Assembly: GCF_014253075.1 (NCBI RefSeq)
Contig: NZ_JACLZJ010000002.1
Span: 1-64,000 of the forward strand
Source of the DNA: Ochrobactrum sp. CM-21-5
GTDB lineage: Bacteria; Pseudomonadota; Alphaproteobacteria; Rhizobiales; Rhizobiaceae
Direction: 5' to 3'
DNA length: 64,000 nt
The position numbers and the translations under genes are program-made. The notes beneath the pieces are model-generated. The model ran no database searches and was not told the DNA's origin. It worked only from the letters and a program-made list of their open reading frames with translations. Positions 1 through 64,000 of the stretch are shown here, piece by piece (the first letter of the stretch is position 1; the number at the start of each line of letters is the position of its first letter).

Positions 1-86
1 CGGCAGACATCGGCTGTTCTCAGGCCGCTCTCCTGCTCTTTCAATATTCCAATGATCTGCTCATCCGTGAACCGTGAATGCTTCAT
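1..86 (-). CDS. IS3-family transposase orfA, N-terminal fragment
   Basis: The first 28 codons are visible; the gene runs off the window edge. The peptide begins MKHSRFTDEQIIGILKEQES, the typical opening of the helix-turn-helix OrfA protein of IS3-family elements, which binds the element ends and is normally joined to the OrfB integrase by frameshifting. A GGAGAC ribosome-binding site lies about 7 bases before the ATG. Whether the full transposase is intact cannot be seen here. Confidence 0.8.
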   Translation of the reverse strand, partial: MKHSRFTDEQIIGILKEQESGLRTADVC

Positions 87-149
87 GCTGTCCGTCTCCT
101 CAGTAACGGACTCTACCAAAATTTGGAGGAAAAGCAGGGTCTCAGGTCA
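1..149 (-). mobile_element. Left end of an IS3-family insertion sequence (partial)
   Basis: The minus strand carries the start of an IS3-type orfA (separate entry). Upstream of it the sequence on the minus strand begins TGACCTGAGACCC, a plausible IS3/IS407-type terminal repeat ending near 149. The rest of the element lies outside the window, so the second terminal repeat and target duplication cannot be checked. The boundary at 149 is inferred from the repeat-like terminus and from the way the neighbouring gene stops inside it. Confidence 0.55.
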
Positions 150-480
150 CACCGTCTGGAACGTGCGGAGCAAGTGGTCCAGCATTGGGTGCTTCTCCGT
201 AATAGACCACCTGTCTGTTCTGTATGGAAACAATCACAGGTTGGCCATTCACATAGATATATCCGAAGTCGGGATTATCTGGGATAGGATGGACTACCAC
301 GGTTTCCGGCAGAATGAAGCCTTCCTGCATGTCGCCATCGATCGTTATCTGGTCGACAGGATGAGCGATGACATAGTTTCGTGCGGAATCCGGCACTTCG
401 ATAATGACAGTGTCTTGCGCTGAAGCAAAACCTGAATCGGCGCAGGCAATGACTGCCGCAAGAACAAGAGCCTTTTTCAT
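142..480 (-). CDS. DUF1236 family exported protein, 3' end possibly formed by an IS
   Basis: A 112-residue protein with a short signal peptide (residues 1-21, ending AFASAQ-like) and then one DUF1236-type domain, recognisable by RNYVIAHPV, a PETVVVHPIPD block and the strand YIYVNGQPV. This family is common in Rhizobiales and has no assigned function. The ATG at 480 was preferred to longer versions because GGAGACC precedes it and the signal peptide starts there. The last codons and the TGA stop fall inside the presumed IS terminus (TGACCTGA), so the natural C-terminus may have been replaced; since the conserved domain is nearly complete, the protein may still work. Confidence 0.7.
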   Translation of the reverse strand: MKKALVLAAVIACADSGFASAQDTVIIEVPDSARNYVIAHPVDQITIDGDMQEGFILPETVVVHPIPDNPDFGYIYVNGQPVIVSIQNRQVVYYGEAPNAGPLAPHVPDGVT

Positions 481-641
481 ATCGGTCTCCCTTTCGAGTT
501 TGTCCTGCCAGGAGAACGATAACCGGGAAAGAGTACGGATTGTTCCAGTGATTATCTGCACATCCCGCAACAGGCTGTAATAATGTCGATCTCGCAACTG
601 AAGATCGATCTGATCTATTCATTGTATCGTCCCCTTGATTT

Positions 642-661
642 AATACCGACTAGTTGGTATT
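642..661. promoter_or_regulatory. Palindromic operator upstream of the TetR gene
   Basis: AATACCGACTAGTTGGTATT is an almost perfect 20-bp palindrome (arms AATACC/GGTATT, centre ACTAGT). It lies just before the ribosome-binding site GGAGGAG of the TetR gene. Position and symmetry fit an autoregulatory TetR operator; binding is inferred. Confidence 0.65.
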
Positions 662-682
662 AATAGCGAGGAGGAGATAAGA

Positions 683-1306
683 ATGCCGCGAAAACCGAAC
701 CCTTCAACGAGGTCAAATCTGCTGGAAGCTGCCTTTGCCGTCATTCGGACCAAGGGTTATGCTGCGACAACGGTTGACGATATCTGCCTGGCGGCAGGCT
801 TGTCGAAGGGGGCATTTTTCCATCATTTTTCCAGTAAGGAAGAGTTGGCTGTCGCAGCTGCGGATCATTGGTCAAAAGTGACTGCAGCCATGTTTGAAGG
901 GGCGCCCTATCATCAAGACAGTGATCCCCTCGCACGCCTTCTTGCCTATGTGGAGTTCCGCAAGTTTCTGATCCAGGGCGCATTGCCGGAATTTACCTGC
1001 CTTGTCGGCACGATGGTACAGGAAGCCTATACAACGAGTGCCGCAATCCAGCATGCTTGCTGGTCCAGTATCTCCGGCCATGCGGAGACATTGATCGCGG
1101 ATATAACGGCTGCCATGGAACAGTATGGGGTCAAAGGCGGGTTTACCGCTCAAAGCCTGGCCCTACATACCCAAGCAGTTATTCAGGGTGCCTTCATCCT
1201 TGCCAAGGCAAGCGGCGACCCTCGGCGCGCAGTCGAAAGCATTGAGCACCTTCAACGCTATTTGAATCTGCTCTTCCGATCAACAATCAACATTGAAAAG
1301 CATTGA
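683..1306 (+). CDS. TetR/AcrR family transcriptional regulator
   Basis: A 207-residue protein with an N-terminal TetR helix-turn-helix (about residues 10-56, including TTVDDICLAAGLSKGAFFHH and the FSSKEEL motif) and an all-helical ligand-binding C-terminus. It is the first gene of a short operon with an SRPBCC-domain protein and a glutathione transferase. A 20-bp palindrome directly upstream is the likely operator, so it probably represses itself and both downstream genes until a ligand, perhaps an electrophile or toxic small molecule, is bound. The start has GGAGGAG 7-10 bases upstream. The ligand cannot be told from the sequence. Confidence 0.9.
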   Translation: MPRKPNPSTRSNLLEAAFAVIRTKGYAATTVDDICLAAGLSKGAFFHHFSSKEELAVAAADHWSKVTAAMFEGAPYHQDSDPLARLLAYVEFRKFLIQGALPEFTCLVGTMVQEAYTTSAAIQHACWSSISGHAETLIADITAAMEQYGVKGGFTAQSLALHTQAVIQGAFILAKASGDPRRAVESIEHLQRYLNLLFRSTINIEKH

Positions 1307-1326
1307 ACCAACCACGGGAGGAAATC

Positions 1327-1770
1327 ATGCCAAGTACTATCCGCCTGCATCGTGTCATCGCAACGAAGCCGGAAAAGGTTTTTCGCGCTTTTGTCGAAGC
1401 CGATGCTGTCGCAAGCTGGCTTCCGCCATATGGCTTTACCTGTATAGTCCATACATTGGATGCCAGGGTGGGCGGCAGCCACAGAATGTCGTTCCGCAAT
1501 TTTACGACGGGACTTAGCCACTCCTTCGGTGGCGATTTCGTGGAATTCGTTCCAGGAGAACGTATTGTCTATACGGACAAGTTTGATGACCCGGGCCTGC
1601 CTGGCGAAATGAAGGTCACCGTGACGCTTAAGGCGGTATCGGTTGGAACGGAAATCCATATTGAACAAGAGGGCGTGCCGGACGTTGTTCCCGCTGAAGC
1701 CTGTTATCTCGGCTGGCAGGATTCGCTGCACAAGCTTGCAAAACTGGTCGAGCCTGAAATCAACCAGTAG
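1327..1770 (+). CDS. SRPBCC (AHSA1-like) domain protein
   Basis: A 147-residue single-domain protein of the START/Bet-v1-like SRPBCC fold, AHSA1/CalC branch: the N-terminal LHRVIATKPEKVFRAFVEAD segment and a C-terminal helix with GWQDSLHKLAKLVE are typical. Such proteins bind hydrophobic ligands, and this branch is often found beside TetR or ArsR regulators. The ATG at 1327 follows GGGAGGAAATC; an upstream in-frame start would overlap the TetR stop. It lies 20 bases after the TetR gene and 47 before the GST gene. No enzymatic residues can be assigned. Confidence 0.8.
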   Translation: MPSTIRLHRVIATKPEKVFRAFVEADAVASWLPPYGFTCIVHTLDARVGGSHRMSFRNFTTGLSHSFGGDFVEFVPGERIVYTDKFDDPGLPGEMKVTVTLKAVSVGTEIHIEQEGVPDVVPAEACYLGWQDSLHKLAKLVEPEINQ

Positions 1771-1817
1771 CCGTCCAACGACGCTACCATCCGCCTGTAC
1801 CGGAGGAGGACAGAACG

Positions 1818-2444
1818 ATGAAACTCTATGGATTGGGGCCAACGCGATCACTGCGCGTGCTTTGGGCCCTGCAAGAACTCGACATCGACTTTGAATTTAT
1901 CCCCGTCGACATTCTGGCCGGAGAATTGCGTCATCCCGATTTTCTGCGGCTAAACCCGGCAGCGAAACTGCCCGTACTTGTCGACGATGATCTCCTGCTG
2001 ACGGAATCCGCTGCGATCGTCATATATCTGGCGGAAAAATACGGCGACGGACGGCTGGTGCCCGCTGATCTTGAGGCGCGTGCCCAAGCTTATCGCTGGA
2101 CGATGTTTGCGGTTACTGAACTTGAGCAGCCGTTGTGGCGGATTGCCAAGCATACATTTCTTTATCCGGAGGATAAGCGATTGTCTGCGGACATCGCCCT
2201 TGCCGAAGCAGATTTTAAGGTGATGGCGAAAGTGCTGGACGATTATATGTCGGGTCGTGAGTTCATTGCCGGTGACAGCATTTCCTTTGCCGATTGTGTC
2301 ATTGCCTATGTTGTCGACTGGGGTGACGAGCAGGGATTTCTTGATGCGTTCCCGAACCTTGGTTCTTATCTTGAGCGCATGTATACCCGGCCCAAAGCGC
2401 CTCAGAGAATAGCTGAAGCGTTTAAGGAACTTCAGGCTGCCTGA
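1818..2444 (+). CDS. Glutathione S-transferase family protein
   Basis: A 208-residue cytosolic GST. The N-terminal thioredoxin-like domain starts MKLYGLGPTRSLRVLWALQE with a Ser in the position expected for activation of the glutathione thiol. It is followed by the NPAAKLPVLVDDDLLLTESAAI glutathione-binding segment (about 50-70) and an all-helical C-terminal domain. It probably conjugates or reduces electrophilic compounds with glutathione. It is last in the TetR-SRPBCC-GST operon, which ends in a strong hairpin terminator at 2457. A GGAGGA site precedes the ATG. The substrate is unknown. Confidence 0.88.
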   Translation: MKLYGLGPTRSLRVLWALQELDIDFEFIPVDILAGELRHPDFLRLNPAAKLPVLVDDDLLLTESAAIVIYLAEKYGDGRLVPADLEARAQAYRWTMFAVTELEQPLWRIAKHTFLYPEDKRLSADIALAEADFKVMAKVLDDYMSGREFIAGDSISFADCVIAYVVDWGDEQGFLDAFPNLGSYLERMYTRPKAPQRIAEAFKELQAA

Positions 2445-2456
2445 CGCCAAGCGATA

Positions 2457-2489
2457 AACGGTGGAGTGTTTTCTCCGCCGTTCTTTTTC
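2457..2489 (+). terminator. Rho-independent terminator after the GST gene
   Basis: A 10-bp stem (AACGGTGGAG pairing with CTCCGCCGTT, one G-T pair) with a 6-base loop, followed by CTTTTTC. It ends the TetR-SRPBCC-GST operon 12 bases after the GST stop. Confidence 0.85.
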
Positions 2490-2662
2490 AGCTTCCTGTA
2501 AGGTCGTGCGTCTAACAAAATGCACGCAACTGCATCTCGTTGGCTTTGCATTTACGATTACGAGCAATCTGACGGTTAATCAATAATGTCAGGTCTGGAC
2601 ACTTCCCAAACCGGGCTGGTCCTCCTAGGTTTGTTCTATCGTGAATTTGAAACGGATGCGCA

Positions 2663-3964
2663 GTGGTACTTGAGATCGTAATCGTCGGCCTGCTCACCGT
2701 TTTAAACGGTATGCTCGCAATGTCGGAATTGGCCGTAGTATCGTCGCGTATGGCCCGCCTCAAAGTGCGTGCCGATAGCGGCAGCCGCGGGGCGAGACAA
2801 GCAATCAAACTTGCTGAAAACCCAGGCCGGTTCCTTTCTACGGTCCAGATCGGTATCACGCTGGTCGGAATTCTTTCGGGCGCTTTTTCGGGAGCGACGT
2901 TAGGTGCGCGCCTTGCTCTATGGTTACAGTATCAAGGGTTGTCGCCTGCAGTAGCAGATGCAGCCGGTGTGGGCCTTGTTGTTGTGGCTATTACCTATCT
3001 GTCACTGATCGTTGGTGAGTTGGTGCCAAAACAGATTGCTCTTCGCAATCCTGAAACCATTGCAAGCAAAGTGGCTCCGGCAATGGTGGTTTTATCAAAA
3101 CTGGCGCTCCCTTTGGTCTGGTTACTCGACACATCTGGAAATGTCGTTCTCAAATTGCTGGGGCAAAGCGGCAAGGGAAATGCCACGGTCACCGACGAAG
3201 AAATCAAAAGCGTATTGGCTGAGGCGCAAAGTGCAGGGGTTATAGAAACAGAAGAATCGGCGATGATCTCAGGCGTGATGCGTTTGGCTGACCGAACTGC
3301 CCGGGCGCTGATGACCCCGCGCCGGGAAGTCGAGCTGATCGACATCAATGACAGTCCGGAAGAAGTACGTCGCCTGCTCAAGCAAACAAAGCATTCACGC
3401 ATCCCTGTTCGCAAGAATAGCTCGGATGACGTGCTGGGTGTGTTGATGACGAAGGATTTTTACGAGGCCGATGAGGGGAATGGTCAGTTAAATTTATCGA
3501 AGCTGGTGCGTGAAGTTCCGATTGTCATGGATTTGGCTGACTCTATGCAGGTCATTGAGACGATACGTCGATCACCTGTGAACATGGCGCTGGTTTACGA
3601 CGAATACGGTCATTTTGAGGGCATTATTTCGTCGGGAGATATACTCGAAGCCATCATGGGTGCCTTGCAGGGCGGAACAATGAGTGAGAGGGCAATCGTT
3701 CGTCGCCATGATGGCTCTTATTTCGTTGCTGGCTGGACACCTATAGACGAATTTGCGGAATTCATGAATATCAAGCTTGATGCTGATATCGAGTTTCAAA
3801 CGGTCGCGGGCTTCGTTTTGGATGAGTTGCAGCATCTGCCGGAACTTGGGGAAGGCTTCACCAAGAACGGTTGGCGATTTGAGGTAATTGATCTCGACGG
3901 GCGCCGCATCGACAAGGTTCTTGTGACTCCTGATCAGTCGTCAGAGCCGAGCAACGCGGAATAA
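2663..3964 (+). CDS. CNNM/HlyC family (DUF21-CBS-CorC) membrane protein
   Basis: A 433-residue protein with an N-terminal DUF21/CNNM transmembrane domain (about 1-180, three or four hydrophobic helices), a pair of CBS domains (about 205-325, containing the MTPRREV segment that is typical of this family) and a C-terminal CorC_HlyC domain (about 345-425). Relatives are often annotated as hemolysins but are better regarded as magnesium or cobalt transport-associated proteins. The GTG at 2663 is the earliest start that gives the hydrophobic N-terminus; its ribosome-binding site is weak. It is a single gene, convergent with the formate/nitrite-type gene downstream. Confidence 0.85.
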   Translation: MVLEIVIVGLLTVLNGMLAMSELAVVSSRMARLKVRADSGSRGARQAIKLAENPGRFLSTVQIGITLVGILSGAFSGATLGARLALWLQYQGLSPAVADAAGVGLVVVAITYLSLIVGELVPKQIALRNPETIASKVAPAMVVLSKLALPLVWLLDTSGNVVLKLLGQSGKGNATVTDEEIKSVLAEAQSAGVIETEESAMISGVMRLADRTARALMTPRREVELIDINDSPEEVRRLLKQTKHSRIPVRKNSSDDVLGVLMTKDFYEADEGNGQLNLSKLVREVPIVMDLADSMQVIETIRRSPVNMALVYDEYGHFEGIISSGDILEAIMGALQGGTMSERAIVRRHDGSYFVAGWTPIDEFAEFMNIKLDADIEFQTVAGFVLDELQHLPELGEGFTKNGWRFEVIDLDGRRIDKVLVTPDQSSEPSNAE

Positions 3965-4062
3965 GCCGGTCGCTGGTGTTGTCACTTGGCTGCTGTGTGT
4001 GGCAGCAGGTAGAGAGCCGTGCATGATGTTTGTGCAGCAAGTGGTGTTCAGATGTCAGCGTT

Positions 4063-4872
4063 TCATTCATCGGCTCTCACCTGAGCATGTGAAATCAGCC
4101 CGAATATGAATGTTCCCCCGATTATATTGCCAAGCAGGGTCGGGAATCCGAACCGTAGCAGACTTTCAAGGACGGTGGTTTCGCCGATAAAAAGGAGGAA
4201 CATTACTTCGGCCGAGCCAACGATGATATGGGTGAAATCACCGATTGCGATCAAGTAAGTAACCAGAAAGATGAGAGTGATCTGCCCTTGTTTGACACTG
4301 TGCAGCATCCACACCAAAGTGGCGATCAGCCATCCTGAAAACGCACCTTTTGCAAACATTTCCGAATGGCTGTTTTTCATCAGATGTCTGCCCAAGGCGA
4401 CAAATGCTCCCGAAACATTTTCGGGGAAAATGGGCAGCGATACCATAATAGCAGCTGCTATAGCACATCCGACCAAATTACCGAACAGAACGATGATCCA
4501 TAGCCGTGTCAGCTTTAGAAAATTCGATACGGTTGGCTGGGACATGAACGGCAACACCGGAGTGATGGTGTTCTCGGTGAACAACTGCTGGTTCGCAATA
4601 ATCACGATTATAAAGCCGACGGTGTAGCCTGCCGAGCTTATGAGAAAAGGCACATCTCCGTCGGGTAAATACGCATCCAGAATACCCCGCGCGATCATCG
4701 ACGTGCTCATTGTGATGCCGCCGGCAATTGCAGACCATAGCAATGCCATGGCCTCTCGGTTCATTTCCTTCTCGCCGTCTCGACGGATCAATTCGTGAAT
4801 GGCTGCCGATTTTGAGGGAAGACGTTCTTTTAAGCCTTCCGCGGAAGGGGCACTATCTTTGGTAGCGGTCAT
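4063..4872 (-). CDS. Formate/nitrite transporter (FNT) family protein, YfdC-like
   Basis: A 269-residue inner-membrane protein with a hydrophilic N-terminus of about 45 residues and six hydrophobic segments. The family hallmarks include SAIAGGITMSTSM, the LFTENTITPVL loop and FGNLVGC. FNT proteins are pentameric channels for small monovalent anions such as formate, nitrite or hydrosulfide. The long N-terminal extension resembles the YfdC branch of unknown substrate rather than FocA or NirC. It is transcribed alone on the minus strand, with about 100 bases to the next gene on either side. Confidence 0.85.
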   Translation of the reverse strand: MTATKDSAPSAEGLKERLPSKSAAIHELIRRDGEKEMNREAMALLWSAIAGGITMSTSMIARGILDAYLPDGDVPFLISSAGYTVGFIIVIIANQQLFTENTITPVLPFMSQPTVSNFLKLTRLWIIVLFGNLVGCAIAAAIMVSLPIFPENVSGAFVALGRHLMKNSHSEMFAKGAFSGWLIATLVWMLHSVKQGQITLIFLVTYLIAIGDFTHIIVGSAEVMFLLFIGETTVLESLLRFGFPTLLGNIIGGTFIFGLISHAQVRADE

Positions 4873-4975
4873 GGCGGACCCTCATGCCAGTTGATTAAGA
4901 CCTATGATTGCACTGTTAACGGACCAGTCTATTTTGGTTGCGTTCTCTCGGGCGAACAGGCGAGAAATACTATAA

Positions 4976-6361
4976 TTATGAGAAATCAATTTCTTTAAGT
5001 TGTTTGAGATAGCTGGCGCTCCAATTAAAGATGTCGTTTTCTTTGATAATACTAGCCATGATCAAATGACGTTCACGCCGTTGCTCAAGCGACATAGAAA
5101 CGGCGCGGCCCAAGGCATCGGCAATTGATTCAATGTCGTAAGGGTTCACCAGCAGAGCTCCGCCACCCAGTTCATGTGCAGCTCCAGCAAAGCGGGAAAG
5201 AACAAGAACGCCGGGGTTATCGGGATCTTGTGCGGCAACATATTCTTTCGCCACCAAATTCATTCCGTCCCGCAATGGGGTGACGAGACCAACCTTTGCC
5301 AATCGATAAACCGCCGCCAGTAGTTGTTGACCAAAGGCACGGTTAATATATCGGACCGGGGTCCAGTCGAGCCGACCAAGTGCACCATTAATTTGTCCGG
5401 CTATTTCCGCTACTTCCCGCTGAAGAGCTTCATATTCGGCTACGCCCGAACGACTTTTCGGTGTAATCTGAACCATTGTAAGACGACCGTGCCAATCCGG
5501 GTTCTGATCAAGAAAACGCTGGAAGCCTTTCAAACGTTCCGGCAAGCCTTTACTATAGTCGAGACGATCGACGCCAATTATCAGATCGCGTTTTTCCAGT
5601 GAAGATTTAAAGCGCTGCATTGTAGACGTGTTGGCGGCTGTTTGAGCTCGTTTCGCAAATGCGTTGACGTCGATTCCAATAGGAAATGCACCAACTCGAA
5701 AAGTGCGCTCTGCATTTCGAAACAATCCGGGATGTCCTTCAACGGAATTGGCCACTCCGCCGCGACGCAGACAGAGTCCGAAATTTTCTGCATCATCTTC
5801 AGTCTGAAAGCCGATCAAGTCGAAAGCTGTCATTGCTTTTAAGAGTGTTTCCTGAACGGGCAATGTCAGATACACATCTGGTGATGGCCATGGGATATGC
5901 ATGAAAAAACCTATGCGGTTTTCAAATCCCATTTGCCGGAGTTCTGCCGCAAGAGGCAATAGATGATAGTCATGTATCCAGATCAGATCATCTGCACCGA
6001 TGAACGGCTGAAGTCGCTCGGCAAACAGCCGGTTAACGCGCAGATAGCCTGCCATATCGCGACGTGTATAGTCAGTCAGATCAATGCGATAATGACATAG
6101 TGGCCACAAAACCCTGTTGGCCAAGCCCTCATAATATTCCGAGAGGTCCTTATCGGAAAGATCAGTCAAAGCGTAGGTGATCGGCCCTTCTGAACGGGTG
6201 ACGAGCGGACCAGGCTCCTCACTGCCGCAGGACTTGCCTGACCATCCCATCCACACGCCGCCTTGTTGCAAAAGCGCCGCATGCACGGCAACGGCAAGAC
6301 CTCCCGATGGCGGACGGTCTGGGTCAGGCACACGGTTTGAAACAACTATCAGGCGGCTCAC
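4976..6361 (-). CDS. otsA: Alpha,alpha-trehalose-phosphate synthase (UDP-forming)
   Basis: A 461-residue GT20 glycosyltransferase that makes trehalose 6-phosphate from UDP-glucose and glucose 6-phosphate in the cytoplasm. It begins with SNRVPDPDRPPSGGLAVAV, whose GGLAV turn binds UDP-glucose. It also carries WIHDYHLLPLA, GFFMHIPWPSPDVY, the catalytic region IGVDRLDYSKGLPERL (about 264-279) and the nucleotide-binding TPLRDGMNLVAKEYVA block. The length is normal for a synthase-only enzyme; the phosphatase is encoded separately by otsB upstream on the same strand. The product serves as a compatible solute and stress protectant. Confidence 0.95.
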   Translation of the reverse strand: MSRLIVVSNRVPDPDRPPSGGLAVAVHAALLQQGGVWMGWSGKSCGSEEPGPLVTRSEGPITYALTDLSDKDLSEYYEGLANRVLWPLCHYRIDLTDYTRRDMAGYLRVNRLFAERLQPFIGADDLIWIHDYHLLPLAAELRQMGFENRIGFFMHIPWPSPDVYLTLPVQETLLKAMTAFDLIGFQTEDDAENFGLCLRRGGVANSVEGHPGLFRNAERTFRVGAFPIGIDVNAFAKRAQTAANTSTMQRFKSSLEKRDLIIGVDRLDYSKGLPERLKGFQRFLDQNPDWHGRLTMVQITPKSRSGVAEYEALQREVAEIAGQINGALGRLDWTPVRYINRAFGQQLLAAVYRLAKVGLVTPLRDGMNLVAKEYVAAQDPDNPGVLVLSRFAGAAHELGGGALLVNPYDIESIADALGRAVSMSLEQRRERHLIMASIIKENDIFNWSASYLKQLKEIDFS

Positions 6362-6500
6362 GATATTTCTTTCTTTCAGCAGACGGGCAGTTAACTAACT
6401 CGTCCGGATCAGGTATGTTCCGATAATGGCCGAACACTTCCACTCGAGACGTCCGAAAACGGTCGTTTGATCCATCCCAAGTTTTCCCTGTGAGCTGACG

Positions 6501-6929
6501 CTATGTTGCGCGGCGTCGTTTTGCTCTACGCGTCGCTTTCCGCAGTAAGTCTTCCACATCCACCTTGGCTGAAGAATGCTCTCCCGTTTCGTCCTCAATG
6601 GCTTTCCGGATCGCCTCGACTTCACTTTCAGTAAGATGCTCGATCCCGATCAGTTGCGAGCGCGCTCCCTTCACACATCGAATGACCTCGTCCAGTTTTG
6701 CCTCCAAAGCCGTGGAGTCCCGATTTTGGGAGTTTTGAATCAGGAAAACCATAAGGAAGGTAATGATCGTGGTCGCTGTGTTCACAACGAGTTGCCAGGT
6801 GTCGGAAAAGCCGAACAGCGGCCCTGAACACGCCCAAGCGATAACAAAACCTGCTGCACATCCGAAAGCGTAAGGCGTTCCAGCAGTTTCAGCGATGGAT
6901 TGGGAAAGGCGTGTAAAGAATTTTTCCAT
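6501..6929 (-). CDS. Low-affinity iron permease-like small membrane protein
   Basis: A 142-residue protein with two hydrophobic helices (about residues 18-38 and 50-66) separated by a short polar turn, then a charged cytoplasmic tail. The NTATTIITFLMVFLIQNSQN segment followed by a conserved acidic KLDEVIR helix is the signature of the Fe_permease family. Bacterial members are annotated by similarity to yeast Fet4, and their role is unproved. The start at 6929 is preceded by AAAGGA. It lies between otsB and otsA with the same orientation, which suggests co-transcription with the trehalose genes. Confidence 0.8.
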   Translation of the reverse strand: MEKFFTRLSQSIAETAGTPYAFGCAAGFVIAWACSGPLFGFSDTWQLVVNTATTIITFLMVFLIQNSQNRDSTALEAKLDEVIRCVKGARSQLIGIEHLTESEVEAIRKAIEDETGEHSSAKVDVEDLLRKATRRAKRRRAT

Positions 6930-7004
6930 GATGCGTCCTTTCAAGCGTCTGCCGGCGACGCTTTCCGGGACGGCACAAAGCACTATCGCTTAAAGCATCG
7001 CAGA

Positions 7005-7799
7005 TTATTGAAAACTTCCCGGCCCGCCGTGGGTTCCACTCAACCTTTCGGCTTCCATTATAAGCCACGCCTGTAACTGAAGAGGTGACGTAATCGCATG
7101 AAACTCGCCTTCGGGATGAATCGCACGGCCTATGACGACCGCCAAGCCGCCTGCAGCCTTGGCTGCTTTCAGCATAGGTAGATCAGTCAGATCGTCACCG
7201 AAGGCCAGCGGCCTCCTATTATGAAACGGTGTCTCATTCATAATCCGTTTCAAGGCTTTTCCTTTGTTGACCCCACGAGAACGGAGTTCAAAAACGAATT
7301 TACCCGGTTGAATGCTCCAGCTTGGACCAGCCAGCTTCGACGCTTCTTGGATGGCCGTTTCAGCCTCGCGTTTTCTCGTGGGAGCTCCACGATAATGCAG
7401 GGCTATTGAACCAATCTTGTCTTCGATCAAGAAACCGGTCCGAGAGGAGGCAAAAACATGTAGAAAATTTCTCGCCTCTTCGAGCTGAGCCTCGACTTCC
7501 GCGGTTACTTTTCTTCCGTCTGCAAATCGGAATTCGGAGCCGTGCAGCGCGCCGATAACTCCGGGAAATGACGGAAACAATGCTTCTACTGAACTTAAAT
7601 TTCGCCCCGAGACCAATGCTATGGCTCCATCAAGCTCATACCAAAGTGTCAGTATCGCTTTCTCGAGGGGCGCAGGAACTACTACAGAATTTGGGGTAGC
7701 AGCTATTTCGATCAGTGTTCCATCGACATCGAAGAACAATGCCATATCGCGGGGGTGAATGTTTAAAATCAGATTCATTGAAACTGGGTTGTTCCTCAT
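7005..7799 (-). CDS. otsB: Trehalose-6-phosphate phosphatase
   Basis: A 264-residue HAD-superfamily phosphatase that removes the phosphate from trehalose 6-phosphate. The nucleophile motif is FFDVDGTLIEIAATP (the first Asp of DVDGT attacks the phosphate), motif II is ALVSGRNLSSVEALF and motif III/IV is LAFGDDLTDLPMLKAA. The cap segment with HYRGAP is typical of OtsB. Either Met1 or Met8 could be the start; the second lies 21 bases downstream and neither has an ideal ribosome-binding site. It is the promoter-proximal gene of the otsB, iron-permease-like, otsA set. Confidence 0.93.
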   Translation of the reverse strand: MRNNPVSMNLILNIHPRDMALFFDVDGTLIEIAATPNSVVVPAPLEKAILTLWYELDGAIALVSGRNLSSVEALFPSFPGVIGALHGSEFRFADGRKVTAEVEAQLEEARNFLHVFASSRTGFLIEDKIGSIALHYRGAPTRKREAETAIQEASKLAGPSWSIQPGKFVFELRSRGVNKGKALKRIMNETPFHNRRPLAFGDDLTDLPMLKAAKAAGGLAVVIGRAIHPEGEFHAITSPLQLQAWLIMEAERLSGTHGGPGSFQ

Positions 7800-7975
7800 T
7801 CTTCCATTCTGGAAACCATTTGGCGGTTGCGGAGTTTAGTTGAGGGAGTTCGGCTTCGTTCAGGCGATAATGGTATGAACGGAAGATTGCCAAGCTGAAA
7901 TATGATACGATGGATCAGTCCTTCAAGGCATCGTCGGCTTAAAATTATTGCCGATTGCATCTTGAGGAGAAGGAA

Positions 7976-8173
7976 ATGAAAAAACACTACGAAATCACAT
8001 GTGACAGCAGAGGCAAATGGTCGGTGATTGACACGCACCTAAGAAAGCCTGTTTCATTCCAGGGGCGCTATCAAATTGCACTTACTGAAGATGTCGCGCG
8101 CGATACGCTGCGTCGCCTCAACGAGATCGAGTCCGAGCAACAGCACCAATTGGAATCACCCTGGTGGCGTTGA
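7976..8173 (+). CDS. Small hypothetical protein (65 aa)
   Basis: A 65-residue soluble protein, MKKHYEITCDSRGKWSVIDT at the start and ending in SPWWR. The start has a strong GAGGAGAAGGA site. The alternating pattern in the first half suggests a small beta sheet followed by an amphipathic helix rich in Asp, Arg and Glu (about 44-60). I do not recognise a family. It is divergent from otsB and about 170 bases upstream of a small membrane protein. Confidence 0.6.
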   Translation: MKKHYEITCDSRGKWSVIDTHLRKPVSFQGRYQIALTEDVARDTLRRLNEIESEQQHQLESPWWR

Positions 8174-8339
8174 GCCTCGGCTCATCATGGATTTGGCGAA
8201 CTGTTAGCAGCAGGATTGTCGTACCGGCTGCCACCAATTGCACTCATTTCTCCCTTTTGGGACGCCCTGTCCGATGATGGCGGAACATACCGCGCTTCCG
8301 GTCGTTGGCTCTGGAAAGCAAATGCAATTGGAGCATGAG

Positions 8340-8462
8340 ATGGGAGAGTTTTTGTTCTGGATTGTTTTGGTCGGGTTGCCAGTGCTTCTTGCGTTTGGCT
8401 TTGTATTTGCGCGTTATCTGAAAAAGTCGAATGGCACCTCTTCGCATGAAGATGGTGCCTAA
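8340..8462 (+). CDS. Small single-pass membrane protein (40 aa)
   Basis: A 40-residue peptide beginning MGEFLFWIVLVGLPVLLAFG, with one hydrophobic segment (about 4-24) followed by a basic stretch RYLKK and a short acidic tail. GGAG lies six bases before the ATG. The length and topology resemble small accessory subunits or membrane stress peptides, but no family is recognised. A longer version starting at 8238 is possible; its extra residues look non-coding. Confidence 0.45.
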   Translation: MGEFLFWIVLVGLPVLLAFGFVFARYLKKSNGTSSHEDGA

Positions 8463-8511
8463 TCAGCGTAAATTGGGAGCGAATTGTGAGGGGATATGGC
8501 GTCGGGAACAG

Positions 8512-8820
8512 TTATCGTGTGCATCTTTGACGGTTCAGTCGCACTTTGACCTTGGATGTGTTTCCAGAGGATGCTTTTTTTGAAGTAACGATGTGAGCAC
8601 GCACAGTACAGGTTCCCGCCAACACCTCAAAATTATTGGATCGAATATACATCACTGTATTGATCGGATGCTGCGGCATTTTTCTGGAAACAGCTTCGAC
8701 CACCGCATTTATTTCTGCTGCTCTCTGTCTGGATTTGCCTACCGCTGCTTCAGCGATATGTGGAGCCGCCGAGCCGGTGATGATGATCAACATTGCAAGA
8801 CAGATTGTAGCTTTCGTCAT
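8512..8820 (-). CDS. Hypothetical exported protein
   Basis: A 102-residue protein with a signal peptide (MTKATICLAMLIIITGSAAP, cleavage near residue 24 after AEA) and a basic mature region containing two cysteines (CTV and QRC) that could form a disulfide in the periplasm. The ATG at 8820 was chosen because GGAGGG stands 8 bases before it. I do not recognise a domain. It is transcribed in the same direction as the glutaredoxin-MauE gene upstream, with about 140 bases between them. Confidence 0.65.
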   Translation of the reverse strand: MTKATICLAMLIIITGSAAPHIAEAAVGKSRQRAAEINAVVEAVSRKMPQHPINTVMYIRSNNFEVLAGTCTVRAHIVTSKKASSGNTSKVKVRLNRQRCTR

Positions 8821-8958
8821 TGGTTGCCCTCCGATCGAATTCATTGGATTTCAAGGTTGTATCATGAGTTCAAAACACTAATTGTCTTTCGTCAAGGTGC
8901 TCCGAGCAATATGCTTTGCCGCGGTACCGCCAGGTAGCCATCATGTTGTTTCCTCCTG

Positions 8959-9699
8959 TTACTTGATTAGCATCCATATCGCCATTGCGACCATCATCAG
9001 ATTCTCGGTCAAAGAGACGAACCCAAGCGGAACATTGCTGTCTCCTCCAACGCAGGCGCATTTCAGCTTTCGATGGTCGAGATAAACCGCTTTGAACACC
9101 GAGATCGCGCCGACGGTACCAATTACAAGTGCGACAGGAATGGCAAGCCAGAGCAAGGCGCCAGCAATCATTAGTATACCTGCCAGCGCTTCTCCAAATG
9201 GATAAAGATACGCATATTGCACCCACCGTCGCGCAAGCAGGTCATATCCAAGAAACATGTTGGAAAAGCTCTCGACATCGCGAAGTTTCAAAGTCGCGAG
9301 AATGCACATCGAAGTAGCGATAAACCATTCCGCCGTATGGATTGTGAGAAGATTGCCGGAGGTCGCCCAAGCAAAGCTCAGTGCTATGAGCGCGGCCATG
9401 ACAAATACGGCAATGACAGGCTTATAGGTTACTGCTTCAGGATCGGGAACAGGCTTCCCAAAATGGCGCCTCAAGTCATCGTAACCGCCAATGCGCACGC
9501 CGCCAATAAAAGTTTGGGGCGTGGTCCTCACGTTATGCTCGGATTTAAATGCATCTGTTTCATCACGCGTTTTCAGCCAGCGATCATCGACAGAGAATCC
9601 TTCGCGTTTCAGCAAATCGAGCGCTTTCAATCCGAAGGGGCAGATGTGGTCATGCATCACCGTTCGATAAAGCGTTGCGTCACGTGGATTTGCATTCAT
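8959..9699 (-). CDS. Glutaredoxin-MauE fusion, redox-associated membrane protein
   Basis: A 246-residue protein. Residues 1-82 are a glutaredoxin-like domain with active-site CPFG, cis-proline segment TTPQTFIGG and GGYDDLRRH. Residues 95-246 are a MauE/DoxX-like membrane domain with four hydrophobic helices and a paired-cysteine loop LKCACVGGD. MauE relatives help disulfide or tryptophylquinone maturation in the periplasm, and fusions with glutaredoxin suggest electron transfer across the membrane. The glutaredoxin part has lost the second cysteine of CPxC, so it would act as a monothiol enzyme. The substrate protein is unknown. Confidence 0.8.
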   Translation of the reverse strand: MNANPRDATLYRTVMHDHICPFGLKALDLLKREGFSVDDRWLKTRDETDAFKSEHNVRTTPQTFIGGVRIGGYDDLRRHFGKPVPDPEAVTYKPVIAVFVMAALIALSFAWATSGNLLTIHTAEWFIATSMCILATLKLRDVESFSNMFLGYDLLARRWVQYAYLYPFGEALAGILMIAGALLWLAIPVALVIGTVGAISVFKAVYLDHRKLKCACVGGDSNVPLGFVSLTENLMMVAMAIWMLIK

Positions 9700-9839
9700 T
9701 TTTGTCTCCGTTGGGTTAGGCCGTGCCTCACGCTTGGCGGCTCAACAAGCTCTTCGACCTTCGCCGCCTTCACGTCCGTAAGACTGGAACCTGCCAGCGA
9801 CAGGATTGTTCCATGCGGCGGGAAGGGCCGTCTGATGGC

Positions 9840-12800
9840 CTAAGCCTCTATCGGAATAGAACTCCGATCTTTCATTGAGCTTCCTAAAAAGCCTGCGAGG
9901 GCATCGATAGCCGGCGATTGCATAATGGAAAAATGATTGCAGTCGAACCCAAGTGTAGTCACAGCGCCGTTAGCCAATTTATGCAGGGAATCCAGCGCAT
10001 CTTCGGTCTTTTCGTCATTCTGGGCCCTCAACGCGAGCGCATACCACAACGGTGTTTTCGTCGGCTTGTGTTCGTGCCGGGCAAGAGCAAGCATGTTTGC
10101 CGCATGAATCCGGAAAAGACGGTCCACTGTTGTGGCATCGGCGAACTCACGAAGTTGTTCAAGACCGTGCTGGGAGTCGAATATGGTTTGGAATTCCGGT
10201 TTGGCGATGAGTTGCTGCAGTAGATCGTTATCGTTGCGTTCTGAAAGGGAGGTGATTGCCTGTTGCGCGCGTTTGACATAGTCGCGTCCCGGCAAGGGGC
10301 TATCGATCATCAGTAGACCTCGAATGCCGACACCCTCCGCTTCCCACTGCAGAACCATTTCCTGTGCGACAGAGCCGCCATATGACCAGCCCCCGACGAA
10401 ATCGGGGACCCGACCGGTTTTCTTGATAAGCGTTTCGCGATAAAATGCAGCCAGTTCCGCATGGCTGCGATAATCAACGTGTGAGTTTTCGACAATTCCC
10501 GGATGCCTTATGCCGATGATTTTTGTATCGCCGGGCCAGGCTTCCGCTAATGGTGAATAACAGATCACATCGCCACCAACGGGATGTATCAGCGCCACGA
10601 GTGCACCACTGCCCTCTTTCAGGGTGATTGCGATGTCATCTCGCGCTGCGCTCTCAGGTATGGTTTTCGGCTCGGGTGGTTTGGAAAGTGATTTGGCCGC
10701 GATCGGCCGCTTGTCGGCTCGTTTTCCGGTAGAGTAAAAGACCGCAATGCTGCGCAGAGATGCCCCGTCAGAGAAGGCCCGGATGGGGATTGCCCGACCA
10801 AAATGCCGCTGCAGGCGGGAGCGCATCTCCATGAGTGCCAGGGAGTCGAAACCCTGCGCTACGAGAGCTGTATTTTGATCGATAGTCGACGTTGTTCCAA
10901 TCAGCGGTGAAACAACCTCCAATACTGTTGCAAGAACGGTGTCGCTTTGCGGAGAGCCATGACCTTCAGGATGTTTGATCAATGTGCTTGCGGAAATTAC
11001 TGTTTCGTGCAGCTCAATGTATGAGGTGTCGGATGAAGACGTGCGCGATAATGCGGGAATCTCAAGGTGCTTCTTCTCGAACGCGTATGTCGGCGCTGCA
11101 ACTGGCGGCTGGTGTTCGTAAAGCGCCTGCCAATCGGGAGCATGACCGCAACAGTAAAGGCGGGCGCAGGCGTGGGCAAACCCTTCTTCTTCCGAACTGC
11201 TGTCGTCTATTCCGTCACCAAATGTTGAGATTGCGTGTTGCCAGTCACCGCAAGCGGCTTTTACCAGATTGGTGAGAGCGGTTCCAGGTCCAACCTCCAG
11301 AAAAGTCATGTCGCTGTTGGCAACATGCTTGAGGGCGGCCTCGAAACGGACCGGCCGAACCACCATTTCTGTCCAGTAATCCACGGTCGCCATTTCCACA
11401 CCAGCTGGACGCCCCGTGAGAGTGGATATCAGTTGGATATCCGGGGACTTCATTTTCAACGCGGCCAATTCTTCACGGAAAGGCATCTTTATCGGCGCCA
11501 GAAGCGGAGAATGCGCAGGCGTATCGTAGATTTCGAGCTGAGTGACGCGAATTCCATGGCCGATGAGTGTATCCTTGGCGGCTGCAATGGCTTCCGGTAA
11601 ACCGCTCAAGACGGTCTGTTCAGGACCGTTCATCGCCGCAACGAAAATATTAGGACAGGAAGAAAACATCTGCTCAAGAACTTTGGTTCCGGCAGAAACA
11701 GCTAACATAGCTCCTTTCGGCTTTCTTTCTTCAAAAAGACGACCGCGTGCTTCGACAGCCTTGAGACCATCGTCAAGCGACATCACATCTGCAATGACTG
11801 CCGCCACATGCTCTCCAAGTGAATGACCGATCATGACGTCGGGACGCACGCCCAAATCGATCCATGTGCGTGCCAGAGAGTATAATATAACAAAATGTGC
11901 GAGCTGGCCGGGAACGTGGCGCGCCAAGCTCATATCGTTCTCGAGAATGGATTTTCGTACATCGCTTGCCACGGCGCGTGGCAACCGGGAGAGACAATCA
12001 TCAACGGAAGCACGGAAAATCGGATTGCTTCGATAGAAATTTTCCCCTACGCCCGGACGCCAGGCGCCCTGTCCGGGAAAGAGAAACGCCAGTTTGGTCT
12101 TTTTGGCTGCAGTTCCCCGATACCATCTACCAGAGGGAACGCCATCGCGAAAATCTCTCAATGCTTCACGCATATCGTCTGGCGTCGTGCCGACCAGAGC
12201 CAGGCGCTGATCCCAATGCTGACGGCGAAGGCTGGCTGTGTAGCACAGACCGGACAAATTCGCTTCTGCCCGATCCAGTGTATCCTCGTAAGCGGAAGCG
12301 ATTTCGTTCACTGAAATCTCGGAACGTCCAGAGAGGGTCAGAACCTGTGCTCGTTGGTTATCCTGTACCGGACTTTGCGCGAATGGAGGTGCGGCGAGCA
12401 AGGCATGCGCATTGGTGCCGCTCAGGCCAAATGCACTGACTGCGGCCAGTCCGTCCACAGGGAGGCTCCTGCTGCTTATTGGAACTTCCATCTGCGCTTC
12501 GGCCCACCGGAAACGTGTTGTCGGGGTTTTAAAGCCAGCCTGAGCAGGCACTTGCCTTTGACGCAGCACAAGCACCGCCTTGATCAACCCCGAAATTCCG
12601 GCAGCGGTTTCAAGATGACCGATCTGCGCCTTCAATGCACCCAGCAAGAGAGGGGAATCCCTTGGGACATCCCGCGTATAGACATTGCGCAATGCTGATA
12701 ATTCAATAGGGTCGCCCAACGGCGTACCGGTTCCGTGCGTTTCCACATACGCCACCTGGTCAGGTGTCGCCCCGGCTTGCGCAAGGGCCTGTCGAATGAC

Positions 12801-13697
12801 GGCTTCCTGTGCAGCCCCATTGGGAGCGGTCAGTCCATTGCTTGCGCCATCGTTGTTGATGGATGAGCCGATCAGAAGCGCCTCGATGCGATCCTTGTCG
12901 GCAATGGCGTCCTGGGCGTTTTTTAGGACAACCACCGCGCCGCCTTCACCGCGAATGTAGCCGTCGGCTTTGTTGTCGAAGGTCCGGCATGTATCGGATT
13001 GCGACATGGCTTGCAGCCGTGCAAATGCAATGGTTTCTTCAGGACCCAGAATTAAATTTGTTCCTCCGGCGATAGCCAGATCACAGTCGCCGCACCGAAG
13101 GCTTTGTGCGGCGAGATGGACTGCGACCAATGAGGATGAACAGGTTGAATCAACGAAAATCGCCGGACCTTGTAAACCCAGCTTATAGGCAACGCGGCCA
13201 ATACCGACGGCCCGGTTGGCTCCCAGTTTCCCATATGCCGTAATGCGTTCGGGGTGCCCGGATGCAATCGTCCGGCGGGCATAGTCCACTTCACCTGCCG
13301 TCAAGAACAGAGCCACGCGACGTCCATGCAGTTCGGACGGCAGGATCCCCGCATTTTCCAGCGCGGCCCAGCATAGTTGGAGCATCCAGCGCTGTTGCGG
13401 ATCCATTTCCAGTGCTTCCGCCATCGAAATGCGGAAAAAGTCAGCATCAAAGCTAAAAGGGTCGCGGATGTAGCCAGCGCGGCGCGAGTAGGTCGTGCCG
13501 GGCTTGTCTGGATCGCTCGAGTGATACGGGTCGATATCGAAGCGTTCTTTGGGCGTATCCGTAACAGCCACTTGTGCGGAGTTAATGAAATCCCAGAAAG
13601 CAGTGGGGCTGGTATTATCGCCGGGAAGGTTGAGTGCCATTCCGATGATGGCAACCGGATCTACGGCAGTACGTTTTCGTTGAATACGGGTATCCAT
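9840..13697 (-). CDS. Type I polyketide synthase, KS-AT-ACP-TE
   Basis: A 1285-residue single-module PKS. KS (about 13-440) has the catalytic triad Cys186 (DSTCSSS), His321 (HGTGTPLGDP) and His361 (IGHLETAAG). AT (about 535-830) has FPGQG and the nucleophile Ser626 in GHSLGE. ACP (about 920-990) has the phosphopantetheine site Ser952 in GFDSL. The thioesterase (about 1030-1280) has nucleophile Ser1105 in GWSYGG. No KR, DH or ER domain is present, so one round gives an unreduced beta-keto product that the TE releases. The ATG at 13697 follows GAGGAG. It is the last gene of the cluster, 53 bases after the PPTase gene. Malonyl specificity is likely but not proved from the AT motif. Confidence 0.93.
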   Translation of the reverse strand: MDTRIQRKRTAVDPVAIIGMALNLPGDNTSPTAFWDFINSAQVAVTDTPKERFDIDPYHSSDPDKPGTTYSRRAGYIRDPFSFDADFFRISMAEALEMDPQQRWMLQLCWAALENAGILPSELHGRRVALFLTAGEVDYARRTIASGHPERITAYGKLGANRAVGIGRVAYKLGLQGPAIFVDSTCSSSLVAVHLAAQSLRCGDCDLAIAGGTNLILGPEETIAFARLQAMSQSDTCRTFDNKADGYIRGEGGAVVVLKNAQDAIADKDRIEALLIGSSINNDGASNGLTAPNGAAQEAVIRQALAQAGATPDQVAYVETHGTGTPLGDPIELSALRNVYTRDVPRDSPLLLGALKAQIGHLETAAGISGLIKAVLVLRQRQVPAQAGFKTPTTRFRWAEAQMEVPISSRSLPVDGLAAVSAFGLSGTNAHALLAAPPFAQSPVQDNQRAQVLTLSGRSEISVNEIASAYEDTLDRAEANLSGLCYTASLRRQHWDQRLALVGTTPDDMREALRDFRDGVPSGRWYRGTAAKKTKLAFLFPGQGAWRPGVGENFYRSNPIFRASVDDCLSRLPRAVASDVRKSILENDMSLARHVPGQLAHFVILYSLARTWIDLGVRPDVMIGHSLGEHVAAVIADVMSLDDGLKAVEARGRLFEERKPKGAMLAVSAGTKVLEQMFSSCPNIFVAAMNGPEQTVLSGLPEAIAAAKDTLIGHGIRVTQLEIYDTPAHSPLLAPIKMPFREELAALKMKSPDIQLISTLTGRPAGVEMATVDYWTEMVVRPVRFEAALKHVANSDMTFLEVGPGTALTNLVKAACGDWQHAISTFGDGIDDSSSEEEGFAHACARLYCCGHAPDWQALYEHQPPVAAPTYAFEKKHLEIPALSRTSSSDTSYIELHETVISASTLIKHPEGHGSPQSDTVLATVLEVVSPLIGTTSTIDQNTALVAQGFDSLALMEMRSRLQRHFGRAIPIRAFSDGASLRSIAVFYSTGKRADKRPIAAKSLSKPPEPKTIPESAARDDIAITLKEGSGALVALIHPVGGDVICYSPLAEAWPGDTKIIGIRHPGIVENSHVDYRSHAELAAFYRETLIKKTGRVPDFVGGWSYGGSVAQEMVLQWEAEGVGIRGLLMIDSPLPGRDYVKRAQQAITSLSERNDNDLLQQLIAKPEFQTIFDSQHGLEQLREFADATTVDRLFRIHAANMLALARHEHKPTKTPLWYALALRAQNDEKTEDALDSLHKLANGAVTTLGFDCNHFSIMQSPAIDALAGFLGSSMKDRSSIPIEA

Positions 13698-13750
13698 CAG
13701 ACTGCTCCTCAGTGGCATGACGGGAAGGGGACAGGCAAACAGCCGCGAGA

Positions 13751-14434
13751 TCAGATCTGTGCATCTGCGGCGTTTCCATAATGAATATTCAGTTCTGGCA
13801 CTTGCGCCGCCAGCGCACCTGCATAACCGCGTGCAGTCTTGATGTTGGCGAAGCACCATGGCGAGGCGGCAGCGGAACCGCGTTTCATCGAAACCAGGTG
13901 CGGTGCCTTTCGTGACGGGACGGACACGGTGAAATCGGCCATAGGCAGGGTCAGTCCGGTGCCGATGGCTTTGAGATAGGCTTCTTTGAGTGTCCAGATA
14001 CGGAAGAACGTCCAGCGGCGGTGCATGGCGCGCGCCGCTGCGAGCGCCCGCCGTTCTCCCGGAGAAAAGTAGTGATTTGCGAGAGTTGTTTCATCAACGG
14101 CCCGGACATATTCAATGTCTAGGCCGGGGTCTGATTGCCATGACACGGCGACTGCAGCATAGCCATTGCTGTGGCTGAGACTGAAGCGTGGTCCGTGATC
14201 CATCGCGAGATGTGGTTTGCCGTGTTTCCCAACCCCAAAGACCAGTTTGTACGGCAGCAAGCCGAGCAAACGACCGAGAACGGCGCGAAGACCAGCATGG
14301 GCACGAATGAATGCGGTACGGCGCCGGGGATCCGGGATCAAATTGGCACGTCTGCGTTCATTGGGGTCGAGAACTTCCCAATCCAGTGGTCCGGAACGAT
14401 CAATCGTCCAGCACCAAAGCGTTACATCTGTCAT
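13751..14434 (-). CDS. 4'-phosphopantetheinyl transferase, Sfp type
   Basis: A 227-residue enzyme that moves phosphopantetheine from CoA to the serine of carrier domains. The Sfp/Gsp motifs are present: FSLSHSNGYAAVAVS (84-98), GLDIEYV with metal-binding Asp106 and Glu108, and WTLKEAYLKAIGTGL (147-161). It sits between the FAAL-ACAD-ACP gene and the PKS gene on the same strand, so its natural targets are probably their two ACP domains. The ATG at 14434 is the best start; the upstream extension lacks similarity to the family and would run through a hairpin. Its ribosome-binding site is weak. Confidence 0.93.
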   Translation of the reverse strand: MTDVTLWCWTIDRSGPLDWEVLDPNERRRANLIPDPRRRTAFIRAHAGLRAVLGRLLGLLPYKLVFGVGKHGKPHLAMDHGPRFSLSHSNGYAAVAVSWQSDPGLDIEYVRAVDETTLANHYFSPGERRALAAARAMHRRWTFFRIWTLKEAYLKAIGTGLTLPMADFTVSVPSRKAPHLVSMKRGSAAASPWCFANIKTARGYAGALAAQVPELNIHYGNAADAQI

Positions 14435-14526
14435 CGCCGTACCCGAAATTGTGTTCCAACAGGAAAGATGTGAAGTGGAAGATTCTCGTGGGGCGGCGGT
14501 GCTGGCTCCGCCGCCCATGCTGTCTC

Positions 14527-14559
14527 GTAGAGCAGTTCCATTTTAAGCGGATGCTCTAC
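14527..14559. repeat. Short palindromic hairpin between FAAL fusion and PPTase genes
   Basis: Perfect 8-bp arms GTAGAGCA and TGCTCTAC enclose a 17-base loop in the 171-base spacer. The sequence resembles small dispersed palindromes bounded by AGAGC/GCTCT, like the larger element at 43597. It has no T-tract and so is more likely a repeat or mRNA-processing hairpin than a terminator. Confidence 0.5.
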
Positions 14560-14605
14560 GCCGCCCTTTGATCGCTTCCGCTTGCCAGCAGGAAGGAAAG
14601 AGCGT

Positions 14606-17600
14606 TCATTGCCGTCTGGTTCCAACCGGCCGCTGCTGGCTTCGCTCGGCAATGTAGCCCACCAATGCACGCATGTTCGGATAGACCCACAAGATCGTCT
14701 CATCCAGCTCAAGCGAGAAAGCGCTTTCCAGATGATGGGTCAGCGTAACTGCGCGCAGTGAATCGATCCCTAGATCGGCAAATGAACGGTTGTCCTCGAT
14801 CGAGAAAGATAGATCTTCACTGTGTATCCAGTCGGCGATCACCCGCTGTATTTCTTCGGTCAGCGGCTTTTCCGTATTGCTGGCCATTGCGCGAGTGTTC
14901 AGTTCAATCGCAGCTGTACTCTCGTTTCGGAACTCCGTTTCTGTTGGTGCTTGCACGAAATGGCGGTCTATAGTCCATGTTTCTCCGAAAGGCTGGCTTA
15001 ACGGAACCGCTACCTCGTCGGCACAGGAGCGGGCCGTGCCGAGGATATCAAGCTTTCTTTTCGCGTCCGGAAGGTTCGACGTCTCACGCAGTCGCTCGAT
15101 GCGCGCCAAAGTCACGGCCAGCCGGTCTTCGAGCATTTCCACAGGAACGTCATGGCGTTTGGAGGCTATTCTTGCCGCGGCCACCATGATCGCATCGGCG
15201 ATGACGCGCCCAAACTCCACATTGGCGCCAGCATTTTGGGTCGCGATGATCGAGAACCATTCGGCAGCCACCTGTTTGAGCAGGGAGCTGGTCTGGCGGT
15301 CTCCAAAGTCGTTCTCGATGAAGTTGGTTATGTCATCCATGGATGACTGGAAGGCCGATCCTACATAATCGAGCAGTGTCTCGGTTGGCCCTTCGAATAT
15401 CCGCAATATCCGGGCATCGCGCATCATCTGGGGGATTATATTGGGCTCCATATAGCCGCGCCCGCCCATGATCTGGCATGTGTCATCCAGAACAGCCCAT
15501 AGCCGTTCACTGCCGACGATTTTGGCTATTGCAGCCATTTGAGGGTATAATTTATGCCTACTTTCGGCGAGTGCGGTTGTGTAATCAATGATGACCTCAA
15601 GCGCTCTCGCATCAGCAAGAGCAGAGGAGATTTTGCGCTTTGTTTCGGGTATATGCGCGAGCAGGCCGCCAGCCACATGCCGCTTCGTGCTGTAATTCTC
15701 CATGAAACCGAGTGCGCTTTTTATGCCGCCGACAGCGCCCGCGGCGATGTAGAGGCGCGTTCGCATCATGGCATCCTGCGCAATTGTCATTCCCTTGCCG
15801 ATGTCGCCCAGAACCGCATCGTCGGTTGCCTTGGCATCTGAAAAATAGACGCTGTTCTGGACCATGGAACGCAACCCCATGGTCATGTGCTCCTCTCCCA
15901 CGATGACGCCGGGCTGGTCAGTCGTCACATGGAAGCCGGAGATGCCGATCAGGGATGTATCGTACGCAAGCGCGAAAACATTGATATGTTTGGCCCAGCC
16001 TGCATTGCCGATCCAGGTTTTCTGGCCATTGATTTTCCAATGGTTCCCCGTGCGTTCGGCTTTGGATTGCATCGCCCGGGGATTGGAGCCGGCAGCATCC
16101 TCCGTCAGGGCAAAGGCAATCAGTTCCCGTCCCGCTGCAATTGCCGGTACGATCTTCTCCTGTTGCTCGCGCTTCGCGCCGATCAGCAGCGGCCTCAGTC
16201 CAAGAGAATTGTGGAGCGTGACGAAATTCGCCATCGTCAGGTCTACCGCGCCCACTTGCTCGATGACGCGAAGCGTGTCGCGCAGGGCGAGATCCCTTCC
16301 TCCCAGAGCAGCCGGACAATCCATTCCGAGGAGACCCTGATTGCCGAGGTCGAGAACCAGATGGGGCGCCATCAAACGTCTTGTGTCCATCAGGGTTGTG
16401 TTGATCCGCCGGGCTGCATAATCGCGTAGCCAGGCTCGCATCTCCTCCGAATCCGCTTTGCTGCGAGCGTGATTTCCCTGAGCATGCAGCAACGAACCCG
16501 AAGCCGTATCGTCGCGCTCGATTCCGGGCGGTGCCGTTTCTTCTTGCTTACTAATGGTTGCTGGATGAGCAGACGACGTTTCCTGCCCGCGTCTGGATGC
16601 GATATGTCCCAGATCGTTATCCAGATAGAGCTTGCGGCAGAGAACCCTCTGAATTTTTCCGCTGGAGGTTTTAGGAACCGTTTCGGGTTTGACCAGAACA
16701 ATATCGCTCACCGCAAGTTCGTGTTCCCGGAAGACAGCTTGGCTGATGCGGGACATGATCTCTTTTGTGTCGATGCGAGAGAGCCACGAGCGTTCAATTT
16801 CCTGCACAACGACGATCGATTCAGTTTTGCCGTCATCAATTGCAAAGACTGCGCCTCCGGCAGGCTTCAGCGCTTCGTGCGCTTCCTGAACCGTGGCTTC
16901 TATGTCCTGAGGATAAATGTTGCGGCCACGAATGATCATGACCTCTTTAATCCGACCGGTAACATAGAGTTCGCCATCGATGATGGTTCCAAGATCGCCC
17001 GTTCGTAAGAAAGGCCCTTCGCCGGTCATAGTCATGGCCCCAAACGTGTCGCGCGTGACGTCTGGACGACGCCAATATCCGTTCGCTACACAAGGTCCGG
17101 AAATCCATATTTCACCGACTATGCCGTCATTGCAGATTTTGCGGCTTTCAGGATCGACGATGGTTACTTGTTGCGGAGAACGTGGACGACCGGAACTGAC
17201 GATGGCGCGTGCTCCGGCTCTGCTCGATGGAACAATATGGCCATTATCGAGAGCGTGGGAATCGACAGTCTGTATTTGCGGCAATGACGCTGGATCGGAA
17301 ATCGTTACGATAAGAGTAGCTTCGGCTAGTCCATAAGCGGGGCGGAAGGTCTCGGGCCGGAAGCCATATTCCCTGTAGGTTTTGGTAAAACTTTCGATCA
17401 TCGATGCCCGGATTGGCTCGGCTCCGATCAACGCACATTTCCAACTGGACAGATCCAGCCCTTCACGCTTTTCAGATGGAATCCTCCGAACACAGAGCTC
17501 GTATGCGAAATTCGGAGCCATACTGATCGTCGCTCTATATCGGCTGATCGTTTCGAGCCAGCGACCGGGGTTCTGGATCAAGGAAACTGGAGGCAGCAGA

Positions 17601-18316
17601 ACGCACAGCGCTCCATCATAGATCGATTGCAGGATATTACCGATCAGACCAAGGTCATGATAAGGTGGAAGCCAGCAAACGATAACCGCATCGGAATTAA
17701 ATCCGCACATGGGGCCAGCAATATTACTGTGAGCATGAAGATTACCGAAAGTAACGATTGTTCCTTTCGGGTTTCCGGTTGAGCCTGACGTATACTGCAG
17801 GAATGCGGGTGTGTCGGCTGAAGGGCGTTCCCATTGAAACTGGGAAGGATCTCCGACCAGATCCTCGGATGCCAGCAAGGGTAAAGCGGTCAGTTCGGGA
17901 CTATCGGCAAACCAGCCGGCAAGCTTCGGAATCGAAGCTGCTTCGGTCAGTATGCAGGCTGCATCGGAGTCCTGAACAATCGCGATCAGGCGTTCCCAAG
18001 TGGACCGTCCCGGCTTTGCAAGATGGCATGGCAAAGGTGTGACGCCGGCGCGAAGGCAGGCAAAAAACGAAATCACAAAACCGGCGCCGGGTTCGAAGAG
18101 CATAAGCGCACGGGAACCGGAGAGCCCTTTCTCACGCAATGCGGCAGCGTAACGGTCAACCTGGTTATGAAGCTCGCCATAGGTAAGCTTCGTCTTTTCT
18201 CCTCCGTCCGTTCCAACAATGATTAAGGCATTTTTTTGCGGATGGATTTTGGCTCTTTGAGCGAGAATGTCGGAAAAGCAGCGGTGTTGAGGGTCGATGT
18301 AATCATCTATGATCAT
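14606..18316 (-). CDS. Fatty-acyl-AMP ligase / acyl-CoA dehydrogenase / ACP fusion
   Basis: A 1236-residue three-domain protein. Residues 1-565 are a fatty-acyl-AMP ligase: A3 motif TSGSTGNPKG (176-185), the FAAL-type LPPYHDLGL (216-224), YGLAEAT (328-334) and the A10 lysine Lys554 in KTSSGK. After a polar linker (about 570-640), residues 645-1120 are an acyl-CoA dehydrogenase with ALTEDAAGSNP, MGGRGYMEP and candidate catalytic Glu975 in IFEGPTE. Residues about 1150-1225 are an ACP with Ser1186 in GIDSL. The likely job is to activate a fatty acid, load it on its own ACP and desaturate it there before transfer to the PKS. The ATG at 18316 has GAGAGG 5 bases upstream. Confidence 0.92.
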   Translation of the reverse strand: MIIDDYIDPQHRCFSDILAQRAKIHPQKNALIIVGTDGGEKTKLTYGELHNQVDRYAAALREKGLSGSRALMLFEPGAGFVISFFACLRAGVTPLPCHLAKPGRSTWERLIAIVQDSDAACILTEAASIPKLAGWFADSPELTALPLLASEDLVGDPSQFQWERPSADTPAFLQYTSGSTGNPKGTIVTFGNLHAHSNIAGPMCGFNSDAVIVCWLPPYHDLGLIGNILQSIYDGALCVLLPPVSLIQNPGRWLETISRYRATISMAPNFAYELCVRRIPSEKREGLDLSSWKCALIGAEPIRASMIESFTKTYREYGFRPETFRPAYGLAEATLIVTISDPASLPQIQTVDSHALDNGHIVPSSRAGARAIVSSGRPRSPQQVTIVDPESRKICNDGIVGEIWISGPCVANGYWRRPDVTRDTFGAMTMTGEGPFLRTGDLGTIIDGELYVTGRIKEVMIIRGRNIYPQDIEATVQEAHEALKPAGGAVFAIDDGKTESIVVVQEIERSWLSRIDTKEIMSRISQAVFREHELAVSDIVLVKPETVPKTSSGKIQRVLCRKLYLDNDLGHIASRRGQETSSAHPATISKQEETAPPGIERDDTASGSLLHAQGNHARSKADSEEMRAWLRDYAARRINTTLMDTRRLMAPHLVLDLGNQGLLGMDCPAALGGRDLALRDTLRVIEQVGAVDLTMANFVTLHNSLGLRPLLIGAKREQQEKIVPAIAAGRELIAFALTEDAAGSNPRAMQSKAERTGNHWKINGQKTWIGNAGWAKHINVFALAYDTSLIGISGFHVTTDQPGVIVGEEHMTMGLRSMVQNSVYFSDAKATDDAVLGDIGKGMTIAQDAMMRTRLYIAAGAVGGIKSALGFMENYSTKRHVAGGLLAHIPETKRKISSALADARALEVIIDYTTALAESRHKLYPQMAAIAKIVGSERLWAVLDDTCQIMGGRGYMEPNIIPQMMRDARILRIFEGPTETLLDYVGSAFQSSMDDITNFIENDFGDRQTSSLLKQVAAEWFSIIATQNAGANVEFGRVIADAIMVAAARIASKRHDVPVEMLEDRLAVTLARIERLRETSNLPDAKRKLDILGTARSCADEVAVPLSQPFGETWTIDRHFVQAPTETEFRNESTAAIELNTRAMASNTEKPLTEEIQRVIADWIHSEDLSFSIEDNRSFADLGIDSLRAVTLTHHLESAFSLELDETILWVYPNMRALVGYIAERSQQRPVGTRRQ

Positions 18317-18380
18317 GATAGCCTCTCTTTGCGCGTAAGGGTCCGGCTCCGAAACGACACCGGTAGAGTTTTCGGACGGG

Positions 18381-19655
18381 TTACAAACGGCCTGTTGCCT
18401 GGTAAGTGCGGAGCAGCCAATTAGAACAAACGAGACCGAGGGCGTGGTTTTCGCCACCTTCCAACATGGCGGTTTGTATGTCGCGCAACAGCTTTTCCAC
18501 GGGGAATTCTCGTCCGATGCCGTTTCCGCCGAATATCTGTATTGCTTCGGACGTTACATCCAGCGCGGTCAAAGTTGCTGTGATCTTGGCTGATCCGGAC
18601 GCAAGAACATGCGGACCGTTAGCCGAGAAATTATATGCGGCAGCCCTGCGAACCATCGCGCGAGCAGCTTCGATCTTTCGCCACATTTCGAACAGTCGCC
18701 ACCTCACATGCTGATGATCGGCAAGTACGCCGCCGCCCTGACGGCGCTCGTGGGCATATTTAAGAGCATGTTCGAATGCAGCTCTTGCCACGCCAATGGA
18801 AATGGAGCCAATCGACATCACGCCAGATGTCAGAGAACTGAAGAAAGATGCGTAGTAGTCCTCTTTAGGGCGCAACACATATTTTAGTGGTACGTGTACA
18901 TCGTCGAAAACGATATCGCCGGTGGGCAGTGGACGTTGACCCAGCTTGTCACTGGGTATGCCTTGTGTAATGCCCGGTAAATCAAGGGGCACGAGCATGA
19001 CAGTACCGAACACACCGCCGTCTGGGCGCCTGTAACCGTTTCCATAATCCGCAGGACTGTGAACCAGCGCGCATTCGGCGATTGGAGCGCAGGCAACCCA
19101 TTGCGAGGTCCGACCCGACAATATGACCTCGCTTGATGTAACCCGCGCCTTGAGACTTCCTATCGTCTGGTTTGCACCCGAAACAACTTCGAACGCTTCA
19201 TAGTCCAGCGCGTCCGACCCGCGATCGGGCTGTGTCACTGCCCAGCAGCCGCGAAGCTTTCCAAATTTCTCGATCAGTTCCGGGTTGCCGGACGATTTTA
19301 CCGCGAAGGCAGGCATCTTGGTCATGAACGAGGTCAGGGCCAGTCCAAAATCGCCATATCCCAGTTCTTCCAGGATGATCGGCAGTATGCGTCCGATTTT
19401 TTGCGGAGGCAGATCCGCCAACGTGGAAGGCCCAATCCCCAATTCGCTAAAGTGATCGAGATATTCCCAGAGCGGAGACTGCGAGGAAATGGTGTCCTGA
19501 GCAGCAATTTTGTCCAGCCTTTCCGCAGTGGGGCGCATGACCTCAAGTGCAAACCGTCTTACTTTGGCTTGTATTTCTTTCTCATCAGTTGCCAGATCGC
19601 CATCCAGCCCGCTGAACTCCAGGTAAGGGGCCCTAACTTCAGTCACATTAAACAT
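18381..19655 (-). CDS. Acyl-CoA dehydrogenase family protein
   Basis: A 424-residue flavoenzyme of the acyl-CoA dehydrogenase fold. The N-terminal helical domain is followed by the substrate-binding WAVTQPDRGSDAL segment (about 148-160), and the C-terminal domain contains QIFGGNGIGREFPVEKLLRD and AMLEGGENHALG, whose Glu is at the usual catalytic-base position. It is 65 bases upstream of the FAAL-ACAD-ACP gene and co-directional, so it likely acts on the same carrier-bound or CoA-bound acyl chain as a second desaturation. It could instead form a heteromer with the fused dehydrogenase. The flavin and substrate cannot be tested here. Confidence 0.88.
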   Translation of the reverse strand: MFNVTEVRAPYLEFSGLDGDLATDEKEIQAKVRRFALEVMRPTAERLDKIAAQDTISSQSPLWEYLDHFSELGIGPSTLADLPPQKIGRILPIILEELGYGDFGLALTSFMTKMPAFAVKSSGNPELIEKFGKLRGCWAVTQPDRGSDALDYEAFEVVSGANQTIGSLKARVTSSEVILSGRTSQWVACAPIAECALVHSPADYGNGYRRPDGGVFGTVMLVPLDLPGITQGIPSDKLGQRPLPTGDIVFDDVHVPLKYVLRPKEDYYASFFSSLTSGVMSIGSISIGVARAAFEHALKYAHERRQGGGVLADHQHVRWRLFEMWRKIEAARAMVRRAAAYNFSANGPHVLASGSAKITATLTALDVTSEAIQIFGGNGIGREFPVEKLLRDIQTAMLEGGENHALGLVCSNWLLRTYQATGRL

Positions 19656-19734
19656 GGCTCTTAACTCTTGTTAGATGCTGATTGTCGTTGAAGTACATCA
19701 CGGCGCATCGCCTGGCAGGCTCTCAGCCGTCGGC

Positions 19735-19768
19735 GAAAAATGTTTAACGCGGATTGCCCGCGTTAAAC
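19735..19768 (-). terminator. Rho-independent terminator downstream of the SDR gene
   Basis: A perfect 11-bp stem, GTTTAACGCGG with CCGCGTTAAAC, and a 5-base loop. On the minus strand it is followed by CATTTTTCG, giving a T-tract in the direction of the SDR gene. It therefore separates the SDR transcript, at least partly, from the downstream dehydrogenase-FAAL-PKS genes. Confidence 0.8.
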
Positions 19769-19882
19769 TGGACCGTCAGCAGATATCTACGATGAAGGCA
19801 GCCGCTTTCACGCGTTGAAACGCTGATGGAGGAGTTTGAAATATTGAAGATTGGGTGGTGTTTGCCTTGAACGTGCTGTCGA

Positions 19883-20632
19883 TCAGGCTGCGGTAAGTCC
19901 GCCATCAATCGCTAGGGTCGTCCCGGTAATGAACGACGCCGCTCCGCTTGCCAGAAAGAGAGCCGCTTCCGCCATTTCATCGGCTTCTCCGAAGCGCCCC
20001 ATGGGATGCATAGCCAGCAAAGCATCTTTTATGGGCTGCGGCGCGCGATCCAGCAATTCGCTATGGGTTCCGCCAGGGCAAATCGTGTTCACGCGGATAT
20101 TTTGGGTCGCAAATTCGAGCGCGGCGCATTTGCCCAGACCGATCAGCCCGTGCTTGGCTGCTTCGTAAGCCGCCAGTCCTGGCATGCCGACCAGTCCGAG
20201 CACGGAAGAGGTGTTGACGATTGCGCCGCCTCCGCTCTTCAGCATTTCAGGGATTTCATACTTCATGCTGAGGAAGACGCCCTTGAGATTGATACCCATC
20301 AGGCGATCCCACTCTTCTTCCTCGTGTTCAACTATTGTTTTGCCGAGTACTTCGATGCCGGCATTGTTGAATGCAATATCAAGCCGGCCAAACGCCTCTA
20401 CTGTCCGGGCAACGGCATTGCGGCAATCTTCGGCCCTGGAAACATCGGTTTGCACAAAAATCGCTTCGCCGCCGCGTTCTCTGACTTCCTGAACAATTTT
20501 CTCGCCCTGATCAGCACGCCTTGCGGCGACAACGACTTTGGCGCCCTCCTTGGCGAACAGCCGGACTGCCGCCTCTCCAATCCCCGAAGTTCCACCAGTA
20601 ATCAACGCAACTTTATTCATCAGTCTTGGCAT
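19883..20632 (-). CDS. Short-chain dehydrogenase/reductase (SDR, FabG-like)
   Basis: A 249-residue classical SDR. The cofactor motif is TGGTSGIG (12-19), followed by NNAG (89-92) and catalytic Ser143, Tyr156 and Lys160 (YEAAK). The residues after the second strand (VAARRA) favour NADP(H) by analogy with FabG. It is the first gene on the minus strand before the acyl-CoA dehydrogenase, with a terminator hairpin in the 227-base spacer. It could supply the ketoreduction missing from the PKS, but it may equally belong to unrelated metabolism. The ATG at 20632 follows AAGGGGGA. Confidence 0.88.
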   Translation of the reverse strand: MPRLMNKVALITGGTSGIGEAAVRLFAKEGAKVVVAARRADQGEKIVQEVRERGGEAIFVQTDVSRAEDCRNAVARTVEAFGRLDIAFNNAGIEVLGKTIVEHEEEEWDRLMGINLKGVFLSMKYEIPEMLKSGGGAIVNTSSVLGLVGMPGLAAYEAAKHGLIGLGKCAALEFATQNIRVNTICPGGTHSELLDRAPQPIKDALLAMHPMGRFGEADEMAEAALFLASGAASFITGTTLAIDGGLTAA

Positions 20633-21275
20633 TTTTTCCCCCTTGCAAAGGTGCGATTGTAGATCAACTATAAATGCAACCGGAAGTAATTAAAAATTAC
20701 TCCTTCAACTTAAGGAATTTATTTAAGCCCGAGTGTATATGTGTAAATTATTATTCTGATTCGCTTGTTTACTGCAATAATTATTCAAATAATTATTTTG
20801 CTATTAATTAATAAGCGCTAATTCAACTAGAATTACATGGTTATTATTTATGAATGATTTGGGTTGAAATTTTCAATTATGAAGGGTCGTGCAAAAATAT
20901 TGCACCTGCATAATTAAATCGGTTAAATGTAAGTCCTCTTATCAGTCATATTGATTCTCACTGAGATTAACCCTTCGATTTTTATTGATAATTGGCTCTG
21001 GTGTGCATTTTCTGTTTTGAAAGAAGGATATTTTTCATCCAGCAGAAAAGTTGCCGATTTGACCAAAAAAATTTGACGCTCGACGTTCAACGCGCTGTGT
21101 ATGCCTGATCAATAAGCTGGCTAACTCGTGTACACTGTTGACCTGAGGCGGTTAAATCTGAGTGGCACAGGAGCCTGGAAAATTTTTCACTTTACGGAAA
21201 GAAACATGAACTGGGTCAGTTATATTTCTTATCGCTCAGCATCAGATCAATTGCGTCAGCAATGAAAATTGCTAT
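20633..21275. other. AT-rich divergent promoter region
   Basis: About 640 bases without a convincing gene, clearly richer in A and T than the flanks. It separates the minus-strand SDR/PKS set from the plus-strand FkbM gene and should hold both promoters. The only strong symmetric site is the GTGCAA/TTGCAC palindrome at 20889. A sigma-70-like promoter cannot be assigned with confidence. Confidence 0.6.
20889..20905. promoter_or_regulatory. Palindromic candidate operator in the divergent region
   Basis: GTGCAAAAATATTGCAC is an inverted repeat with perfect 6-bp arms and a 5-base centre, about 255 bases upstream of the SDR start and 370 upstream of the FkbM start. It is a candidate protein-binding site; no regulator gene for the cluster is adjacent. 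Confidence 0.4.
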
Positions 21276-22082
21276 GTGAAGACGGACCATAACGGTTGCA
21301 TTCAGGATAGAGGCGCCGGATGTATCCGACGGTATCGGGAGTCAAAATTGGAGCTTGGGGACGTGACGTTGCTTTCAGTACATGGAATTGCAGTTCCTTT
21401 GGGATCGAACGAAGTTTCAGAAGAAATCTGGAATGCGCTCATCAGCGGCAGTTATGAGGCAAAAGAAGCCCGTTGGATTTTTCGCGCCATAAAGGCTAAT
21501 GACCGTGTACTGGAACTCGGTGCAGGCATCGGAATCATTACGTCGCTTATCGCTGGTATTTCCGGGGTGCGTGTGTGGTCATTCGAAGCGAACCCATCGA
21601 CGGTTGCTCTTGCAAAGCGCGTTATTGACGCCAACCGTCTGGACAATGTGGTCCTGTCTCAGGGGATACTTTCTGCCGGGCAACCGCAGATGTTCAAATT
21701 TTATGTTCGCAAGGACCTCTGGATGTCTTCGATGAACAGGGAGCAGGGACCTTACGAGCAAGAAATATCGCTTGCTTCAGCGGACATCGACGACTTTATC
21801 GGACGCCATAATATCAATGCCTTGGTTATGGACATTGAAGGTGCAGAACGAGAACTCCTTCAAAATGCGGAACTTCCGGGCATTGAACGAATTTTCCTTG
21901 AACTGCATGACCATCTTTATGGATTGCCAGGTATCCGCGAGATTACGCAGGTATTGGCGGCGAAAGGGTTTGCCTACGATCCTCGAGGATCACAGGGACC
22001 CTGCGTCCTTTTCTCGAAAGATGACGGTCCACGGGAGTACGATGCAGAAGTTTTTCAATCCGAACATCGTGTGCCCTCCTGA
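21276..22082 (+). CDS. FkbM family methyltransferase
   Basis: A 268-residue SAM-dependent methyltransferase. Motif I is VLELGAGIGIITSL (about 78-91), with an acidic FEAN motif about 20 residues later and the FkbM-type VMDIEGAERELL block (about 186-197). FkbM proteins O-methylate polyketides, glycans and lipids. It is divergent from the SDR/PKS locus across an AT-rich promoter region, so it may tailor the cluster product, although many FkbM genes act on surface sugars. The start is uncertain: the GTG at 21276 has no clear ribosome-binding site, and the first 20 residues may be untranslated. Confidence 0.8.
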   Translation: MKTDHNGCIQDRGAGCIRRYRESKLELGDVTLLSVHGIAVPLGSNEVSEEIWNALISGSYEAKEARWIFRAIKANDRVLELGAGIGIITSLIAGISGVRVWSFEANPSTVALAKRVIDANRLDNVVLSQGILSAGQPQMFKFYVRKDLWMSSMNREQGPYEQEISLASADIDDFIGRHNINALVMDIEGAERELLQNAELPGIERIFLELHDHLYGLPGIREITQVLAAKGFAYDPRGSQGPCVLFSKDDGPREYDAEVFQSEHRVPS

Positions 22083-22288
22083 TGGTCGGCGGCTTTGTGG
22101 CATTCGAGGCCATAACCCGAAGTTTTGAGACGGATGCCCTTTATCAATTCAACGTAGTCCAGTTTTTCATTTCTATCGATTTCGTGGCATACTCGATAGA
22201 ATAGGACGCAACCAATGCGCTGATCGCTGCAACCGAATGCCCGAAGGAAGGAACGGATGATATTTTCGCATTTGTCTTCATTTGACAT
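22055..22288 (-). CDS. Possible small hypothetical protein (77 aa)
   Basis: An open frame of 77 codons, starting MSNEDKCENIIRSFLRAFG, with even amino-acid use, several cysteines and no low-complexity stretch. It is convergent with the FkbM gene and overlaps its last 28 bases. The ribosome-binding site is poor and I do not recognise a family. It is included because the composition looks protein-like; it could be spurious. Confidence 0.35.
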   Translation of the reverse strand: MSNEDKCENIIRSFLRAFGCSDQRIGCVLFYRVCHEIDRNEKLDYVELIKGIRLKTSGYGLECHKAADHQEGTRCSD

Positions 22289-22323
22289 TCGTTTTATTTT
22301 CGGTTGATATGATTATGTTTTCG
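22263..22323. promoter_or_regulatory. Repeated TTTCG half-sites upstream of the glycerol operon
   Basis: Several TTCG/TTTCG elements occur within 60 bases (near 22264, 22288, 22298 and 22319), set in AT-rich sequence about 250 bases before glpS. DeoR-type GlpR repressors bind repeated TTTCG-like half-sites, so this may be the glycerol operator. No GlpR gene is in the window, so the link is tentative. Confidence 0.35.
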
Positions 22324-22568
22324 TAAGGCGCTTGTTTCAAGCGCGCGGATAGGGAGGAGCATGGCAAATGAAAATGTGCATGGTCTCTTCGAAAGCGCGT
22401 TATATTCTAGAGTATGAACGGGTGCGAACCGAAAGCGAGGTCGTGTGACCACGGTGTAACGAGGCACCGTTACGCATAAGAGGGGAGGCCCGCTCACTGC
22501 AAGCATATATTGAAGGAGGCAGTCGCTAACGACAATAATTCCGCAGGTTGGAGGAGGCCCCGGAACAT

Positions 22569-23639
22569 ATGCTCGAATTGCGAAATATCTCGAAGAAGGT
22601 GGGCGGAGACCATCACATTCATCCGACAAGTTTGAGCTTGCCGCATGGGAGCCTGAATGTTCTGCTCGGGCCGACCCTGTCCGGCAAGACCTCGCTTATG
22701 CGCCTCATGGCGGGCCTCGACAAGCCGAGCGAGGGTTCGATCCTGTTCGACGGACGGGATGTCACTGGCGCTCCCGTTCAGAAGCGCAACGTCGCGATGG
22801 TCTATCAGCAGTTCATCAATTATCCCACTTTAAGTGTTTATGAGAATATTGCCTCGCCGATGCGCATCGCCGGCAAAACTTCGAAGGAAGTAGACCGCGA
22901 AGTCAAGAAGGCGGCGGACCTCCTCAAACTCACGCCCTATCTCAGCCGCACACCGCTGGAACTTTCCGGTGGGCAGCAGCAGCGCACGGCAATTGCAAGG
23001 GCCATCGTGAAGCAGGCCCAATTGGTGCTGCTGGATGAACCTCTGGCCAATCTCGATTATAAGCTGCGCGAAGAACTACGCGAGGAATTACCGCGAATCT
23101 TCGCGGAATCCGGTGCTATTTTCGTTTATGCAACAACCGAACCGTCGGAAGCCCTGCTTCTCGGCGGTAACACGGCTACACTGTCGAAAGGCCGTATTAC
23201 GCAGTTCGGGCGTACAATCGATGTATACCGTCATCCGGTTGACCTCATTACAGCGCGAACCTTTGCCGACCCGCCGCTCAACACAGCGCGGATGGTCAAG
23301 GCGGGCGACCAGTTCCTGCGTGCCGACCAGCCTGCCATTGCGGTACCCCGCCAGCTGTCCGGTGTAGGCGACGGGCCGTTGACGGTGGCCTTTCAGCCGC
23401 ATCAGCTGCTGCTCCAGCCGACCGCCAATGCAACAATACCGATCCGTGCGCGCACGCTGATTTCGGAGATTGCCGGCTCGGAAAGCTTTATTCATCTCGA
23501 TTATGAAGGCGAACGCTGGGTGATGCTCGCGCATGGTGTCTGCGACATCGAGCCGGACCACGAGATCAAGGTGTTTCTCGATACACGGCATCTGATGGCA
23601 TTCGATGAAGCCGGCCGTGCTGTTGGCATTGTGGCATAG
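22569..23639 (+). CDS. glpS: Glycerol ABC transporter ATPase 1
   Basis: A 356-residue MalK/UgpC-type nucleotide-binding protein, first gene of the glycerol uptake operon. Walker A is GPTLSGKTS (Lys40), the Q-loop is VYQQ (Gln80), the signature LSGGQ is intact (132-136) and Walker B is LVLLDEPLANLD (Asp156, Glu157). The switch-loop histidine is missing: Thr190 stands where the paired ATPase has VTHDQ. A C-terminal TOBE-type regulatory domain covers about 235-350. The ATG at 22569 follows GGAGGAGG. It is 9 bases from glpT. Gene name by similarity to the rhizobial glpSTPQUV system. Confidence 0.9.
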   Translation: MLELRNISKKVGGDHHIHPTSLSLPHGSLNVLLGPTLSGKTSLMRLMAGLDKPSEGSILFDGRDVTGAPVQKRNVAMVYQQFINYPTLSVYENIASPMRIAGKTSKEVDREVKKAADLLKLTPYLSRTPLELSGGQQQRTAIARAIVKQAQLVLLDEPLANLDYKLREELREELPRIFAESGAIFVYATTEPSEALLLGGNTATLSKGRITQFGRTIDVYRHPVDLITARTFADPPLNTARMVKAGDQFLRADQPAIAVPRQLSGVGDGPLTVAFQPHQLLLQPTANATIPIRARTLISEIAGSESFIHLDYEGERWVMLAHGVCDIEPDHEIKVFLDTRHLMAFDEAGRAVGIVA

Positions 23640-23648
23640 GGGGCGGCG

Positions 23649-24737
23649 ATGGCGCGCATAACCCTGGATAATATCCGTCATGCTTATAGCGCAAAGGCTC
23701 AAGCTGCGGGCGATTATGCACTCAAGCAGGTAAATTTCGAATGGGATGACAGCGGAGCCTATGCATTGCTTGGCCCCTCTGGGTGCGGCAAGACGACATT
23801 GCTCAATATCATCTCCGGTCTGCTCCAGCCGACCCAAGGGCGTATTCTCTTCGATGGTCAGGACGTGACCGGCCTCGCGACGGAGGATCGCAACATCGCG
23901 CAGGTGTTTCAGTTTCCTGTCGTTTACGACACAATGACGGTGTTCGACAATCTTGCATTTCCTCTACGCAACCGTCGTATGCCGGAGCCGGAAGTGGAGC
24001 AGCGCGTCACGAATATTCTCGAAATGACCGATCTTGCGGGTATCGCCAAACGGCGTGCGCGGGGTCTGACTGCTGATCAGAAGCAGAAAATTTCTCTGGG
24101 TCGGGGGCTAGTGCGCGCCGGTGTCAACGCGATTCTTTTCGACGAGCCTCTGACAGTGATCGATCCGCACATGAAGTGGATATTACGCTCGCAATTAAAA
24201 CGGTTGCATCGTCAGTCGGGTTTCACAATGGTTTATGTCACCCACGACCAGACCGAAGCGCTCACTTTCGCCGATAAGGTGGTCGTGATGCACGACGGTC
24301 AGATTGTGCAGATCGGTACACCTGTCGAATTGTTCGAGCGGCCAGGCCATACATTCGTCGGCTATTTCATTGGTTCGCCTGGCATGAATCTGATGCCCGC
24401 CCGGCTCGAAGGGCGTATGGCACGGGTAGGTACGCAGTCTATCCCGCTTCCCGGCCTACCGAAGGTAGGCGATGACAAGCATATCGAACTGGGTATCCGT
24501 CCCGAGTTCGTTAAACTTGCCCGCGATGGCTTGCCTGTTCGCATCGACAAGATCGAAGACGTTGGACGTTATCGCATCGTGCGAGCAGGCTTTGAGGGGT
24601 ACCGGTTGGCTGCCGTGGTGACAGAGGACGACGAGATTCCCGCAGACCCGTGTGTGACCTTCGATCCGAAAGCAATAGGTATTTTTGCAGATTCCTGGCG
24701 CGTGGACATGGAGGATTGTCCATGGACAAAAGCCTGA
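23649..24737 (+). CDS. glpT: Glycerol ABC transporter ATPase 2
   Basis: A 362-residue ABC ATPase, partner of GlpS. Walker A is GPSGCGKTT (Lys48), Walker B is AILFDEPLTVID (Asp165, Glu166) and the switch histidine is His199 in VTHDQTEA. The signature is degenerate, LTADQ (140-144) instead of LSGGQ. A TOBE-type domain lies at about 255-355. With GlpS it should form a heterodimer with one good and one poor ATP site. The 3' end overlaps the permease gene glpP by 16 bases, indicating translational coupling. It is not related to the glycerol-3-phosphate antiporter of enterobacteria also called GlpT. Confidence 0.9.
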   Translation: MARITLDNIRHAYSAKAQAAGDYALKQVNFEWDDSGAYALLGPSGCGKTTLLNIISGLLQPTQGRILFDGQDVTGLATEDRNIAQVFQFPVVYDTMTVFDNLAFPLRNRRMPEPEVEQRVTNILEMTDLAGIAKRRARGLTADQKQKISLGRGLVRAGVNAILFDEPLTVIDPHMKWILRSQLKRLHRQSGFTMVYVTHDQTEALTFADKVVVMHDGQIVQIGTPVELFERPGHTFVGYFIGSPGMNLMPARLEGRMARVGTQSIPLPGLPKVGDDKHIELGIRPEFVKLARDGLPVRIDKIEDVGRYRIVRAGFEGYRLAAVVTEDDEIPADPCVTFDPKAIGIFADSWRVDMEDCPWTKA

Positions 24738-25588
24738 ATAACAAAGCATGGTTCATGGTCTTGCCAGTCTTGGTGCTGGTTGCCTTCTCGGCTGCCATAC
24801 CGCTGATGACCGTCGTGAACTATTCGGTTCAGGATACGTTCGGCAACAATCAGTTTTTCTGGGCCGGAACAGACTGGTTCGAGCAGATTCTTCATTCCAG
24901 ACGCTTCTGGAATGCGCTTGGGCGCAATCTCATCTTCTCGTTCATCATTCTCGCTATACAGGTACCGCTTGGTATTTTCATTGCACTGAACATGCCGAAG
25001 AAGGGTTTCTGGGTGCCGGTCTGCCTGGTCACCATGGCGCTTCCGCTTCTCATCCCATGGAATGTGGTCGGCACTATCTGGCAGGTTTTCGGACGCAGTG
25101 ACATTGGCCTGCTCGGTTATTATGCCAACCGGCTCGGGCTGGACTACAACTATGTCAACGATCCATTCGATGCGTGGATTACGGTTATCATCATGGATGT
25201 CTGGCACTGGACCAGCCTCGTCGTGTTGCTGTGCTATGCCAGCCTCGTGTCCATTCCGGATGCCTATTATCAGGCGGCCCGAATAGATGGCGCCTCACGC
25301 TTTTCGGTGTTCCGTTACATACAGCTGCCCAAGATGAAGCGTGTTCTTCTGATCGCCGTACTGCTGCGTTTCATGGACAGTTTCATGATTTATACGGAAC
25401 CTTTTGTCGTAACGGGTGGCGGACCGGGCAATTCAACGACCTTCCTGTCCATCGACTTGGTAAAAATGGCACTCGGACAGTTCGACCTCGGTCCCGCCGC
25501 CGCCATGTCGCTCATCTACTTCCTGATTATCCTGCTGCTTTCGTGGGTGTTCTACACAGTCATGACCAGCCACGATACGGAGGCTTGA
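24722..25588 (+). CDS. glpP: Glycerol ABC transporter permease 1
   Basis: A 288-residue inner-membrane permease of the MalF/UgpA type with six hydrophobic segments. The EAA-type coupling motif is visible as AYYQAARIDGASRFSVFRYI (about 180-199). It pairs with the GlpQ permease to form the channel through which the binding protein delivers glycerol. The ATG at 24722 has GGAGG 7 bases before it and overlaps the glpT end. A GGPGNSTTFLS loop near residue 236 is usual in this family. Confidence 0.9.
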   Translation: MDKSLNNKAWFMVLPVLVLVAFSAAIPLMTVVNYSVQDTFGNNQFFWAGTDWFEQILHSRRFWNALGRNLIFSFIILAIQVPLGIFIALNMPKKGFWVPVCLVTMALPLLIPWNVVGTIWQVFGRSDIGLLGYYANRLGLDYNYVNDPFDAWITVIIMDVWHWTSLVVLLCYASLVSIPDAYYQAARIDGASRFSVFRYIQLPKMKRVLLIAVLLRFMDSFMIYTEPFVVTGGGPGNSTTFLSIDLVKMALGQFDLGPAAAMSLIYFLIILLLSWVFYTVMTSHDTEA

Positions 25589-25589
25589 G

Positions 25590-26486
25590 ATGATGGAGCG
25601 CAATGGCATGCAGGATGCCACACTGTCAGGTGCCCACCAGTCTGAACGGAACGGTGTTGGCCGGCTGATAGCGCGGCATCGCGAAAAGCGGAGATTTAGC
25701 TGGCTTGTCCCGACGGTTTACATTGTATTGCTGCTGATACCGATCTATTGGCTGATCAATATGAGCTTCAAGACAAATCAGGAAATCCTGACATCATTGA
25801 CGCTCTATCCACATGAGCCTACGCTTCAAAATTACCGTGCGATTTTTACCGATCCCGCGTGGTATTCCGGCTATATCAATTCGATCATCTATGTAGTCAT
25901 GAACATGGTGGTCTCGGTTGCCGTCGCATTGCCTGCAGCTTACGCCTTTTCACGCTATAGGTTTTTGGGCGACAAACACCTCTTCTTCTGGCTGCTGACC
26001 AACCGCATGGCTCCGCCTGCGGTGTTCGCACTGCCTTTTTTCCAGCTCTATTCCGCGTTCGGCCTGATCGACACGCATATAGCGGTTGCGCTCGCCCACT
26101 GCTTGTTCAACGTGCCGCTGGCGGTCTGGATTCTGGAAGGCTTTATGTCGGGCGTGCCAAAGGAGATCGATGAGACTGCCTATATCGACGGTTATTCGTT
26201 CCCGAAATTCTTCGTGAAAATATTCATGCCTCTCATTGCGTCCGGTATTGGCGTGGCTGCGTTCTTCTGTTTCATGTTTTCATGGGTGGAATTGCTGATC
26301 GCACGCACGCTGACCACCACCGATGCCAAACCGATCGCCGCGACCATGACGCGCACGGTTTCTGCCGCAGGTATGGATTGGGGACTTTTGGCTGCAGCAG
26401 GCGTGCTGACTTTGATACCGGGAGCGCTGGTGATCTGGTTTGTCCGCAACTACATCGCCAAGGGCTTTGCCCTGGGGAGGGTCTGA
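25590..26486 (+). CDS. glpQ: Glycerol ABC transporter permease 2
   Basis: A 298-residue permease of the MalG/UgpE type. A polar N-terminus of about 35 residues precedes six transmembrane helices; the coupling motif is PKEIDETAYIDGYSFPKFFV (about 190-209). It lies one base after the glpP stop, with GGAGG before the ATG, and is followed after two bases by glpU. This supports one operon and equal expression of both channel subunits. Confidence 0.9.
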   Translation: MMERNGMQDATLSGAHQSERNGVGRLIARHREKRRFSWLVPTVYIVLLLIPIYWLINMSFKTNQEILTSLTLYPHEPTLQNYRAIFTDPAWYSGYINSIIYVVMNMVVSVAVALPAAYAFSRYRFLGDKHLFFWLLTNRMAPPAVFALPFFQLYSAFGLIDTHIAVALAHCLFNVPLAVWILEGFMSGVPKEIDETAYIDGYSFPKFFVKIFMPLIASGIGVAAFFCFMFSWVELLIARTLTTTDAKPIAATMTRTVSAAGMDWGLLAAAGVLTLIPGALVIWFVRNYIAKGFALGRV

Positions 26487-26488
26487 CC

Positions 26489-26782
26489 ATGTTTCATCTG
26501 CCTGATTTTTCCTGGATGGCCTGGACATCGCAGACGACTGCGTTCTTCTGCGCCATTGCGCTCCTGCTACTGGGCATGTGCGTGTGGGAATATGTTTCAC
26601 CCGGTGGAGCGCCGCGCAATGGTATTCTGCGGTTTGAGACGACGCGGGGTGACCGGCTTTTCATTTCGCTGCTTGGAAGCGCGTTCATCAATCTTGCATG
26701 GCTCGGGCTGGTCGGCCCGAACTTGTGGTGGGCTCTCGCCCTCTCAGTGGTTTACGCCATCGGCGTATTTCGCTTCGTGTGA
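26489..26782 (+). CDS. glpU: Small membrane protein of the glycerol transporter (DUF2160)
   Basis: A 97-residue protein with two or three hydrophobic helices (about 15-33, 55-72 and 76-94) and the opening MFHLPDFSWMAWTSQT. It matches the DUF2160 protein that accompanies the glycerol ABC transporter in rhizobia, where it is called GlpU and has no known biochemical role. GGGGAGG precedes the ATG and only two bases separate it from glpQ. It may be an accessory membrane subunit. Confidence 0.8.
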   Translation: MFHLPDFSWMAWTSQTTAFFCAIALLLLGMCVWEYVSPGGAPRNGILRFETTRGDRLFISLLGSAFINLAWLGLVGPNLWWALALSVVYAIGVFRFV

Positions 26783-26885
26783 AGAATTTGGAGCGGGAGA
26801 GAATAGTCCGCTCTGAAGCAGGAATGGGTACGGGACAACCGCACCCGCAAGTCGATATGCGTTCGCAAGCTTTGGGAGGATCACC

Positions 26886-28607
26886 ATGCGACAGCATTTA
26901 ATGACGACGACTGCAATTATCATGTTGGCCATAACAGGCTCTGCTTTGGCCGGAATGGATGAGGCGAAACAATTCCTTGATAACGAGATCGGCGAGCTCT
27001 CATCCTTGTCGCGTGCCGATCAGGAAAAGGAAATGCAATGGTTTGTCGATGCGGCTAAGCCATTTCAGGGGATGGAAATCAAGGTTGTTTCCGAATCTCT
27101 CACAACCCACGATTATGAATCCAAAGTGCTTGCTCCAGCGTTTACGGCGATTACCGGCATTAAGGTCACGCACGATATCATTCAGGAAGGGGATGTTGTC
27201 GAGAAGATTCAGACACAGATGCAAACCGGGCAGAACCTTTATGACGGCTGGGTCAACGACTCCGATCTTATCGGCACGCACTGGCGCTATCAGCAGGTGC
27301 GCAATCTGACCGACTTCATGGCCAATGAAGGCAAGGATGTCACCAATCCGATGCTGGATCTGGATGACTTCATCGGCAGCAAATTCACGACGGCTCCAGA
27401 CAAGAAGCTCTATCAGCTTCCCGACCAGCAATTCGCGAACCTTTACTGGTTCCGCTATGACTGGTTCAACGATGAGAAAAACCGCGCCGACTTTAAAGCG
27501 AAGTATGGCTACGATCTTGGTGTGCCAGTCAACTGGTCGGCCTATGAAGACATTGCCGAATTCTTTACGGGTCGCGAAATAGACGGAAAGAAGATTTACG
27601 GCCATATGGATTATGGCAAGAAAGATCCGTCACTGGGCTGGCGCTTTACGGATGCCTGGCTTTCCATGGCTGGTAACGGTGACAAGGGCCTGCCGAACGG
27701 TTTGCCGGTCGATGAATGGGGCATCAAGGTTGACGATCAGTCGCGCCCTGTCGGTTCCTGTGTTGCCCGCGGCGGCGACACCAATGGTCCGGCATCGGTC
27801 TATGCCATCCAGAAATATCTGGACTGGATCAAGGCCTATGCGCCAGCGGAAGCACAGGGCATGACTTTCTCCGAATCTGGCCCGGTTCCGTCGCAGGGCA
27901 ACATCGCTCAGCAGATATTCTGGTACACGGCGTTTACCGCTGATATGGCCAAGCCCGGCCTGCCGGTTGTGAATGAAGACGGTAGCCCGAAATGGCGCGT
28001 CGCACCTTCGCCGCATGGAGTTTACTGGAAAGAAGGCATGAAGCTTGGCTATCAGGACGTGGGGTCATGGACGCTGATGAAGTCAACCCCTGACGACCGG
28101 GCAAAAGCGGCTTGGCTTTATGCCCAGTTTGTGACGTCGAAGACGGTAGACGTGAAAAAAAGCCACGTGGGCCTTACTTTTATCCGTGACTCCTCCATTC
28201 ACCACCAGAGTTTTACCGATCGCTCGCCCAAGCTTGGCGGACTGGTAGAGTTTTACCGTTCGCCGGCACGCGTCCAGTGGTCGCCGACCGGCACAAACGT
28301 GCCTGATTATCCGAAGCTGGCCCAACTCTGGTGGCAGGCTATCGGTGACGCCTCGTCCGGAGCGAAAACACCACAGGAAGCCATGGATTCGCTTTGTGCA
28401 GAACAGGAAAAAGTGCTGTCCCGTCTCGAACGGGCTGGCGTTCAGGGAGAATATGGACCAAAGCTTGCTGAGGAACATGACCTGGAATATTGGAACAAGG
28501 ATGCGGTATCCAAAGGCAATTTGGCTCCGCAGCTGAAGATTGAAAATGAGAAGGAAAAGCCGGTTACCGTCGATTACGACGAACTGGTCAAGAGCTGGCA
28601 GAAGTAA
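26886..28607 (+). CDS. glpV: Glycerol ABC transporter substrate-binding protein
   Basis: A 573-residue periplasmic binding protein with a 22-residue signal peptide (ending GSALA before GMDEA). It is much larger than usual sugar-binding proteins, as expected for the GlpV family. Aromatic-rich segments such as LYWFRYDWFNDE and the GVYWKEGMKLGYQDVGSW stretch are typical. It should capture glycerol and hand it to GlpPQ. GGGAGG precedes the ATG; the 103 bases before it hold nothing obvious. A hairpin after the gene probably makes it more abundant than the downstream kinase. Confidence 0.88.
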   Translation: MRQHLMTTTAIIMLAITGSALAGMDEAKQFLDNEIGELSSLSRADQEKEMQWFVDAAKPFQGMEIKVVSESLTTHDYESKVLAPAFTAITGIKVTHDIIQEGDVVEKIQTQMQTGQNLYDGWVNDSDLIGTHWRYQQVRNLTDFMANEGKDVTNPMLDLDDFIGSKFTTAPDKKLYQLPDQQFANLYWFRYDWFNDEKNRADFKAKYGYDLGVPVNWSAYEDIAEFFTGREIDGKKIYGHMDYGKKDPSLGWRFTDAWLSMAGNGDKGLPNGLPVDEWGIKVDDQSRPVGSCVARGGDTNGPASVYAIQKYLDWIKAYAPAEAQGMTFSESGPVPSQGNIAQQIFWYTAFTADMAKPGLPVVNEDGSPKWRVAPSPHGVYWKEGMKLGYQDVGSWTLMKSTPDDRAKAAWLYAQFVTSKTVDVKKSHVGLTFIRDSSIHHQSFTDRSPKLGGLVEFYRSPARVQWSPTGTNVPDYPKLAQLWWQAIGDASSGAKTPQEAMDSLCAEQEKVLSRLERAGVQGEYGPKLAEEHDLEYWNKDAVSKGNLAPQLKIENEKEKPVTVDYDELVKSWQK

Positions 28608-28650
28608 GTTCTGCATCATTGGCGCGCAACCCTAAAATTGTAAAACAGTG

Positions 28651-28705
28651 ATGCGCGTCAAAACAAATGATTGGAGCGCCGGTCTGATTCAATCAGATCG
28701 AAACG
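28651..28705 (+). repeat. Partial copy of the palindromic repeat at 43597
   Basis: About 55 bases between glpV and glpK match the right half of the 105-bp element at 43597-43701, including GATGCGCGT, TTGGAGCGC and the core TCTGATTCAATCAGATCGAA. The left half and terminal GCGCTCTAA are missing or diverged. It is a truncated member of the same dispersed family. Confidence 0.75.
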
Positions 28706-28716
28706 TCTTCTGATGC

Positions 28717-28747
28717 ATCGGGACGGCGTTGCCGTCCCGATTGTTAT
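28717..28747 (+). terminator. Hairpin between glpV and glpK
   Basis: A perfect 10-bp stem ATCGGGACGG / CCGTCCCGAT with a 5-base loop, followed by TGTTATT. It could be a leaky terminator or a stabilising 3' hairpin that lowers glpK expression relative to the transporter genes. Confidence 0.6.
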
Positions 28748-28768
28748 TCGGGAAGGAAAGCGGGAAGA

Positions 28769-30265
28769 ATGAGCGGCTATATTCTGGCAATCGACCAAGG
28801 AACCACTTCCACACGTTCGATGCTGTTCGATCGAAACATGAGGGTAATTGGCGTTGGACAGCAAGAATTCAAGCAGCATTTTCCTGCTTCCGGCTGGGTC
28901 GAGCACGATGCCGAGGAAATATGGGAAAGCGTACTGGCCACCATACGGATTGCTTTGGCGGAAGCTGGAATAGGCGCGGCGGATATTGTTGCCATCGGCA
29001 TTACGAACCAGCGTGAAACAACGGTTGTCTGGGATCGGGCGAGCGGTAAGCCGTTGCATCATGCTGTCGTCTGGCAGGATCGCCGGACGGCGCGACTTTG
29101 CGACGACCTCAAACAAGACGGACTGGAACCCCTGTTTACGGAAAAGACCGGCTTGCTTCTCGATCCGTACTTTTCTGGAACCAAGCTCGTCTGGCTGCTG
29201 GATCATGTGCCGGGCCTTCGACAGAGTGCGGAAGAAGGAGAGATCTGCTTCGGCACCATCGATAGCTGGTTGATTTATAAGCTGACTGGCGGAAAGGTGC
29301 ACGCCACGGATGCGACCAATGCATCGCGGACGCTGATCTACAATATCGGTGAAAATCGTTGGGACGATGAACTACTTGAGATTCTTGATATTCCGCATGC
29401 GATGCTTCCGGAAGTGAAGGATTGTGCAGCGGACTTCGGCATGACGGATCAGACCTTGTTGGGTGTGTCGATCCCGATACTCGGCGTGGCGGGCGATCAA
29501 CAGGCCGCTGTCATTGGTAACGCCTGCTTCGAACCCGGAATGATGAAGTCTACTTATGGCACTGGCTGTTTCGCCTTGCTCAACACCGGCGCGGACCGTG
29601 TTGCCTCATCCAATCGGCTACTGACCACCATCGCCTATCGGCTGGACGGCGTGACGACTTACGCACTGGAGGGCTCGATCTTTATTGCGGGAGCCGCAGT
29701 TCAGTGGCTGCGCGACGAACTGGGCTTTATCTCGGTTGCGTCAGAGGTCAGCGCTCTTGCCCAGAAAGCCGATCCCAACCAGCGTGTTTATCTGGTTCCA
29801 GCCTTCACCGGTCTGGGTGCGCCTTACTGGGATGCGGAAGCGCGAGGCGCAATTTTCGGCCTGACGCGCGGAACTGGGAGAGCGGAGTTTGCGCGCGCCG
29901 CGCTCGAAAGCGTTGCCTATCAAACCTTCGATCTTCTTGAAGCCATGCGTGGCGATTGGAACGGCGCAAATGGCAACACGGTTTTGCGGGTGGATGGCGG
30001 CATGGTCGCATCCGATTGGACAATGCAGAGGCTTGCAGACATTCTGAATGCGCCCGTCGATCGTCCGATTTTTCTGGAAACGACGGTTCTGGGCGCGGCC
30101 TGGCTCGCGGCGTCTCGCGCGGGTCTTTGGCCGGACAGATCGGGCTTTTCCAAACAATGGCAACGTGATCGCCGGTTCGAGCCCACGATGCCTGAGCAAG
30201 AGCGTAAAGACGCGGTTGCAGGCTGGCGCGACAGTGTCAGGCGCTGTCTTGCGCAGGCTGGCTAA
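28769..30265 (+). CDS. glpK: Glycerol kinase
   Basis: A 498-residue FGGY-family kinase converting glycerol to glycerol 3-phosphate with ATP in the cytoplasm. The N-terminus [18 protein letters not shown] is the ATP-binding DQGTTS motif. [12 protein letters not shown], the catalytic-region [12 protein letters not shown], and the [16 protein letters not shown] and [13 protein letters not shown]-like segments are all typical. The length matches the family. It completes uptake and trapping of glycerol imported by GlpSTPQUV. The next enzyme, glycerol-3-phosphate dehydrogenase, is not in the window. GGAAGGAAAGCGGGAAG precedes the ATG. Confidence 0.96.
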
Positions 30266-30333
30266 CTACCCCGAACGGCTGCCCGACCAGATATCGTCAG
30301 CACAAAATAACGAATATCACTTCAGTGAGTGCG

Positions 30334-30373
30334 AATATTAGCTAGGTTAACAATAAATTGCCTTGCTAATATT
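30334..30373. promoter_or_regulatory. Inverted repeat upstream of the AraC regulator
   Basis: Perfect 9-bp arms AATATTAGC and GCTAATATT separated by 22 bases, in AT-rich sequence between glpK and the regulator. It may be an operator for autoregulation or a weak hairpin ending the glp transcript. It argues that translation of the regulator starts downstream, near 30440. Confidence 0.45.
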
Positions 30374-30439
30374 GTCTTTCTGAGGTGTTTGAGGGAAGTT
30401 GGGCTGCAACGATTTGGGCTTGAATCGGGAATAATAAGT

Positions 30440-31393
30440 GTGAAAAACTATCACGATTTTGCCGCCGAGAACCACGCGCGCAATGCGCTGTGGAATTTGA
30501 TACTGTCTGTTGGTCCGTTAATTGTCGGGTCCGGGCGGAAACCAGGCGAAGGTCTGGCGCTGAACTCCGGCTATGTGTTCGGGCGGATGCAGCTTACACC
30601 CGAAATCATTTCGAAAATGCAGGTTGAGCTCAAGAGTTGCTCACTGAACAATTTTATTTTCATTTGGCCGTTATCTGGCAAGGTCAACATTACAATCAAG
30701 AACAAAACGCATGTGATCGACAGCAATTCCATGATTGCACTTGATTGTATGAATACATTTAAAGCCGAAGCAGAAGCAGAAATCGAGATTTTATTCTTTT
30801 ATGTGTCGGAGTACGAATGCCGCAGCTTGGCAGGGCGCAGAGAGTTGCACGGATTTGTTTTCGATCTTCGAGAAAGGTGCCACTACGTTGAGAGATTTAT
30901 TCTTGGCGAACTGGAGAAGTACCTGCAGCCAGGTAGTGCTGATATATTGCGCCAATTTAAGTATGCCTTGATTGGATCGATGAAAAGCAGTGTTCATTTC
31001 ATGAGTTTTTCCAATAAGTCAGGAGCACAAGGTTTAAAGGAAGATGTTCTCCAATTTATAAATGAAAATGCTCTTGATGTTCGTTTGACGGTGGATGTGA
31101 TTTGTAAAGAATTTAATATCTCCCGTTCGACGCTGTATAGGCTGTTCTCAGAGGAGCTTGGCGTCAGGGCCTACATCACGCAAAGACGCCTCGATCAGGT
31201 TTACACTGATATGCTGAACAATCAGCTGGGGCATCTTAGTATCAAACATATTGCTTTCAATTACGGGTTTCAGAATGCGGCGGTGTTCAAAAAGCAGTTT
31301 ATGGAACGATTTCATTTTGATCCTCGGCTTAGCAGAGGAAACAAAAATGATCCTATTTCGAAGAACGAGGCAGAAACGCTCGATGAAAACTAA
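30440..31393 (+). CDS. AraC family transcriptional regulator
   Basis: A 317-residue regulator with an unclassified N-terminal sensing domain and a C-terminal AraC/XylS DNA-binding domain (about 210-300). The first helix-turn-helix is LTVDVICKEFNISRSTLYRL and the second is SIKHIAFNYGFQNAAVFKKQ. The GTG at 30440 is preferred because a GGGAAT-like site precedes it and the longer frame from 30329 covers an AT-rich inverted repeat. It follows glpK by 174 bases in the same direction and may respond to glycerol status, but no binding site can be assigned. Its GC content is visibly lower than that of the glp genes, suggesting a different origin. Confidence 0.85.
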   Translation: MKNYHDFAAENHARNALWNLILSVGPLIVGSGRKPGEGLALNSGYVFGRMQLTPEIISKMQVELKSCSLNNFIFIWPLSGKVNITIKNKTHVIDSNSMIALDCMNTFKAEAEAEIEILFFYVSEYECRSLAGRRELHGFVFDLRERCHYVERFILGELEKYLQPGSADILRQFKYALIGSMKSSVHFMSFSNKSGAQGLKEDVLQFINENALDVRLTVDVICKEFNISRSTLYRLFSEELGVRAYITQRRLDQVYTDMLNNQLGHLSIKHIAFNYGFQNAAVFKKQFMERFHFDPRLSRGNKNDPISKNEAETLDEN

Positions 31394-31401
31394 GACGGCT
31401 A

Positions 31402-31827
31402 TCAATTCCAGACAGTTGACTTGGCAAATTCCGGATCAGTTTTAGCTTTGCTGGCTTGATCACAGGCAGCCCCAGCATTTCTTCCTATCGCGGCGAGCTC
31501 TCCACCGACGAGAACGCCGAAGACGACCAAGAGGTGTTTGTCATGGTGATCACGTTGGACGTCTGTAGCATTTAGATCTTCTGGAAGCTTTAACGTCTGA
31601 AAAGCATCAGTGAATCTTATCTGATCGATTTTGAAATTAGTGCATGCATCTGCTATCGCGACTTGATGAGCCAAAAGATTCAATTTGGTTATCTGTTCCG
31701 GCGCCAGCATTCCATCCAGCATGTCGATGCCATGCAGTCGCACAAAACTGGAAGAGGGTTCTTCTGCCAGCGCGATAGTAGTGCTTAGGGTACAGGCAAT
31801 GAGTGCTGAAAAAAGCAGATTTTTCAT
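31402..31827 (-). CDS. Hypothetical exported protein
   Basis: A 141-residue protein with a signal peptide (residues 1-21, MKNLLFSALIACTLSTTIAL then AEE). The mature part contains two cysteines (DACTNF and AACDQA) and a hydrophobic LLVVFGVLVGGELAAIG segment around 100-116. I do not recognise a domain. The ATG follows AGGAAATCAT. It is convergent with the AraC gene, eight bases apart, and lies downstream of another small exported protein on the same strand. Confidence 0.7.
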   Translation of the reverse strand: MKNLLFSALIACTLSTTIALAEEPSSSFVRLHGIDMLDGMLAPEQITKLNLLAHQVAIADACTNFKIDQIRFTDAFQTLKLPEDLNATDVQRDHHDKHLLVVFGVLVGGELAAIGRNAGAACDQASKAKTDPEFAKSTVWN

Positions 31828-31845
31828 ATGATTTCCTGACGGTTT

Positions 31846-32274
31846 TCAAAAAACGCGACGTGTCCATGACGGCATGAAATGCCCGCTTTGATTATAGCAG
31901 GCGCGCTGATTTGGATAACAGATTATGTTTACTCCCGGGCTGAAGGGGGCACTGAATGTTGGGACAGCACCTCCTCCGATGGACGGGGCTGGCGCAACGG
32001 GTCCGGCACCTCTACCTATTGGAGGAGGGGTTGGTGCATAGGGATCATAGGGCCCCGGTCCTGGTGCCGGCGGCGGTGGAAAAAAGTGGTGCTCGTGGCG
32101 ATGATGGTGCGACGCTGCTGCGAGCGCTAATCCACCAAGTAAAAGTCCGCCAATGATCGCACCAGCGGCGTCCGCGTTTTGAGAATTATGCGACGGATAA
32201 TGCTGAGCTTGGCTCGGCGAGGTTGCCGAAGCCGCAAACATTGATACTGCAAATAATGCGGCCGATATTCTCAT
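31846..32274 (-). CDS. Proline- and histidine-rich exported protein
   Basis: A 142-residue protein with a signal peptide (cleavage near ATSPSQAQ), a glycine/alanine-rich hydrophobic segment AAGAIIGGLLLGGLALAAA, a histidine cluster SHHHRHEHH, a proline-rich spacer and a C-terminal block ICYPNQRACYNQSGHFMPSW with two cysteines. The histidine cluster could bind metal. This arrangement resembles small envelope proteins annotated as hypothetical in Brucellaceae; no function is known to me. The ATG at 32274 has GAGGA seven bases upstream. Confidence 0.7.
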   Translation of the reverse strand: MRISAALFAVSMFAASATSPSQAQHYPSHNSQNADAAGAIIGGLLLGGLALAAASHHHRHEHHFFPPPPAPGPGPYDPYAPTPPPIGRGAGPVAPAPSIGGGAVPTFSAPFSPGVNIICYPNQRACYNQSGHFMPSWTRRVF

Positions 32275-32618
32275 TGTTGCATCCTCTGTTGAAGCAATTC
32301 TCATTTATTCATGCAGTTGAGAATAAATCAAGGTCGATTATAACATTAGATTAGACTTAAATAATGTCTTGTTGCTCGCTTTGATGTTCTTTGTGTTGAT
32401 TTATATTATATTTTAATGAAGTTATATACAATATGGTGATGCTCCTATAACTATATCATTGGGAGTGGCGATAAGCCTCGGCACAAAAGGATTGCAGGTG
32501 CGGAACGTGCCTTCAATTACTGAAAGAAACTTGTTTTCGTATTTTTGTGGACGATTGCGAAGGTGGCGGACGGCAGTTTCGTTGGTGGCGCGATCTTGCG
32601 AAAAGTCCGCATAACGCC
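32275..32618. other. Non-coding stretch between exported protein and IclR gene
   Basis: About 340 bases, AT-rich in the first half (32320-32460). No gene, RNA or clear terminator is seen. It should contain the promoter of the minus-strand exported-protein gene and the 3' untranslated end of the IclR gene. Confidence 0.5.
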
Positions 32619-33377
32619 CTAATTCGGAGGAGCAACATACTGCCGCAATTCGTCGATCATGCGTTCGATGAGTTCGTCGTGCATATTCTCCAGCGGAATG
32701 TTGAAAGAAATGGCTACATTGACACTGAATGGGCTTGGCTTTGGAAGCGGCAAGCCCAATCCGCCCACGCCCGGCAAATAGTATCCCATGTTGACCGCAA
32801 ACCCCCGCAGGTGCGCTTCATCGATTTGCCGCTTGACAAGATCAACATCCACATATCGCACCGATGGATATTGAATGTATCGCTCGGTATTGGCCAAAAG
32901 GATGGCTTCACACTCTTTTTCCGGCAGCATCGACATGAGGGCAAGGCTTCCGGCCGCTACGCCCATCGGCATTCTTTCGCCCACGCCGAACTGCTGTTGT
33001 GGAGGAACGGAGCGGCTGATCATTTCGGCGCATACCGCATCAATGCCCGACTGGGCGATAATGTAGGTGGTATATCCGGTACGGCGCGTGAATTCTGTCA
33101 TTCCTACACGCAACGACTGGATGCGCGTCGCCAGTCTTTGCTGGCGCTGGGCCAGCAGGAAAATTGCCGATCCAAGTCGATAGTGCCCGTAACGCTCCGC
33201 TGCCTCTGCAAACCCCCTTTCTGTCAATGCCATCAGAGTTCTGTGCGCGGCCGATTTGGTTACGTTCAGAGATCGCGCAATCTCTGCGAGCGAGGCGCCA
33301 TTTTCACCGAAATCACCCAGCAGAAGCAGAATATCCAATGCCCGGGTGGCATTCGAAGAGGCATTGTTCTGTGTCAT
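32619..33377 (-). CDS. IclR family transcriptional regulator
   Basis: A 252-residue regulator. The winged helix-turn-helix (about 8-70, including GASLAEIARSLNVTKSAAHR) is followed by an IclR effector-binding domain (about 80-250). The ATG at 33377 follows GAGGACATTC; longer frames run into the promoter region. It is divergent from the oligopeptide-type ABC transporter operon that starts 215 bases away, and so probably controls that operon in response to its substrate or a breakdown product. The effector is unknown. Confidence 0.9.
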   Translation of the reverse strand: MTQNNASSNATRALDILLLLGDFGENGASLAEIARSLNVTKSAAHRTLMALTERGFAEAAERYGHYRLGSAIFLLAQRQQRLATRIQSLRVGMTEFTRRTGYTTYIIAQSGIDAVCAEMISRSVPPQQQFGVGERMPMGVAAGSLALMSMLPEKECEAILLANTERYIQYPSVRYVDVDLVKRQIDEAHLRGFAVNMGYYLPGVGGLGLPLPKPSPFSVNVAISFNIPLENMHDELIERMIDELRQYVAPPN

Positions 33378-33591
33378 GAATGTCCTCAAATATCGATAAT
33401 TGGAATAATTATTACCATAAGATTTCAAATAAAGAAATATGTTGACAGAAAGACAAGTTTTAGGCTGTGATCGGCTCAGAGGAGAACATACAATTCCGTG
33501 GCGTCTGATGACGGGCTCGAACCACTGACCGTGGTTGTCGAGGGGTGGGCTTTTTTGCCTTTCTACGGAGTTTAAGAGAAGGGGAGGGGAG

Positions 33592-34533
33592 ATGCTGTCC
33601 TTTGTGACAAAAAGGCTTGGTTTTGCAGCCGTCACTCTTTTGAGTGTGCTGACCATAGTATTCCTGCTCGTGCGGATATTGCCCGGTGATCCGGCTTTGG
33701 TCTTGCTGGGGGATCAGGCCAGTCCGGCCAGCATCGCTGCTGTGCATCAGAAGCTCGGTCTCGATAAGCCAGTCATTGTGCAGTACGGCCACTTTTTATG
33801 GAGTGCCTTGCAGGGCGATCTCGGCAATTCGATGATTACCGGGCGTCCCGTGTCGGGTGAAATACTAAACGTTCTTCCATATACCTTGGAGCTTACATTC
33901 GCGGCGCTTGTCCTGGGGATACTGCTGGGTGTTCCTGCTGGCGTATGGGCGGCCGTTCGCCGCAATAAAATTCCGGATTATGTTATTCGCTTCATCTCTT
34001 TGTTGGGATTGTCATTGCCGGCGTTTGTCGCTGCAATCGTCCTTCTGATGATTTTCGCGATTCAGCTCAAATGGTTTCCGGTCATCAGTGCGGGTGGTGC
34101 TGACAGCCTGCTTGAGCGCTTGAGGCAAATGGCGCTCCCGACGCTGGCTTTGGCTCTGATCATGATGACTTATGTAACCCGCGTTACACGTTCCGCGATG
34201 CTCGAAGTGTTGAGCCAGGATTTCGTGCGCACTGCGCGGGCAAAAGGCGCCTCTCCGTTTAGTGTCGTTTGGAAGCATGCGCTGGGCAATAGCCTTGTGC
34301 CGATTGCGACGGTGGTCGGCCTGTATCTGGGCATCCTTATCGGCAATTCCGTGCTGACCGAAATCGTATTCTCCCGTCCAGGTCTCGGCAAATTGATTAT
34401 GTCGGCTCTCACGCAGCGCGACTATACGCTTCTGCAAGGCATGATCGTTGTCTACACCTTCATTGTGGTCATTGTGAACCTTGCAACAGACCTTACTTAT
34501 GGCCTGCTGGATCCAAGGATACAGTATAAATGA
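33592..34533 (+). CDS. Oligopeptide-type ABC transporter permease (DppB-like)
   Basis: A 313-residue inner-membrane permease with six transmembrane helices. The N-terminal MLSFVTKRLGFAAVTLLSVL helix and LPGDPA motif are typical of DppB/OppB proteins, and the coupling helix contains DFVRTARAKGASPFSVVWKH (about 223-242). It starts the operon facing the IclR gene and overlaps the second permease gene by four bases. GGGGAGGGGAG precedes the ATG. The substrate need not be a peptide; this family also imports opines, amino-acid derivatives and nickel. Confidence 0.9.
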   Translation: MLSFVTKRLGFAAVTLLSVLTIVFLLVRILPGDPALVLLGDQASPASIAAVHQKLGLDKPVIVQYGHFLWSALQGDLGNSMITGRPVSGEILNVLPYTLELTFAALVLGILLGVPAGVWAAVRRNKIPDYVIRFISLLGLSLPAFVAAIVLLMIFAIQLKWFPVISAGGADSLLERLRQMALPTLALALIMMTYVTRVTRSAMLEVLSQDFVRTARAKGASPFSVVWKHALGNSLVPIATVVGLYLGILIGNSVLTEIVFSRPGLGKLIMSALTQRDYTLLQGMIVVYTFIVVIVNLATDLTYGLLDPRIQYK

Positions 34534-35417
34534 CGACACTTTCATCACCTGTTGAAACGCAGCAGAGAAAAACTTTCTTCAGCTCGATTACGCCACTCCT
34601 TTGTCGGCTGGGGATCCCAACATGGGTCGGAATTTCCATCGTGGTGTTACTGGTGGTCGCCGCGATCTTTGCTCCCATCCTTTCGCCGTATGATCCAGCC
34701 GAACAGGATATTTTCAAGCAGCTCGCGCCTCCAAGCGCTGAAAATCTGCTGGGTGCGGACAACTTTGGTCGCGATATTCTCTCCCGCCTGTTGTGGGGAG
34801 CCCGCTACAGCCTCACAATCGGATTGCTTGCTATTACGGCTGCAACTATCATCGGTACGCTAATCGGCATGATTGCCGGTTATCTGGGCGGACGCACGGA
34901 TGTTATCTGTATGCAGATAATGGACGTCGTGCTCGCTTTCCCTTCCCTCATTCTGGGGCTTGCCCTTGTTGCCCTCATGGGAGCAACGCTGACGAATATC
35001 GTGATTGCTATAGCCTTCACGGCTACCCCGGCATTTGCGCGAATTGCACGTGCGGCGGTTCTCTCTCAGAGGGACCGGGAATATGTGCAAGCTTGCCGGT
35101 CCATGGGCTTTTCCGGGCCACGCATTCTGTTTCGTCATATTCTGCCGGCGATCCTTCCCGAAGTAATGGTGATGACTTCTCTGTGGATGGCAACAGCAGT
35201 CCGAACAGAGGCGTCCCTTGCCTTTATCGGTTTGGGGCTGGCTCCCCCCACCGCGACATGGGGCGGAATGGTTCGCGAAGGCTTCGATAACATCCTGAGC
35301 GCATTCCATCTGGCTCTGTTTCCAAGCTTGGCAATTCTCCTTCTGGTTCTTGCTTTTAATCTTATCGGCGACGGGCTGCGTGATGCAATCGATCCGCGTC
35401 TGAAGGATGCATCGTGA
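34530..35417 (+). CDS. Oligopeptide-type ABC transporter permease (DppC-like)
   Basis: A 295-residue permease with an N-terminal cytoplasmic segment, the LLGADNFGRDILSRLLWGAR motif typical of DppC/OppC and a coupling helix with REYVQACRSMGFSGPRILFR. It forms the channel with the DppB-like subunit. The start codon overlaps the upstream stop (ATGA) and its own stop overlaps the ATPase start (TGATG), so all three are translationally coupled. Confidence 0.9.
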   Translation: MTTLSSPVETQQRKTFFSSITPLLCRLGIPTWVGISIVVLLVVAAIFAPILSPYDPAEQDIFKQLAPPSAENLLGADNFGRDILSRLLWGARYSLTIGLLAITAATIIGTLIGMIAGYLGGRTDVICMQIMDVVLAFPSLILGLALVALMGATLTNIVIAIAFTATPAFARIARAAVLSQRDREYVQACRSMGFSGPRILFRHILPAILPEVMVMTSLWMATAVRTEASLAFIGLGLAPPTATWGGMVREGFDNILSAFHLALFPSLAILLLVLAFNLIGDGLRDAIDPRLKDAS

Positions 35418-37201
35418 TGTCGGCAAACACTGTACTTTCAATTAAAGACCTGCGCATTTCATTCGGCTCCATACCTGTCGTGCACGGGCTGAGTTTCGAA
35501 ATAGAAGCAGGAAAAACATTGGCTCTCGTTGGCGAGTCCGGTTCCGGGAAGAGTGTCACCTCGCTGGCGATAATGCGGCTTTTGCCTGATGCAATCGGCC
35601 GTGCGGAAGGGTCAATCAGATTGGGCAGTACCGAGTTGCTCGATCTGCCGGAAGAACAGATGCGCGGTGTGCGCGGCAGCAAAATCAGTATGATTTTTCA
35701 GGAGCCGATGACCTCCCTCAATCCCGTGCAGACAATCGGCAGTCAATTGGCTGAAGTCATACGCCTGCATCGAGGACTGAAGGGCCGTGCATTAAAGCAA
35801 GCCGTTATCGACATGCTGCGCAAAGTCCGCATCCCTGACCCGGAAACTCGGATGAAACAATATCCGCACACTTTCTCCGGCGGAATGCGGCAGCGCATTG
35901 TAATAGCCATGGCTCTGGCCTGTAATCCAAAGCTCATCATAGCTGATGAACCGACAACGGCACTCGATGTCACTGTTCAGGCACAAATCCTCGATCTGTT
36001 GCGGGACTTGCAACGGGAAACCGGCACGGCCATTCTGTTCATCACTCATGATATGGGCGTGGTTGCCGAAATGGCGGATCATGTTCTGGTCATGCAGAAG
36101 GGACGGGAAATAGAGCATGGTGAAGTGCATGAAATTTTCTCAAACCCGAAAGACGAATATACGCAAACCTTGATAGCTGCGGCCCCAAGCCTTGTCGGCA
36201 AGGCAACGGCCCTTGACGTTCCCTTGCGTCCCTTGACTGAATTTCCACTCGCGAGTTTTCAGTCCGACGAGGAGGTGTCTCCGGTTATTCAAGTCGAAGA
36301 TCTGTGCGTGCGGTTCCCTGTCAGGTCGGGATTGTTCAATCGACTGACCGGGAATGTTCACGCGGTAGAGAGCGTGTCGTTTGCCATAAACAAAGGAGAA
36401 ACCCTGGGACTGGTGGGGGAATCCGGCTCGGGAAAATCCACGATCGGCAAGGCGATTATCGATCTTGCACCCATCCATGCCGGCGTTATCCGGGTATGCG
36501 ATCGAACGATAGATTACAAAGATGCCAAGAGCCTTTCTTCCTTGCGCCGCGATGTGCAGATGATCTTCCAGGATCCCTTCGGCTCGCTGAATTCCCGTCA
36601 GACTATCGGTTCGGCTATTATCGAACCGATGTACGTGCACGGTCTGGCCCGGGGCAACGAAGCTCGGGAAAAGATGCGGTGGCTTCTGGAACGAGTTGGC
36701 CTTGATCCCCGGCGCTCAAGCAGCCTGCCTCACGAATTTTCGGGTGGGCAGCGACAACGCATCTGTATTGCCCGTGCTTTGGCGATGTCGCCGAAGCTCA
36801 TTATAGCCGACGAAGCGGTTTCAGCTCTGGATGTGGCGATAAAAGGTCAGATCATAGATCTTTTGATGGGTCTGCAAGAAGAGTTTGGAGTGTCGTATCT
36901 TTTTATCAGTCACGATATGGCTGCTGTTGAGAGAATATGTGACAGAGTGGCCGTGATGTACTTTGGAGAAATAGTAGAAGTAGGTTCGAAGGAAGACGTT
37001 ATCGCGAACGCAGTCCATCCGTATACGAAAAGCCTCTTGTCTGCCATTCCCGTCACGCATCCCGGACAGCGAACCGAGCGTTACACTTCTCCATTGGACC
37101 GTCAGTCGAACCGCAGTCCTATCAAGCCTGTGGGCTACCAGCAGCCAAAGGCCAGCTGGAGCGAGGCTTCCGGCGGTCACTATATTCAGCAAAGCGCTTG
37201 A
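35417..37201 (+). CDS. Dipeptide-type ABC transporter ATPase, fused double NBD
   Basis: A 594-residue protein in which two ABC ATPase domains normally made as separate DppD and DppF subunits are joined. NBD1 (about 5-260) has Walker A GESGSGKS, signature FSGGMRQR and Walker B IIADEPTTALD. NBD2 (about 290-550) has Walker A GESGSGKSTIG, signature FSGGQRQR and Walker B IIADEAVSALD. Both sites look complete except that NBD2 has Ala after DE in place of the usual Pro. It powers the two permeases encoded just upstream. Such fusions are common in alphaproteobacteria. Confidence 0.92.
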   Translation: MSANTVLSIKDLRISFGSIPVVHGLSFEIEAGKTLALVGESGSGKSVTSLAIMRLLPDAIGRAEGSIRLGSTELLDLPEEQMRGVRGSKISMIFQEPMTSLNPVQTIGSQLAEVIRLHRGLKGRALKQAVIDMLRKVRIPDPETRMKQYPHTFSGGMRQRIVIAMALACNPKLIIADEPTTALDVTVQAQILDLLRDLQRETGTAILFITHDMGVVAEMADHVLVMQKGREIEHGEVHEIFSNPKDEYTQTLIAAAPSLVGKATALDVPLRPLTEFPLASFQSDEEVSPVIQVEDLCVRFPVRSGLFNRLTGNVHAVESVSFAINKGETLGLVGESGSGKSTIGKAIIDLAPIHAGVIRVCDRTIDYKDAKSLSSLRRDVQMIFQDPFGSLNSRQTIGSAIIEPMYVHGLARGNEAREKMRWLLERVGLDPRRSSSLPHEFSGGQRQRICIARALAMSPKLIIADEAVSALDVAIKGQIIDLLMGLQEEFGVSYLFISHDMAAVERICDRVAVMYFGEIVEVGSKEDVIANAVHPYTKSLLSAIPVTHPGQRTERYTSPLDRQSNRSPIKPVGYQQPKASWSEASGGHYIQQSA

Positions 37202-37226
37202 CGAAACCAAATTCGGGCAACATTCC

Positions 37227-38552
37227 ATGCATGCAATTGACAGACTTGCGGCTTTTGCTGCGAATTATCCCGCTGGCGCATTGCCTACGGATACGAAAGA
37301 CCAGATCGCACTGTTGATACTGGATCTGGTGGCGGCGGTTGGCGCGGGTTTCCACTCGCAGCTGGCAAAAGCTGCGCGCTCCTCTGCTTATCATGCTTAT
37401 GGCGACGGAGCTTCAATTGTTTGGTTGAGCGGAAAAAAGTCCTCTATTGTCGGGGCCGCCAAGGCTAATAGCGCGGCCGCAAGCGCGCTGGATATTGATG
37501 ACGGTCATCGCGGGGCTGCCGGTCATGCGGGCGCGGGGGTTATCCCGGCTGCCATGGCGGTTGCCAATGGAATTGGCAGCGATGACGAAACGCTCTTTGA
37601 GGCCATTGCAGTGGGCTACGATGTTGCGCTTCGTATCGCAACTTCACGACCAACAGGCACCTTTGACAGTTATAGCAGCGGCCGGTGGGTTAGTTACGGT
37701 GCGGCGGCGGCGGCTGGGCGGCTTTTGAATCTGAATGCGGAAGCGATGGCTGAAGCTCTTGCGATAGCTGGTGCGGAAGGTCCGGTAGGTTTTCCATCGG
37801 GCAGTTCCCGCTATCAGGGCACGACCGTAAAGGAGATGATCCCTCCAGCCGTGGTGGCCGGCATTACCGCCGCGTTTCGCGCTGCAGCCGGTGCTACCGG
37901 GCCGCGGGATATTCTCGACAATGCTGAAAAATTCGATCCGGATGTTCTGTTGACCGGGCTTGGTGAACAGTGGTGGCTCATGCAATGCTATCTCAAGCCA
38001 TATGCTTGCTGCCGGTATATGCATGCGGCGGTTGACGGTATCCTGAAGCTTCGCTGCGCCGAGCGTCCATTGCATTCCCTGAAGATCGAAACCTTCCCTC
38101 AAGGATTGAGACTTTCCAACGAGCGCGCGCCGCAAACGCTGGAGGGCGGCCAATACAGTTTCTATTTCAGCTGCGCCCTTGCCGCGTTGAAGGGCGAGGC
38201 GGCATTGCAGCCCGTTAATCCTGTTTATCTGCGTGATCCGGAGATCAGGGCACTGGCTGCCCGCATCGAGCTTGAAGCTTCTGCCGATTTCTCAAACTCG
38301 TTTCCGAAAACAACGCCCGCCCGCATCGCCCTGGATCAAGGGGAGGGCATAGAAACTATCGAGGTTCATTACCCTAGGGGGGATGTTGCGAATCCGATGG
38401 ATTACGATGCGATTGTCACGAAATTTCAGCGTATCACGGCGCCCCAGATTTCCGCCGATAATCAGCAAACGCTTATCCAGGCTTTTGGCAACATGAAACA
38501 GAATGGCTTTGCCCCTGTGCAGGCCGCTCTGAGCCAACCTGTCATACAATAA
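37227..38552 (+). CDS. MmgE/PrpD family protein
   Basis: A 441-residue protein of the MmgE/PrpD fold, whose characterised members include 2-methylcitrate dehydratase, cis-aconitate decarboxylase and related hydro-lyases or isomerases acting on small carboxylates. Family segments are ALDIDDGHRGAAGHAGAGVI (about 88-107), a GPVGFPSG loop and YLKPYACCRYMHAAVDG. It lies inside the ABC transporter operon, 25 bases after the ATPase gene, so its substrate is probably imported by that system or derived from it. The exact reaction cannot be inferred; classical PrpD is less likely because no prpB or prpC is near. Confidence 0.85.
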   Translation: MHAIDRLAAFAANYPAGALPTDTKDQIALLILDLVAAVGAGFHSQLAKAARSSAYHAYGDGASIVWLSGKKSSIVGAAKANSAAASALDIDDGHRGAAGHAGAGVIPAAMAVANGIGSDDETLFEAIAVGYDVALRIATSRPTGTFDSYSSGRWVSYGAAAAAGRLLNLNAEAMAEALAIAGAEGPVGFPSGSSRYQGTTVKEMIPPAVVAGITAAFRAAAGATGPRDILDNAEKFDPDVLLTGLGEQWWLMQCYLKPYACCRYMHAAVDGILKLRCAERPLHSLKIETFPQGLRLSNERAPQTLEGGQYSFYFSCALAALKGEAALQPVNPVYLRDPEIRALAARIELEASADFSNSFPKTTPARIALDQGEGIETIEVHYPRGDVANPMDYDAIVTKFQRITAPQISADNQQTLIQAFGNMKQNGFAPVQAALSQPVIQ

Positions 38553-38567
38553 AGAGGAGGAACACCA

Positions 38568-40130
38568 ATGTATAAATCTGTAATTAGAGGCGGAATTCTG
38601 GCGGCTATGCTGACCTGTACTTCGCTCGTTGCCACCCCCGTGCTGGCGGCCAAAACCGACTTGACGCTTGGCGCGGCAGCGGCGGATGTGGGAAAACTCG
38701 ATCCACATTTTGCAAACTCCACGTCCGATCGCACGCTTGCAGCCTGGATTTTCGGAGGGCTGGTCCGGTTTGCCCCGGGAAGTACCGATCCATCGACGAT
38801 CGAGCCCGATCTTGCTGAAAGCTGGGAGCATTCGCCTGATAAGATGGAATGGACATTCCATCTTCGGAAGGGCGTGCAATTCCATCATGGCTATGGCGAG
38901 GTGACTGCGGATGACGTCGTTTTCTCGTTGACCAAGGCGGCAAAGCCGGAAACATCCGCTTTTTCAACTGATTACAAAGCCTTTAAGACCGTCGAGGCAA
39001 TTGATCCCCACACTGTAAAAGTCACACTAGGCGAGCCGGTTCCCAGCATGCTTGGGCTGGTGGCGAATTATGCCGGTGGTTTTATTATCAGCAAAAAGGC
39101 TTATGAAGAACTCGGCGATGAGTTCCAGCGCCGCCCGATAGGTTTCGGCCCCTTCCAACTGGAAAAAATCGAGCCGGGCGTTTCCGTGCAATTCAAGGCG
39201 CATGATGTATATTTCCGAGGCAAGCCCAAACTGGAAAAGGTCGTCTATCGTTTTCTGAACGCCGCGTCCGCACGTGACCTGGCGTTCATTTCAGGCGAGG
39301 TTGACGTATCGGCAGGCACCACCGATCAGAAGTGGTTGCAGCGCACCCGTGAAGTGCCGGATGCAGTCGTTGATATTTTCGATCCAGCGGAATTGACCGT
39401 GCTGCATATCAACCGCACGAAAAAGCCGTTCGATGACATTCGGGTGAGGCAGGCTTTCGCTTATGCCGTGAATGGCGCTCAAATGGCGCAATTCCGCGGA
39501 CAGGAATTCACACGCGCAGGCAAGTCGGTCATTCCAAGCAATAATCTCGGTTACACGGCCGACGCGGGGGTGGTTTCCAATGACAATGCCAAGGCGAAGG
39601 AACTGTTGGCAGAAGCAGGCTATCCCGATGGTGTCACCATTAAATTCCTGTCCAGCCAGCTGCCAAGTCTGGAGCAGTCCGCGCAAATGCTTCAGGCGCA
39701 AGTCGCCAAGGCGGGCTTCAAACTGGAACTGGAACCGGTGGAACATGCGTCCTGGCATCAGATGATACGAAAGGATCTCAGTCCTATTGTAATGTATGGC
39801 GCGGCCCGTTTCCCGGTCGCCGACTATTACCTCACCCAGTTTTATCATTCGGCCAGTATCGTTGGCAAACCGACCGCAGTAACCAATTTCAGTCACTGTA
39901 GCGTTGCGGACGAACAGATTGTCGCTGCCCGTTCGGAAGTAGATCCGGACAAGCAAATCGAGCTCTGGCAAGAAGCGCAGAAGTTGATCGTTGCCGATGT
40001 CTGCGCGGTTCCGTTGAGCGAAACAGCTCAGGTGTGGGCTCGAAAGAAGAGCCTAGACTGGGGATTTGAACTCAAAGGTTCGATGTCTCTGGGACCATTG
40101 GTAACGGAACAAACTCACTTCACCGAATAA
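38568..40130 (+). CDS. ABC transporter substrate-binding protein, family 5
   Basis: A 520-residue periplasmic binding protein (DppA/OppA family) with a signal peptide of about 27 residues (ending VLAAK). Typical motifs are LAESWEHSPDKMEWTFHLRK and the later VRQAFAYAVN block. It follows the MmgE/PrpD gene by 15 bases, with AGAGGAGGAAC before the ATG, and delivers the solute to the DppBC-like permease. A hairpin follows the gene. Confidence 0.92.
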   Translation: MYKSVIRGGILAAMLTCTSLVATPVLAAKTDLTLGAAAADVGKLDPHFANSTSDRTLAAWIFGGLVRFAPGSTDPSTIEPDLAESWEHSPDKMEWTFHLRKGVQFHHGYGEVTADDVVFSLTKAAKPETSAFSTDYKAFKTVEAIDPHTVKVTLGEPVPSMLGLVANYAGGFIISKKAYEELGDEFQRRPIGFGPFQLEKIEPGVSVQFKAHDVYFRGKPKLEKVVYRFLNAASARDLAFISGEVDVSAGTTDQKWLQRTREVPDAVVDIFDPAELTVLHINRTKKPFDDIRVRQAFAYAVNGAQMAQFRGQEFTRAGKSVIPSNNLGYTADAGVVSNDNAKAKELLAEAGYPDGVTIKFLSSQLPSLEQSAQMLQAQVAKAGFKLELEPVEHASWHQMIRKDLSPIVMYGAARFPVADYYLTQFYHSASIVGKPTAVTNFSHCSVADEQIVAARSEVDPDKQIELWQEAQKLIVADVCAVPLSETAQVWARKKSLDWGFELKGSMSLGPLVTEQTHFTE

Positions 40131-40138
40131 ACTTGATG

Positions 40139-40159
40139 GTGGCTGGCGTGTCCAGCCAC
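40139..40159 (+). other. Hairpin after the substrate-binding protein gene
   Basis: Perfect 8-bp arms GTGGCTGG / CCAGCCAC with a 5-base loop and no T-tract, in the 46-base gap before the flavoenzyme gene. Such 3' hairpins often protect the abundant binding-protein message. Confidence 0.55.
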
Positions 40160-40176
40160 ACCCATATGGTTTGAAA

Positions 40177-41469
40177 ATGTCAAAGCTGACTTACCCGAAG
40201 TATTCCAACCTGTGCGGTTGGAATACCATGCTTCCCCTGCGTGTGCCCCGGCCTGCATTGGACCGCGATATCTCGGTCGATTTCGCCGTGATCGGCGCCG
40301 GTTATACCGGACTGGCGGTCGCTCGCCGCCTTCGGGAGCTTCATCCGGATGCACGTATCGCGGTGATCGAAGCCACAACGGTTGGCGAAGGATCATCTGC
40401 CCGTAATTCCGGATTTACAGGCACCGATGTGCTTCCGCGCAACATAACTGTCCAGATGGCTGAGAAAGCGCGGTTGCAATCCAGGCTTTTCGCGGAAGCG
40501 TTTGCGTGGTTGTCCGATGTTATTCGCGACAACAATATTCAATGTGATCTTCAGCAGGTCGGCGCAATTCGCGGCGCTGCCACAGAACGCGGTGAAGCTT
40601 CCGTGCGTTCGGTCCTAGAGGTAGCGAAGAAGCTGGGCGTCACCCATCAAGAACTCTCGCGCAGCGATATAGCCGACCGGACCGGCGCGGATTACTACCG
40701 GTTCGGTCTCTATCTGGCCGATACATGGCTGCTGCAACCAGCTGCTTTAATTCGGGGGCTGGCCGATGCTCTGCCCGCTGATGTGGAGCTTTACGAGAAT
40801 ACGGCTGTCGAGCGCATTGAGCAGAGGAATGGCTGGGTCTTATCGACTAGCTCCGGACAGGTGAAAGCGACGAAACTCGCTTTGGCAAATAACGGCTTCA
40901 TCAGTCGCTTCGGCTATCTCGGCACGAAAATGGCGACGATTTATACCTATGCTGCGGTGACCGAATCCATCCCGGAAGCCGATCGTACACATCTGGGGAG
41001 CGATGAATCCTGGGGGCTTCTTCCCTCCCACCGGCTGGGTACCACTTTGCGCCGGATCGGGCCGGATCGTCTCATGGTGCGTAGCCTGTACGCTCTTGAA
41101 AAGGAGCTTGCGCCGGGCTTTGCCGAAGCTGAGTTGCGCAATCGTTTTGAACGCCGCTGGCCTGACCTTTGTCACGTCGGATTTGAGTATGTGTGGGGTG
41201 GAACCACTGCATTTACGATGAACGGCGCTCCGTGGTGGGGCAAGCTCGATGAGGGACTCTATGCCTCCGGCGGCTGTAACGGCAGCGGTATTACCAAGGG
41301 CACGATGCTTGGACGGCACCTCGCCGAGTTGATGTGCGGTCAGGGAAATCATGACGCGCTGGAAGGCGTGATGGGACGTGCCAACTTCATCGCCCCCGAA
41401 CCGTTCCGCAGTGTCGGCTTTCATCTGATTTCAGCGCTTGAAAGCCGCAAGGCAGGTCTGGAAATTTAA
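40177..41469 (+). CDS. FAD-dependent oxidoreductase, DAO family
   Basis: A 430-residue flavoprotein. The dinucleotide-binding motif is FAVIGAGYTGLAVARRL (about 36-52) and a typical DAO-family C-terminal FAD-contact appears as LYASGGCNGSGITKGTMLG. Members oxidise the C-N bond of secondary amines, D-amino acids or N-methyl amino acids to imines with release of electrons to oxygen or quinone. It lies in the ABC transporter operon before a RidA gene, so an imine product is plausible. The ATG at 40177 was preferred to the TTG two codons earlier. The substrate is unknown. Confidence 0.88.
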   Translation: MSKLTYPKYSNLCGWNTMLPLRVPRPALDRDISVDFAVIGAGYTGLAVARRLRELHPDARIAVIEATTVGEGSSARNSGFTGTDVLPRNITVQMAEKARLQSRLFAEAFAWLSDVIRDNNIQCDLQQVGAIRGAATERGEASVRSVLEVAKKLGVTHQELSRSDIADRTGADYYRFGLYLADTWLLQPAALIRGLADALPADVELYENTAVERIEQRNGWVLSTSSGQVKATKLALANNGFISRFGYLGTKMATIYTYAAVTESIPEADRTHLGSDESWGLLPSHRLGTTLRRIGPDRLMVRSLYALEKELAPGFAEAELRNRFERRWPDLCHVGFEYVWGGTTAFTMNGAPWWGKLDEGLYASGGCNGSGITKGTMLGRHLAELMCGQGNHDALEGVMGRANFIAPEPFRSVGFHLISALESRKAGLEI

Positions 41470-41486
41470 TCGAAACTGAGAATGCG

Positions 41487-41855
41487 ATGAAACTTGAACG
41501 GAATGACATTAATAGCCGCCGGAGCCGTTTGGTAAAATACAATGGGGTTTGTTATCTGTCCGGACAATTCTCGGACGAAGGCGGCAGCATCGAAGACCAG
41601 ACCCGCGAAACCTTAGCCAAAATCGATGAACTGTTGGAGCGAGGCGGTAGCGACAAGTCACGCCTGCTCACCGCTGAAATATGGATAACCTCCATGGCCG
41701 ATTTTCCGGGAATGGATAAGGTTTGGAAAGACTGGATCGCTCCATTCGCGCCACCGACGCGTTGCTGTTGTGCGGTGGAACTTGGCGATCCTGAAATGCG
41801 TGTCGAGATAATGGTAACGGCAGCAATGGGAGATGTCGAATTCGTTGAGTTTTGA
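41487..41855 (+). CDS. RidA family protein (YjgF/YER057c/UK114)
   Basis: A 122-residue protein of the RidA family. The conserved pattern includes YLSGQFSDEG, QTRETLAKIDELLERGG and the C-terminal Arg105 region EMRVEIMVTA; that arginine holds the substrate carboxylate in RidA enzymes that hydrolyse enamines and imines. It is the last gene of the operon, 17 bases after the flavoenzyme, and probably clears the imine the oxidase makes. It is shorter at the N-terminus than RidA itself and belongs to another subfamily. Confidence 0.88.
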   Translation: MKLERNDINSRRSRLVKYNGVCYLSGQFSDEGGSIEDQTRETLAKIDELLERGGSDKSRLLTAEIWITSMADFPGMDKVWKDWIAPFAPPTRCCCAVELGDPEMRVEIMVTAAMGDVEFVEF

Positions 41856-42024
41856 TGGCATGGAAGACGATACATGCATCAAGGCGCCATTGGTTAGAAA
41901 ACGGCGGTGCATGAGTGCATCACACCTGTCTGTCACCAGATTTGCAGTCAATATTGAGTGAAGGCCGGTTGCTTTAATGATGAAAGCGGCATAGTCAACC
42001 CAGCATCAAGGATATAGGGTAACA

Positions 42025-43512
42025 ATGGCCGCGAACGACAGTCAAGCCGATCATCTGGAAACACTGGACCGGGACCTCGGGCGGTTCTCTGCGCTCGAGC
42101 GCGCCGCGGTCTACACCGCAAGGCCACTCGTCGGCCCCGGAATAGGCTTCATCTTCGTTGTTTTTGCAGGCCTGCTCGCGGCGATGTCGCTGGGGCAGGC
42201 TAATAGCACGTTTATCATCGTTATTGTCGCGGTTTTCGGTGCCTATATGGCACTCAATATTGGCGCCAACGACGTTGCCAACAATATGGGACCAGCCGTA
42301 GGCGCCAATGCCCTGACAATGGGCGGTGCGATTGCGATCGCTGCCATATTCGAAAGTGCCGGCGCTTTCATTGCCGGTGCAGACGTTGTTTCGACCATTG
42401 CCACCGGTATTATTGCGCCCGAGAGCATGGGTGATCCGTCGACCTTCGTGTGGGCGATGCTTGCCGCTCTGGTCTCATCGGCGTTGTGGGTTAATCTCGC
42501 CACCTGGATCGGTGCGCCGGTTTCAACGACCCATGCGGTTGTCGGTGGGGTGGTGGGGGCCGGTATCGCGGCAGCCGGTATGGCGTCGGTAAACTGGGAA
42601 ACCCTGGTCGCCATCGCTGCCAGCTGGGTTATTTCACCGGCTCTCGGCGGGATCGTTGCGGCCGCCTTCCTCTGGTTCATCAAGGCCCGCATCATCTATC
42701 AGGATGACAAGATTGCTGCGGCTCGCACATGGGTGCCGGTCCTGGTAGGTATTATGGCCGGGACTTTTGCCACTTATCTCGCCATCAAGGGGCTGAAAAA
42801 CCTGTTGGGCGTGTCACTTAACGCTGGATTGCTGATTGGTCTGGCTTTTGGAGTGGTTACTTGGCTCGTCATGATTCCGAGGATCAGACGCCAGTCGGAA
42901 GGGTTGGAAAACCGCAACAAGTCGCTGAAGGTGCTCTTCGGAGTGCCTCTGGTAGTTTCTGCCGCCTTGCTGAGTTTCGCCCATGGTGCCAATGACGTAG
43001 CCAATGCGGTTGGCCCGCTTGCTGCAATTGTTCAGGTCGTGCAAACGGGTATGGTCGCCTCAAATGTCAGCATTCCCCTTTGGGTCATGTGCATCGGGGC
43101 GTTCGGCATATCATTTGGCCTCTTTTTATTCGGACCGAAGCTGATCAGAATGGTTGGTAGCCAGATAACCAAGCTCAATCCAATGCGTGCCTACTGCGTG
43201 GCGCTTTCGGCAGCGATCACGGTCATCCTTGCCAGCTGGCTCGGATTGCCCGTCAGCTCGACGCATATTGCAGTGGGCGCGATTTTCGGCGTGGGTTTCT
43301 TTCGCGAATGGGATACGGAACGGAGACTGCGCCGTGCTCATCTTGAAGCAGACCGTCCGCGATTGCAGCCGGAAGAGCGCCGTCGTCGCAAGCTGGTGAG
43401 ACGTTCTCACGTGATGACGATTGTTGCCGCATGGGTCGTGACGGTTCCCGCATCCGCTATCTTGTCGGCGATCATTTTCCTCTCGGTATCGCTCGTTGCC
43501 GCCAATTTCTAG
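42025..43512 (+). CDS. Inorganic phosphate transporter, PiT family
   Basis: A 495-residue integral membrane protein with 10-12 hydrophobic helices. The two duplicated PiT signatures are GANDVANNMGPAVGANALT (about 80-98) and HGANDVANAVGPLAAI (about 321-336), each followed by the paired PVSTTH/PVSSTH loops. It should take up phosphate, or metal-phosphate complexes, using proton or sodium symport. The N-terminal 45 residues are cytoplasmic, longer than in E. coli PitA. It stands alone, 170 bases after the RidA gene; no pho box was recognised. Confidence 0.92.
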   Translation: MAANDSQADHLETLDRDLGRFSALERAAVYTARPLVGPGIGFIFVVFAGLLAAMSLGQANSTFIIVIVAVFGAYMALNIGANDVANNMGPAVGANALTMGGAIAIAAIFESAGAFIAGADVVSTIATGIIAPESMGDPSTFVWAMLAALVSSALWVNLATWIGAPVSTTHAVVGGVVGAGIAAAGMASVNWETLVAIAASWVISPALGGIVAAAFLWFIKARIIYQDDKIAAARTWVPVLVGIMAGTFATYLAIKGLKNLLGVSLNAGLLIGLAFGVVTWLVMIPRIRRQSEGLENRNKSLKVLFGVPLVVSAALLSFAHGANDVANAVGPLAAIVQVVQTGMVASNVSIPLWVMCIGAFGISFGLFLFGPKLIRMVGSQITKLNPMRAYCVALSAAITVILASWLGLPVSSTHIAVGAIFGVGFFREWDTERRLRRAHLEADRPRLQPEERRRRKLVRRSHVMTIVAAWVVTVPASAILSAIIFLSVSLVAANF

Positions 43513-43964
43513 CGTACTTGCAGCTGAATGGAAGTATTCGATGTCGCTAAAAAGTGCGGCAAAAACTGTGACTTAGAGCAGTTTCGACGATTTCGATTAG
43601 AGCGCATCCCGAAAAGTGTGAAACGGTTTCTGGAAAAGATGCGCGTTAAAACAAAAGCTTGGAGCGCAGGTCTGATTCAATCAGATCGAAACGCGCTCTA
43701 AAAAGGAACGGCTATAAATCGCACCGCAGATCTGCCGGATCGTGTTGCATTTTCACGGACGTTAAATGAATGCGTCGAGAAGCCCTCATGGTGACCAAAA
43801 GCACATCAGCCTTCTTTCCTGTTCAGGAACAAAATTTGGCTCGCGCGAAGCCCGAAAGCTGATTGAGTTGGACCATAAAGCAAAACATCTTCGTTCGGCC
43901 TCTGGAAATCCGTGAACGATGCCGGTATGGGCGAAGAGCAAATATATTATCCAGAGAGAAAACC
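43513..43964. other. Intergenic region containing a palindromic repeat
   Basis: About 450 bases between the phosphate transporter and the uracil-type permease. It contains the 105-bp element at 43597-43701. The remaining sequence (43702-43964) should contain the permease promoter; no gene or clear operator is recognised. Confidence 0.6.
43597..43701. repeat. 105-bp palindromic repeat resembling Brucella Bru-RS elements
   Basis: The element is bounded by the inverted termini TTAGAGCGC and GCGCTCTAA and contains a second palindrome TCTGATTCAATCAGA near its right side. Its size and structure match what I recall of Bru-RS1/Bru-RS2, palindromic repeats of about 103-105 bp found many times in Brucella genomes. 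A truncated copy of its right half lies at 28651-28705. Confidence 0.7.
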
Positions 43965-45269
43965 ATGGCTTATTTTCCAAGCTGGCGCCTGACGAAGAAC
44001 GCCACTGTCTTGCCTGATGAGCGGCTGCCTGCCGCTGCCGCCGTGCCTATGGGCATACAGCATCTTTTGGCAATGTCCGGATCGACGATCGTCGCGCCGC
44101 TTATCATGGGTTTCGACCCTAATGTCGCGGTATTCTTTTCTGGGATCGGAACGCTTCTGTTCTTCCTGCTTACTGCTGGGCGCGTTCCCAGCTATCTGGG
44201 CTCCTCCTTTGCCTTTATTGCGGTGGTGATTGCTGCGACCGGATATGCCGGCAGTGGACCGAACCCGAATATCGGAATTGCCCTCGGCGGTATCATTGCG
44301 TGCGGCGCGCTCTATGCAATGATCGGTCTTGTCGTCATGTTTATCGGGACAGGCTGGGTCGAGAAACTGATGCCGCCAGCGGTCACCGGTGCAATTGGCG
44401 TCGCCATCGGTCTCAATCTTGCGCCCGTGGCTGTCAATCAGCTCAAAGGCAGTGGCGCGCATGTCACGATAGCCCTGCTGACGGTGCTCTTCATGGCGAC
44501 CATCTCAGCCTATGGACCGCGAGGCACCAAGCGCCTGTCGGTTCTGCTGGCGCTGGTCTTCGGATATCTTTTGGTGCTGATTTTCGGCAATGGTTTGGGC
44601 ATCGTTCCAGGTATCGATTTTGCTGCCGTGAAAAACGCATCCTGGTTTGGTCTGCCGCATTTCTCCAGGCCCGAATTCAGCTGGTCGGCAATCACCCTGA
44701 TTGCTCCGGTGGCAATCGTTCTGGTGGCAGAGAATCTCGGCCATATCAAAGCACTTGGCTCGATTACCGGCCAGAATATGGACCGCTATATCGGGCGCGG
44801 TTTTCTTGGCGATGGCATTGCCACCATGATTTCGGGTGCAGGCGGTGGCACCGGCGTAACCACCTATGCGGAAAATATCGGTGTCATGGCCATGACGAAA
44901 GTCTATTCGACGCTGATCTTCGTGATTGCAGCCATAGTCGCGCTTGTTCTGAGCATGTCGCCGAAGTTCGGCGCTATTTTGCAAACAATTCCAGCACCGG
45001 TTCTAGCCGGACTTGCGGTTTCTGTCTTCGGTTTGATCGCATCCGCCATGAGCCGCATATGGGTTGAAAACAAAGTCGATTTCGCCGATCCGCGCAATCT
45101 CTTTACGGTTGGCGTCGCGCTTATTTTCGGAGCGGGCGATTTCACCTTGAAAATCGGTGACTTTGCCCTCGGCGGAATAGCGACTTCAACCATTGCGGCC
45201 CTGTTTCTTTATCAGATTCTTGGTATCGGACGTAAGGATTCGGGTGTATCGCGGACGCATACGTCCTGA
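43965..45269 (+). CDS. Uracil/xanthine permease, NCS2 (UraA/RutG-like)
   Basis: A 434-residue nucleobase:cation symporter of the NCS2 family with about 12-14 transmembrane segments. The signature AENLGHIKALGSITGQN (about 246-262) and GGTGVTTYAENIGVMAMTKV (about 285-304) match uracil permeases more closely than xanthine or urate carriers. The ATG at 43965 is preceded by AGAGAGAA and gives the usual N-terminus; the frame upstream crosses a non-coding spacer. It is a single gene ending in a hairpin terminator. Confidence 0.88.
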   Translation: MAYFPSWRLTKNATVLPDERLPAAAAVPMGIQHLLAMSGSTIVAPLIMGFDPNVAVFFSGIGTLLFFLLTAGRVPSYLGSSFAFIAVVIAATGYAGSGPNPNIGIALGGIIACGALYAMIGLVVMFIGTGWVEKLMPPAVTGAIGVAIGLNLAPVAVNQLKGSGAHVTIALLTVLFMATISAYGPRGTKRLSVLLALVFGYLLVLIFGNGLGIVPGIDFAAVKNASWFGLPHFSRPEFSWSAITLIAPVAIVLVAENLGHIKALGSITGQNMDRYIGRGFLGDGIATMISGAGGGTGVTTYAENIGVMAMTKVYSTLIFVIAAIVALVLSMSPKFGAILQTIPAPVLAGLAVSVFGLIASAMSRIWVENKVDFADPRNLFTVGVALIFGAGDFTLKIGDFALGGIATSTIAALFLYQILGIGRKDSGVSRTHTS

Positions 45270-45278
45270 CCGAAAGAT

Positions 45279-45306
45279 AACCGGAAGGTTCTGCCTTCCG
45301 GTTATT
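45279..45306 (+). terminator. Hairpin terminator after the uracil-type permease
   Basis: A perfect 10-bp stem AACCGGAAGG / CCTTCCGGTT with a 5-base loop directly after the permease stop. The T-tract is poor (ATTC), so termination may be partial. Confidence 0.65.
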
Positions 45307-45393
45307 CAACAAGGATGTTTCAATTAATAATCAAAGTGCGTCGTATTTTCGCTAATCATTAAATTTAATTAGTTTTTTATTATACTTTGATTT

Positions 45394-48300
45394 CTACCAT
45401 TTCACATTGAATCCTATATTTGCTGAAGCTATGTAATTTTTTCCAAATCCTTTCAAGCTGCTGGCTGTGTTTATATTTCCAAAAAGGCTATACTTATTGT
45501 CATTCCACCCATAGGTTCCTCCAACGCCAATTCCGGCCCATGTTCTTTCATTGTCGCCGGGGTTGATGGCAGTGCCGGCTACATCGAAGTCTTTCGTCGG
45601 ATTGAGTAGAGATTGATAGAGATTGATCAGACCATAGAGATTGGTACGGCGTGAATAGCCATCGTCGCCCTGCCATGTATCTGCGTAATTGGCTGCCAGC
45701 CCGAACCGTGCAGTCAGATCGTTACTTCGACCGAAGCTTGTAACCGCTGCATAGGAGTCCGTAAAATCATCAAGCTTCAGGGATGTCCAGGAAAGCTGGG
45801 CCTGAGGGATCAATGACCAGTTGTCATCAAGGGCGATGCGCTTGCCTGCTTCAACGCTCAAGGCATAACCGAAGCCGTCGGCTCCGCTAATTCTGTTATG
45901 AACCTCGGTTGCCGCATCAGTGTCATTCTCGATGTCGTTTTTATACCAGACCAGTTTGGTCTGACCATCAACATAGAGACCGCTGTCACCATACCAGGTA
46001 AGCGAAGCGCCGCCTCCGTAACCGTGCGCGGCGATCGTCCCTTGACCGAAGAGCGAGGTTACTTTCGCGTCAGCTGCGCCATATTGGAACCAGACGCCAC
46101 CAATAAATCTGCCTGTTTCAGTTTCATAGAGCTGGTTGTCCACGCCAGCTGTGAAGTTCCACGAATTGATGGTGTATTCGTTGCCGGTTGTGCTGTTTTC
46201 CGGTTCGTAGTGCTCACGCCGACCACTAATTTGGCTCCAGAAAAGTCCGTAATCCGTCAGAACTTCATTGCGGGGAATGTCTGTAACTGGCGCGACATCA
46301 GGTATGCCACCCCCATCTCCCTGCGGGATTTGTCGTGCGCTTGCACCATTCCAGTAACGATTACCGACACGCTCCTGAAGTGGTGAGACCGTATCGAGGC
46401 TGCGCAGAATCTGAACATATGCACTATAGAGAGGCACGCCTGGTTGATAAATTTTAGGCCCGGGCTGAGGGCCGGGTTGAGGGGCAGGCTTAGGGCCTGG
46501 ACCTGGGCCTGGAGAAGGGGATGGGGTGTCTTTCAATTGGCTTCTCAGATACCAGTCGCCATCGGCTGGATCGGCGGAGCTACCCTTATTGAGCGTATAG
46601 GCGTAAGCCCCTGCGACAACCGCGCTACGACCATCCGGGGCCACATAGTCACCTATTAGGTTGAATATGCCGTTTGAAGCGCCGCCGACATCGATGACCT
46701 TGATACCATTCTTGGTTTGCGCGCCAAGCCCTCCGCGATTTGTTACTTTTACATCGCTCTTGCCCGATGTATCGCCACCGATATTGAGGCGGCTGGTTTC
46801 TGAATTATCATCGCCCAGCTTTGTGCCGATATAAACGACACTTCCATCAAGCCCCGTATAGTTTCCCGAAATATTCAGAGTGCCAGAATGTCCTCCATTG
46901 CCCGGAGCGATGGCACCGCCATTAAGCAGATTTTCCAGGCTGCCTGTGCCGTCCAGAATGCCCTTTTGCGAAACCTGGGTCGTGCCGCCAAGCATGCTGT
47001 TCACCGTAAGAGTAGCATTGTCCTGAACATTGGTCGTACCGTGGAAACCTGAATCATCGCCGGACAGAATCTGATGTCCGCCATGGACATTGAACAGGCT
47101 GTCTTTGGAACCTTCCAATCGACCTTTAAAATCGTCGCTATGGCCGTTGACGATATTTAGTCCCTTGTCGCCGAGTATGAGGCGACCATCCTTATCGCCT
47201 GCGAGGCTTTGTATGGTGGTATCTGCCGTTCCTATGCCTGAAACATCGAATATGGCGTCAACCGTGACACGGTTAGAACTCTCAAGGCTGCCGTCCCCCA
47301 CGAGGTTGAGCGTCCCTTCATTAATTGCAGTATCCCCCTTGAATGTGCTGACGCCGGAGACATTTGCCGTGCCTGTTCCGTTTTTCGAGAATCGTTCAAA
47401 GCCAATATACTTGTCGCCAACTGTAGAAGCATCGAAGTTCTGATCTTTTGCCCCTCCGAGCGCTAGATCATTGTCCTTACCCTTAGCCTCGATCTTCCCG
47501 TTGATTTTTGAGGCGGACCACAGTTCCAAGGTATTGTTATCGCCATCAAACTTGACGGCCGTCCCTTCATCTGGCTTGTCGCCGCCTGCGGAAATTACGC
47601 CATCGTTGATGACAATGTTGTTGTCGCCTTCTGCATAAATACCTATGCCGTCGTACCCGTCGGTGCCGCCGGGCACGGATACACCATCGCTTGCTCTTGC
47701 CTTCCCGCCCGCGCCACCGGAAATATTTCCGCCGTCGTTGAAAAGAGTGCTGGCCCCGGTCAGGTCTGCACCGTTGCCACCATCACCGCCGTTGCCACCA
47801 TTCTTATGTCCGAAAACGGTGCCACCTTTTCCGCCATTGCCGCCTTTCATAGCTCCCTTGTTTGCAAAATAGCTGCCATTACTGATCGATGCGCCAGCGC
47901 CGCCATCTCCGCCAGAACCGGCGTAACATTCAAGGCCGCAGGCAGTTCCTCCGGTTTGCGGATTGGCCATGCCACCATTGCCACCATTGCCGCCTGTAAC
48001 GGTGCTGTCGTTCGTAATGTGGCCACCTAGCTGACGGACGCCAGCACCACCAGCGCCGCCGCCGCCGCTGCCCCCTTTCCAACCCCAGGTGTTGGCTCCT
48101 TTGCCGCCATCGCCGCCTGTTATCGCCTTATCGATTGCCCCTTCTATCGAATTCAGGGTAGTTCCGGCGCCACCGCCGCCACCACCACCACCGCCTGCAT
48201 CAACGCAAACACCGTCCGTACAACCTTTTGCCGGCTCGCCAGGCGACCCGTTCTCACCCGTTACAGGGGTTTGGGGGATGCCAGATGTGCTGCTCGGTTT

Positions 48301-48621
48301 GCCGCCCTTGCCACCTTGCTCGTTTCCACCCCCGTTTACCCCGCCATTTCCACCGGTCCCGTCATCGGCGGCAACACTGCCATTTCCGCCAGGCCGGTGA
48401 TCTGTGAACGAGCCCCCGCCATCTCCGCCTTTGCCGCTCCGTCCCCATTCTGCAGCGTTAGCAGACTGCGTGAAAAACAATACGGAAGGAAAGCTTATAG
48501 GAATCAATAATAGAGCGATAGAAATGGCTGAAACGCTATTCTTTAAAATGAATTTATTTCTTAGATTAGGAGTTATTTCCGGGTTGCCAAAATGTATTGA
48601 AGGTAATCTTGAAATGATCAT
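45394..48621 (-). CDS. Glycine-rich classical autotransporter (type V secretion)
   Basis: A 1075-residue autotransporter. An unusually long signal region (about 56 residues, cleavage after SANA before AEWG) precedes a glycine-rich part (about 56-310) full of GGNGG/GGDGG and including nine consecutive glycines. A beta-helix passenger follows (about 310-690, with DNATLTVNSMLGGTTQVSQ-type repeats), then a proline-rich hinge (PSPGPGPGPKPAPQPGPQPG) and a C-terminal beta-barrel (about 790-1075) ending in NIGFNVKW with a terminal aromatic. The passenger should be exposed on the cell surface, for example as an adhesin. The ATG at 48621 has AAAGGA upstream; an earlier in-frame ATG at 48663 lacks one. 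Confidence 0.9.
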   Translation of the reverse strand: MIISRLPSIHFGNPEITPNLRNKFILKNSVSAISIALLLIPISFPSVLFFTQSANAAEWGRSGKGGDGGGSFTDHRPGGNGSVAADDGTGGNGGVNGGGNEQGGKGGKPSSTSGIPQTPVTGENGSPGEPAKGCTDGVCVDAGGGGGGGGGAGTTLNSIEGAIDKAITGGDGGKGANTWGWKGGSGGGGAGGAGVRQLGGHITNDSTVTGGNGGNGGMANPQTGGTACGLECYAGSGGDGGAGASISNGSYFANKGAMKGGNGGKGGTVFGHKNGGNGGDGGNGADLTGASTLFNDGGNISGGAGGKARASDGVSVPGGTDGYDGIGIYAEGDNNIVINDGVISAGGDKPDEGTAVKFDGDNNTLELWSASKINGKIEAKGKDNDLALGGAKDQNFDASTVGDKYIGFERFSKNGTGTANVSGVSTFKGDTAINEGTLNLVGDGSLESSNRVTVDAIFDVSGIGTADTTIQSLAGDKDGRLILGDKGLNIVNGHSDDFKGRLEGSKDSLFNVHGGHQILSGDDSGFHGTTNVQDNATLTVNSMLGGTTQVSQKGILDGTGSLENLLNGGAIAPGNGGHSGTLNISGNYTGLDGSVVYIGTKLGDDNSETSRLNIGGDTSGKSDVKVTNRGGLGAQTKNGIKVIDVGGASNGIFNLIGDYVAPDGRSAVVAGAYAYTLNKGSSADPADGDWYLRSQLKDTPSPSPGPGPGPKPAPQPGPQPGPKIYQPGVPLYSAYVQILRSLDTVSPLQERVGNRYWNGASARQIPQGDGGGIPDVAPVTDIPRNEVLTDYGLFWSQISGRREHYEPENSTTGNEYTINSWNFTAGVDNQLYETETGRFIGGVWFQYGAADAKVTSLFGQGTIAAHGYGGGASLTWYGDSGLYVDGQTKLVWYKNDIENDTDAATEVHNRISGADGFGYALSVEAGKRIALDDNWSLIPQAQLSWTSLKLDDFTDSYAAVTSFGRSNDLTARFGLAANYADTWQGDDGYSRRTNLYGLINLYQSLLNPTKDFDVAGTAINPGDNERTWAGIGVGGTYGWNDNKYSLFGNINTASSLKGFGKNYIASANIGFNVKW

Positions 48622-48869
48622 TATCGTAATTCCTTTCAAAAAAATTGAAATTAACAATTTCAAGAATAGAATTATGATAAAAATCGGTAATCGCTATAAA
48701 TTGCCATTAATATTGTGAAGTATTTCGATAAATTATTGATTATTAAGAATCATCTAATATTTTTGCTGAACTGCACCGGGTTTCTGGGTGCCGTATTTGA
48801 ATATGTGTGATGTATTTGCAACGCTGGTGTTGTTCTGCGGACGGGCTAGTGAACGGTAGGCGGCAGACG

Positions 48870-49805
48870 ATGAGTGCAGCAATTGAGCAGCTTATTCCCG
48901 GTTTTGAAATGCGGCAGGTGAAAACGGATGATGTCCAATTTGCTGCCATGGTCGGAGGTGAGGGGCTGCCGGTGTTGCTGTTGCACGGTTACCCGGAAAC
49001 GATGGTAGCCTGGCATCGTATTGCGCCGACGCTGGCTCGATCCTGCTCCGTGATCATGCCTGACTTGCCTGGATACGGCCGAAGCCGTGTTACGGCCAAT
49101 CCCGCTGACGCGGGGTCGAAGCGACGCATGGCGGCAAGTCTTGTCGCTATGATGCAAGCACTGGGGCACGCTCGCTTCATCGTTATCGGGCATGACCGCG
49201 GCGGCAGGGTCGCCTATCGTATGGCGCTGGATCATCCGGAAAAGGTGCTGGGACTGGTCTCCCTCGCGGTGGTGCCGACAGTGGAAATGTGGAAAGGTGC
49301 GAGCAAGGCGTTCGGCATGGGGGCTTGGCACTGGTTCATGCTGGCACAGCCGGAGCCGTTGCCGGAAAGACTTTTGTCGGCCGATCCGCGTTTCATGATC
49401 GATACGGCCCTGCAGAAAATGGCACACGATCTGGAACGTCTCGATCCGGTTGCCCTTGCCGATTACCGAGAAGCTTTCGCGAATGCCGAAGTTCGGCACT
49501 GGATATGCGAAGACTATCGCGCAGGAGCCGGCGTTGATGAGGACCACGATCTTGCCGACCGGGCGGCTGGACGGCGCATTCATGTCCCGGTGCTGGTATT
49601 CTGGGAGAAGGGGCGGCGTTATGGCGGTGGGCGGGAACCGCTCGACATCTGGGCGGACTGGGCTGTCGATGTGGAGGGGGAGGCTCTGGCTGGCGGTCAT
49701 CTGTTGCCGGAAATGGCAGCGGAAGCCATACTGGCACGGCTGGAACCGTTTCTTGCTAAAATTGCCGTGGGTCGATTGCCTGTGAAACCCGCGCATGACG
49801 ATTAA
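48870..49805 (+). CDS. Alpha/beta hydrolase, fluoroacetate/haloacetate dehalogenase-like
   Basis: A 311-residue alpha/beta hydrolase. Nucleophile Asp109 lies in GHDRGGRVAYRMALDHP with Arg110 and Arg113, the pair that binds the carboxylate in fluoroacetate dehalogenases. His154-Trp155 (GAWHWFMLAQP) and Tyr216 (EDYRAG) match the halide pocket, and His277 (AGGHLLPE) is the general base. The position after the sixth strand that is usually Asp in the Asp-His-Asp triad appears to be Ala133, which is odd. The family reaction is hydrolysis of haloacetates to glycolate; other esters or epoxides remain possible. It is divergent from the autotransporter, with an AT-rich spacer. Confidence 0.82.
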   Translation: MSAAIEQLIPGFEMRQVKTDDVQFAAMVGGEGLPVLLLHGYPETMVAWHRIAPTLARSCSVIMPDLPGYGRSRVTANPADAGSKRRMAASLVAMMQALGHARFIVIGHDRGGRVAYRMALDHPEKVLGLVSLAVVPTVEMWKGASKAFGMGAWHWFMLAQPEPLPERLLSADPRFMIDTALQKMAHDLERLDPVALADYREAFANAEVRHWICEDYRAGAGVDEDHDLADRAAGRRIHVPVLVFWEKGRRYGGGREPLDIWADWAVDVEGEALAGGHLLPEMAAEAILARLEPFLAKIAVGRLPVKPAHDD

Positions 49806-49952
49806 TTTTATTGAAAAGCCCGGCCCGTGGCTTTATGCGAAAAGCAATCTTCCATATTTTTTGATGGCAGAGACGTAACGAAATTATGTTTGCCAGATAC
49901 GGCTGGAAATCTCCGGCCCTCTGGCTGATATTTGCATTGGAGGAGAGCCAGC

Positions 49953-50975
49953 ATGGATTTCACCCTGACACGCCGTCAGACATTGATGGGGCTTGGTGCG
50001 TTGGGCGCAAGCGCGGCTTTTGGTTTTCCGGCCCGTGCTGCAACAAGAAATCTGGCTGTTCTGCATCTGGCAAGTCATGCGCCAAGCTATATCGCCTACG
50101 AGCGGGGCTATTTCAAAGATGCCGGTCTCGAGCTTGAGCTGAAATTCTTCGAAGCGGCCCAGCCCATGGCTGTCGCGATCGCATCTGGCGACGCAGATTT
50201 CGGTGTAACCGCCATGAGCGGTGGTCTGATCAGCTTGGCGGACAAGGGCGCGATCAAGGTGATCGGTGGTGCGCTGTCGGAAGAAAAAGGCATTACCGGC
50301 AATGTCATCCTGGCCTCGAATAAGGCTTATCAGGACGGGCTGACCGAGCCTTCCAAACTGGCAGGACGCAGCTTCGGTATCACAACGGCCGGTTCATCGT
50401 TCCATTTCATGGCGCACAAGATTGCCAAGGCAAACAATATTCCGCTTTCGGAAATCCAGCTGCGCCCATTGCAAAAGCTGGGTGCTGTTGTGGGCGCACT
50501 TTCTACCGGCCAGATCGATTCATGGGCGATCCAGCCCAATATCGCTAAAAAGCTTATCCGCGAAGGTGCGGCAAAGCAGATCGGTCTCGTCTCCGAGTAT
50601 GCCCCAGATTATCAGGTGACGACCGCGTTCACGTCCACCAAGAACGCGGGCGAGGAGCGGGCCATGACGGAATCCTTCGTTAAGGCCTATTCCAGGGCAA
50701 TCGACGACTATAATGCGGCTTTTGTGGACAATACGGCGGATGATGCCGCGCGCGATGACATCGCAAAAATCGTGCACAAATATGTGGAGAGCGACAGTCC
50801 CTTTGAGATCGCCAAGCAGAACCTGATAGATGGCGCCATGCGCGTCAACAAGGAGCTGGCCTTATCGCTGAACAGCTGTGTGGAGCAGCTGGAATGGTTC
50901 AAGTCTGAAGGCATGGTCAAGGAAGCCGTCACACAGGAAAAACTGTTCGATACGTCTTACGTCAAGACAATCTGA
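49953..50975 (+). CDS. NitT/TauT-type ABC transporter substrate-binding protein
   Basis: A 340-residue periplasmic binding protein of the NMT1/SsuA-like family. The N-terminus TRRQTLMGLGALGASAAFGF is a twin-arginine signal peptide. The fold motifs are YIAYERGYFKDAGLELEL and GDADFGVTAMSGG. Relatives bind nitrate, taurine, alkanesulfonates, pyrimidine precursors or thiamine precursors. It is first of three genes (binding protein, ATPase, permease). The ATG at 49953 follows GGAGGAG. No riboswitch was found upstream. The ligand is unknown; the adjacent choline-sulfate genes make a sulfate ester or sulfonate one option. Confidence 0.88.
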   Translation: MDFTLTRRQTLMGLGALGASAAFGFPARAATRNLAVLHLASHAPSYIAYERGYFKDAGLELELKFFEAAQPMAVAIASGDADFGVTAMSGGLISLADKGAIKVIGGALSEEKGITGNVILASNKAYQDGLTEPSKLAGRSFGITTAGSSFHFMAHKIAKANNIPLSEIQLRPLQKLGAVVGALSTGQIDSWAIQPNIAKKLIREGAAKQIGLVSEYAPDYQVTTAFTSTKNAGEERAMTESFVKAYSRAIDDYNAAFVDNTADDAARDDIAKIVHKYVESDSPFEIAKQNLIDGAMRVNKELALSLNSCVEQLEWFKSEGMVKEAVTQEKLFDTSYVKTI

Positions 50976-51086
50976 TACGATCGTTCCTTCTTCGGCAGTG
51001 ATTTTCCGGAGAGAGACATACAGACAGGCATCTCGAACCGGGGTGCAGCTGTCGGGGGAATGGGGCCTCTCCCGCCTGGAGTTGAA

Positions 51087-51854
51087 ATGGATCTGCAGCT
51101 TAAGAATATCAGTCATTTTTATGGCCCGGTCGAAGTTCTCAAGGATATTTCGCTGACCATTCCGCAAGGGCAGATCGTCTGTCTGATTGGTCCTTCGGGA
51201 TGCGGAAAATCTACCTTGCTGCGTTTTTTGGGCGGTCTTGAGCGCCCTTCTTCGGGCGAGGTACTGCAAATCGGTTCGCCACCTGCGAATTCACTCAATC
51301 CGCTCACCTATGTCTTCCAGCATTTCGCGCTTCTGCCTTGGCGAACGGTTGAGGGAAATATCCGGCTGGTGCTGGAGGATCATGGCCTTGGTCGGGCCGA
51401 AATGGACAGGATCATCACGAATGTCCTGGAACGCACGCGGTTGGCTGATTTCCGGCAGGCTTTGCCCAAGCAGCTTTCTGGTGGCATGCGCCAGCGTGTG
51501 GCCATCGCTCGCGCGCTTTCAGTGCGCCCGGCGGTGATGTTGATGGACGAGCCCTTGTCAGCTCTCGACAGCCAGACGCGAGAACTGTTGATGGACGATC
51601 TGATTGCGCTGTGGACGCGCCAGCCCTTCACCTCGGTTTATGTGACGCATAATCTCAACGAAGCTGTGCGGCTTGGCCATCGCGTTGTTGTGCTGTCGCG
51701 GCGCCCTGGGAAAATTCGGGAAATCGTAGATATCGATATTCCGCTTTCCGAACGTCATCTGGGCGATCCTGTTCTCGAAGAAAAACAGAAACAGCTTTGG
51801 GAGCTGATGCGCGCTGAAGCGCAGGCTGCGGATCAGGAACTGATTAATGGTTGA
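51087..51854 (+). CDS. NitT/TauT-type ABC transporter ATPase
   Basis: A 255-residue ATPase. Walker A is GPSGCGKST, the Q-loop is FQHFALLPW, the signature is LSGGMRQR, Walker B is VMLMDEPLSALD and the switch histidine is in VTHNLNEA, so the ATP site is complete. It energises the permease whose gene overlaps its last eight bases. The ATG at 51087 has GGAG six bases upstream; the 110 bases after the binding-protein gene hold nothing else. Confidence 0.92.
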   Translation: MDLQLKNISHFYGPVEVLKDISLTIPQGQIVCLIGPSGCGKSTLLRFLGGLERPSSGEVLQIGSPPANSLNPLTYVFQHFALLPWRTVEGNIRLVLEDHGLGRAEMDRIITNVLERTRLADFRQALPKQLSGGMRQRVAIARALSVRPAVMLMDEPLSALDSQTRELLMDDLIALWTRQPFTSVYVTHNLNEAVRLGHRVVVLSRRPGKIREIVDIDIPLSERHLGDPVLEEKQKQLWELMRAEAQAADQELING

Positions 51855-52677
51855 AGCCGTGCACGTGGAACAAACTGTCGAAGACAACCCGTCGGCTTGC
51901 GCTGTGCCGTTTCGCGGCGGTGGTTTTGCGCCTCAGCCGGTGCGCCACATCGCTTTGATCCTGTTCGTCGCTCTTTTAGCATTGGCGGAGATTGGAACGC
52001 GCAGCGGTGTCATATCCAATCTCACTTTGCCGCGCCCCTCGGCGGTACTCGATGCCTTTGTCCAGCTTTGGAGCACGGGCCTTCTGTGGCAGCATCTGCT
52101 GCCGTCGTTGCACCGGCTCGTGATTGGTGCCAGCCTCGGCATTGCAGTTGGTGTCAGCCTTGGCGTGGCGATCGGTTTGTTCAGCTACGTCCGCGCAGGA
52201 CTTGTGCCCTTGATCGCTGCACTGTTTCCCATCCCCAAGATCGCACTTCTGCCGCTGTTCGTGATTTGGTTCGGCATTGACGAGATGTCGAAATATATGC
52301 TGATTGCCTTCGGTACTTTCACACCCACCGTGGTGGCCACCTATGGCGCGGTTGACAATGTTGACCGCTCGCTCGTCCGTATGGGCCAGAGTTTTGGCCT
52401 CGGCTGGTGGTCCATTGTGCGCAAGATCATCCTGCCTGGCGCTTTCCCAGCCATCTTGTCTGGATTGCGCGTCTCGATTTCAATCGCCATCATCTTGCTG
52501 GTCGCTGCTGAAATGCTCGGGGCGCAGTATGGCGTCGGCTCCTACATTCTGGAAGCCGGTTCTCTTTATGATCTGGAAAAACTGTTTGCCGGCGTCACCA
52601 TTTTGTCGGTGATGGGGCTGATCGTTAATTTCGTAATCGGGCAGATCGAAAAACGCTTCCTCACATGGCGCGGCTGA
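51847..52677 (+). CDS. NitT/TauT-type ABC transporter permease
   Basis: A 276-residue inner-membrane permease with six hydrophobic helices after a 35-residue cytoplasmic N-terminus. The coupling motif is VRMGQSFGLGWWSIVRKIIL (about 178-197), and PIPKIALLPLFVIWFGID is typical of SsuC/TauC-type permeases. It is translationally coupled to the ATPase gene. It is convergent with the LysR gene, which ends 14 bases downstream. Confidence 0.9.
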   Translation: MVEAVHVEQTVEDNPSACAVPFRGGGFAPQPVRHIALILFVALLALAEIGTRSGVISNLTLPRPSAVLDAFVQLWSTGLLWQHLLPSLHRLVIGASLGIAVGVSLGVAIGLFSYVRAGLVPLIAALFPIPKIALLPLFVIWFGIDEMSKYMLIAFGTFTPTVVATYGAVDNVDRSLVRMGQSFGLGWWSIVRKIILPGAFPAILSGLRVSISIAIILLVAAEMLGAQYGVGSYILEAGSLYDLEKLFAGVTILSVMGLIVNFVIGQIEKRFLTWRG

Positions 52678-52691
52678 TGCAGTCCGGTTCT

Positions 52692-53588
52692 TTAAAGAGC
52701 CGGCTCCGTACCAATCAGTTCCAGCGTCAGCGCGTGGGCCGCTTTGGAAATATCCAGATTGAAGACCAGCCAGTAACCCTTGTCACTGCTCAACGTCACA
52801 TTACACGCAGGGACCAGCTGCCCGCGTCTGATCGCACCATCTGTCAGGCCTGACCAGCCGAGTGCTACGCCCTGATCGGCAATCGCAGCCTCTATGACCA
52901 GATTATAGGTGTTGAAGACCAGCCCGTAATTGCCGTCGGCTATATTTTCATCCATGGCAGCGAGCCAGGATTGCCAGGTATGCCAGCGGTGGCCCTGTCG
53001 TGTATCGAGATGCAGGAGAGGTGTGGAGCCAAGCCCTTTCCCGTCGGGAAAAGGGCCGTTCTTCTCAAGAAATGCGGGAGAACAGACGGGTGTGACAGCT
53101 TCTCCCAGAAAAGCGGTGGCTCCTTTGGGAAAATCCTCGCGAGATCCGAAAAGAATGGCGATATCCGCCTCACGTTGATCGAGCGGTTGCAGCATGGATG
53201 ATGCCGTGATGCGGACATCTATTTCAGGATGTTTCGAACGGAAGCGCCCGACCCGAGGCATCAGCCAGAAAGCGGCAAAACCGTAATCGGTGGCGATGCG
53301 CAAACCGGGCGCACGCTGCCGACGCGTGATTTGCTGGACGGCCTCTTCGATTCCGGCGAGACCCGACCGAACAGCCTCATAAAGTATCCGTCCTTCCGGC
53401 AGCATTTCCACGCCGCGGGCTCGTCGTGCAAACAGAACCATACCCAAACGATCTTCAATGCGCTTTATCTGATAGCTGACCGCAGGTTGTGTCATTCCCA
53501 ATTCGCGTGCGGCAAGGGTCAGATTTTCCAAACGGCCGACGGCTTCCAGAACGCCGAGGCTTCCCAAGTCCCAGGATGGAGAAGCCAT
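52692..53588 (-). CDS. LysR family regulator of choline-sulfate utilisation
   Basis: A 298-residue LysR-type regulator. The N-terminal helix-turn-helix (about 8-67) contains LTLAARELGMTQPAVSYQIK, and the C-terminal inducer-binding domain spans about 95-295. It is divergent from the choline-binding protein gene and close to choline-sulfatase, the arrangement of the choline-sulfate regulator family (often called BetR or CutR-like in databases). It probably activates the choX-betC genes when choline or choline-O-sulfate is present. The 142-base divergent spacer contains AT-rich, partly symmetric sequence, where it would be expected to bind. Confidence 0.88.
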   Translation of the reverse strand: MASPSWDLGSLGVLEAVGRLENLTLAARELGMTQPAVSYQIKRIEDRLGMVLFARRARGVEMLPEGRILYEAVRSGLAGIEEAVQQITRRQRAPGLRIATDYGFAAFWLMPRVGRFRSKHPEIDVRITASSMLQPLDQREADIAILFGSREDFPKGATAFLGEAVTPVCSPAFLEKNGPFPDGKGLGSTPLLHLDTRQGHRWHTWQSWLAAMDENIADGNYGLVFNTYNLVIEAAIADQGVALGWSGLTDGAIRRGQLVPACNVTLSSDKGYWLVFNLDISKAAHALTLELIGTEPAL

Positions 53589-53730
53589 AAATAACCTCTA
53601 TATCTCTGATAAAAAATCAATGTCTTTTTCCTTAAACCAAATGATGTTTCCCTAAAAGGAGAAATGTAAGGCATAACGGTTTTTGATTGTAATAGGTGCT
53701 TCATGCATCCAATAAGGAGGGGTCACAACT

Positions 53731-54675
53731 ATGGGCTATGTGAAACTGACGGCATTGGCATTTGCGGCGTGTACGGGGCTTGTGAATGTAGCTTCCGCTG
53801 CTGACCCGGCAACCTGCGAAACGATTCGGCTTTCCGATCCAGGCTGGACGGATATCACTTCGACAAACTCGGTAGCCAGCGTTCTGCTAGATGGTCTTGG
53901 CTATACAGCCGATGTCAAAACCATGTCGGTGCCAATCGGCTATGAGGCGTTGAAAACCGGCAATATTGATGTTTTCCTTGGCAATTGGATGCCGGCACAG
54001 CAGAAATTCCTCGACGATCTCGACAAGGCGAAAGCTGCCGAGGTTATCGTCAGAAATCTGGAGGGCGCCAAATTCACGCTTGCCGTGCCGGATTACGTGG
54101 CGAGCGAGGGCATCAAGGATATTGCCGATATCTCGGCCCATGCAGACAAGTTTGACAAGGAAATCTACGGTATAGATCCGGGATCTCCAGCCAATCAGAA
54201 CATTCAGAAGATCATCGGCGACAAAGCCTTCAAACTCGATGGCTGGAAAATTGTGGAGTCGAGCGAGCAGGCCATGCTTGCACAGGTGGATCGAAAGAAC
54301 CGCGACAAGCAATGGGTGGTCTTCCTCGCCTGGGCACCGCATCCGATGAACACCAAGCTGAATATCGAATATCTCTCCGGTGGCGATGATTATTTCGGCC
54401 CCAATTATGGCGGTGCGGAGGTCTATACACTGGCTCGCACCGGTTGGACATCGGAATGTCCCAATGCGGCGACCTTCTTCAAGAATCTGGTCTTCACCGT
54501 CGATATAGAAAACGAGCTGATGGACAAGATTCTGAACGACGGAGCGGAGGGCCGCGACGCTGCTACGGTGTGGCTAAAGGCGCATCCCGAGCAAATCGAC
54601 AAGTGGCTGGCCGGTGTCACCACGCTGAAAGGCGACCCCGGTGCGGAAGCGGTGAAGGCCAAGCTCGGCCTCTGA
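53731..54675 (+). CDS. choX: Choline ABC transporter substrate-binding protein
   Basis: A 314-residue periplasmic binding protein of the OpuAC family with a signal peptide (about 1-23, ending ASA before ADPAT). The start of the mature protein, TIRLSDPGWTDITSTNSVAS, and the segments VPIGYEALKTGNIDVFLGNW and VFLAWAPHPMNTKL, match ChoX of rhizobia, which binds choline with an aromatic box. AAGGAGGGG precedes the ATG. It is followed by choline-sulfatase. The permease and ATPase genes choW and choV that usually accompany it are not in the window, so the protein either works with subunits encoded elsewhere or was moved alone. Confidence 0.9.
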   Translation: MGYVKLTALAFAACTGLVNVASAADPATCETIRLSDPGWTDITSTNSVASVLLDGLGYTADVKTMSVPIGYEALKTGNIDVFLGNWMPAQQKFLDDLDKAKAAEVIVRNLEGAKFTLAVPDYVASEGIKDIADISAHADKFDKEIYGIDPGSPANQNIQKIIGDKAFKLDGWKIVESSEQAMLAQVDRKNRDKQWVVFLAWAPHPMNTKLNIEYLSGGDDYFGPNYGGAEVYTLARTGWTSECPNAATFFKNLVFTVDIENELMDKILNDGAEGRDAATVWLKAHPEQIDKWLAGVTTLKGDPGAEAVKAKLGL

Positions 54676-54758
54676 TCGGTGATTGCAGCGTTTTTTCGGC
54701 GGGTGTGTTCAGCATCCGCCGTTTGGTGTGCCTCATACTCCAGACACGGTTTGCAGAA

Positions 54759-56267
54759 ATGATAAAGCCCAATATTCTAGTTCTGATGGCCGATCAGCTT
54801 AACGGAACGTTTTTTCCGGACGGTCCGGCAGAGTTTCTTCATGTGCCGAACTTGAGAAAACTGGCGGCCCGTTCGGTGCGCTTCGCCAATTGCTATACGG
54901 CAAGTCCGCTCTGCGCTCCGGCGCGTGCGTCCTTTATGTCGGGGCAATTGCCTTCACGCACCGGCGTTTATGATAATGCTGCGGAATTCTCATCCGAAAT
55001 TCCCACTTACGCGCATCATCTTCGCAGTGCCGGTTATCAGACCGCGCTTTCTGGCAAAATGCACTTTGTCGGGCCGGATCAGTTGCATGGTTTCGAACAA
55101 CGTCTGACGACCGACATCTATCCAGCCGATTTCGGCTGGACGCCGGATTATCGCAAGCCGAATGAGCGCATCGATTGGTGGTATCACAATCTGGGCTCCA
55201 TCACCGGCGCGGGGGCGGCGGAAATTACCAATCAGCTCGAGTATGACGATGAGGTTGCCTATCAGGCCGAAGCCAAGCTCTACGATCTCGCGCGCGGCCA
55301 CGATCCGCGTCCTTGGTGCTTGACAGTGAGTTTTACGCATCCTCACGATCCTTATGTCGCACGCAAGCGCTTCTTTGATCTTTATGCCGGAATTCCAGAA
55401 CTGGATCCGAAGGTCGGGCCGCTCCCGAAAGATAAAATCGATCCCCATGCCGAGCGGTTGTTACGGGCTGCAAAAGCTGAAGATTACGATCTCACGTCTG
55501 AGCAGATCAGAACCGCACGGCAGGCCTATTTTGCCAATATTTCCTACATCGACGAGAAGATCGGAAGTCTGCTGGACGTTATCGAACGTTGCGGTATGGC
55601 CGACAATACCGTGGTGATTTTTACCTCTGATCATGGCGATATGCTGGGTGAGCGGGGTATGTGGTTCAAGATGAGTTTCTTCGAAGGCTCGGCGCGCGTG
55701 CCGTTGATGATCGCGGTCCCGCAAGTCGAACCCAGCCTGATTGAACAGCCGGTTTCCACACTGGATGTCGTTCCGACACTTGCCGATCTGGCGGGTATCG
55801 ACCTTCAGGCCATCCTACCCTGGACGGACGGTGTTTCTCTTGTCGAGGTTGCATCGGGTTCCAGGTCACGGGGGGTGGTGCCGTGTGAGTATGCGGCGGA
55901 AGGGACGATCGCACCTATGGTGTCGCTACGGGAAGGGTCATGGAAACTCAATCTTTGTCAGGCAGACCCGGCGCAGCTTTTCAATATTGACGACGACCCC
56001 GATGAATTGAGAAATCTTGCCGCTGAGCCGGAGTGCCGTTCCATCCTTGAGCATCTGGTCCGCTTGGCGGGTGAGCGATGGGATCTGGAGCGCTATGACG
56101 CAGATGTGCGCGCGAGTCAGGCTCGCCGCCATATCGTCTATCCGGCACTGCGAAACGGTGCCTATTATCCTTGGGACCATCAGCCGCTTCAAAAAGCGTC
56201 CGAGCGCTACATGCGCAATCACATGGATCTGAATATGCTGGAGGAAAATCAACGCTTTCCGCGCTGA
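54759..56267 (+). CDS. betC: Choline-sulfatase
   Basis: A 502-residue type I sulfatase that hydrolyses choline-O-sulfate to choline and sulfate in the cytoplasm. The activation motif is SPLCAPARASFMSGQ, in which Cys52 becomes formylglycine and Arg56 follows as required (C-x-P-x-R). Metal-binding residues are in LMADQLNG and FTSDHGDMLGE. The C-terminal region with ERYMRNHMDLNMLEENQRFP is typical of BetC. The product choline can be oxidised to the osmoprotectant glycine betaine; the betA/betB genes are not here. It lies 83 bases after choX. The ribosome-binding site is weak. Confidence 0.93.
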   Translation: MIKPNILVLMADQLNGTFFPDGPAEFLHVPNLRKLAARSVRFANCYTASPLCAPARASFMSGQLPSRTGVYDNAAEFSSEIPTYAHHLRSAGYQTALSGKMHFVGPDQLHGFEQRLTTDIYPADFGWTPDYRKPNERIDWWYHNLGSITGAGAAEITNQLEYDDEVAYQAEAKLYDLARGHDPRPWCLTVSFTHPHDPYVARKRFFDLYAGIPELDPKVGPLPKDKIDPHAERLLRAAKAEDYDLTSEQIRTARQAYFANISYIDEKIGSLLDVIERCGMADNTVVIFTSDHGDMLGERGMWFKMSFFEGSARVPLMIAVPQVEPSLIEQPVSTLDVVPTLADLAGIDLQAILPWTDGVSLVEVASGSRSRGVVPCEYAAEGTIAPMVSLREGSWKLNLCQADPAQLFNIDDDPDELRNLAAEPECRSILEHLVRLAGERWDLERYDADVRASQARRHIVYPALRNGAYYPWDHQPLQKASERYMRNHMDLNMLEENQRFPR

Positions 56268-56790
56268 TCTTTTACGGGTTGCCTCGTCTTATGTGCTCAC
56301 GAGGCTTCTCAGGATTGGATGTGGCGATATCACCAGCGGCACAGCCCGATGAAAGGCTGCAATCTTCTGCTTTTTCTTGGTTGCACTGATGATGCCCGCA
56401 ACACCAATTCGGGTGGGGTGGGGGCGATCCGAAGCAAAGTAATTGAGTATGATATTGGCTGTCAGCTCGCTCCGCTGATCGACAAAAGCGACGTCATCCA
56501 GTCTGGGACTCGCTTGATAGTGACAACCAGCATGCCATGGCTGAAAAGAATTTAAGCATCGGATCCAAGCAGCGGCATGACGCAAAGCGCAAGTCCGTTT
56601 GAAAGTGCGGGCTTTGGGGCTACCGCCGCAATTTCCGTCAGGAAGCCAAGCCGAAACGATCCTGCTGCCACCACAAGTGAAATGCTGGACACCAAGGCAA
56701 TGGAAGCAGCACCTCCGGTGAGCAACCGCCGCGAACGCGGGCTAGCCGTTCCATCCTCGGGGTTTCTGGCAATTAACGCAGGCACAAGCT
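56268..56790 (-). pseudogene. Probable remnant of a LacI family regulator
   Basis: Two overlapping minus-strand frames together look like a decayed LacI-type repressor. The upstream frame (56552 to about 56790) contains GGAASIALVSSIS, which aligns with the usual GVSIATVSRAL recognition helix, then a stretch spaced like the second half of the DNA-binding domain. The downstream frame (56289-56585) contains DDVAFVDQRSELTANIIL and HPTRIGVAGI, resembling the core domain of LacI-type proteins. Most of the effector domain is missing. It sits divergently from the NCS2 permease gene next to two CG-centred palindromes of the type LacI proteins bind. Recognition is by eye and moderately uncertain. Confidence 0.45.
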
Positions 56791-56792
56791 CT

Positions 56793-56810
56793 ATACAAAT
56801 CGATTTGTAT
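56793..56810. promoter_or_regulatory. Perfect palindromic operator 1 before the NCS2 permease
   Basis: ATACAAATCGATTTGTAT is an 18-bp perfect palindrome with a central CG, the type of site bound by LacI/PurR-family proteins. It lies 78 bases before the permease ATG. Confidence 0.65.
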
Positions 56811-56838
56811 GCCTTTTGAATTATGCTATTACTATCCA

Positions 56839-56856
56839 ATACAAAACGTTTTGCAT
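56839..56856. promoter_or_regulatory. Palindromic operator 2 before the NCS2 permease
   Basis: ATACAAAACGTTTTGCAT is an 18-bp palindrome with one mismatched pair, sharing ATACAAA-N-CG-N-TTTG with the upstream site. The centres are 46 bp apart and this one is 31 bases before the start codon, where a repressor would block transcription. Confidence 0.65.
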
Positions 56857-56887
56857 GCGGCTTGAGGAGGCCGGGAGGAGGAGAGCC

Positions 56888-58264
56888 ATGAAAGATGAAA
56901 TTGGGGATCACATCGATCCAACGGATGAATTATTGCCTACGCGCAAGCTGTTTTTGTTTGGGCTCCAGCATGTGCTGGTGATGGCGGCATCACCGATCAC
57001 AGCAGTTTTTCTCGTGAGCAAGGCGCTTGGATTTTCGGACGCGCTGACCATTTCGCTCATAAGCGCGACGTTTCTCGTGTGCGGGCTGGGCTCAATGCTG
57101 CAGAGCTTCGGCGTCGCAGGTTTTGGAGCGCGGTTGCCGTTTGTGATGGTTCCCGGTGGGGCGCCTATTGCGATATTTCTGGCGATAGCCCAGCAAACAG
57201 ACGTCCAGACCGCTGTTGGTGCTGTCATTCTGACAGCACTGTTCTATTTTCTCGCATTGCCGGTATTTCGACGCTTGCTTCGATATTTCCCGCCAATTGT
57301 CATCGGTACGATGCTGTTGCTGGTCGCCGTCAATCTTGTTCGCATCTATGGCGGGACGATAACGGGAAGGCCGGGCAGCGCAGATTTCGCCGATCCGTCG
57401 CATGTTGGTCTGGCTTTATTGACGATCGTTCTGACCGTTGTATTCGCGCGGATTTTCAGTGGTACGCTGAGACGGCTGGCCGTTATGCTTGGTCTTGTCG
57501 CCGGTTCGCTGGTCGCTTTTGCTTTCGGTTACATGGACCTTTCCGGTGTTCTCGATGGACCGGTCATCGCGGTTCCGCAGTTGTTTCCATTTGGTATGCC
57601 AAAATTCGATATTTTGGCCGCGCTGCCGCTGATCGTCTTTTCGGTGATATCCATGGCGGAAGCTACCGGCCAGACCGTGGCAACAGCCGAAGTTGTCGGA
57701 CGTCGCGGCGATGTTCATACCATTGTTCCCGCGACCATCCGCGGCGATGCATTGATGTCGCTGGTCGGAGGACTGTTCGGGACATCGCTTATCATCACAA
57801 GCGGCGAGAATGTGGGCATTGTTCGCGCTACGAATGTGAAGTCGCGTTATGTCACAGTCATGGCGGGAGCGATACTGGTGGGGGTTGCCCTGTTCGCACC
57901 CATAGGCCGGCTCGCTATCGCACTGCCCGAGCCTGTGGTCGGCGGTACGGCTGTCATTGTGTTTTCCATCATCGGCGTGATCGGCATAGACCTGCTGCGT
58001 CGCGTCGATCTGCGCGAGCATGGCCCCATGTTCACTTTGGCCTCTGCCCTTTCCATCGGCTTTCTGCCCATACTTGTACCGGGCGTTTACAGCCAGTTCC
58101 CGCAATGGGTTCAGATGATCCTCGGCAACGGGCTTGCCGCAGGAACGATCACCGCTGTCATCGTCAATGCGCTTTTTCTCCATTGGGGAAGTGCAAAGCC
58201 CTTGCTTGCATCAGCGCCGTCTCACCCCAGCTCAAATGCGATCAATGAAGGCATCAATGAATGA
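56888..58264 (+). CDS. Purine/xanthine-type permease, NCS2 family
   Basis: A 458-residue NCS2 nucleobase symporter with about 12 hydrophobic helices. It contains LFGLQHVLVMAASPITAVFL near the N-terminus, SMAEATGQTVATAEVVGR (about 254-271) and SGENVGIVRATNVKSRYV (about 305-322), matching the xanthine/urate branch rather than UraA. The ATG at 56888 follows GGGAGGAGG. It starts a tightly packed operon with an aminohydrolase and a TauE-type exporter, under two palindromic operators. Purines or related heterocycles are likely substrates. Confidence 0.88.
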   Translation: MKDEIGDHIDPTDELLPTRKLFLFGLQHVLVMAASPITAVFLVSKALGFSDALTISLISATFLVCGLGSMLQSFGVAGFGARLPFVMVPGGAPIAIFLAIAQQTDVQTAVGAVILTALFYFLALPVFRRLLRYFPPIVIGTMLLLVAVNLVRIYGGTITGRPGSADFADPSHVGLALLTIVLTVVFARIFSGTLRRLAVMLGLVAGSLVAFAFGYMDLSGVLDGPVIAVPQLFPFGMPKFDILAALPLIVFSVISMAEATGQTVATAEVVGRRGDVHTIVPATIRGDALMSLVGGLFGTSLIITSGENVGIVRATNVKSRYVTVMAGAILVGVALFAPIGRLAIALPEPVVGGTAVIVFSIIGVIGIDLLRRVDLREHGPMFTLASALSIGFLPILVPGVYSQFPQWVQMILGNGLAAGTITAVIVNALFLHWGSAKPLLASAPSHPSSNAINEGINE

Positions 58265-59661
58265 CTGATATACGAACTCAACTTTCCGGCGGTGGCGATC
58301 TGTTGCTTCGGCCCGGACAGCTATTGCTTGCGGACGGACCGTATCGTGGATTGGCCGTCGTGGTGCGCAATGGCAGATTTGAGGAAATCGGTGAGGCTGA
58401 AACACTGGTTGCAGCCTATCCGGATATTGCGCGGGTAGATCTGCCCAGTCATCTTTTGATGCCGGGATTTGTGGACACACATACGCACCTCACGCAGTCG
58501 CTGGGCAAGTCGCTGGTATTCGGCGAGCCATCGGAAATTTTCAGGCGAATTTGGGTGCCGCTTGAAGGCAGTCTCGATGAGAGAATGGTCTATCTGTCGT
58601 CGAAGCTTGCCGCTCTGGAATGTCTTCGGGGCGGGTTTACCACTGCTGTCGATGCAGGTACACGTTCGGCAGGTCATATCGATGCACTTGTTCAGGCTGC
58701 GCGCGAGACCGGATTGCGCAGCGTGATCGGCCTCATTTGCAATGATCTTGGCGGAACAGCGCAGATCACGGCCCGAGACGCCATTCTCGCCAAGGCCCAA
58801 GCTCATATCGCGGCCTATGCCGACGATCCTCTTATCCATCCATCGCTGGCTATCTCTATCCCTGAGGCCGCGAGTGACGGGACGATCCGCGACGTTTCCA
58901 TGATGGCTGCATCGGCGGGTGTTGTGTTTCAGACCCATGTCAACGAACACCTCGTTGCCGTCGAGCGCTCTTTGCTCGCAAACGGACGCCGCCCGATTGA
59001 GCATCTCGCCCATCTTGACGCGCTCGGCTCGCATGTTCTTCTGGCCCATTCCACGCTCGTGACGCCGCACGAACTCAATATCCTGCGTGAGACAGACAGC
59101 GCCGTTGCCTATAATCCTGTTGCAAGCCTTTGGAAGGGCAACGCTATTGCTCCGGCTTTGCATATGGCGGCCCTTGGTATCCGCTTCGGCCTGGGAACGG
59201 ATGGCACCAGAGCCGACGGTTTTCGACTTTTGGAAGCTGCCGAAGGGGTGCAGCGTGCAAGCTACGGCTTGTCGAGCGGTGATTCATCGTGTGGTGGAGG
59301 CTGGCTCTGGCTCGAAAAGGGAATATCCGGCGCGGCGAATGCCAGTGGGCTTGCGAATGTGACCGGGGCAATCGCGGCAGGGCTTGCTGCGGACTTTTTG
59401 CTGGTGGACCTCGACCGTCCGGAATTCACCCCTTCCCATGACCTTATGTGGGAGCTGGTTCGCTATGGCAACCGCGACCAGATCGACGCCGTATTCACCA
59501 ACGGGAAAATGCGGCTTTGGAAGGGGTGGCCGGTCGATTGGGATGCGCGAGCGCTGATGGCGGAAATTCGTGAAAAGACCCCGACCGCAATTGAAAGTGC
59601 ACCTATCGAGCGTGTTCACAAACTGTCTGCTGAGCACCGCACGCTGGAATACTATCAATGA
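58261..59661 (+). CDS. Amidohydrolase, aminohydrolase/chlorohydrolase type
   Basis: A 466-residue TIM-barrel amidohydrolase. Metal ligands are His74 and His76 (DTHTHL), His226 with Glu229 (THVNEH), His263 (LLAHST) and Asp314 (GTDGT), the pattern of the SAH/guanine/cytosine deaminase and triazine hydrolase group that hydrolyses amino or chloro groups from heterocycles. Its start overlaps the permease stop (ATGA). The context suggests deamination of the imported purine or a similar ring. It does not carry enough of the guanine-deaminase-specific sequence for a firm gene name. Confidence 0.87.
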   Translation: MTDIRTQLSGGGDLLLRPGQLLLADGPYRGLAVVVRNGRFEEIGEAETLVAAYPDIARVDLPSHLLMPGFVDTHTHLTQSLGKSLVFGEPSEIFRRIWVPLEGSLDERMVYLSSKLAALECLRGGFTTAVDAGTRSAGHIDALVQAARETGLRSVIGLICNDLGGTAQITARDAILAKAQAHIAAYADDPLIHPSLAISIPEAASDGTIRDVSMMAASAGVVFQTHVNEHLVAVERSLLANGRRPIEHLAHLDALGSHVLLAHSTLVTPHELNILRETDSAVAYNPVASLWKGNAIAPALHMAALGIRFGLGTDGTRADGFRLLEAAEGVQRASYGLSSGDSSCGGGWLWLEKGISGAANASGLANVTGAIAAGLAADFLLVDLDRPEFTPSHDLMWELVRYGNRDQIDAVFTNGKMRLWKGWPVDWDARALMAEIREKTPTAIESAPIERVHKLSAEHRTLEYYQ

Positions 59662-60365
59662 CCCTTGAACTCTACTCCCTCTTGCTGGTCGTCACTTTCG
59701 TATCGGCCTTTATTCAAGGTTCCATTGGTATCGGTTTTGCGTTGATCGTTGCGCCGGTGGTGGGGATGCTGAAGCCGGACCTTCTGCCCGTCACATTGCT
59801 TCTGTTGATGTTGCCACTCAATCTGCATGTGACCTGGCGTGAACGGGCACATGTTGATTGGCAGGGGGCGACCTGGATAATGGTCGGGCGTTTCTTTGGA
59901 ACTTTCGCAGGCGTCTGGCTGCTGGCCGTTCTGTCGGCCCAGCACCTCGATATAACAGTGGGCATCTTCACAGTGATCGCGGCAGGTGCCGCCCTGATCG
60001 CGCCGCCATTCTCGCCGGGCCGGGCAAGCGCACTTGGGGTCGGGCTGTTTACCGGTGTCACCGAAACGGCCACAGGTATAGGCGGACCTCCGCTCGCTTT
60101 GCTTTACCAGCATGCCAAGGGAGCTGTTTTGCGGGCTACCGTCGCGCTCTGCTTCTTCGTCGGGGAGGTCATGTCCCTTGCCCTGCTGGCCTTCACGGAT
60201 CGGTTGGGCAAGGAGCAGCTGTGGGCGGCACTGTTTCTGACGCCAGCCGTCTTGCTGGGCAGTGGTCTATCTCGGCTTACACATCACAGAATTGGCGGCA
60301 ATGGCCTCCGGCTTGCCGTTCTGATCTTTTCCATTGTTAGCGGCCTGTTTCTGATCCTGCGATAG
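59658..60365 (+). CDS. TauE/SafE family exporter
   Basis: A 235-residue membrane protein with seven or eight hydrophobic segments. The FIQGSIGIGFALIVAPVVGM opening and a second GLFTGVTETATGIGGPPLAL block show the duplicated TauE/SafE fold. Members move sulfite, sulfoacetate or other organic anions. The start overlaps the aminohydrolase stop by four bases, so all three genes are coupled. It may export an acidic end product of the pathway. Confidence 0.85.
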   Translation: MTLELYSLLLVVTFVSAFIQGSIGIGFALIVAPVVGMLKPDLLPVTLLLLMLPLNLHVTWRERAHVDWQGATWIMVGRFFGTFAGVWLLAVLSAQHLDITVGIFTVIAAGAALIAPPFSPGRASALGVGLFTGVTETATGIGGPPLALLYQHAKGAVLRATVALCFFVGEVMSLALLAFTDRLGKEQLWAALFLTPAVLLGSGLSRLTHHRIGGNGLRLAVLIFSIVSGLFLILR

Positions 60366-60389
60366 TCCGTTGCTGAAAGGGAACTAACG

Positions 60390-60408
60390 CCAAGGCTGGA
60401 CGCCTTGG
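60390..60408. other. Hairpin between convergent TauE and GST genes
   Basis: Perfect 7-bp arms CCAAGGC / GCCTTGG and a 5-base loop in the 51-base convergent spacer. There is no good T-tract on either strand. It may act as a weak bidirectional terminator. Confidence 0.4.
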
Positions 60409-60416
60409 TTCCGAGT

Positions 60417-61076
60417 TCAATCCCGATCACGGGCTCCCAGCGGGAAGAGCGGTCGGAAAGGTCGCGCTTCTTCAACTGCGCGCGCGAAGGATGGGTGTGC
60501 AAGCAGCCGCGCCCGATAGGCAGAGAGCACCGGGAAAGCATCTGAAATCGGGTGCGTCCAGTCTGCGTAGAACAACGAGGGCGCGGCGGCGCAATCCGCC
60601 AGCGTGAATTCGGTTCCTGCGGCCCAGTCTCTTCCGGCAAGGTGTTCGTTGAGCCAGGTATAGGCGATTTCAAGCTTTTCGGCGGTATAAGTCCGCCCTT
60701 CGTCGCGCTTCACGGGATCGCCTGTCAGGGCTGCACTCACGGCATGCTGCATCACGTTCATGACGTGCAAGTCGAAGAACCGGTCGAGGAAACGTACATC
60801 CAGAGCCTCAATAGGGTCTACTGGCAGCAATTTCACGGGCCCGGGATGCTTAAGCTGCAAGTATTCGATGATGATGCTCGATTCCACGATGCTATGTTCG
60901 TTATCAAGGAGCAACGGGAACTTGCTCAGCGGCCAGCGCCGTATCCATTCCGCCGTATGTTGCGGTGTGTCCGGCCCAATGCACCGGAATTCAAATGGTG
61001 TATCGTTTTCATACAGTGCGATCAGCACTTTTTGCGTGTATGAGGAGAAGGGGTGACCGTAGAGCGCAAGTGACAT
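60417..61076 (-). CDS. Glutathione S-transferase family protein
   Basis: A 219-residue GST. The N-terminal thioredoxin-like domain starts LALYGHPFSSYTQKVLIALY, with Ser at the usual thiol-activating position, and the glutathione-binding segment is SKFPLLLDNEHSIVESSIII (about 51-70). The all-helical C-terminal domain contains EFTLADCAAAPSLFYADW. It is divergent from an HxlR regulator with 96 bases between the starts, so the regulator may respond to an electrophile that the enzyme detoxifies. The substrate is unknown. Confidence 0.88.
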   Translation of the reverse strand: MSLALYGHPFSSYTQKVLIALYENDTPFEFRCIGPDTPQHTAEWIRRWPLSKFPLLLDNEHSIVESSIIIEYLQLKHPGPVKLLPVDPIEALDVRFLDRFFDLHVMNVMQHAVSAALTGDPVKRDEGRTYTAEKLEIAYTWLNEHLAGRDWAAGTEFTLADCAAAPSLFYADWTHPISDAFPVLSAYRARLLAHPSFARAVEEARPFRPLFPLGARDRD

Positions 61077-61172
61077 TCAGAAACCTTCCGGATAAACCGC
61101 TTGTAATTTGCAATTAGTTTAGTGATACTCCTGGTCGTTATTCATTGCAAGTGCCATTTTTGGAGGACTGTC

Positions 61173-61673
61173 ATGTCGCAGGCGGGGCGTTCCGGTTGCC
61201 CGATTAATCTGACGCTGGAGCAGCTCGGCGATCGCTGGAGTCTGATCGTTATCCGCGACATCATGTTCGGGAACAGACGAAGTTATGGTGAGCTGCTGGC
61301 GAACAGCGAGGAAGGGATAGCCACCAATATCCTTGCAGACCGGCTAAAACGTCTGACTGCATCTGGTCTGCTGACACGTCAACCCGACCCGTCACATCGC
61401 CAGAAGGCCATCTATAGTCTTAACGAAGCTGCGATACAGCTTTTGCCCTTGCTTGCACATATGGGGGCGTGGGGGCGGCGACATACGCCGTCGAGCGAGG
61501 CGCTGTCCGTGCGCGCGGAGCTTCTGGAAAAGGGTGGCGTGCCGTTATGGGAGGCGTTCATGGACGAACTACGCTACTTGCATTTGGGTGCGTCGCGCCC
61601 ACCGCGTTCCGTATTCGCTGAGCTTCAAGCAGCTTATGAACAAGCTCTTGCGCGTCACGTTTCCGATGAATGA
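61173..61673 (+). CDS. HxlR family transcriptional regulator
   Basis: A 166-residue MarR-like winged-helix regulator of the HxlR type. The N-terminal Cys10 in GRSGCPINLTLEQLGDRWSL is the position used for sensing aldehydes or oxidants in this family, followed by LADRLKRLTASGLLTRQPDP in the DNA-binding wing. The C-terminus is about 50 residues longer than in minimal members. The ATG at 61173 has TGGAGGAC upstream. It is divergent from the GST gene and is likely its regulator. Confidence 0.87.
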   Translation: MSQAGRSGCPINLTLEQLGDRWSLIVIRDIMFGNRRSYGELLANSEEGIATNILADRLKRLTASGLLTRQPDPSHRQKAIYSLNEAAIQLLPLLAHMGAWGRRHTPSSEALSVRAELLEKGGVPLWEAFMDELRYLHLGASRPPRSVFAELQAAYEQALARHVSDE

Positions 61674-61693
61674 ATGGTGACGGTTGCGCTGTG

Positions 61694-62662
61694 TCACGTC
61701 TGGTCGGCGTCTTCCGAAACCAGCTTCAGCTGTTTGTAGGGCGGAGGCAGACCATGAGAACGGATTGCCTCGTCAATAGCGACAAGCACCATGTCCCGGC
61801 AATCAAACTCATCGAGAAAATTCGGAACCCAGTAACGAATGGCGAACCTGATGCCTTCGGCGTCATAGGACAGTGCGCGGACGTCCGGCTTAGGAGATTT
61901 CATTATCAGTTCAGCTGTCATGACTGCGGCTGATAGCAGTTCCTTGGCCTGGAGAAGGGAAATGCCATGTCCGATGACAATCTCCAAACTCGCGCGATAG
62001 TGTCGTTTTGGTGCGCTGTAATTGGTAATTTTCTGACGTGAAATCTCGCTGTTCGGCAGGATCATATAAGTTTCATTGCGCGTTTGGAGTCGGGTCGTGC
62101 GCCATCCGATCTCGATAACGCGGCCGCGAATGACGCCGTCGATCTCAACCCAGTCGCCAATTCTGAATGGTGCTTCGAGGCCCAGCGCGATACCGGACAG
62201 CACGTCCGCCAATACGTTTCTTATAGCAAAGCCGAGAATGGCGATAATCAGGCCGGAACTTGCAAGCGCCCCGCCAGCGGACTGTCCCAGAAGCATGGCA
62301 ATGGTCGCGACGGTCGCTACAAGAAACAGGGCGGCGGTTATGAGTTCCCGCAGCAATCTCGGCGCCTGGCGGCGTCCGTTGCTGGTCCGTCGCAACGCAG
62401 AGCCGATCATTCGCGACAGCAGCCAGGCACCCGAGAAATACGCGGTGGCCGCGCTCAGTTTGCTTATGGCTTCACGGTTAGCGTCGGGCGAAAAATACTG
62501 TAAGACCGCGTCGTGGAACACATAAGTTCCAATGGAAAGGCCGAACAAGATAGCGGGCCAAATATAGAATGCTGCCCGATGCCAAATTTTCACAAAGTCC
62601 TCCCATGAGGCCAAAGCTATCGAGGTATCGATAGAATAATCGTTTCCGTTAACGGCGCTCAT
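61694..62662 (-). CDS. MscS family mechanosensitive ion channel
   Basis: A 322-residue channel protein. Several N-terminal hydrophobic helices lead to the pore helix with GGALASSGLIIAILGFAIRN (about 130-149). The cytoplasmic beta domain follows, with the conserved FRIGDWVEIDG, GRVIEIGWRTTRLQTR and ILPNSEI segments. It opens on membrane tension and releases solutes on hypo-osmotic shock. It is convergent with the HxlR gene, 20 bases apart, and 143 bases from the divergent MarR gene. Confidence 0.92.
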   Translation of the reverse strand: MSAVNGNDYSIDTSIALASWEDFVKIWHRAAFYIWPAILFGLSIGTYVFHDAVLQYFSPDANREAISKLSAATAYFSGAWLLSRMIGSALRRTSNGRRQAPRLLRELITAALFLVATVATIAMLLGQSAGGALASSGLIIAILGFAIRNVLADVLSGIALGLEAPFRIGDWVEIDGVIRGRVIEIGWRTTRLQTRNETYMILPNSEISRQKITNYSAPKRHYRASLEIVIGHGISLLQAKELLSAAVMTAELIMKSPKPDVRALSYDAEGIRFAIRYWVPNFLDEFDCRDMVLVAIDEAIRSHGLPPPYKQLKLVSEDADQT

Positions 62663-62805
62663 TATGTCTGTAGCGGATTAGTTGTCCGGCCTGCAACCGG
62701 ACTGTTGGGACTTTAATACTGTTGGTATAAGCTTAAAACATTGTGTCGCAGACGCGATTCTTGTGCGAATGGACAAGAAAAGCAGAATAATAAAGGAATT
62801 TCGGC

Positions 62806-63303
62806 GTGTCAGTCGATCTGGAAATGATTGTCAGCGAAGCGCAGGAAAACGAGAAGCCGGAGCTGCGTCTCTGGTTGCGTATGCTATCGACGACAAGGCT
62901 CATATCCCAGGAAATAAGGCGTCGCCTGCGCAATGAATTCGGGGCGACGCTACCGCAGTTCGACTTGCTCGCTCAGCTTTATCGCGAACCGGACGGTCTC
63001 AGGCTTGGGGAATTGTCACGGCGTACGATGGTCACTAACGGTAATGTTACGGGTCTGGTCGAACGATTGGAGGCTGACGGCCTGGTGCTGCGGGAAACAC
63101 CGGGCAATGATCGGCGCGTAACCGTCGCGCGTTTGACGGCAACAGGGCACGCCACTTTCACGAAGATAGCCAAAGCCCATGAGGGATGGCTCCGGGAAAT
63201 GATGGCAGATGTTGAACCGGAGATCGTCCACACATTGCTTGTGGACCTCGATCCGCTGAAGACGTCTGTCAGAAATCATCTTTCCGGTCCCGAAGACGAT
63301 TAG
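62806..63303 (+). CDS. MarR family transcriptional regulator
   Basis: A 165-residue MarR-type winged-helix protein. The recognition region is LRLGELSRRTMVTNGNVTGL and the wing contains ETPGNDRRVTVARLT (about 101-115). The GTG start at 62806 has AAGGAATTTC upstream. It is convergent with the 3-hydroxyacyl-CoA dehydrogenase gene, 40 bases apart. MarR proteins near fatty-acid or aromatic degradation genes often sense an acyl- or aryl-CoA intermediate, but here that is only contextual. Confidence 0.88.
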   Translation: MSVDLEMIVSEAQENEKPELRLWLRMLSTTRLISQEIRRRLRNEFGATLPQFDLLAQLYREPDGLRLGELSRRTMVTNGNVTGLVERLEADGLVLRETPGNDRRVTVARLTATGHATFTKIAKAHEGWLREMMADVEPEIVHTLLVDLDPLKTSVRNHLSGPEDD

Positions 63304-63343
63304 AGTCAATCGATATTCAGGTTTCGGGCGTGACGGCTGCCGC

Positions 63344-64000
63344 TCAAACGGCTTGGTTGCGCGCAACGAACATCGGGCCGCCCTTGATCGCGGGGAAACC
63401 ATAGCCATTGACCAGCACGAGATCGATGTCGTCGGCCCGTTGTACAACGCCTGTATCGAGCAAAGCTTTTCCCTCGCGCGCCATCGTGCCGAGAAGGCGT
63501 TGCATGATGTCCGAATCTGAAAAGTGTCGTGGGGTAATGCCGTGTCTGACGCGATAATCATCGATTAATGCGTGGACTTCAGGATCGATCTCACGAACGC
63601 CGTCCTGATAAATATGCCAGCCGCACCCCACCTTGCGACCGAAGCGGCCTGCTTCACATAATTTGTCAGCCACATCGAAATAGGGGGCATTGGGATCGCG
63701 TGCGGCGGCCTCTCTTTTGCGCCTTGCCCACGCTATTTCCAGGCCGACCATATCGTTGACGGCAAAAAGCCCCATCGGAAAGCCATAAGCCTCCATGGCC
63801 CGATCGACGTCTGCGGGATAGGCGCCTTCAGTGAGAATGGCTTCCGCTTCTGCGCGGTAGGCGGAAAAAATGCGATTGCCGACAAAGCCTTCACAAACGC
63901 CGGTGATAATAGGCAGTTTCTTCAGCATGCGAGCTAGTGCGATGCCGGTTGCAAGGGTTTCGTCCGATGTTTCGGCGCAGTGCACCACTTCCACCAGCCG
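63344..64000 (-). CDS. 3-hydroxyacyl-CoA dehydrogenase, C-terminal part (runs off window)
   Basis: The last 218 codons of a gene that continues past the window edge. The visible part contains the end of the NAD-binding domain (KKLPIITGVCEGFVGNRIF) and two 3HCDH C-terminal domains (about 45-120 and 150-210 of the fragment, with GYGFPAIKGGPMF near the end). This doubling is typical of FadB/FadJ-type multifunctional beta-oxidation proteins, which oxidise 3-hydroxyacyl-CoA to 3-ketoacyl-CoA. Whether an enoyl-CoA hydratase domain precedes it cannot be seen. Confidence 0.9.
   Translation of the reverse strand, partial: RLVEVVHCAETSDETLATGIALARMLKKLPIITGVCEGFVGNRIFSAYRAEAEAILTEGAYPADVDRAMEAYGFPMGLFAVNDMVGLEIAWARRKREAAARDPNAPYFDVADKLCEAGRFGRKVGCGWHIYQDGVREIDPEVHALIDDYRVRHGITPRHFSDSDIMQRLLGTMAREGKALLDTGVVQRADDIDLVLVNGYGFPAIKGGPMFVARNQAV

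What the first reader, a model, noticed from the sequence alone, without database searches (positions are those of the whole stretch)
9840..20632. Compact FAAL/ACAD/PKS locus without an NRPS: a possible undescribed modified-fatty-acid pathway
On one strand lie an SDR, an acyl-CoA dehydrogenase, a FAAL-ACAD-ACP fusion, an Sfp-type PPTase and a KS-AT-ACP-TE polyketide synthase. All catalytic residues I could locate are present. FAAL-loaded systems usually feed lipopeptide NRPS lines; here there is none, and the PKS has its own thioesterase. The predicted route is acyl-AMP, acyl-ACP, 2-enoyl-ACP, one malonyl extension to a 3-oxo-4-enoyl chain, optional reduction by the SDR, then release as a free acid or a decarboxylated enone. 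I know of no characterised Brucellaceae product of this kind.
Basis: partly seen in the sequence, partly recalled or inferred. Interest (0 to 1): 0.85.

Follow-up and report, generated by a model that had tools for sequence, protein, structure and literature searches.

The report
Fatty-acid-primed one-module polyketide synthase locus
A rare, apparently imported set of genes looks able to activate a fatty acid, put double bonds into it, extend it by one building block and release it as a small modified lipid, using known parts in a combination that I found nowhere else.

Summary
Confirmed. On the minus strand, 9840-20632, lie intact genes for an SDR, an ACAD-family protein (ACAD1), a FAAL-ACAD-ACP fusion, a phosphopantetheinyl transferase and a KS-AT-ACP-TE PKS, motifs in place. 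The last four form a tight run; a terminator-like hairpin separates the SDR.

FAAL-primed PKSs without NRPS are known. FAAL-ACAD fusions, 36-39% identical, recur in cyanobacteria and betaproteobacteria. [quoted passage not shown] Both ATs carry TP[AG]HS where malonyl ATs carry HAFHS, so a C2-substituted unit is at least as likely as malonyl; yet this genome has no CCR over the cut-off. Two ACADs beside a FAAL recall taromycin and malacidin, so the starter may be 2-enoyl or 2,4-dienoyl.

Likely product: a 2-(alkyl)-3-oxo- or 3-hydroxy-4-enoic (or 4,6-dienoic) acid, or its enone. Untested. A new variant of a known kind.

The parts
19883..20632 (-). SDR, classical type; TGGTSGIG and YEAAK motifs; best NCBIfam model PRK06172, just under cut-off (323 of 336 bits)
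   Evidence: 57% identical to the SDR beside the B. arboris PKS, against 51% for other SDRs of the genus
19742..19768 (-). terminator-like hairpin, 12-pair stem then T-rich tail, between SDR and ACAD1
   Evidence: 18 such sites found against 16.6 expected in shuffles, so only its stem (the longest of the 18) and its intergenic place are suggestive
18381..19655 (-). ACAD1, stand-alone acyl-CoA-dehydrogenase-family protein; Glu of LEGGE aligns with the family's catalytic base
   Evidence: C-terminal domain models over cut-off, middle domain just under, N-terminal domain not matched
14606..18316 (-). FAAL-ACAD-ACP fusion (ORF opens at 18457; likely start 18316)
16601..18262 (-). FAAL domain (AMP-binding plus C-terminal subdomain)
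   Evidence: colinear with the four best solved relatives, whose alignments were printed
15359..16453 (-). ACAD domain of the fusion, Glu in FEGPTE, GGRGY motif
14651..14854 (-). ACP domain of the fusion, Ser in GIDSL
13751..14434 (-). 4'-phosphopantetheinyl transferase, Sfp-like (ORF opens at 14518)
   Evidence: Pfam PF01648 over cut-off; NCBIfam HetI model under cut-off; motifs
9840..13697 (-). PKS KS-AT-ACP-TE (ORF opens at 13859; likely start 13697 or 13718)
12531..13661 (-). KS, Cys in TCSSS, His in ETHGTGT and KAQIGH
11253..12086 (-). AT, Ser in GHSLGE, Arg in ARGRLF, specificity motif YDTPAHS
11508..11522 (-). AT motif TPAHS in the place of HAFHS/YASHS
10743..10928 (-). ACP of the PKS, Ser in GFDSL
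9882..10595 (-). TE, Ser in GWSYGG, Asp in LMIDS, His in FDCNH

Best explanation
A probably acquired pathway for one small modified lipid. The FAAL domain turns a free fatty acid into acyl-AMP and loads it on the ACP of the fusion. The fused ACAD, perhaps followed by ACAD1, oxidises the carrier-bound chain to 2-enoyl or 2,4-dienoyl. The KS of the PKS takes this chain and condenses it once with a malonyl-type unit chosen by the AT, at least as likely C2-substituted as plain malonyl. The TE releases a 2-(alkyl)-3-oxo-4-enoic (or 4,6-dienoic) acid, which may lose CO2 to an enone; the SDR may reduce the ketone to a 3-hydroxy acid. The local PPTase arms both ACPs. Shown: gene content, domain order, motifs, shared strand, rarity. 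Inferred from relatives: the desaturation, the substituted extender. Inferred only: a single round, release as acid, the SDR step.
For: Domains and motifs. The 14 solved sequences that match the adenylating domain at E<=1e-60 include seven named FadD23/28/32 or fatty acyl-adenylate ligase; the other seven are labelled polyketide synthase (3), acyl-CoA synthase (3) or saframycin synthetase (1) and are FAALs as far as I recall; the four printed alignments are colinear. One continuous match through FAAL and ACAD in seven other loci (L015, L016, L017, L020/L131, L021, L022, L023, best 25 rows seen); in Gloeocapsa the fusion gene is followed directly by type I PKS genes. Precedent for FAAL+ACP+ACADs: one ACAD goes with one double bond, two with delta-2,4 (PMC9113097, passages). 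Close full-length PKS relative at 48%: KS 62%, AT 51%, TE 39%, beside an SDR, a CCR (579 bits, cut-off 378.55) and a KAS III. In 41 AT matches in my loci, 23 have HAFHS and only B. arboris has TP[AG]HS. HAFH as malonyl and YASH as methylmalonyl motif: PMC6164871, passages.
Against: No product, expression or mutant data. The host genome has no CCR over the curated cut-off (best 128 bits), so the source of a substituted unit is open; methylmalonyl or plain malonyl remain possible, and GHSLGE also fits malonyl ATs (recalled). 17 of the 41 ATs have neither HAFHS nor TP[AG]HS but 13 other forms, so departure from HAFHS alone proves little. The best NCBIfam model for ACAD1 is an acryloyl-CoA reductase, under cut-off, so the direction of its reaction is open; in the 4 of 55 plasmid records whose neighbours I read its relatives sit in acyl-CoA-degradation-like operons, so it may act on CoA esters. 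The SDR is of a common type and may not belong. A PKS without KR, DH or ER can also work iteratively.
Confidence: 0.5

Rival explanations
1. The PKS works iteratively: two or more malonyl-type units are added to the enoyl starter and the TE (or spontaneous cyclisation) releases an alkenyl alpha-pyrone or similar ring.
For: KS-AT-ACP-TE without reductive domains; iterative non-reducing type I PKSs are known; fungal iterative PKSs are among the solved relatives of KS-AT.
Against: The best solved relatives of the KS, after an unnamed 'putative polyketide synthase' (7zma, mode not known to me), are modular enzymes such as CurL, PikA1 and EryA; the fungal ones rank lower. An SDR beside the PKS in both cases would be of no use to a pyrone.
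Confidence: 0.2
2. Mycolate-like logic: the AT loads a long 2-carboxyacyl unit and the KS joins two chains, the SDR reducing the product, as FadD32-Pks13 and the mycolate reductase do.
For: Same functions FAAL, KS-AT-ACP-TE, SDR; Pks13 model scores 572 bits in pieces; AT motif is not of the malonyl type; close relative next to a CCR.
Against: Pks13 score far under its cut-off (2100); no N-terminal ACP; Pks13 ranks 28th to 30th of 34 solved relatives of the KS; no carboxylase gene among the five genes.
Confidence: 0.1
3. The fusion feeds another system, such as a lipopeptide or a lipid siderophore with 2-enoyl chains made elsewhere in the genome, and the PKS is a separate thing.
For: In other hosts FAAL-ACAD sits beside NRPS parts (Gloeocapsa, Gloeothece, Trinickia). 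Lipid siderophores (ochrobactins) are known from an Ochrobactrum (PMC6836290, passages; that their chains are 2-enoyl is recalled).
Against: Fusion and PKS stand in one tight run with the PPTase between. The only IucA/IucC genes found in the genome, three in a row, lie among PALP, ornithine-cyclodeaminase-like, HpcH-type and decarboxylase genes, the make-up that I recall for staphyloferrin B loci, whose product carries no fatty acid. No condensation domain in the 27 window ORFs scanned; the rest of the genome was not searched for one.
Confidence: 0.12
4. The genes are silent or a relic of transfer, with no product in this host.
For: PKS full length in 1 of 35 genus genomes; no excess of promoter-like sites in the region (4 found, 11.7 expected).
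Against: All frames open and motifs kept; GC about that of the neighbours on either side; consensus promoter scans mean little here.
Confidence: 0.08

Closest known systems
FAAL + ACP + ACAD starter modules of taromycin, malacidin, friulimicin, laspartomycin
   Same: FAAL, ACP and one or two ACAD-family enzymes prepare an unsaturated acyl starter (PMC9113097, passages)
   Different: there they are separate proteins and feed an NRPS; here FAAL, one ACAD and ACP are fused and the neighbour is a PKS with TE
Fused FAAL-ACAD(-ACP) proteins of Gloeocapsa PCC 7428, Gloeothece PCC 7822, Burkholderia stagnalis, Trinickia fusca, Noviherbaspirillum massiliense, Crocosphaera MO_167.B6 and genome G871
   Same: same order of FAAL and ACAD, 36-39% identity
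   Different: other partners: modular PKS then NRPS with siderophore receptors, condensation proteins, KAS III pair, oxoamine-synthase-like enzymes; none of these loci gave a match to the whole PKS
PKS of Burkholderia arboris MEC_B345 pla_2 (L134 16142-20023)
   Same: whole PKS 48% identical, same four domains, same kind of AT motif, SDR two genes upstream
   Different: CCR and KAS III as neighbours; no FAAL, ACAD or PPTase among the 18 ORFs scanned there
FadD32-Pks13 (mycolic acid condensation)
   Same: FAAL-primed single PKS with KS, AT, ACP, TE; an SDR reduces the product (the reductase is recalled)
   Different: Pks13 has a further N-terminal ACP (recalled); KS here is not closest to Pks13; no AccD4-type gene in the locus; the ACADs have no counterpart
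Olefin synthase (OLS) of cyanobacteria
   Same: FAAL-ACP feeding one PKS extension and release (PMC11837247, section 3.3)
   Different: OLS has KR and sulfotransferase-TE; here no KR in the PKS and no sulfotransferase

Membership tests
Fatty acyl-AMP ligase (FAAL) | closest relatives are FAALs, colinear along the domain | tested here: met
   7 of 14 solved sequences at E<=1e-60 bear FAAL/FadD23/28/32 names, the other 7 carry other labels (recalled as FAALs); four printed alignments without large gaps
Fatty acyl-AMP ligase (FAAL) | NCBIfam FAAL models over curated cut-off | tested here: not met
   best FAAL models 350-416 bits under cut-offs of 600-1100; these are narrow models
Fatty acyl-AMP ligase (FAAL) | forms acyl-AMP and acyl-ACP, not acyl-CoA | not testable with these tools
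   needs an enzyme assay
Type I PKS module with own release (KS-AT-ACP-TE) | four domains in order with catalytic residues | tested here: met
Pks13 (mycolate PKS) | N-terminal ACP before KS (recalled) | tested here: not met
   one ACP only, after AT
Pks13 (mycolate PKS) | NCBIfam NF040607 over cut-off; KS nearest to Pks13 | tested here: not met
   572 of 2100 bits; Pks13 KS 302 bits against 494 for 7zma and 389 for CurL
Malonyl-specific AT | HAFHS motif | tested here: not met
   TPAHS; 23 of 41 ATs in my loci have HAFHS
Acyl-CoA-dehydrogenase superfamily (fused ACAD and ACAD1) | catalytic Glu and family domains | tested here: met
   FEGPTE and LEGGE; Pfam N/M/C over cut-off for the fused one, C-terminal models only for ACAD1
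Delta-2,4 starter system of the taromycin type | two ACADs orthologous to Tar5 and Tar6 | not tested
   Tar sequences not at hand
FAAL-primed NRPS (lipopeptide) | condensation domain in the cluster | tested here: not met
   none in the 27 window ORFs scanned (7, 10, 10); rest of genome not searched

The most novel reading that the evidence does not exclude
A portable PKS-plus-SDR condensing head with exchangeable supply modules: in B. arboris a CCR and KAS III make the extender, here a FAAL-ACAD-ACP and a second ACAD make a polyunsaturated starter. The product would be an alpha-branched, beta-keto or beta-hydroxy, 4,6-dienoic lipid, a small mycolate-like acid class of which I know no description in Gram-negative bacteria (recalled; not searched as such).
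Probability: 0.2. Interest if true: 0.72.

Novelty: new variant of a known kind. Interest (0 to 1): 0.48.

Why it matters
It joins two things usually seen apart: a fused FAAL-desaturating starter protein and a one-module PKS whose AT is not of the malonyl type. Because the pathway is so short (five proteins), the question of where ACAD-family enzymes act in FAAL pathways, for which PMC9113097 (2021) says no mechanistic studies had been reported, could be settled here: FAAL, ACAD and ACP are one polypeptide, which argues for dehydrogenation on the carrier protein.

Tried and rejected
Lipid-siderophore link: I searched the genome for IucA/IucC; the three genes found lie in a staphyloferrin-B-like locus, so this is not the main reading. 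Pks13 membership: rejected on the N-terminal ACP and the KS ranking. Glutaredoxin-MauE gene 8959-9699 as part of the cluster: found in 5 of 35 genus genomes, host included, and not syntenic in the three relatives whose surroundings I compared, so left out. SDR as a common gene of the genus: 4 of 35 genomes, host included, at E<=1e-70, the others at 51%. Borders: the sugar ABC genes on the right are 84-97% conserved in four relatives, but none of the left-flank genes was found in the roughly 20 kb stretches fetched around them; no tRNA in the window, no repeat pair bracketing the genes, so borders are undefined. Rfam gave nothing at gathering level. E. coli counterpart by DNA (KS-linker-AT part only): one 70-base match to irp1 in 1 of 5426 genomes. 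Phylum sample for the PKS: 2 of 398, the other (G653) over KS-AT-ACP at 37% in a 2719-aa frame. AFC-BC11: outline and abstract only seen. PMC10536100, passages: the gene clusters named there for one Brucella sp. strain include no such PKS. Paper searches for such a locus, listings only (lists were capped in 26, 83 and 112): none of the listed titles or abstracts describes it; most subscription papers are not held. Structure prediction was not run.
Full report
What is there. The minus strand from 20632 down to 9840 carries, in order, an SDR, ACAD1, a FAAL-ACAD-ACP fusion, a PPTase and a KS-AT-ACP-TE PKS. Likely true starts are 18316 for the fusion, 14434 for the PPTase and 13697 or 13718 for the PKS (chosen from in-frame ATGs, not from data). 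With these, ACAD1, fusion, PPTase and PKS follow each other with gaps of about 30 to 170 bases. The SDR ends 227 bases before ACAD1 begins, and a 12-pair hairpin with a T-rich tail stands between them. That scan found 18 hairpins against 16.6 expected in shuffles, so the hairpin is only a hint.

Motifs. KS TCSSS, ETHGTGT, KAQIGH; AT GHSLGE and ARGRLF; PKS ACP GFDSL; TE GWSYGG, LMIDS, FDCNH; FAAL YTSGSTGNPKG, RTGDLG, SSGKIQR; fused ACAD FEGPTE; fusion ACP GIDSL; ACAD1 LEGGE; SDR TGGTSGIG and YEAAK; PPTase FSLSH and KEAYLK. That these are catalytic is established knowledge. The adenylating domain aligns end to end with the four best solved relatives. ACAD1 is divergent: only its C-terminal Pfam models are over cut-off, and its best NCBIfam model is an acryloyl-CoA reductase, under cut-off.

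Host and distribution. The window is the start of contig 12 of a 4.28 Mb genome in 28 contigs. The fusion was found in 1 of 199 family genomes. In the order sample 3 of 397 had a match, the two others over the FAAL only; in the phylum sample 3 of 398, one other FAAL only and one, G871, with FAAL+ACAD. The PKS passed in 2 of 35 genus genomes, the other over KS-AT only, and in 2 of 398 of the phylum sample, the other over KS-AT-ACP only. GC of the five genes is 0.54-0.58 and GC3 0.55-0.59, between or near the values of the left (0.47-0.53; 0.45-0.57) and right neighbours (0.44-0.58; 0.49-0.67). The genes are rare and probably acquired, and nothing in their composition says that this was recent.

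Relatives of the fusion. In plasmid records 195 matched at E<=1e-50, 1 of them over at least 80% of the query. Continuous matches through FAAL and ACAD came from Gloeocapsa, Gloeothece, B. stagnalis, G871, Noviherbaspirillum, Crocosphaera and Trinickia. Their partners differ: type I PKS then NRPS with siderophore receptors in Gloeocapsa; a P450, ACP, condensation protein and another ACAD in Gloeothece; two KAS III in B. stagnalis; a desaturase, KS-AT, and an aminotransferase-condensation protein in Trinickia; an oxoamine-synthase-like enzyme in Noviherbaspirillum and G871. The fusion is thus a general starter device, in three of these seven near NRPS parts. FAALs as such often work without NRPS: mycolate, PDIM and olefin pathways use FAAL and PKS (PMC11837247: sections 3.1-3.3 and 4.1 and passages seen; PMC9431677: passages).

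Relatives of the PKS. In plasmid records 528 matched at E<=1e-100 and 8 covered at least 80% of the query. Six of these 8 are among the 15 rows that I saw: B. arboris at 48% and five Sinorhizobium records, annotated as NRPS/PKS or adenylation proteins, at 29-31%. In B. arboris the PKS follows an SDR (57% identical to ours) and a CCR (579 bits, cut-off 378.55; 64% to an annotated ccrA of Ruegeria) and precedes a KAS III. No FAAL, ACAD or PPTase is among the 18 ORFs that I scanned there. Identity by domain is KS 62%, AT 51%, TE 39%.

Extender. CCRs supply ethylmalonyl-CoA and other alkylmalonyl-CoAs for PKSs (PMC6164871, passages). HAFH marks malonyl and YASH methylmalonyl ATs (same source). The window AT has YDTPAHS and B. 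arboris YGTPGHS. Of 41 AT matches in my loci, the window's own left out, 23 have HAFHS, 1 (B. arboris) TPGHS, and 17 show 13 other forms, among them YASHT twice. A small residue in place of Phe is what I would expect of a pocket for a branch; I recall TAGHS for ethylmalonyl ATs, and that the 5yda chain, aligned with PAAAHS at this place, is SpnD-AT, which takes long alkylmalonyl units (its breadth: PMC6164871, passage). Against this, the host has no CCR over cut-off. So a substituted unit is likely in B. arboris and possible here.

Starter. FAAL clusters with one ACAD give one double bond and those with two give delta-2,4 (taromycin, malacidin); for friulimicin the role of the ACAD was shown by gene disruption; the review says that no mechanistic studies were reported (PMC9113097, passages). 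Two ACADs here make a 2,4-dienoyl starter a fair guess. But ACAD1's relatives sit in degradation-type operons in the 4 of 55 plasmid records whose neighbourhood I read.

Mechanism offered. Fatty acid, acyl-AMP, acyl-ACP, 2-enoyl (or 2,4-dienoyl)-ACP, one condensation on the PKS, optional reduction by the SDR, release by the TE. I give this frame 0.50. Iterative use of the PKS, a mycolate-like joining of two chains, supply of another system, and silence are the rivals, as listed.

Known or new. Each part is known; no paper listed by my searches describes the set, and the PKS-SDR pair with two different supply modules is, as far as I could see, new, on two cases only. It does not belong to the Pks13 family (no N-terminal ACP, KS not closest), though it may work in a similar way. 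I class it as a new variant of a known kind.

Noticed in passing
L021 5480-13885 and L131 6651-14630: Same three genes in two genomes: a GGDEF-EAL protein, an oxoamine-synthase-like Aminotran_1_2 enzyme and FAAL-ACAD(-ACP). A c-di-GMP enzyme beside what may be an acyl-ACP-fed aminoketone or sphingoid-base maker.
   Followed up: no
L143 9923-19467 (G000:C23): Host genome holds a staphyloferrin-B-like locus (likeness recalled): PALP, ornithine-cyclodeaminase-like, three IucA/IucC synthetases, HpcH-type and decarboxylase genes in a row.
   Followed up: partly
window 8959-9699: Glutaredoxin domain fused to a MauE-like membrane domain, just downstream of the PKS on the same strand; in 5 of 35 genus genomes, host included; in G205 interrupted by an in-frame TGA.
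   Followed up: partly
L134 14002-21497: B. arboris SDR-CCR-PKS-KAS III set: a short pathway that probably makes its own ethylmalonyl-type unit; none of the six papers listed by one search is about it by title or abstract.
   Followed up: partly
window 22548-28607: Sugar-type ABC transporter genes 84-97% identical in four relatives, but without the window's left-flank genes in the stretches fetched, so the locus lies at a synteny break.
   Followed up: no
window 21276-22082: FkbM-family methyltransferase gene upstream of the SDR, on the other strand; similar DNA (66-70% identity) occurs in many genus genomes, so probably not part of the cluster.
   Followed up: no
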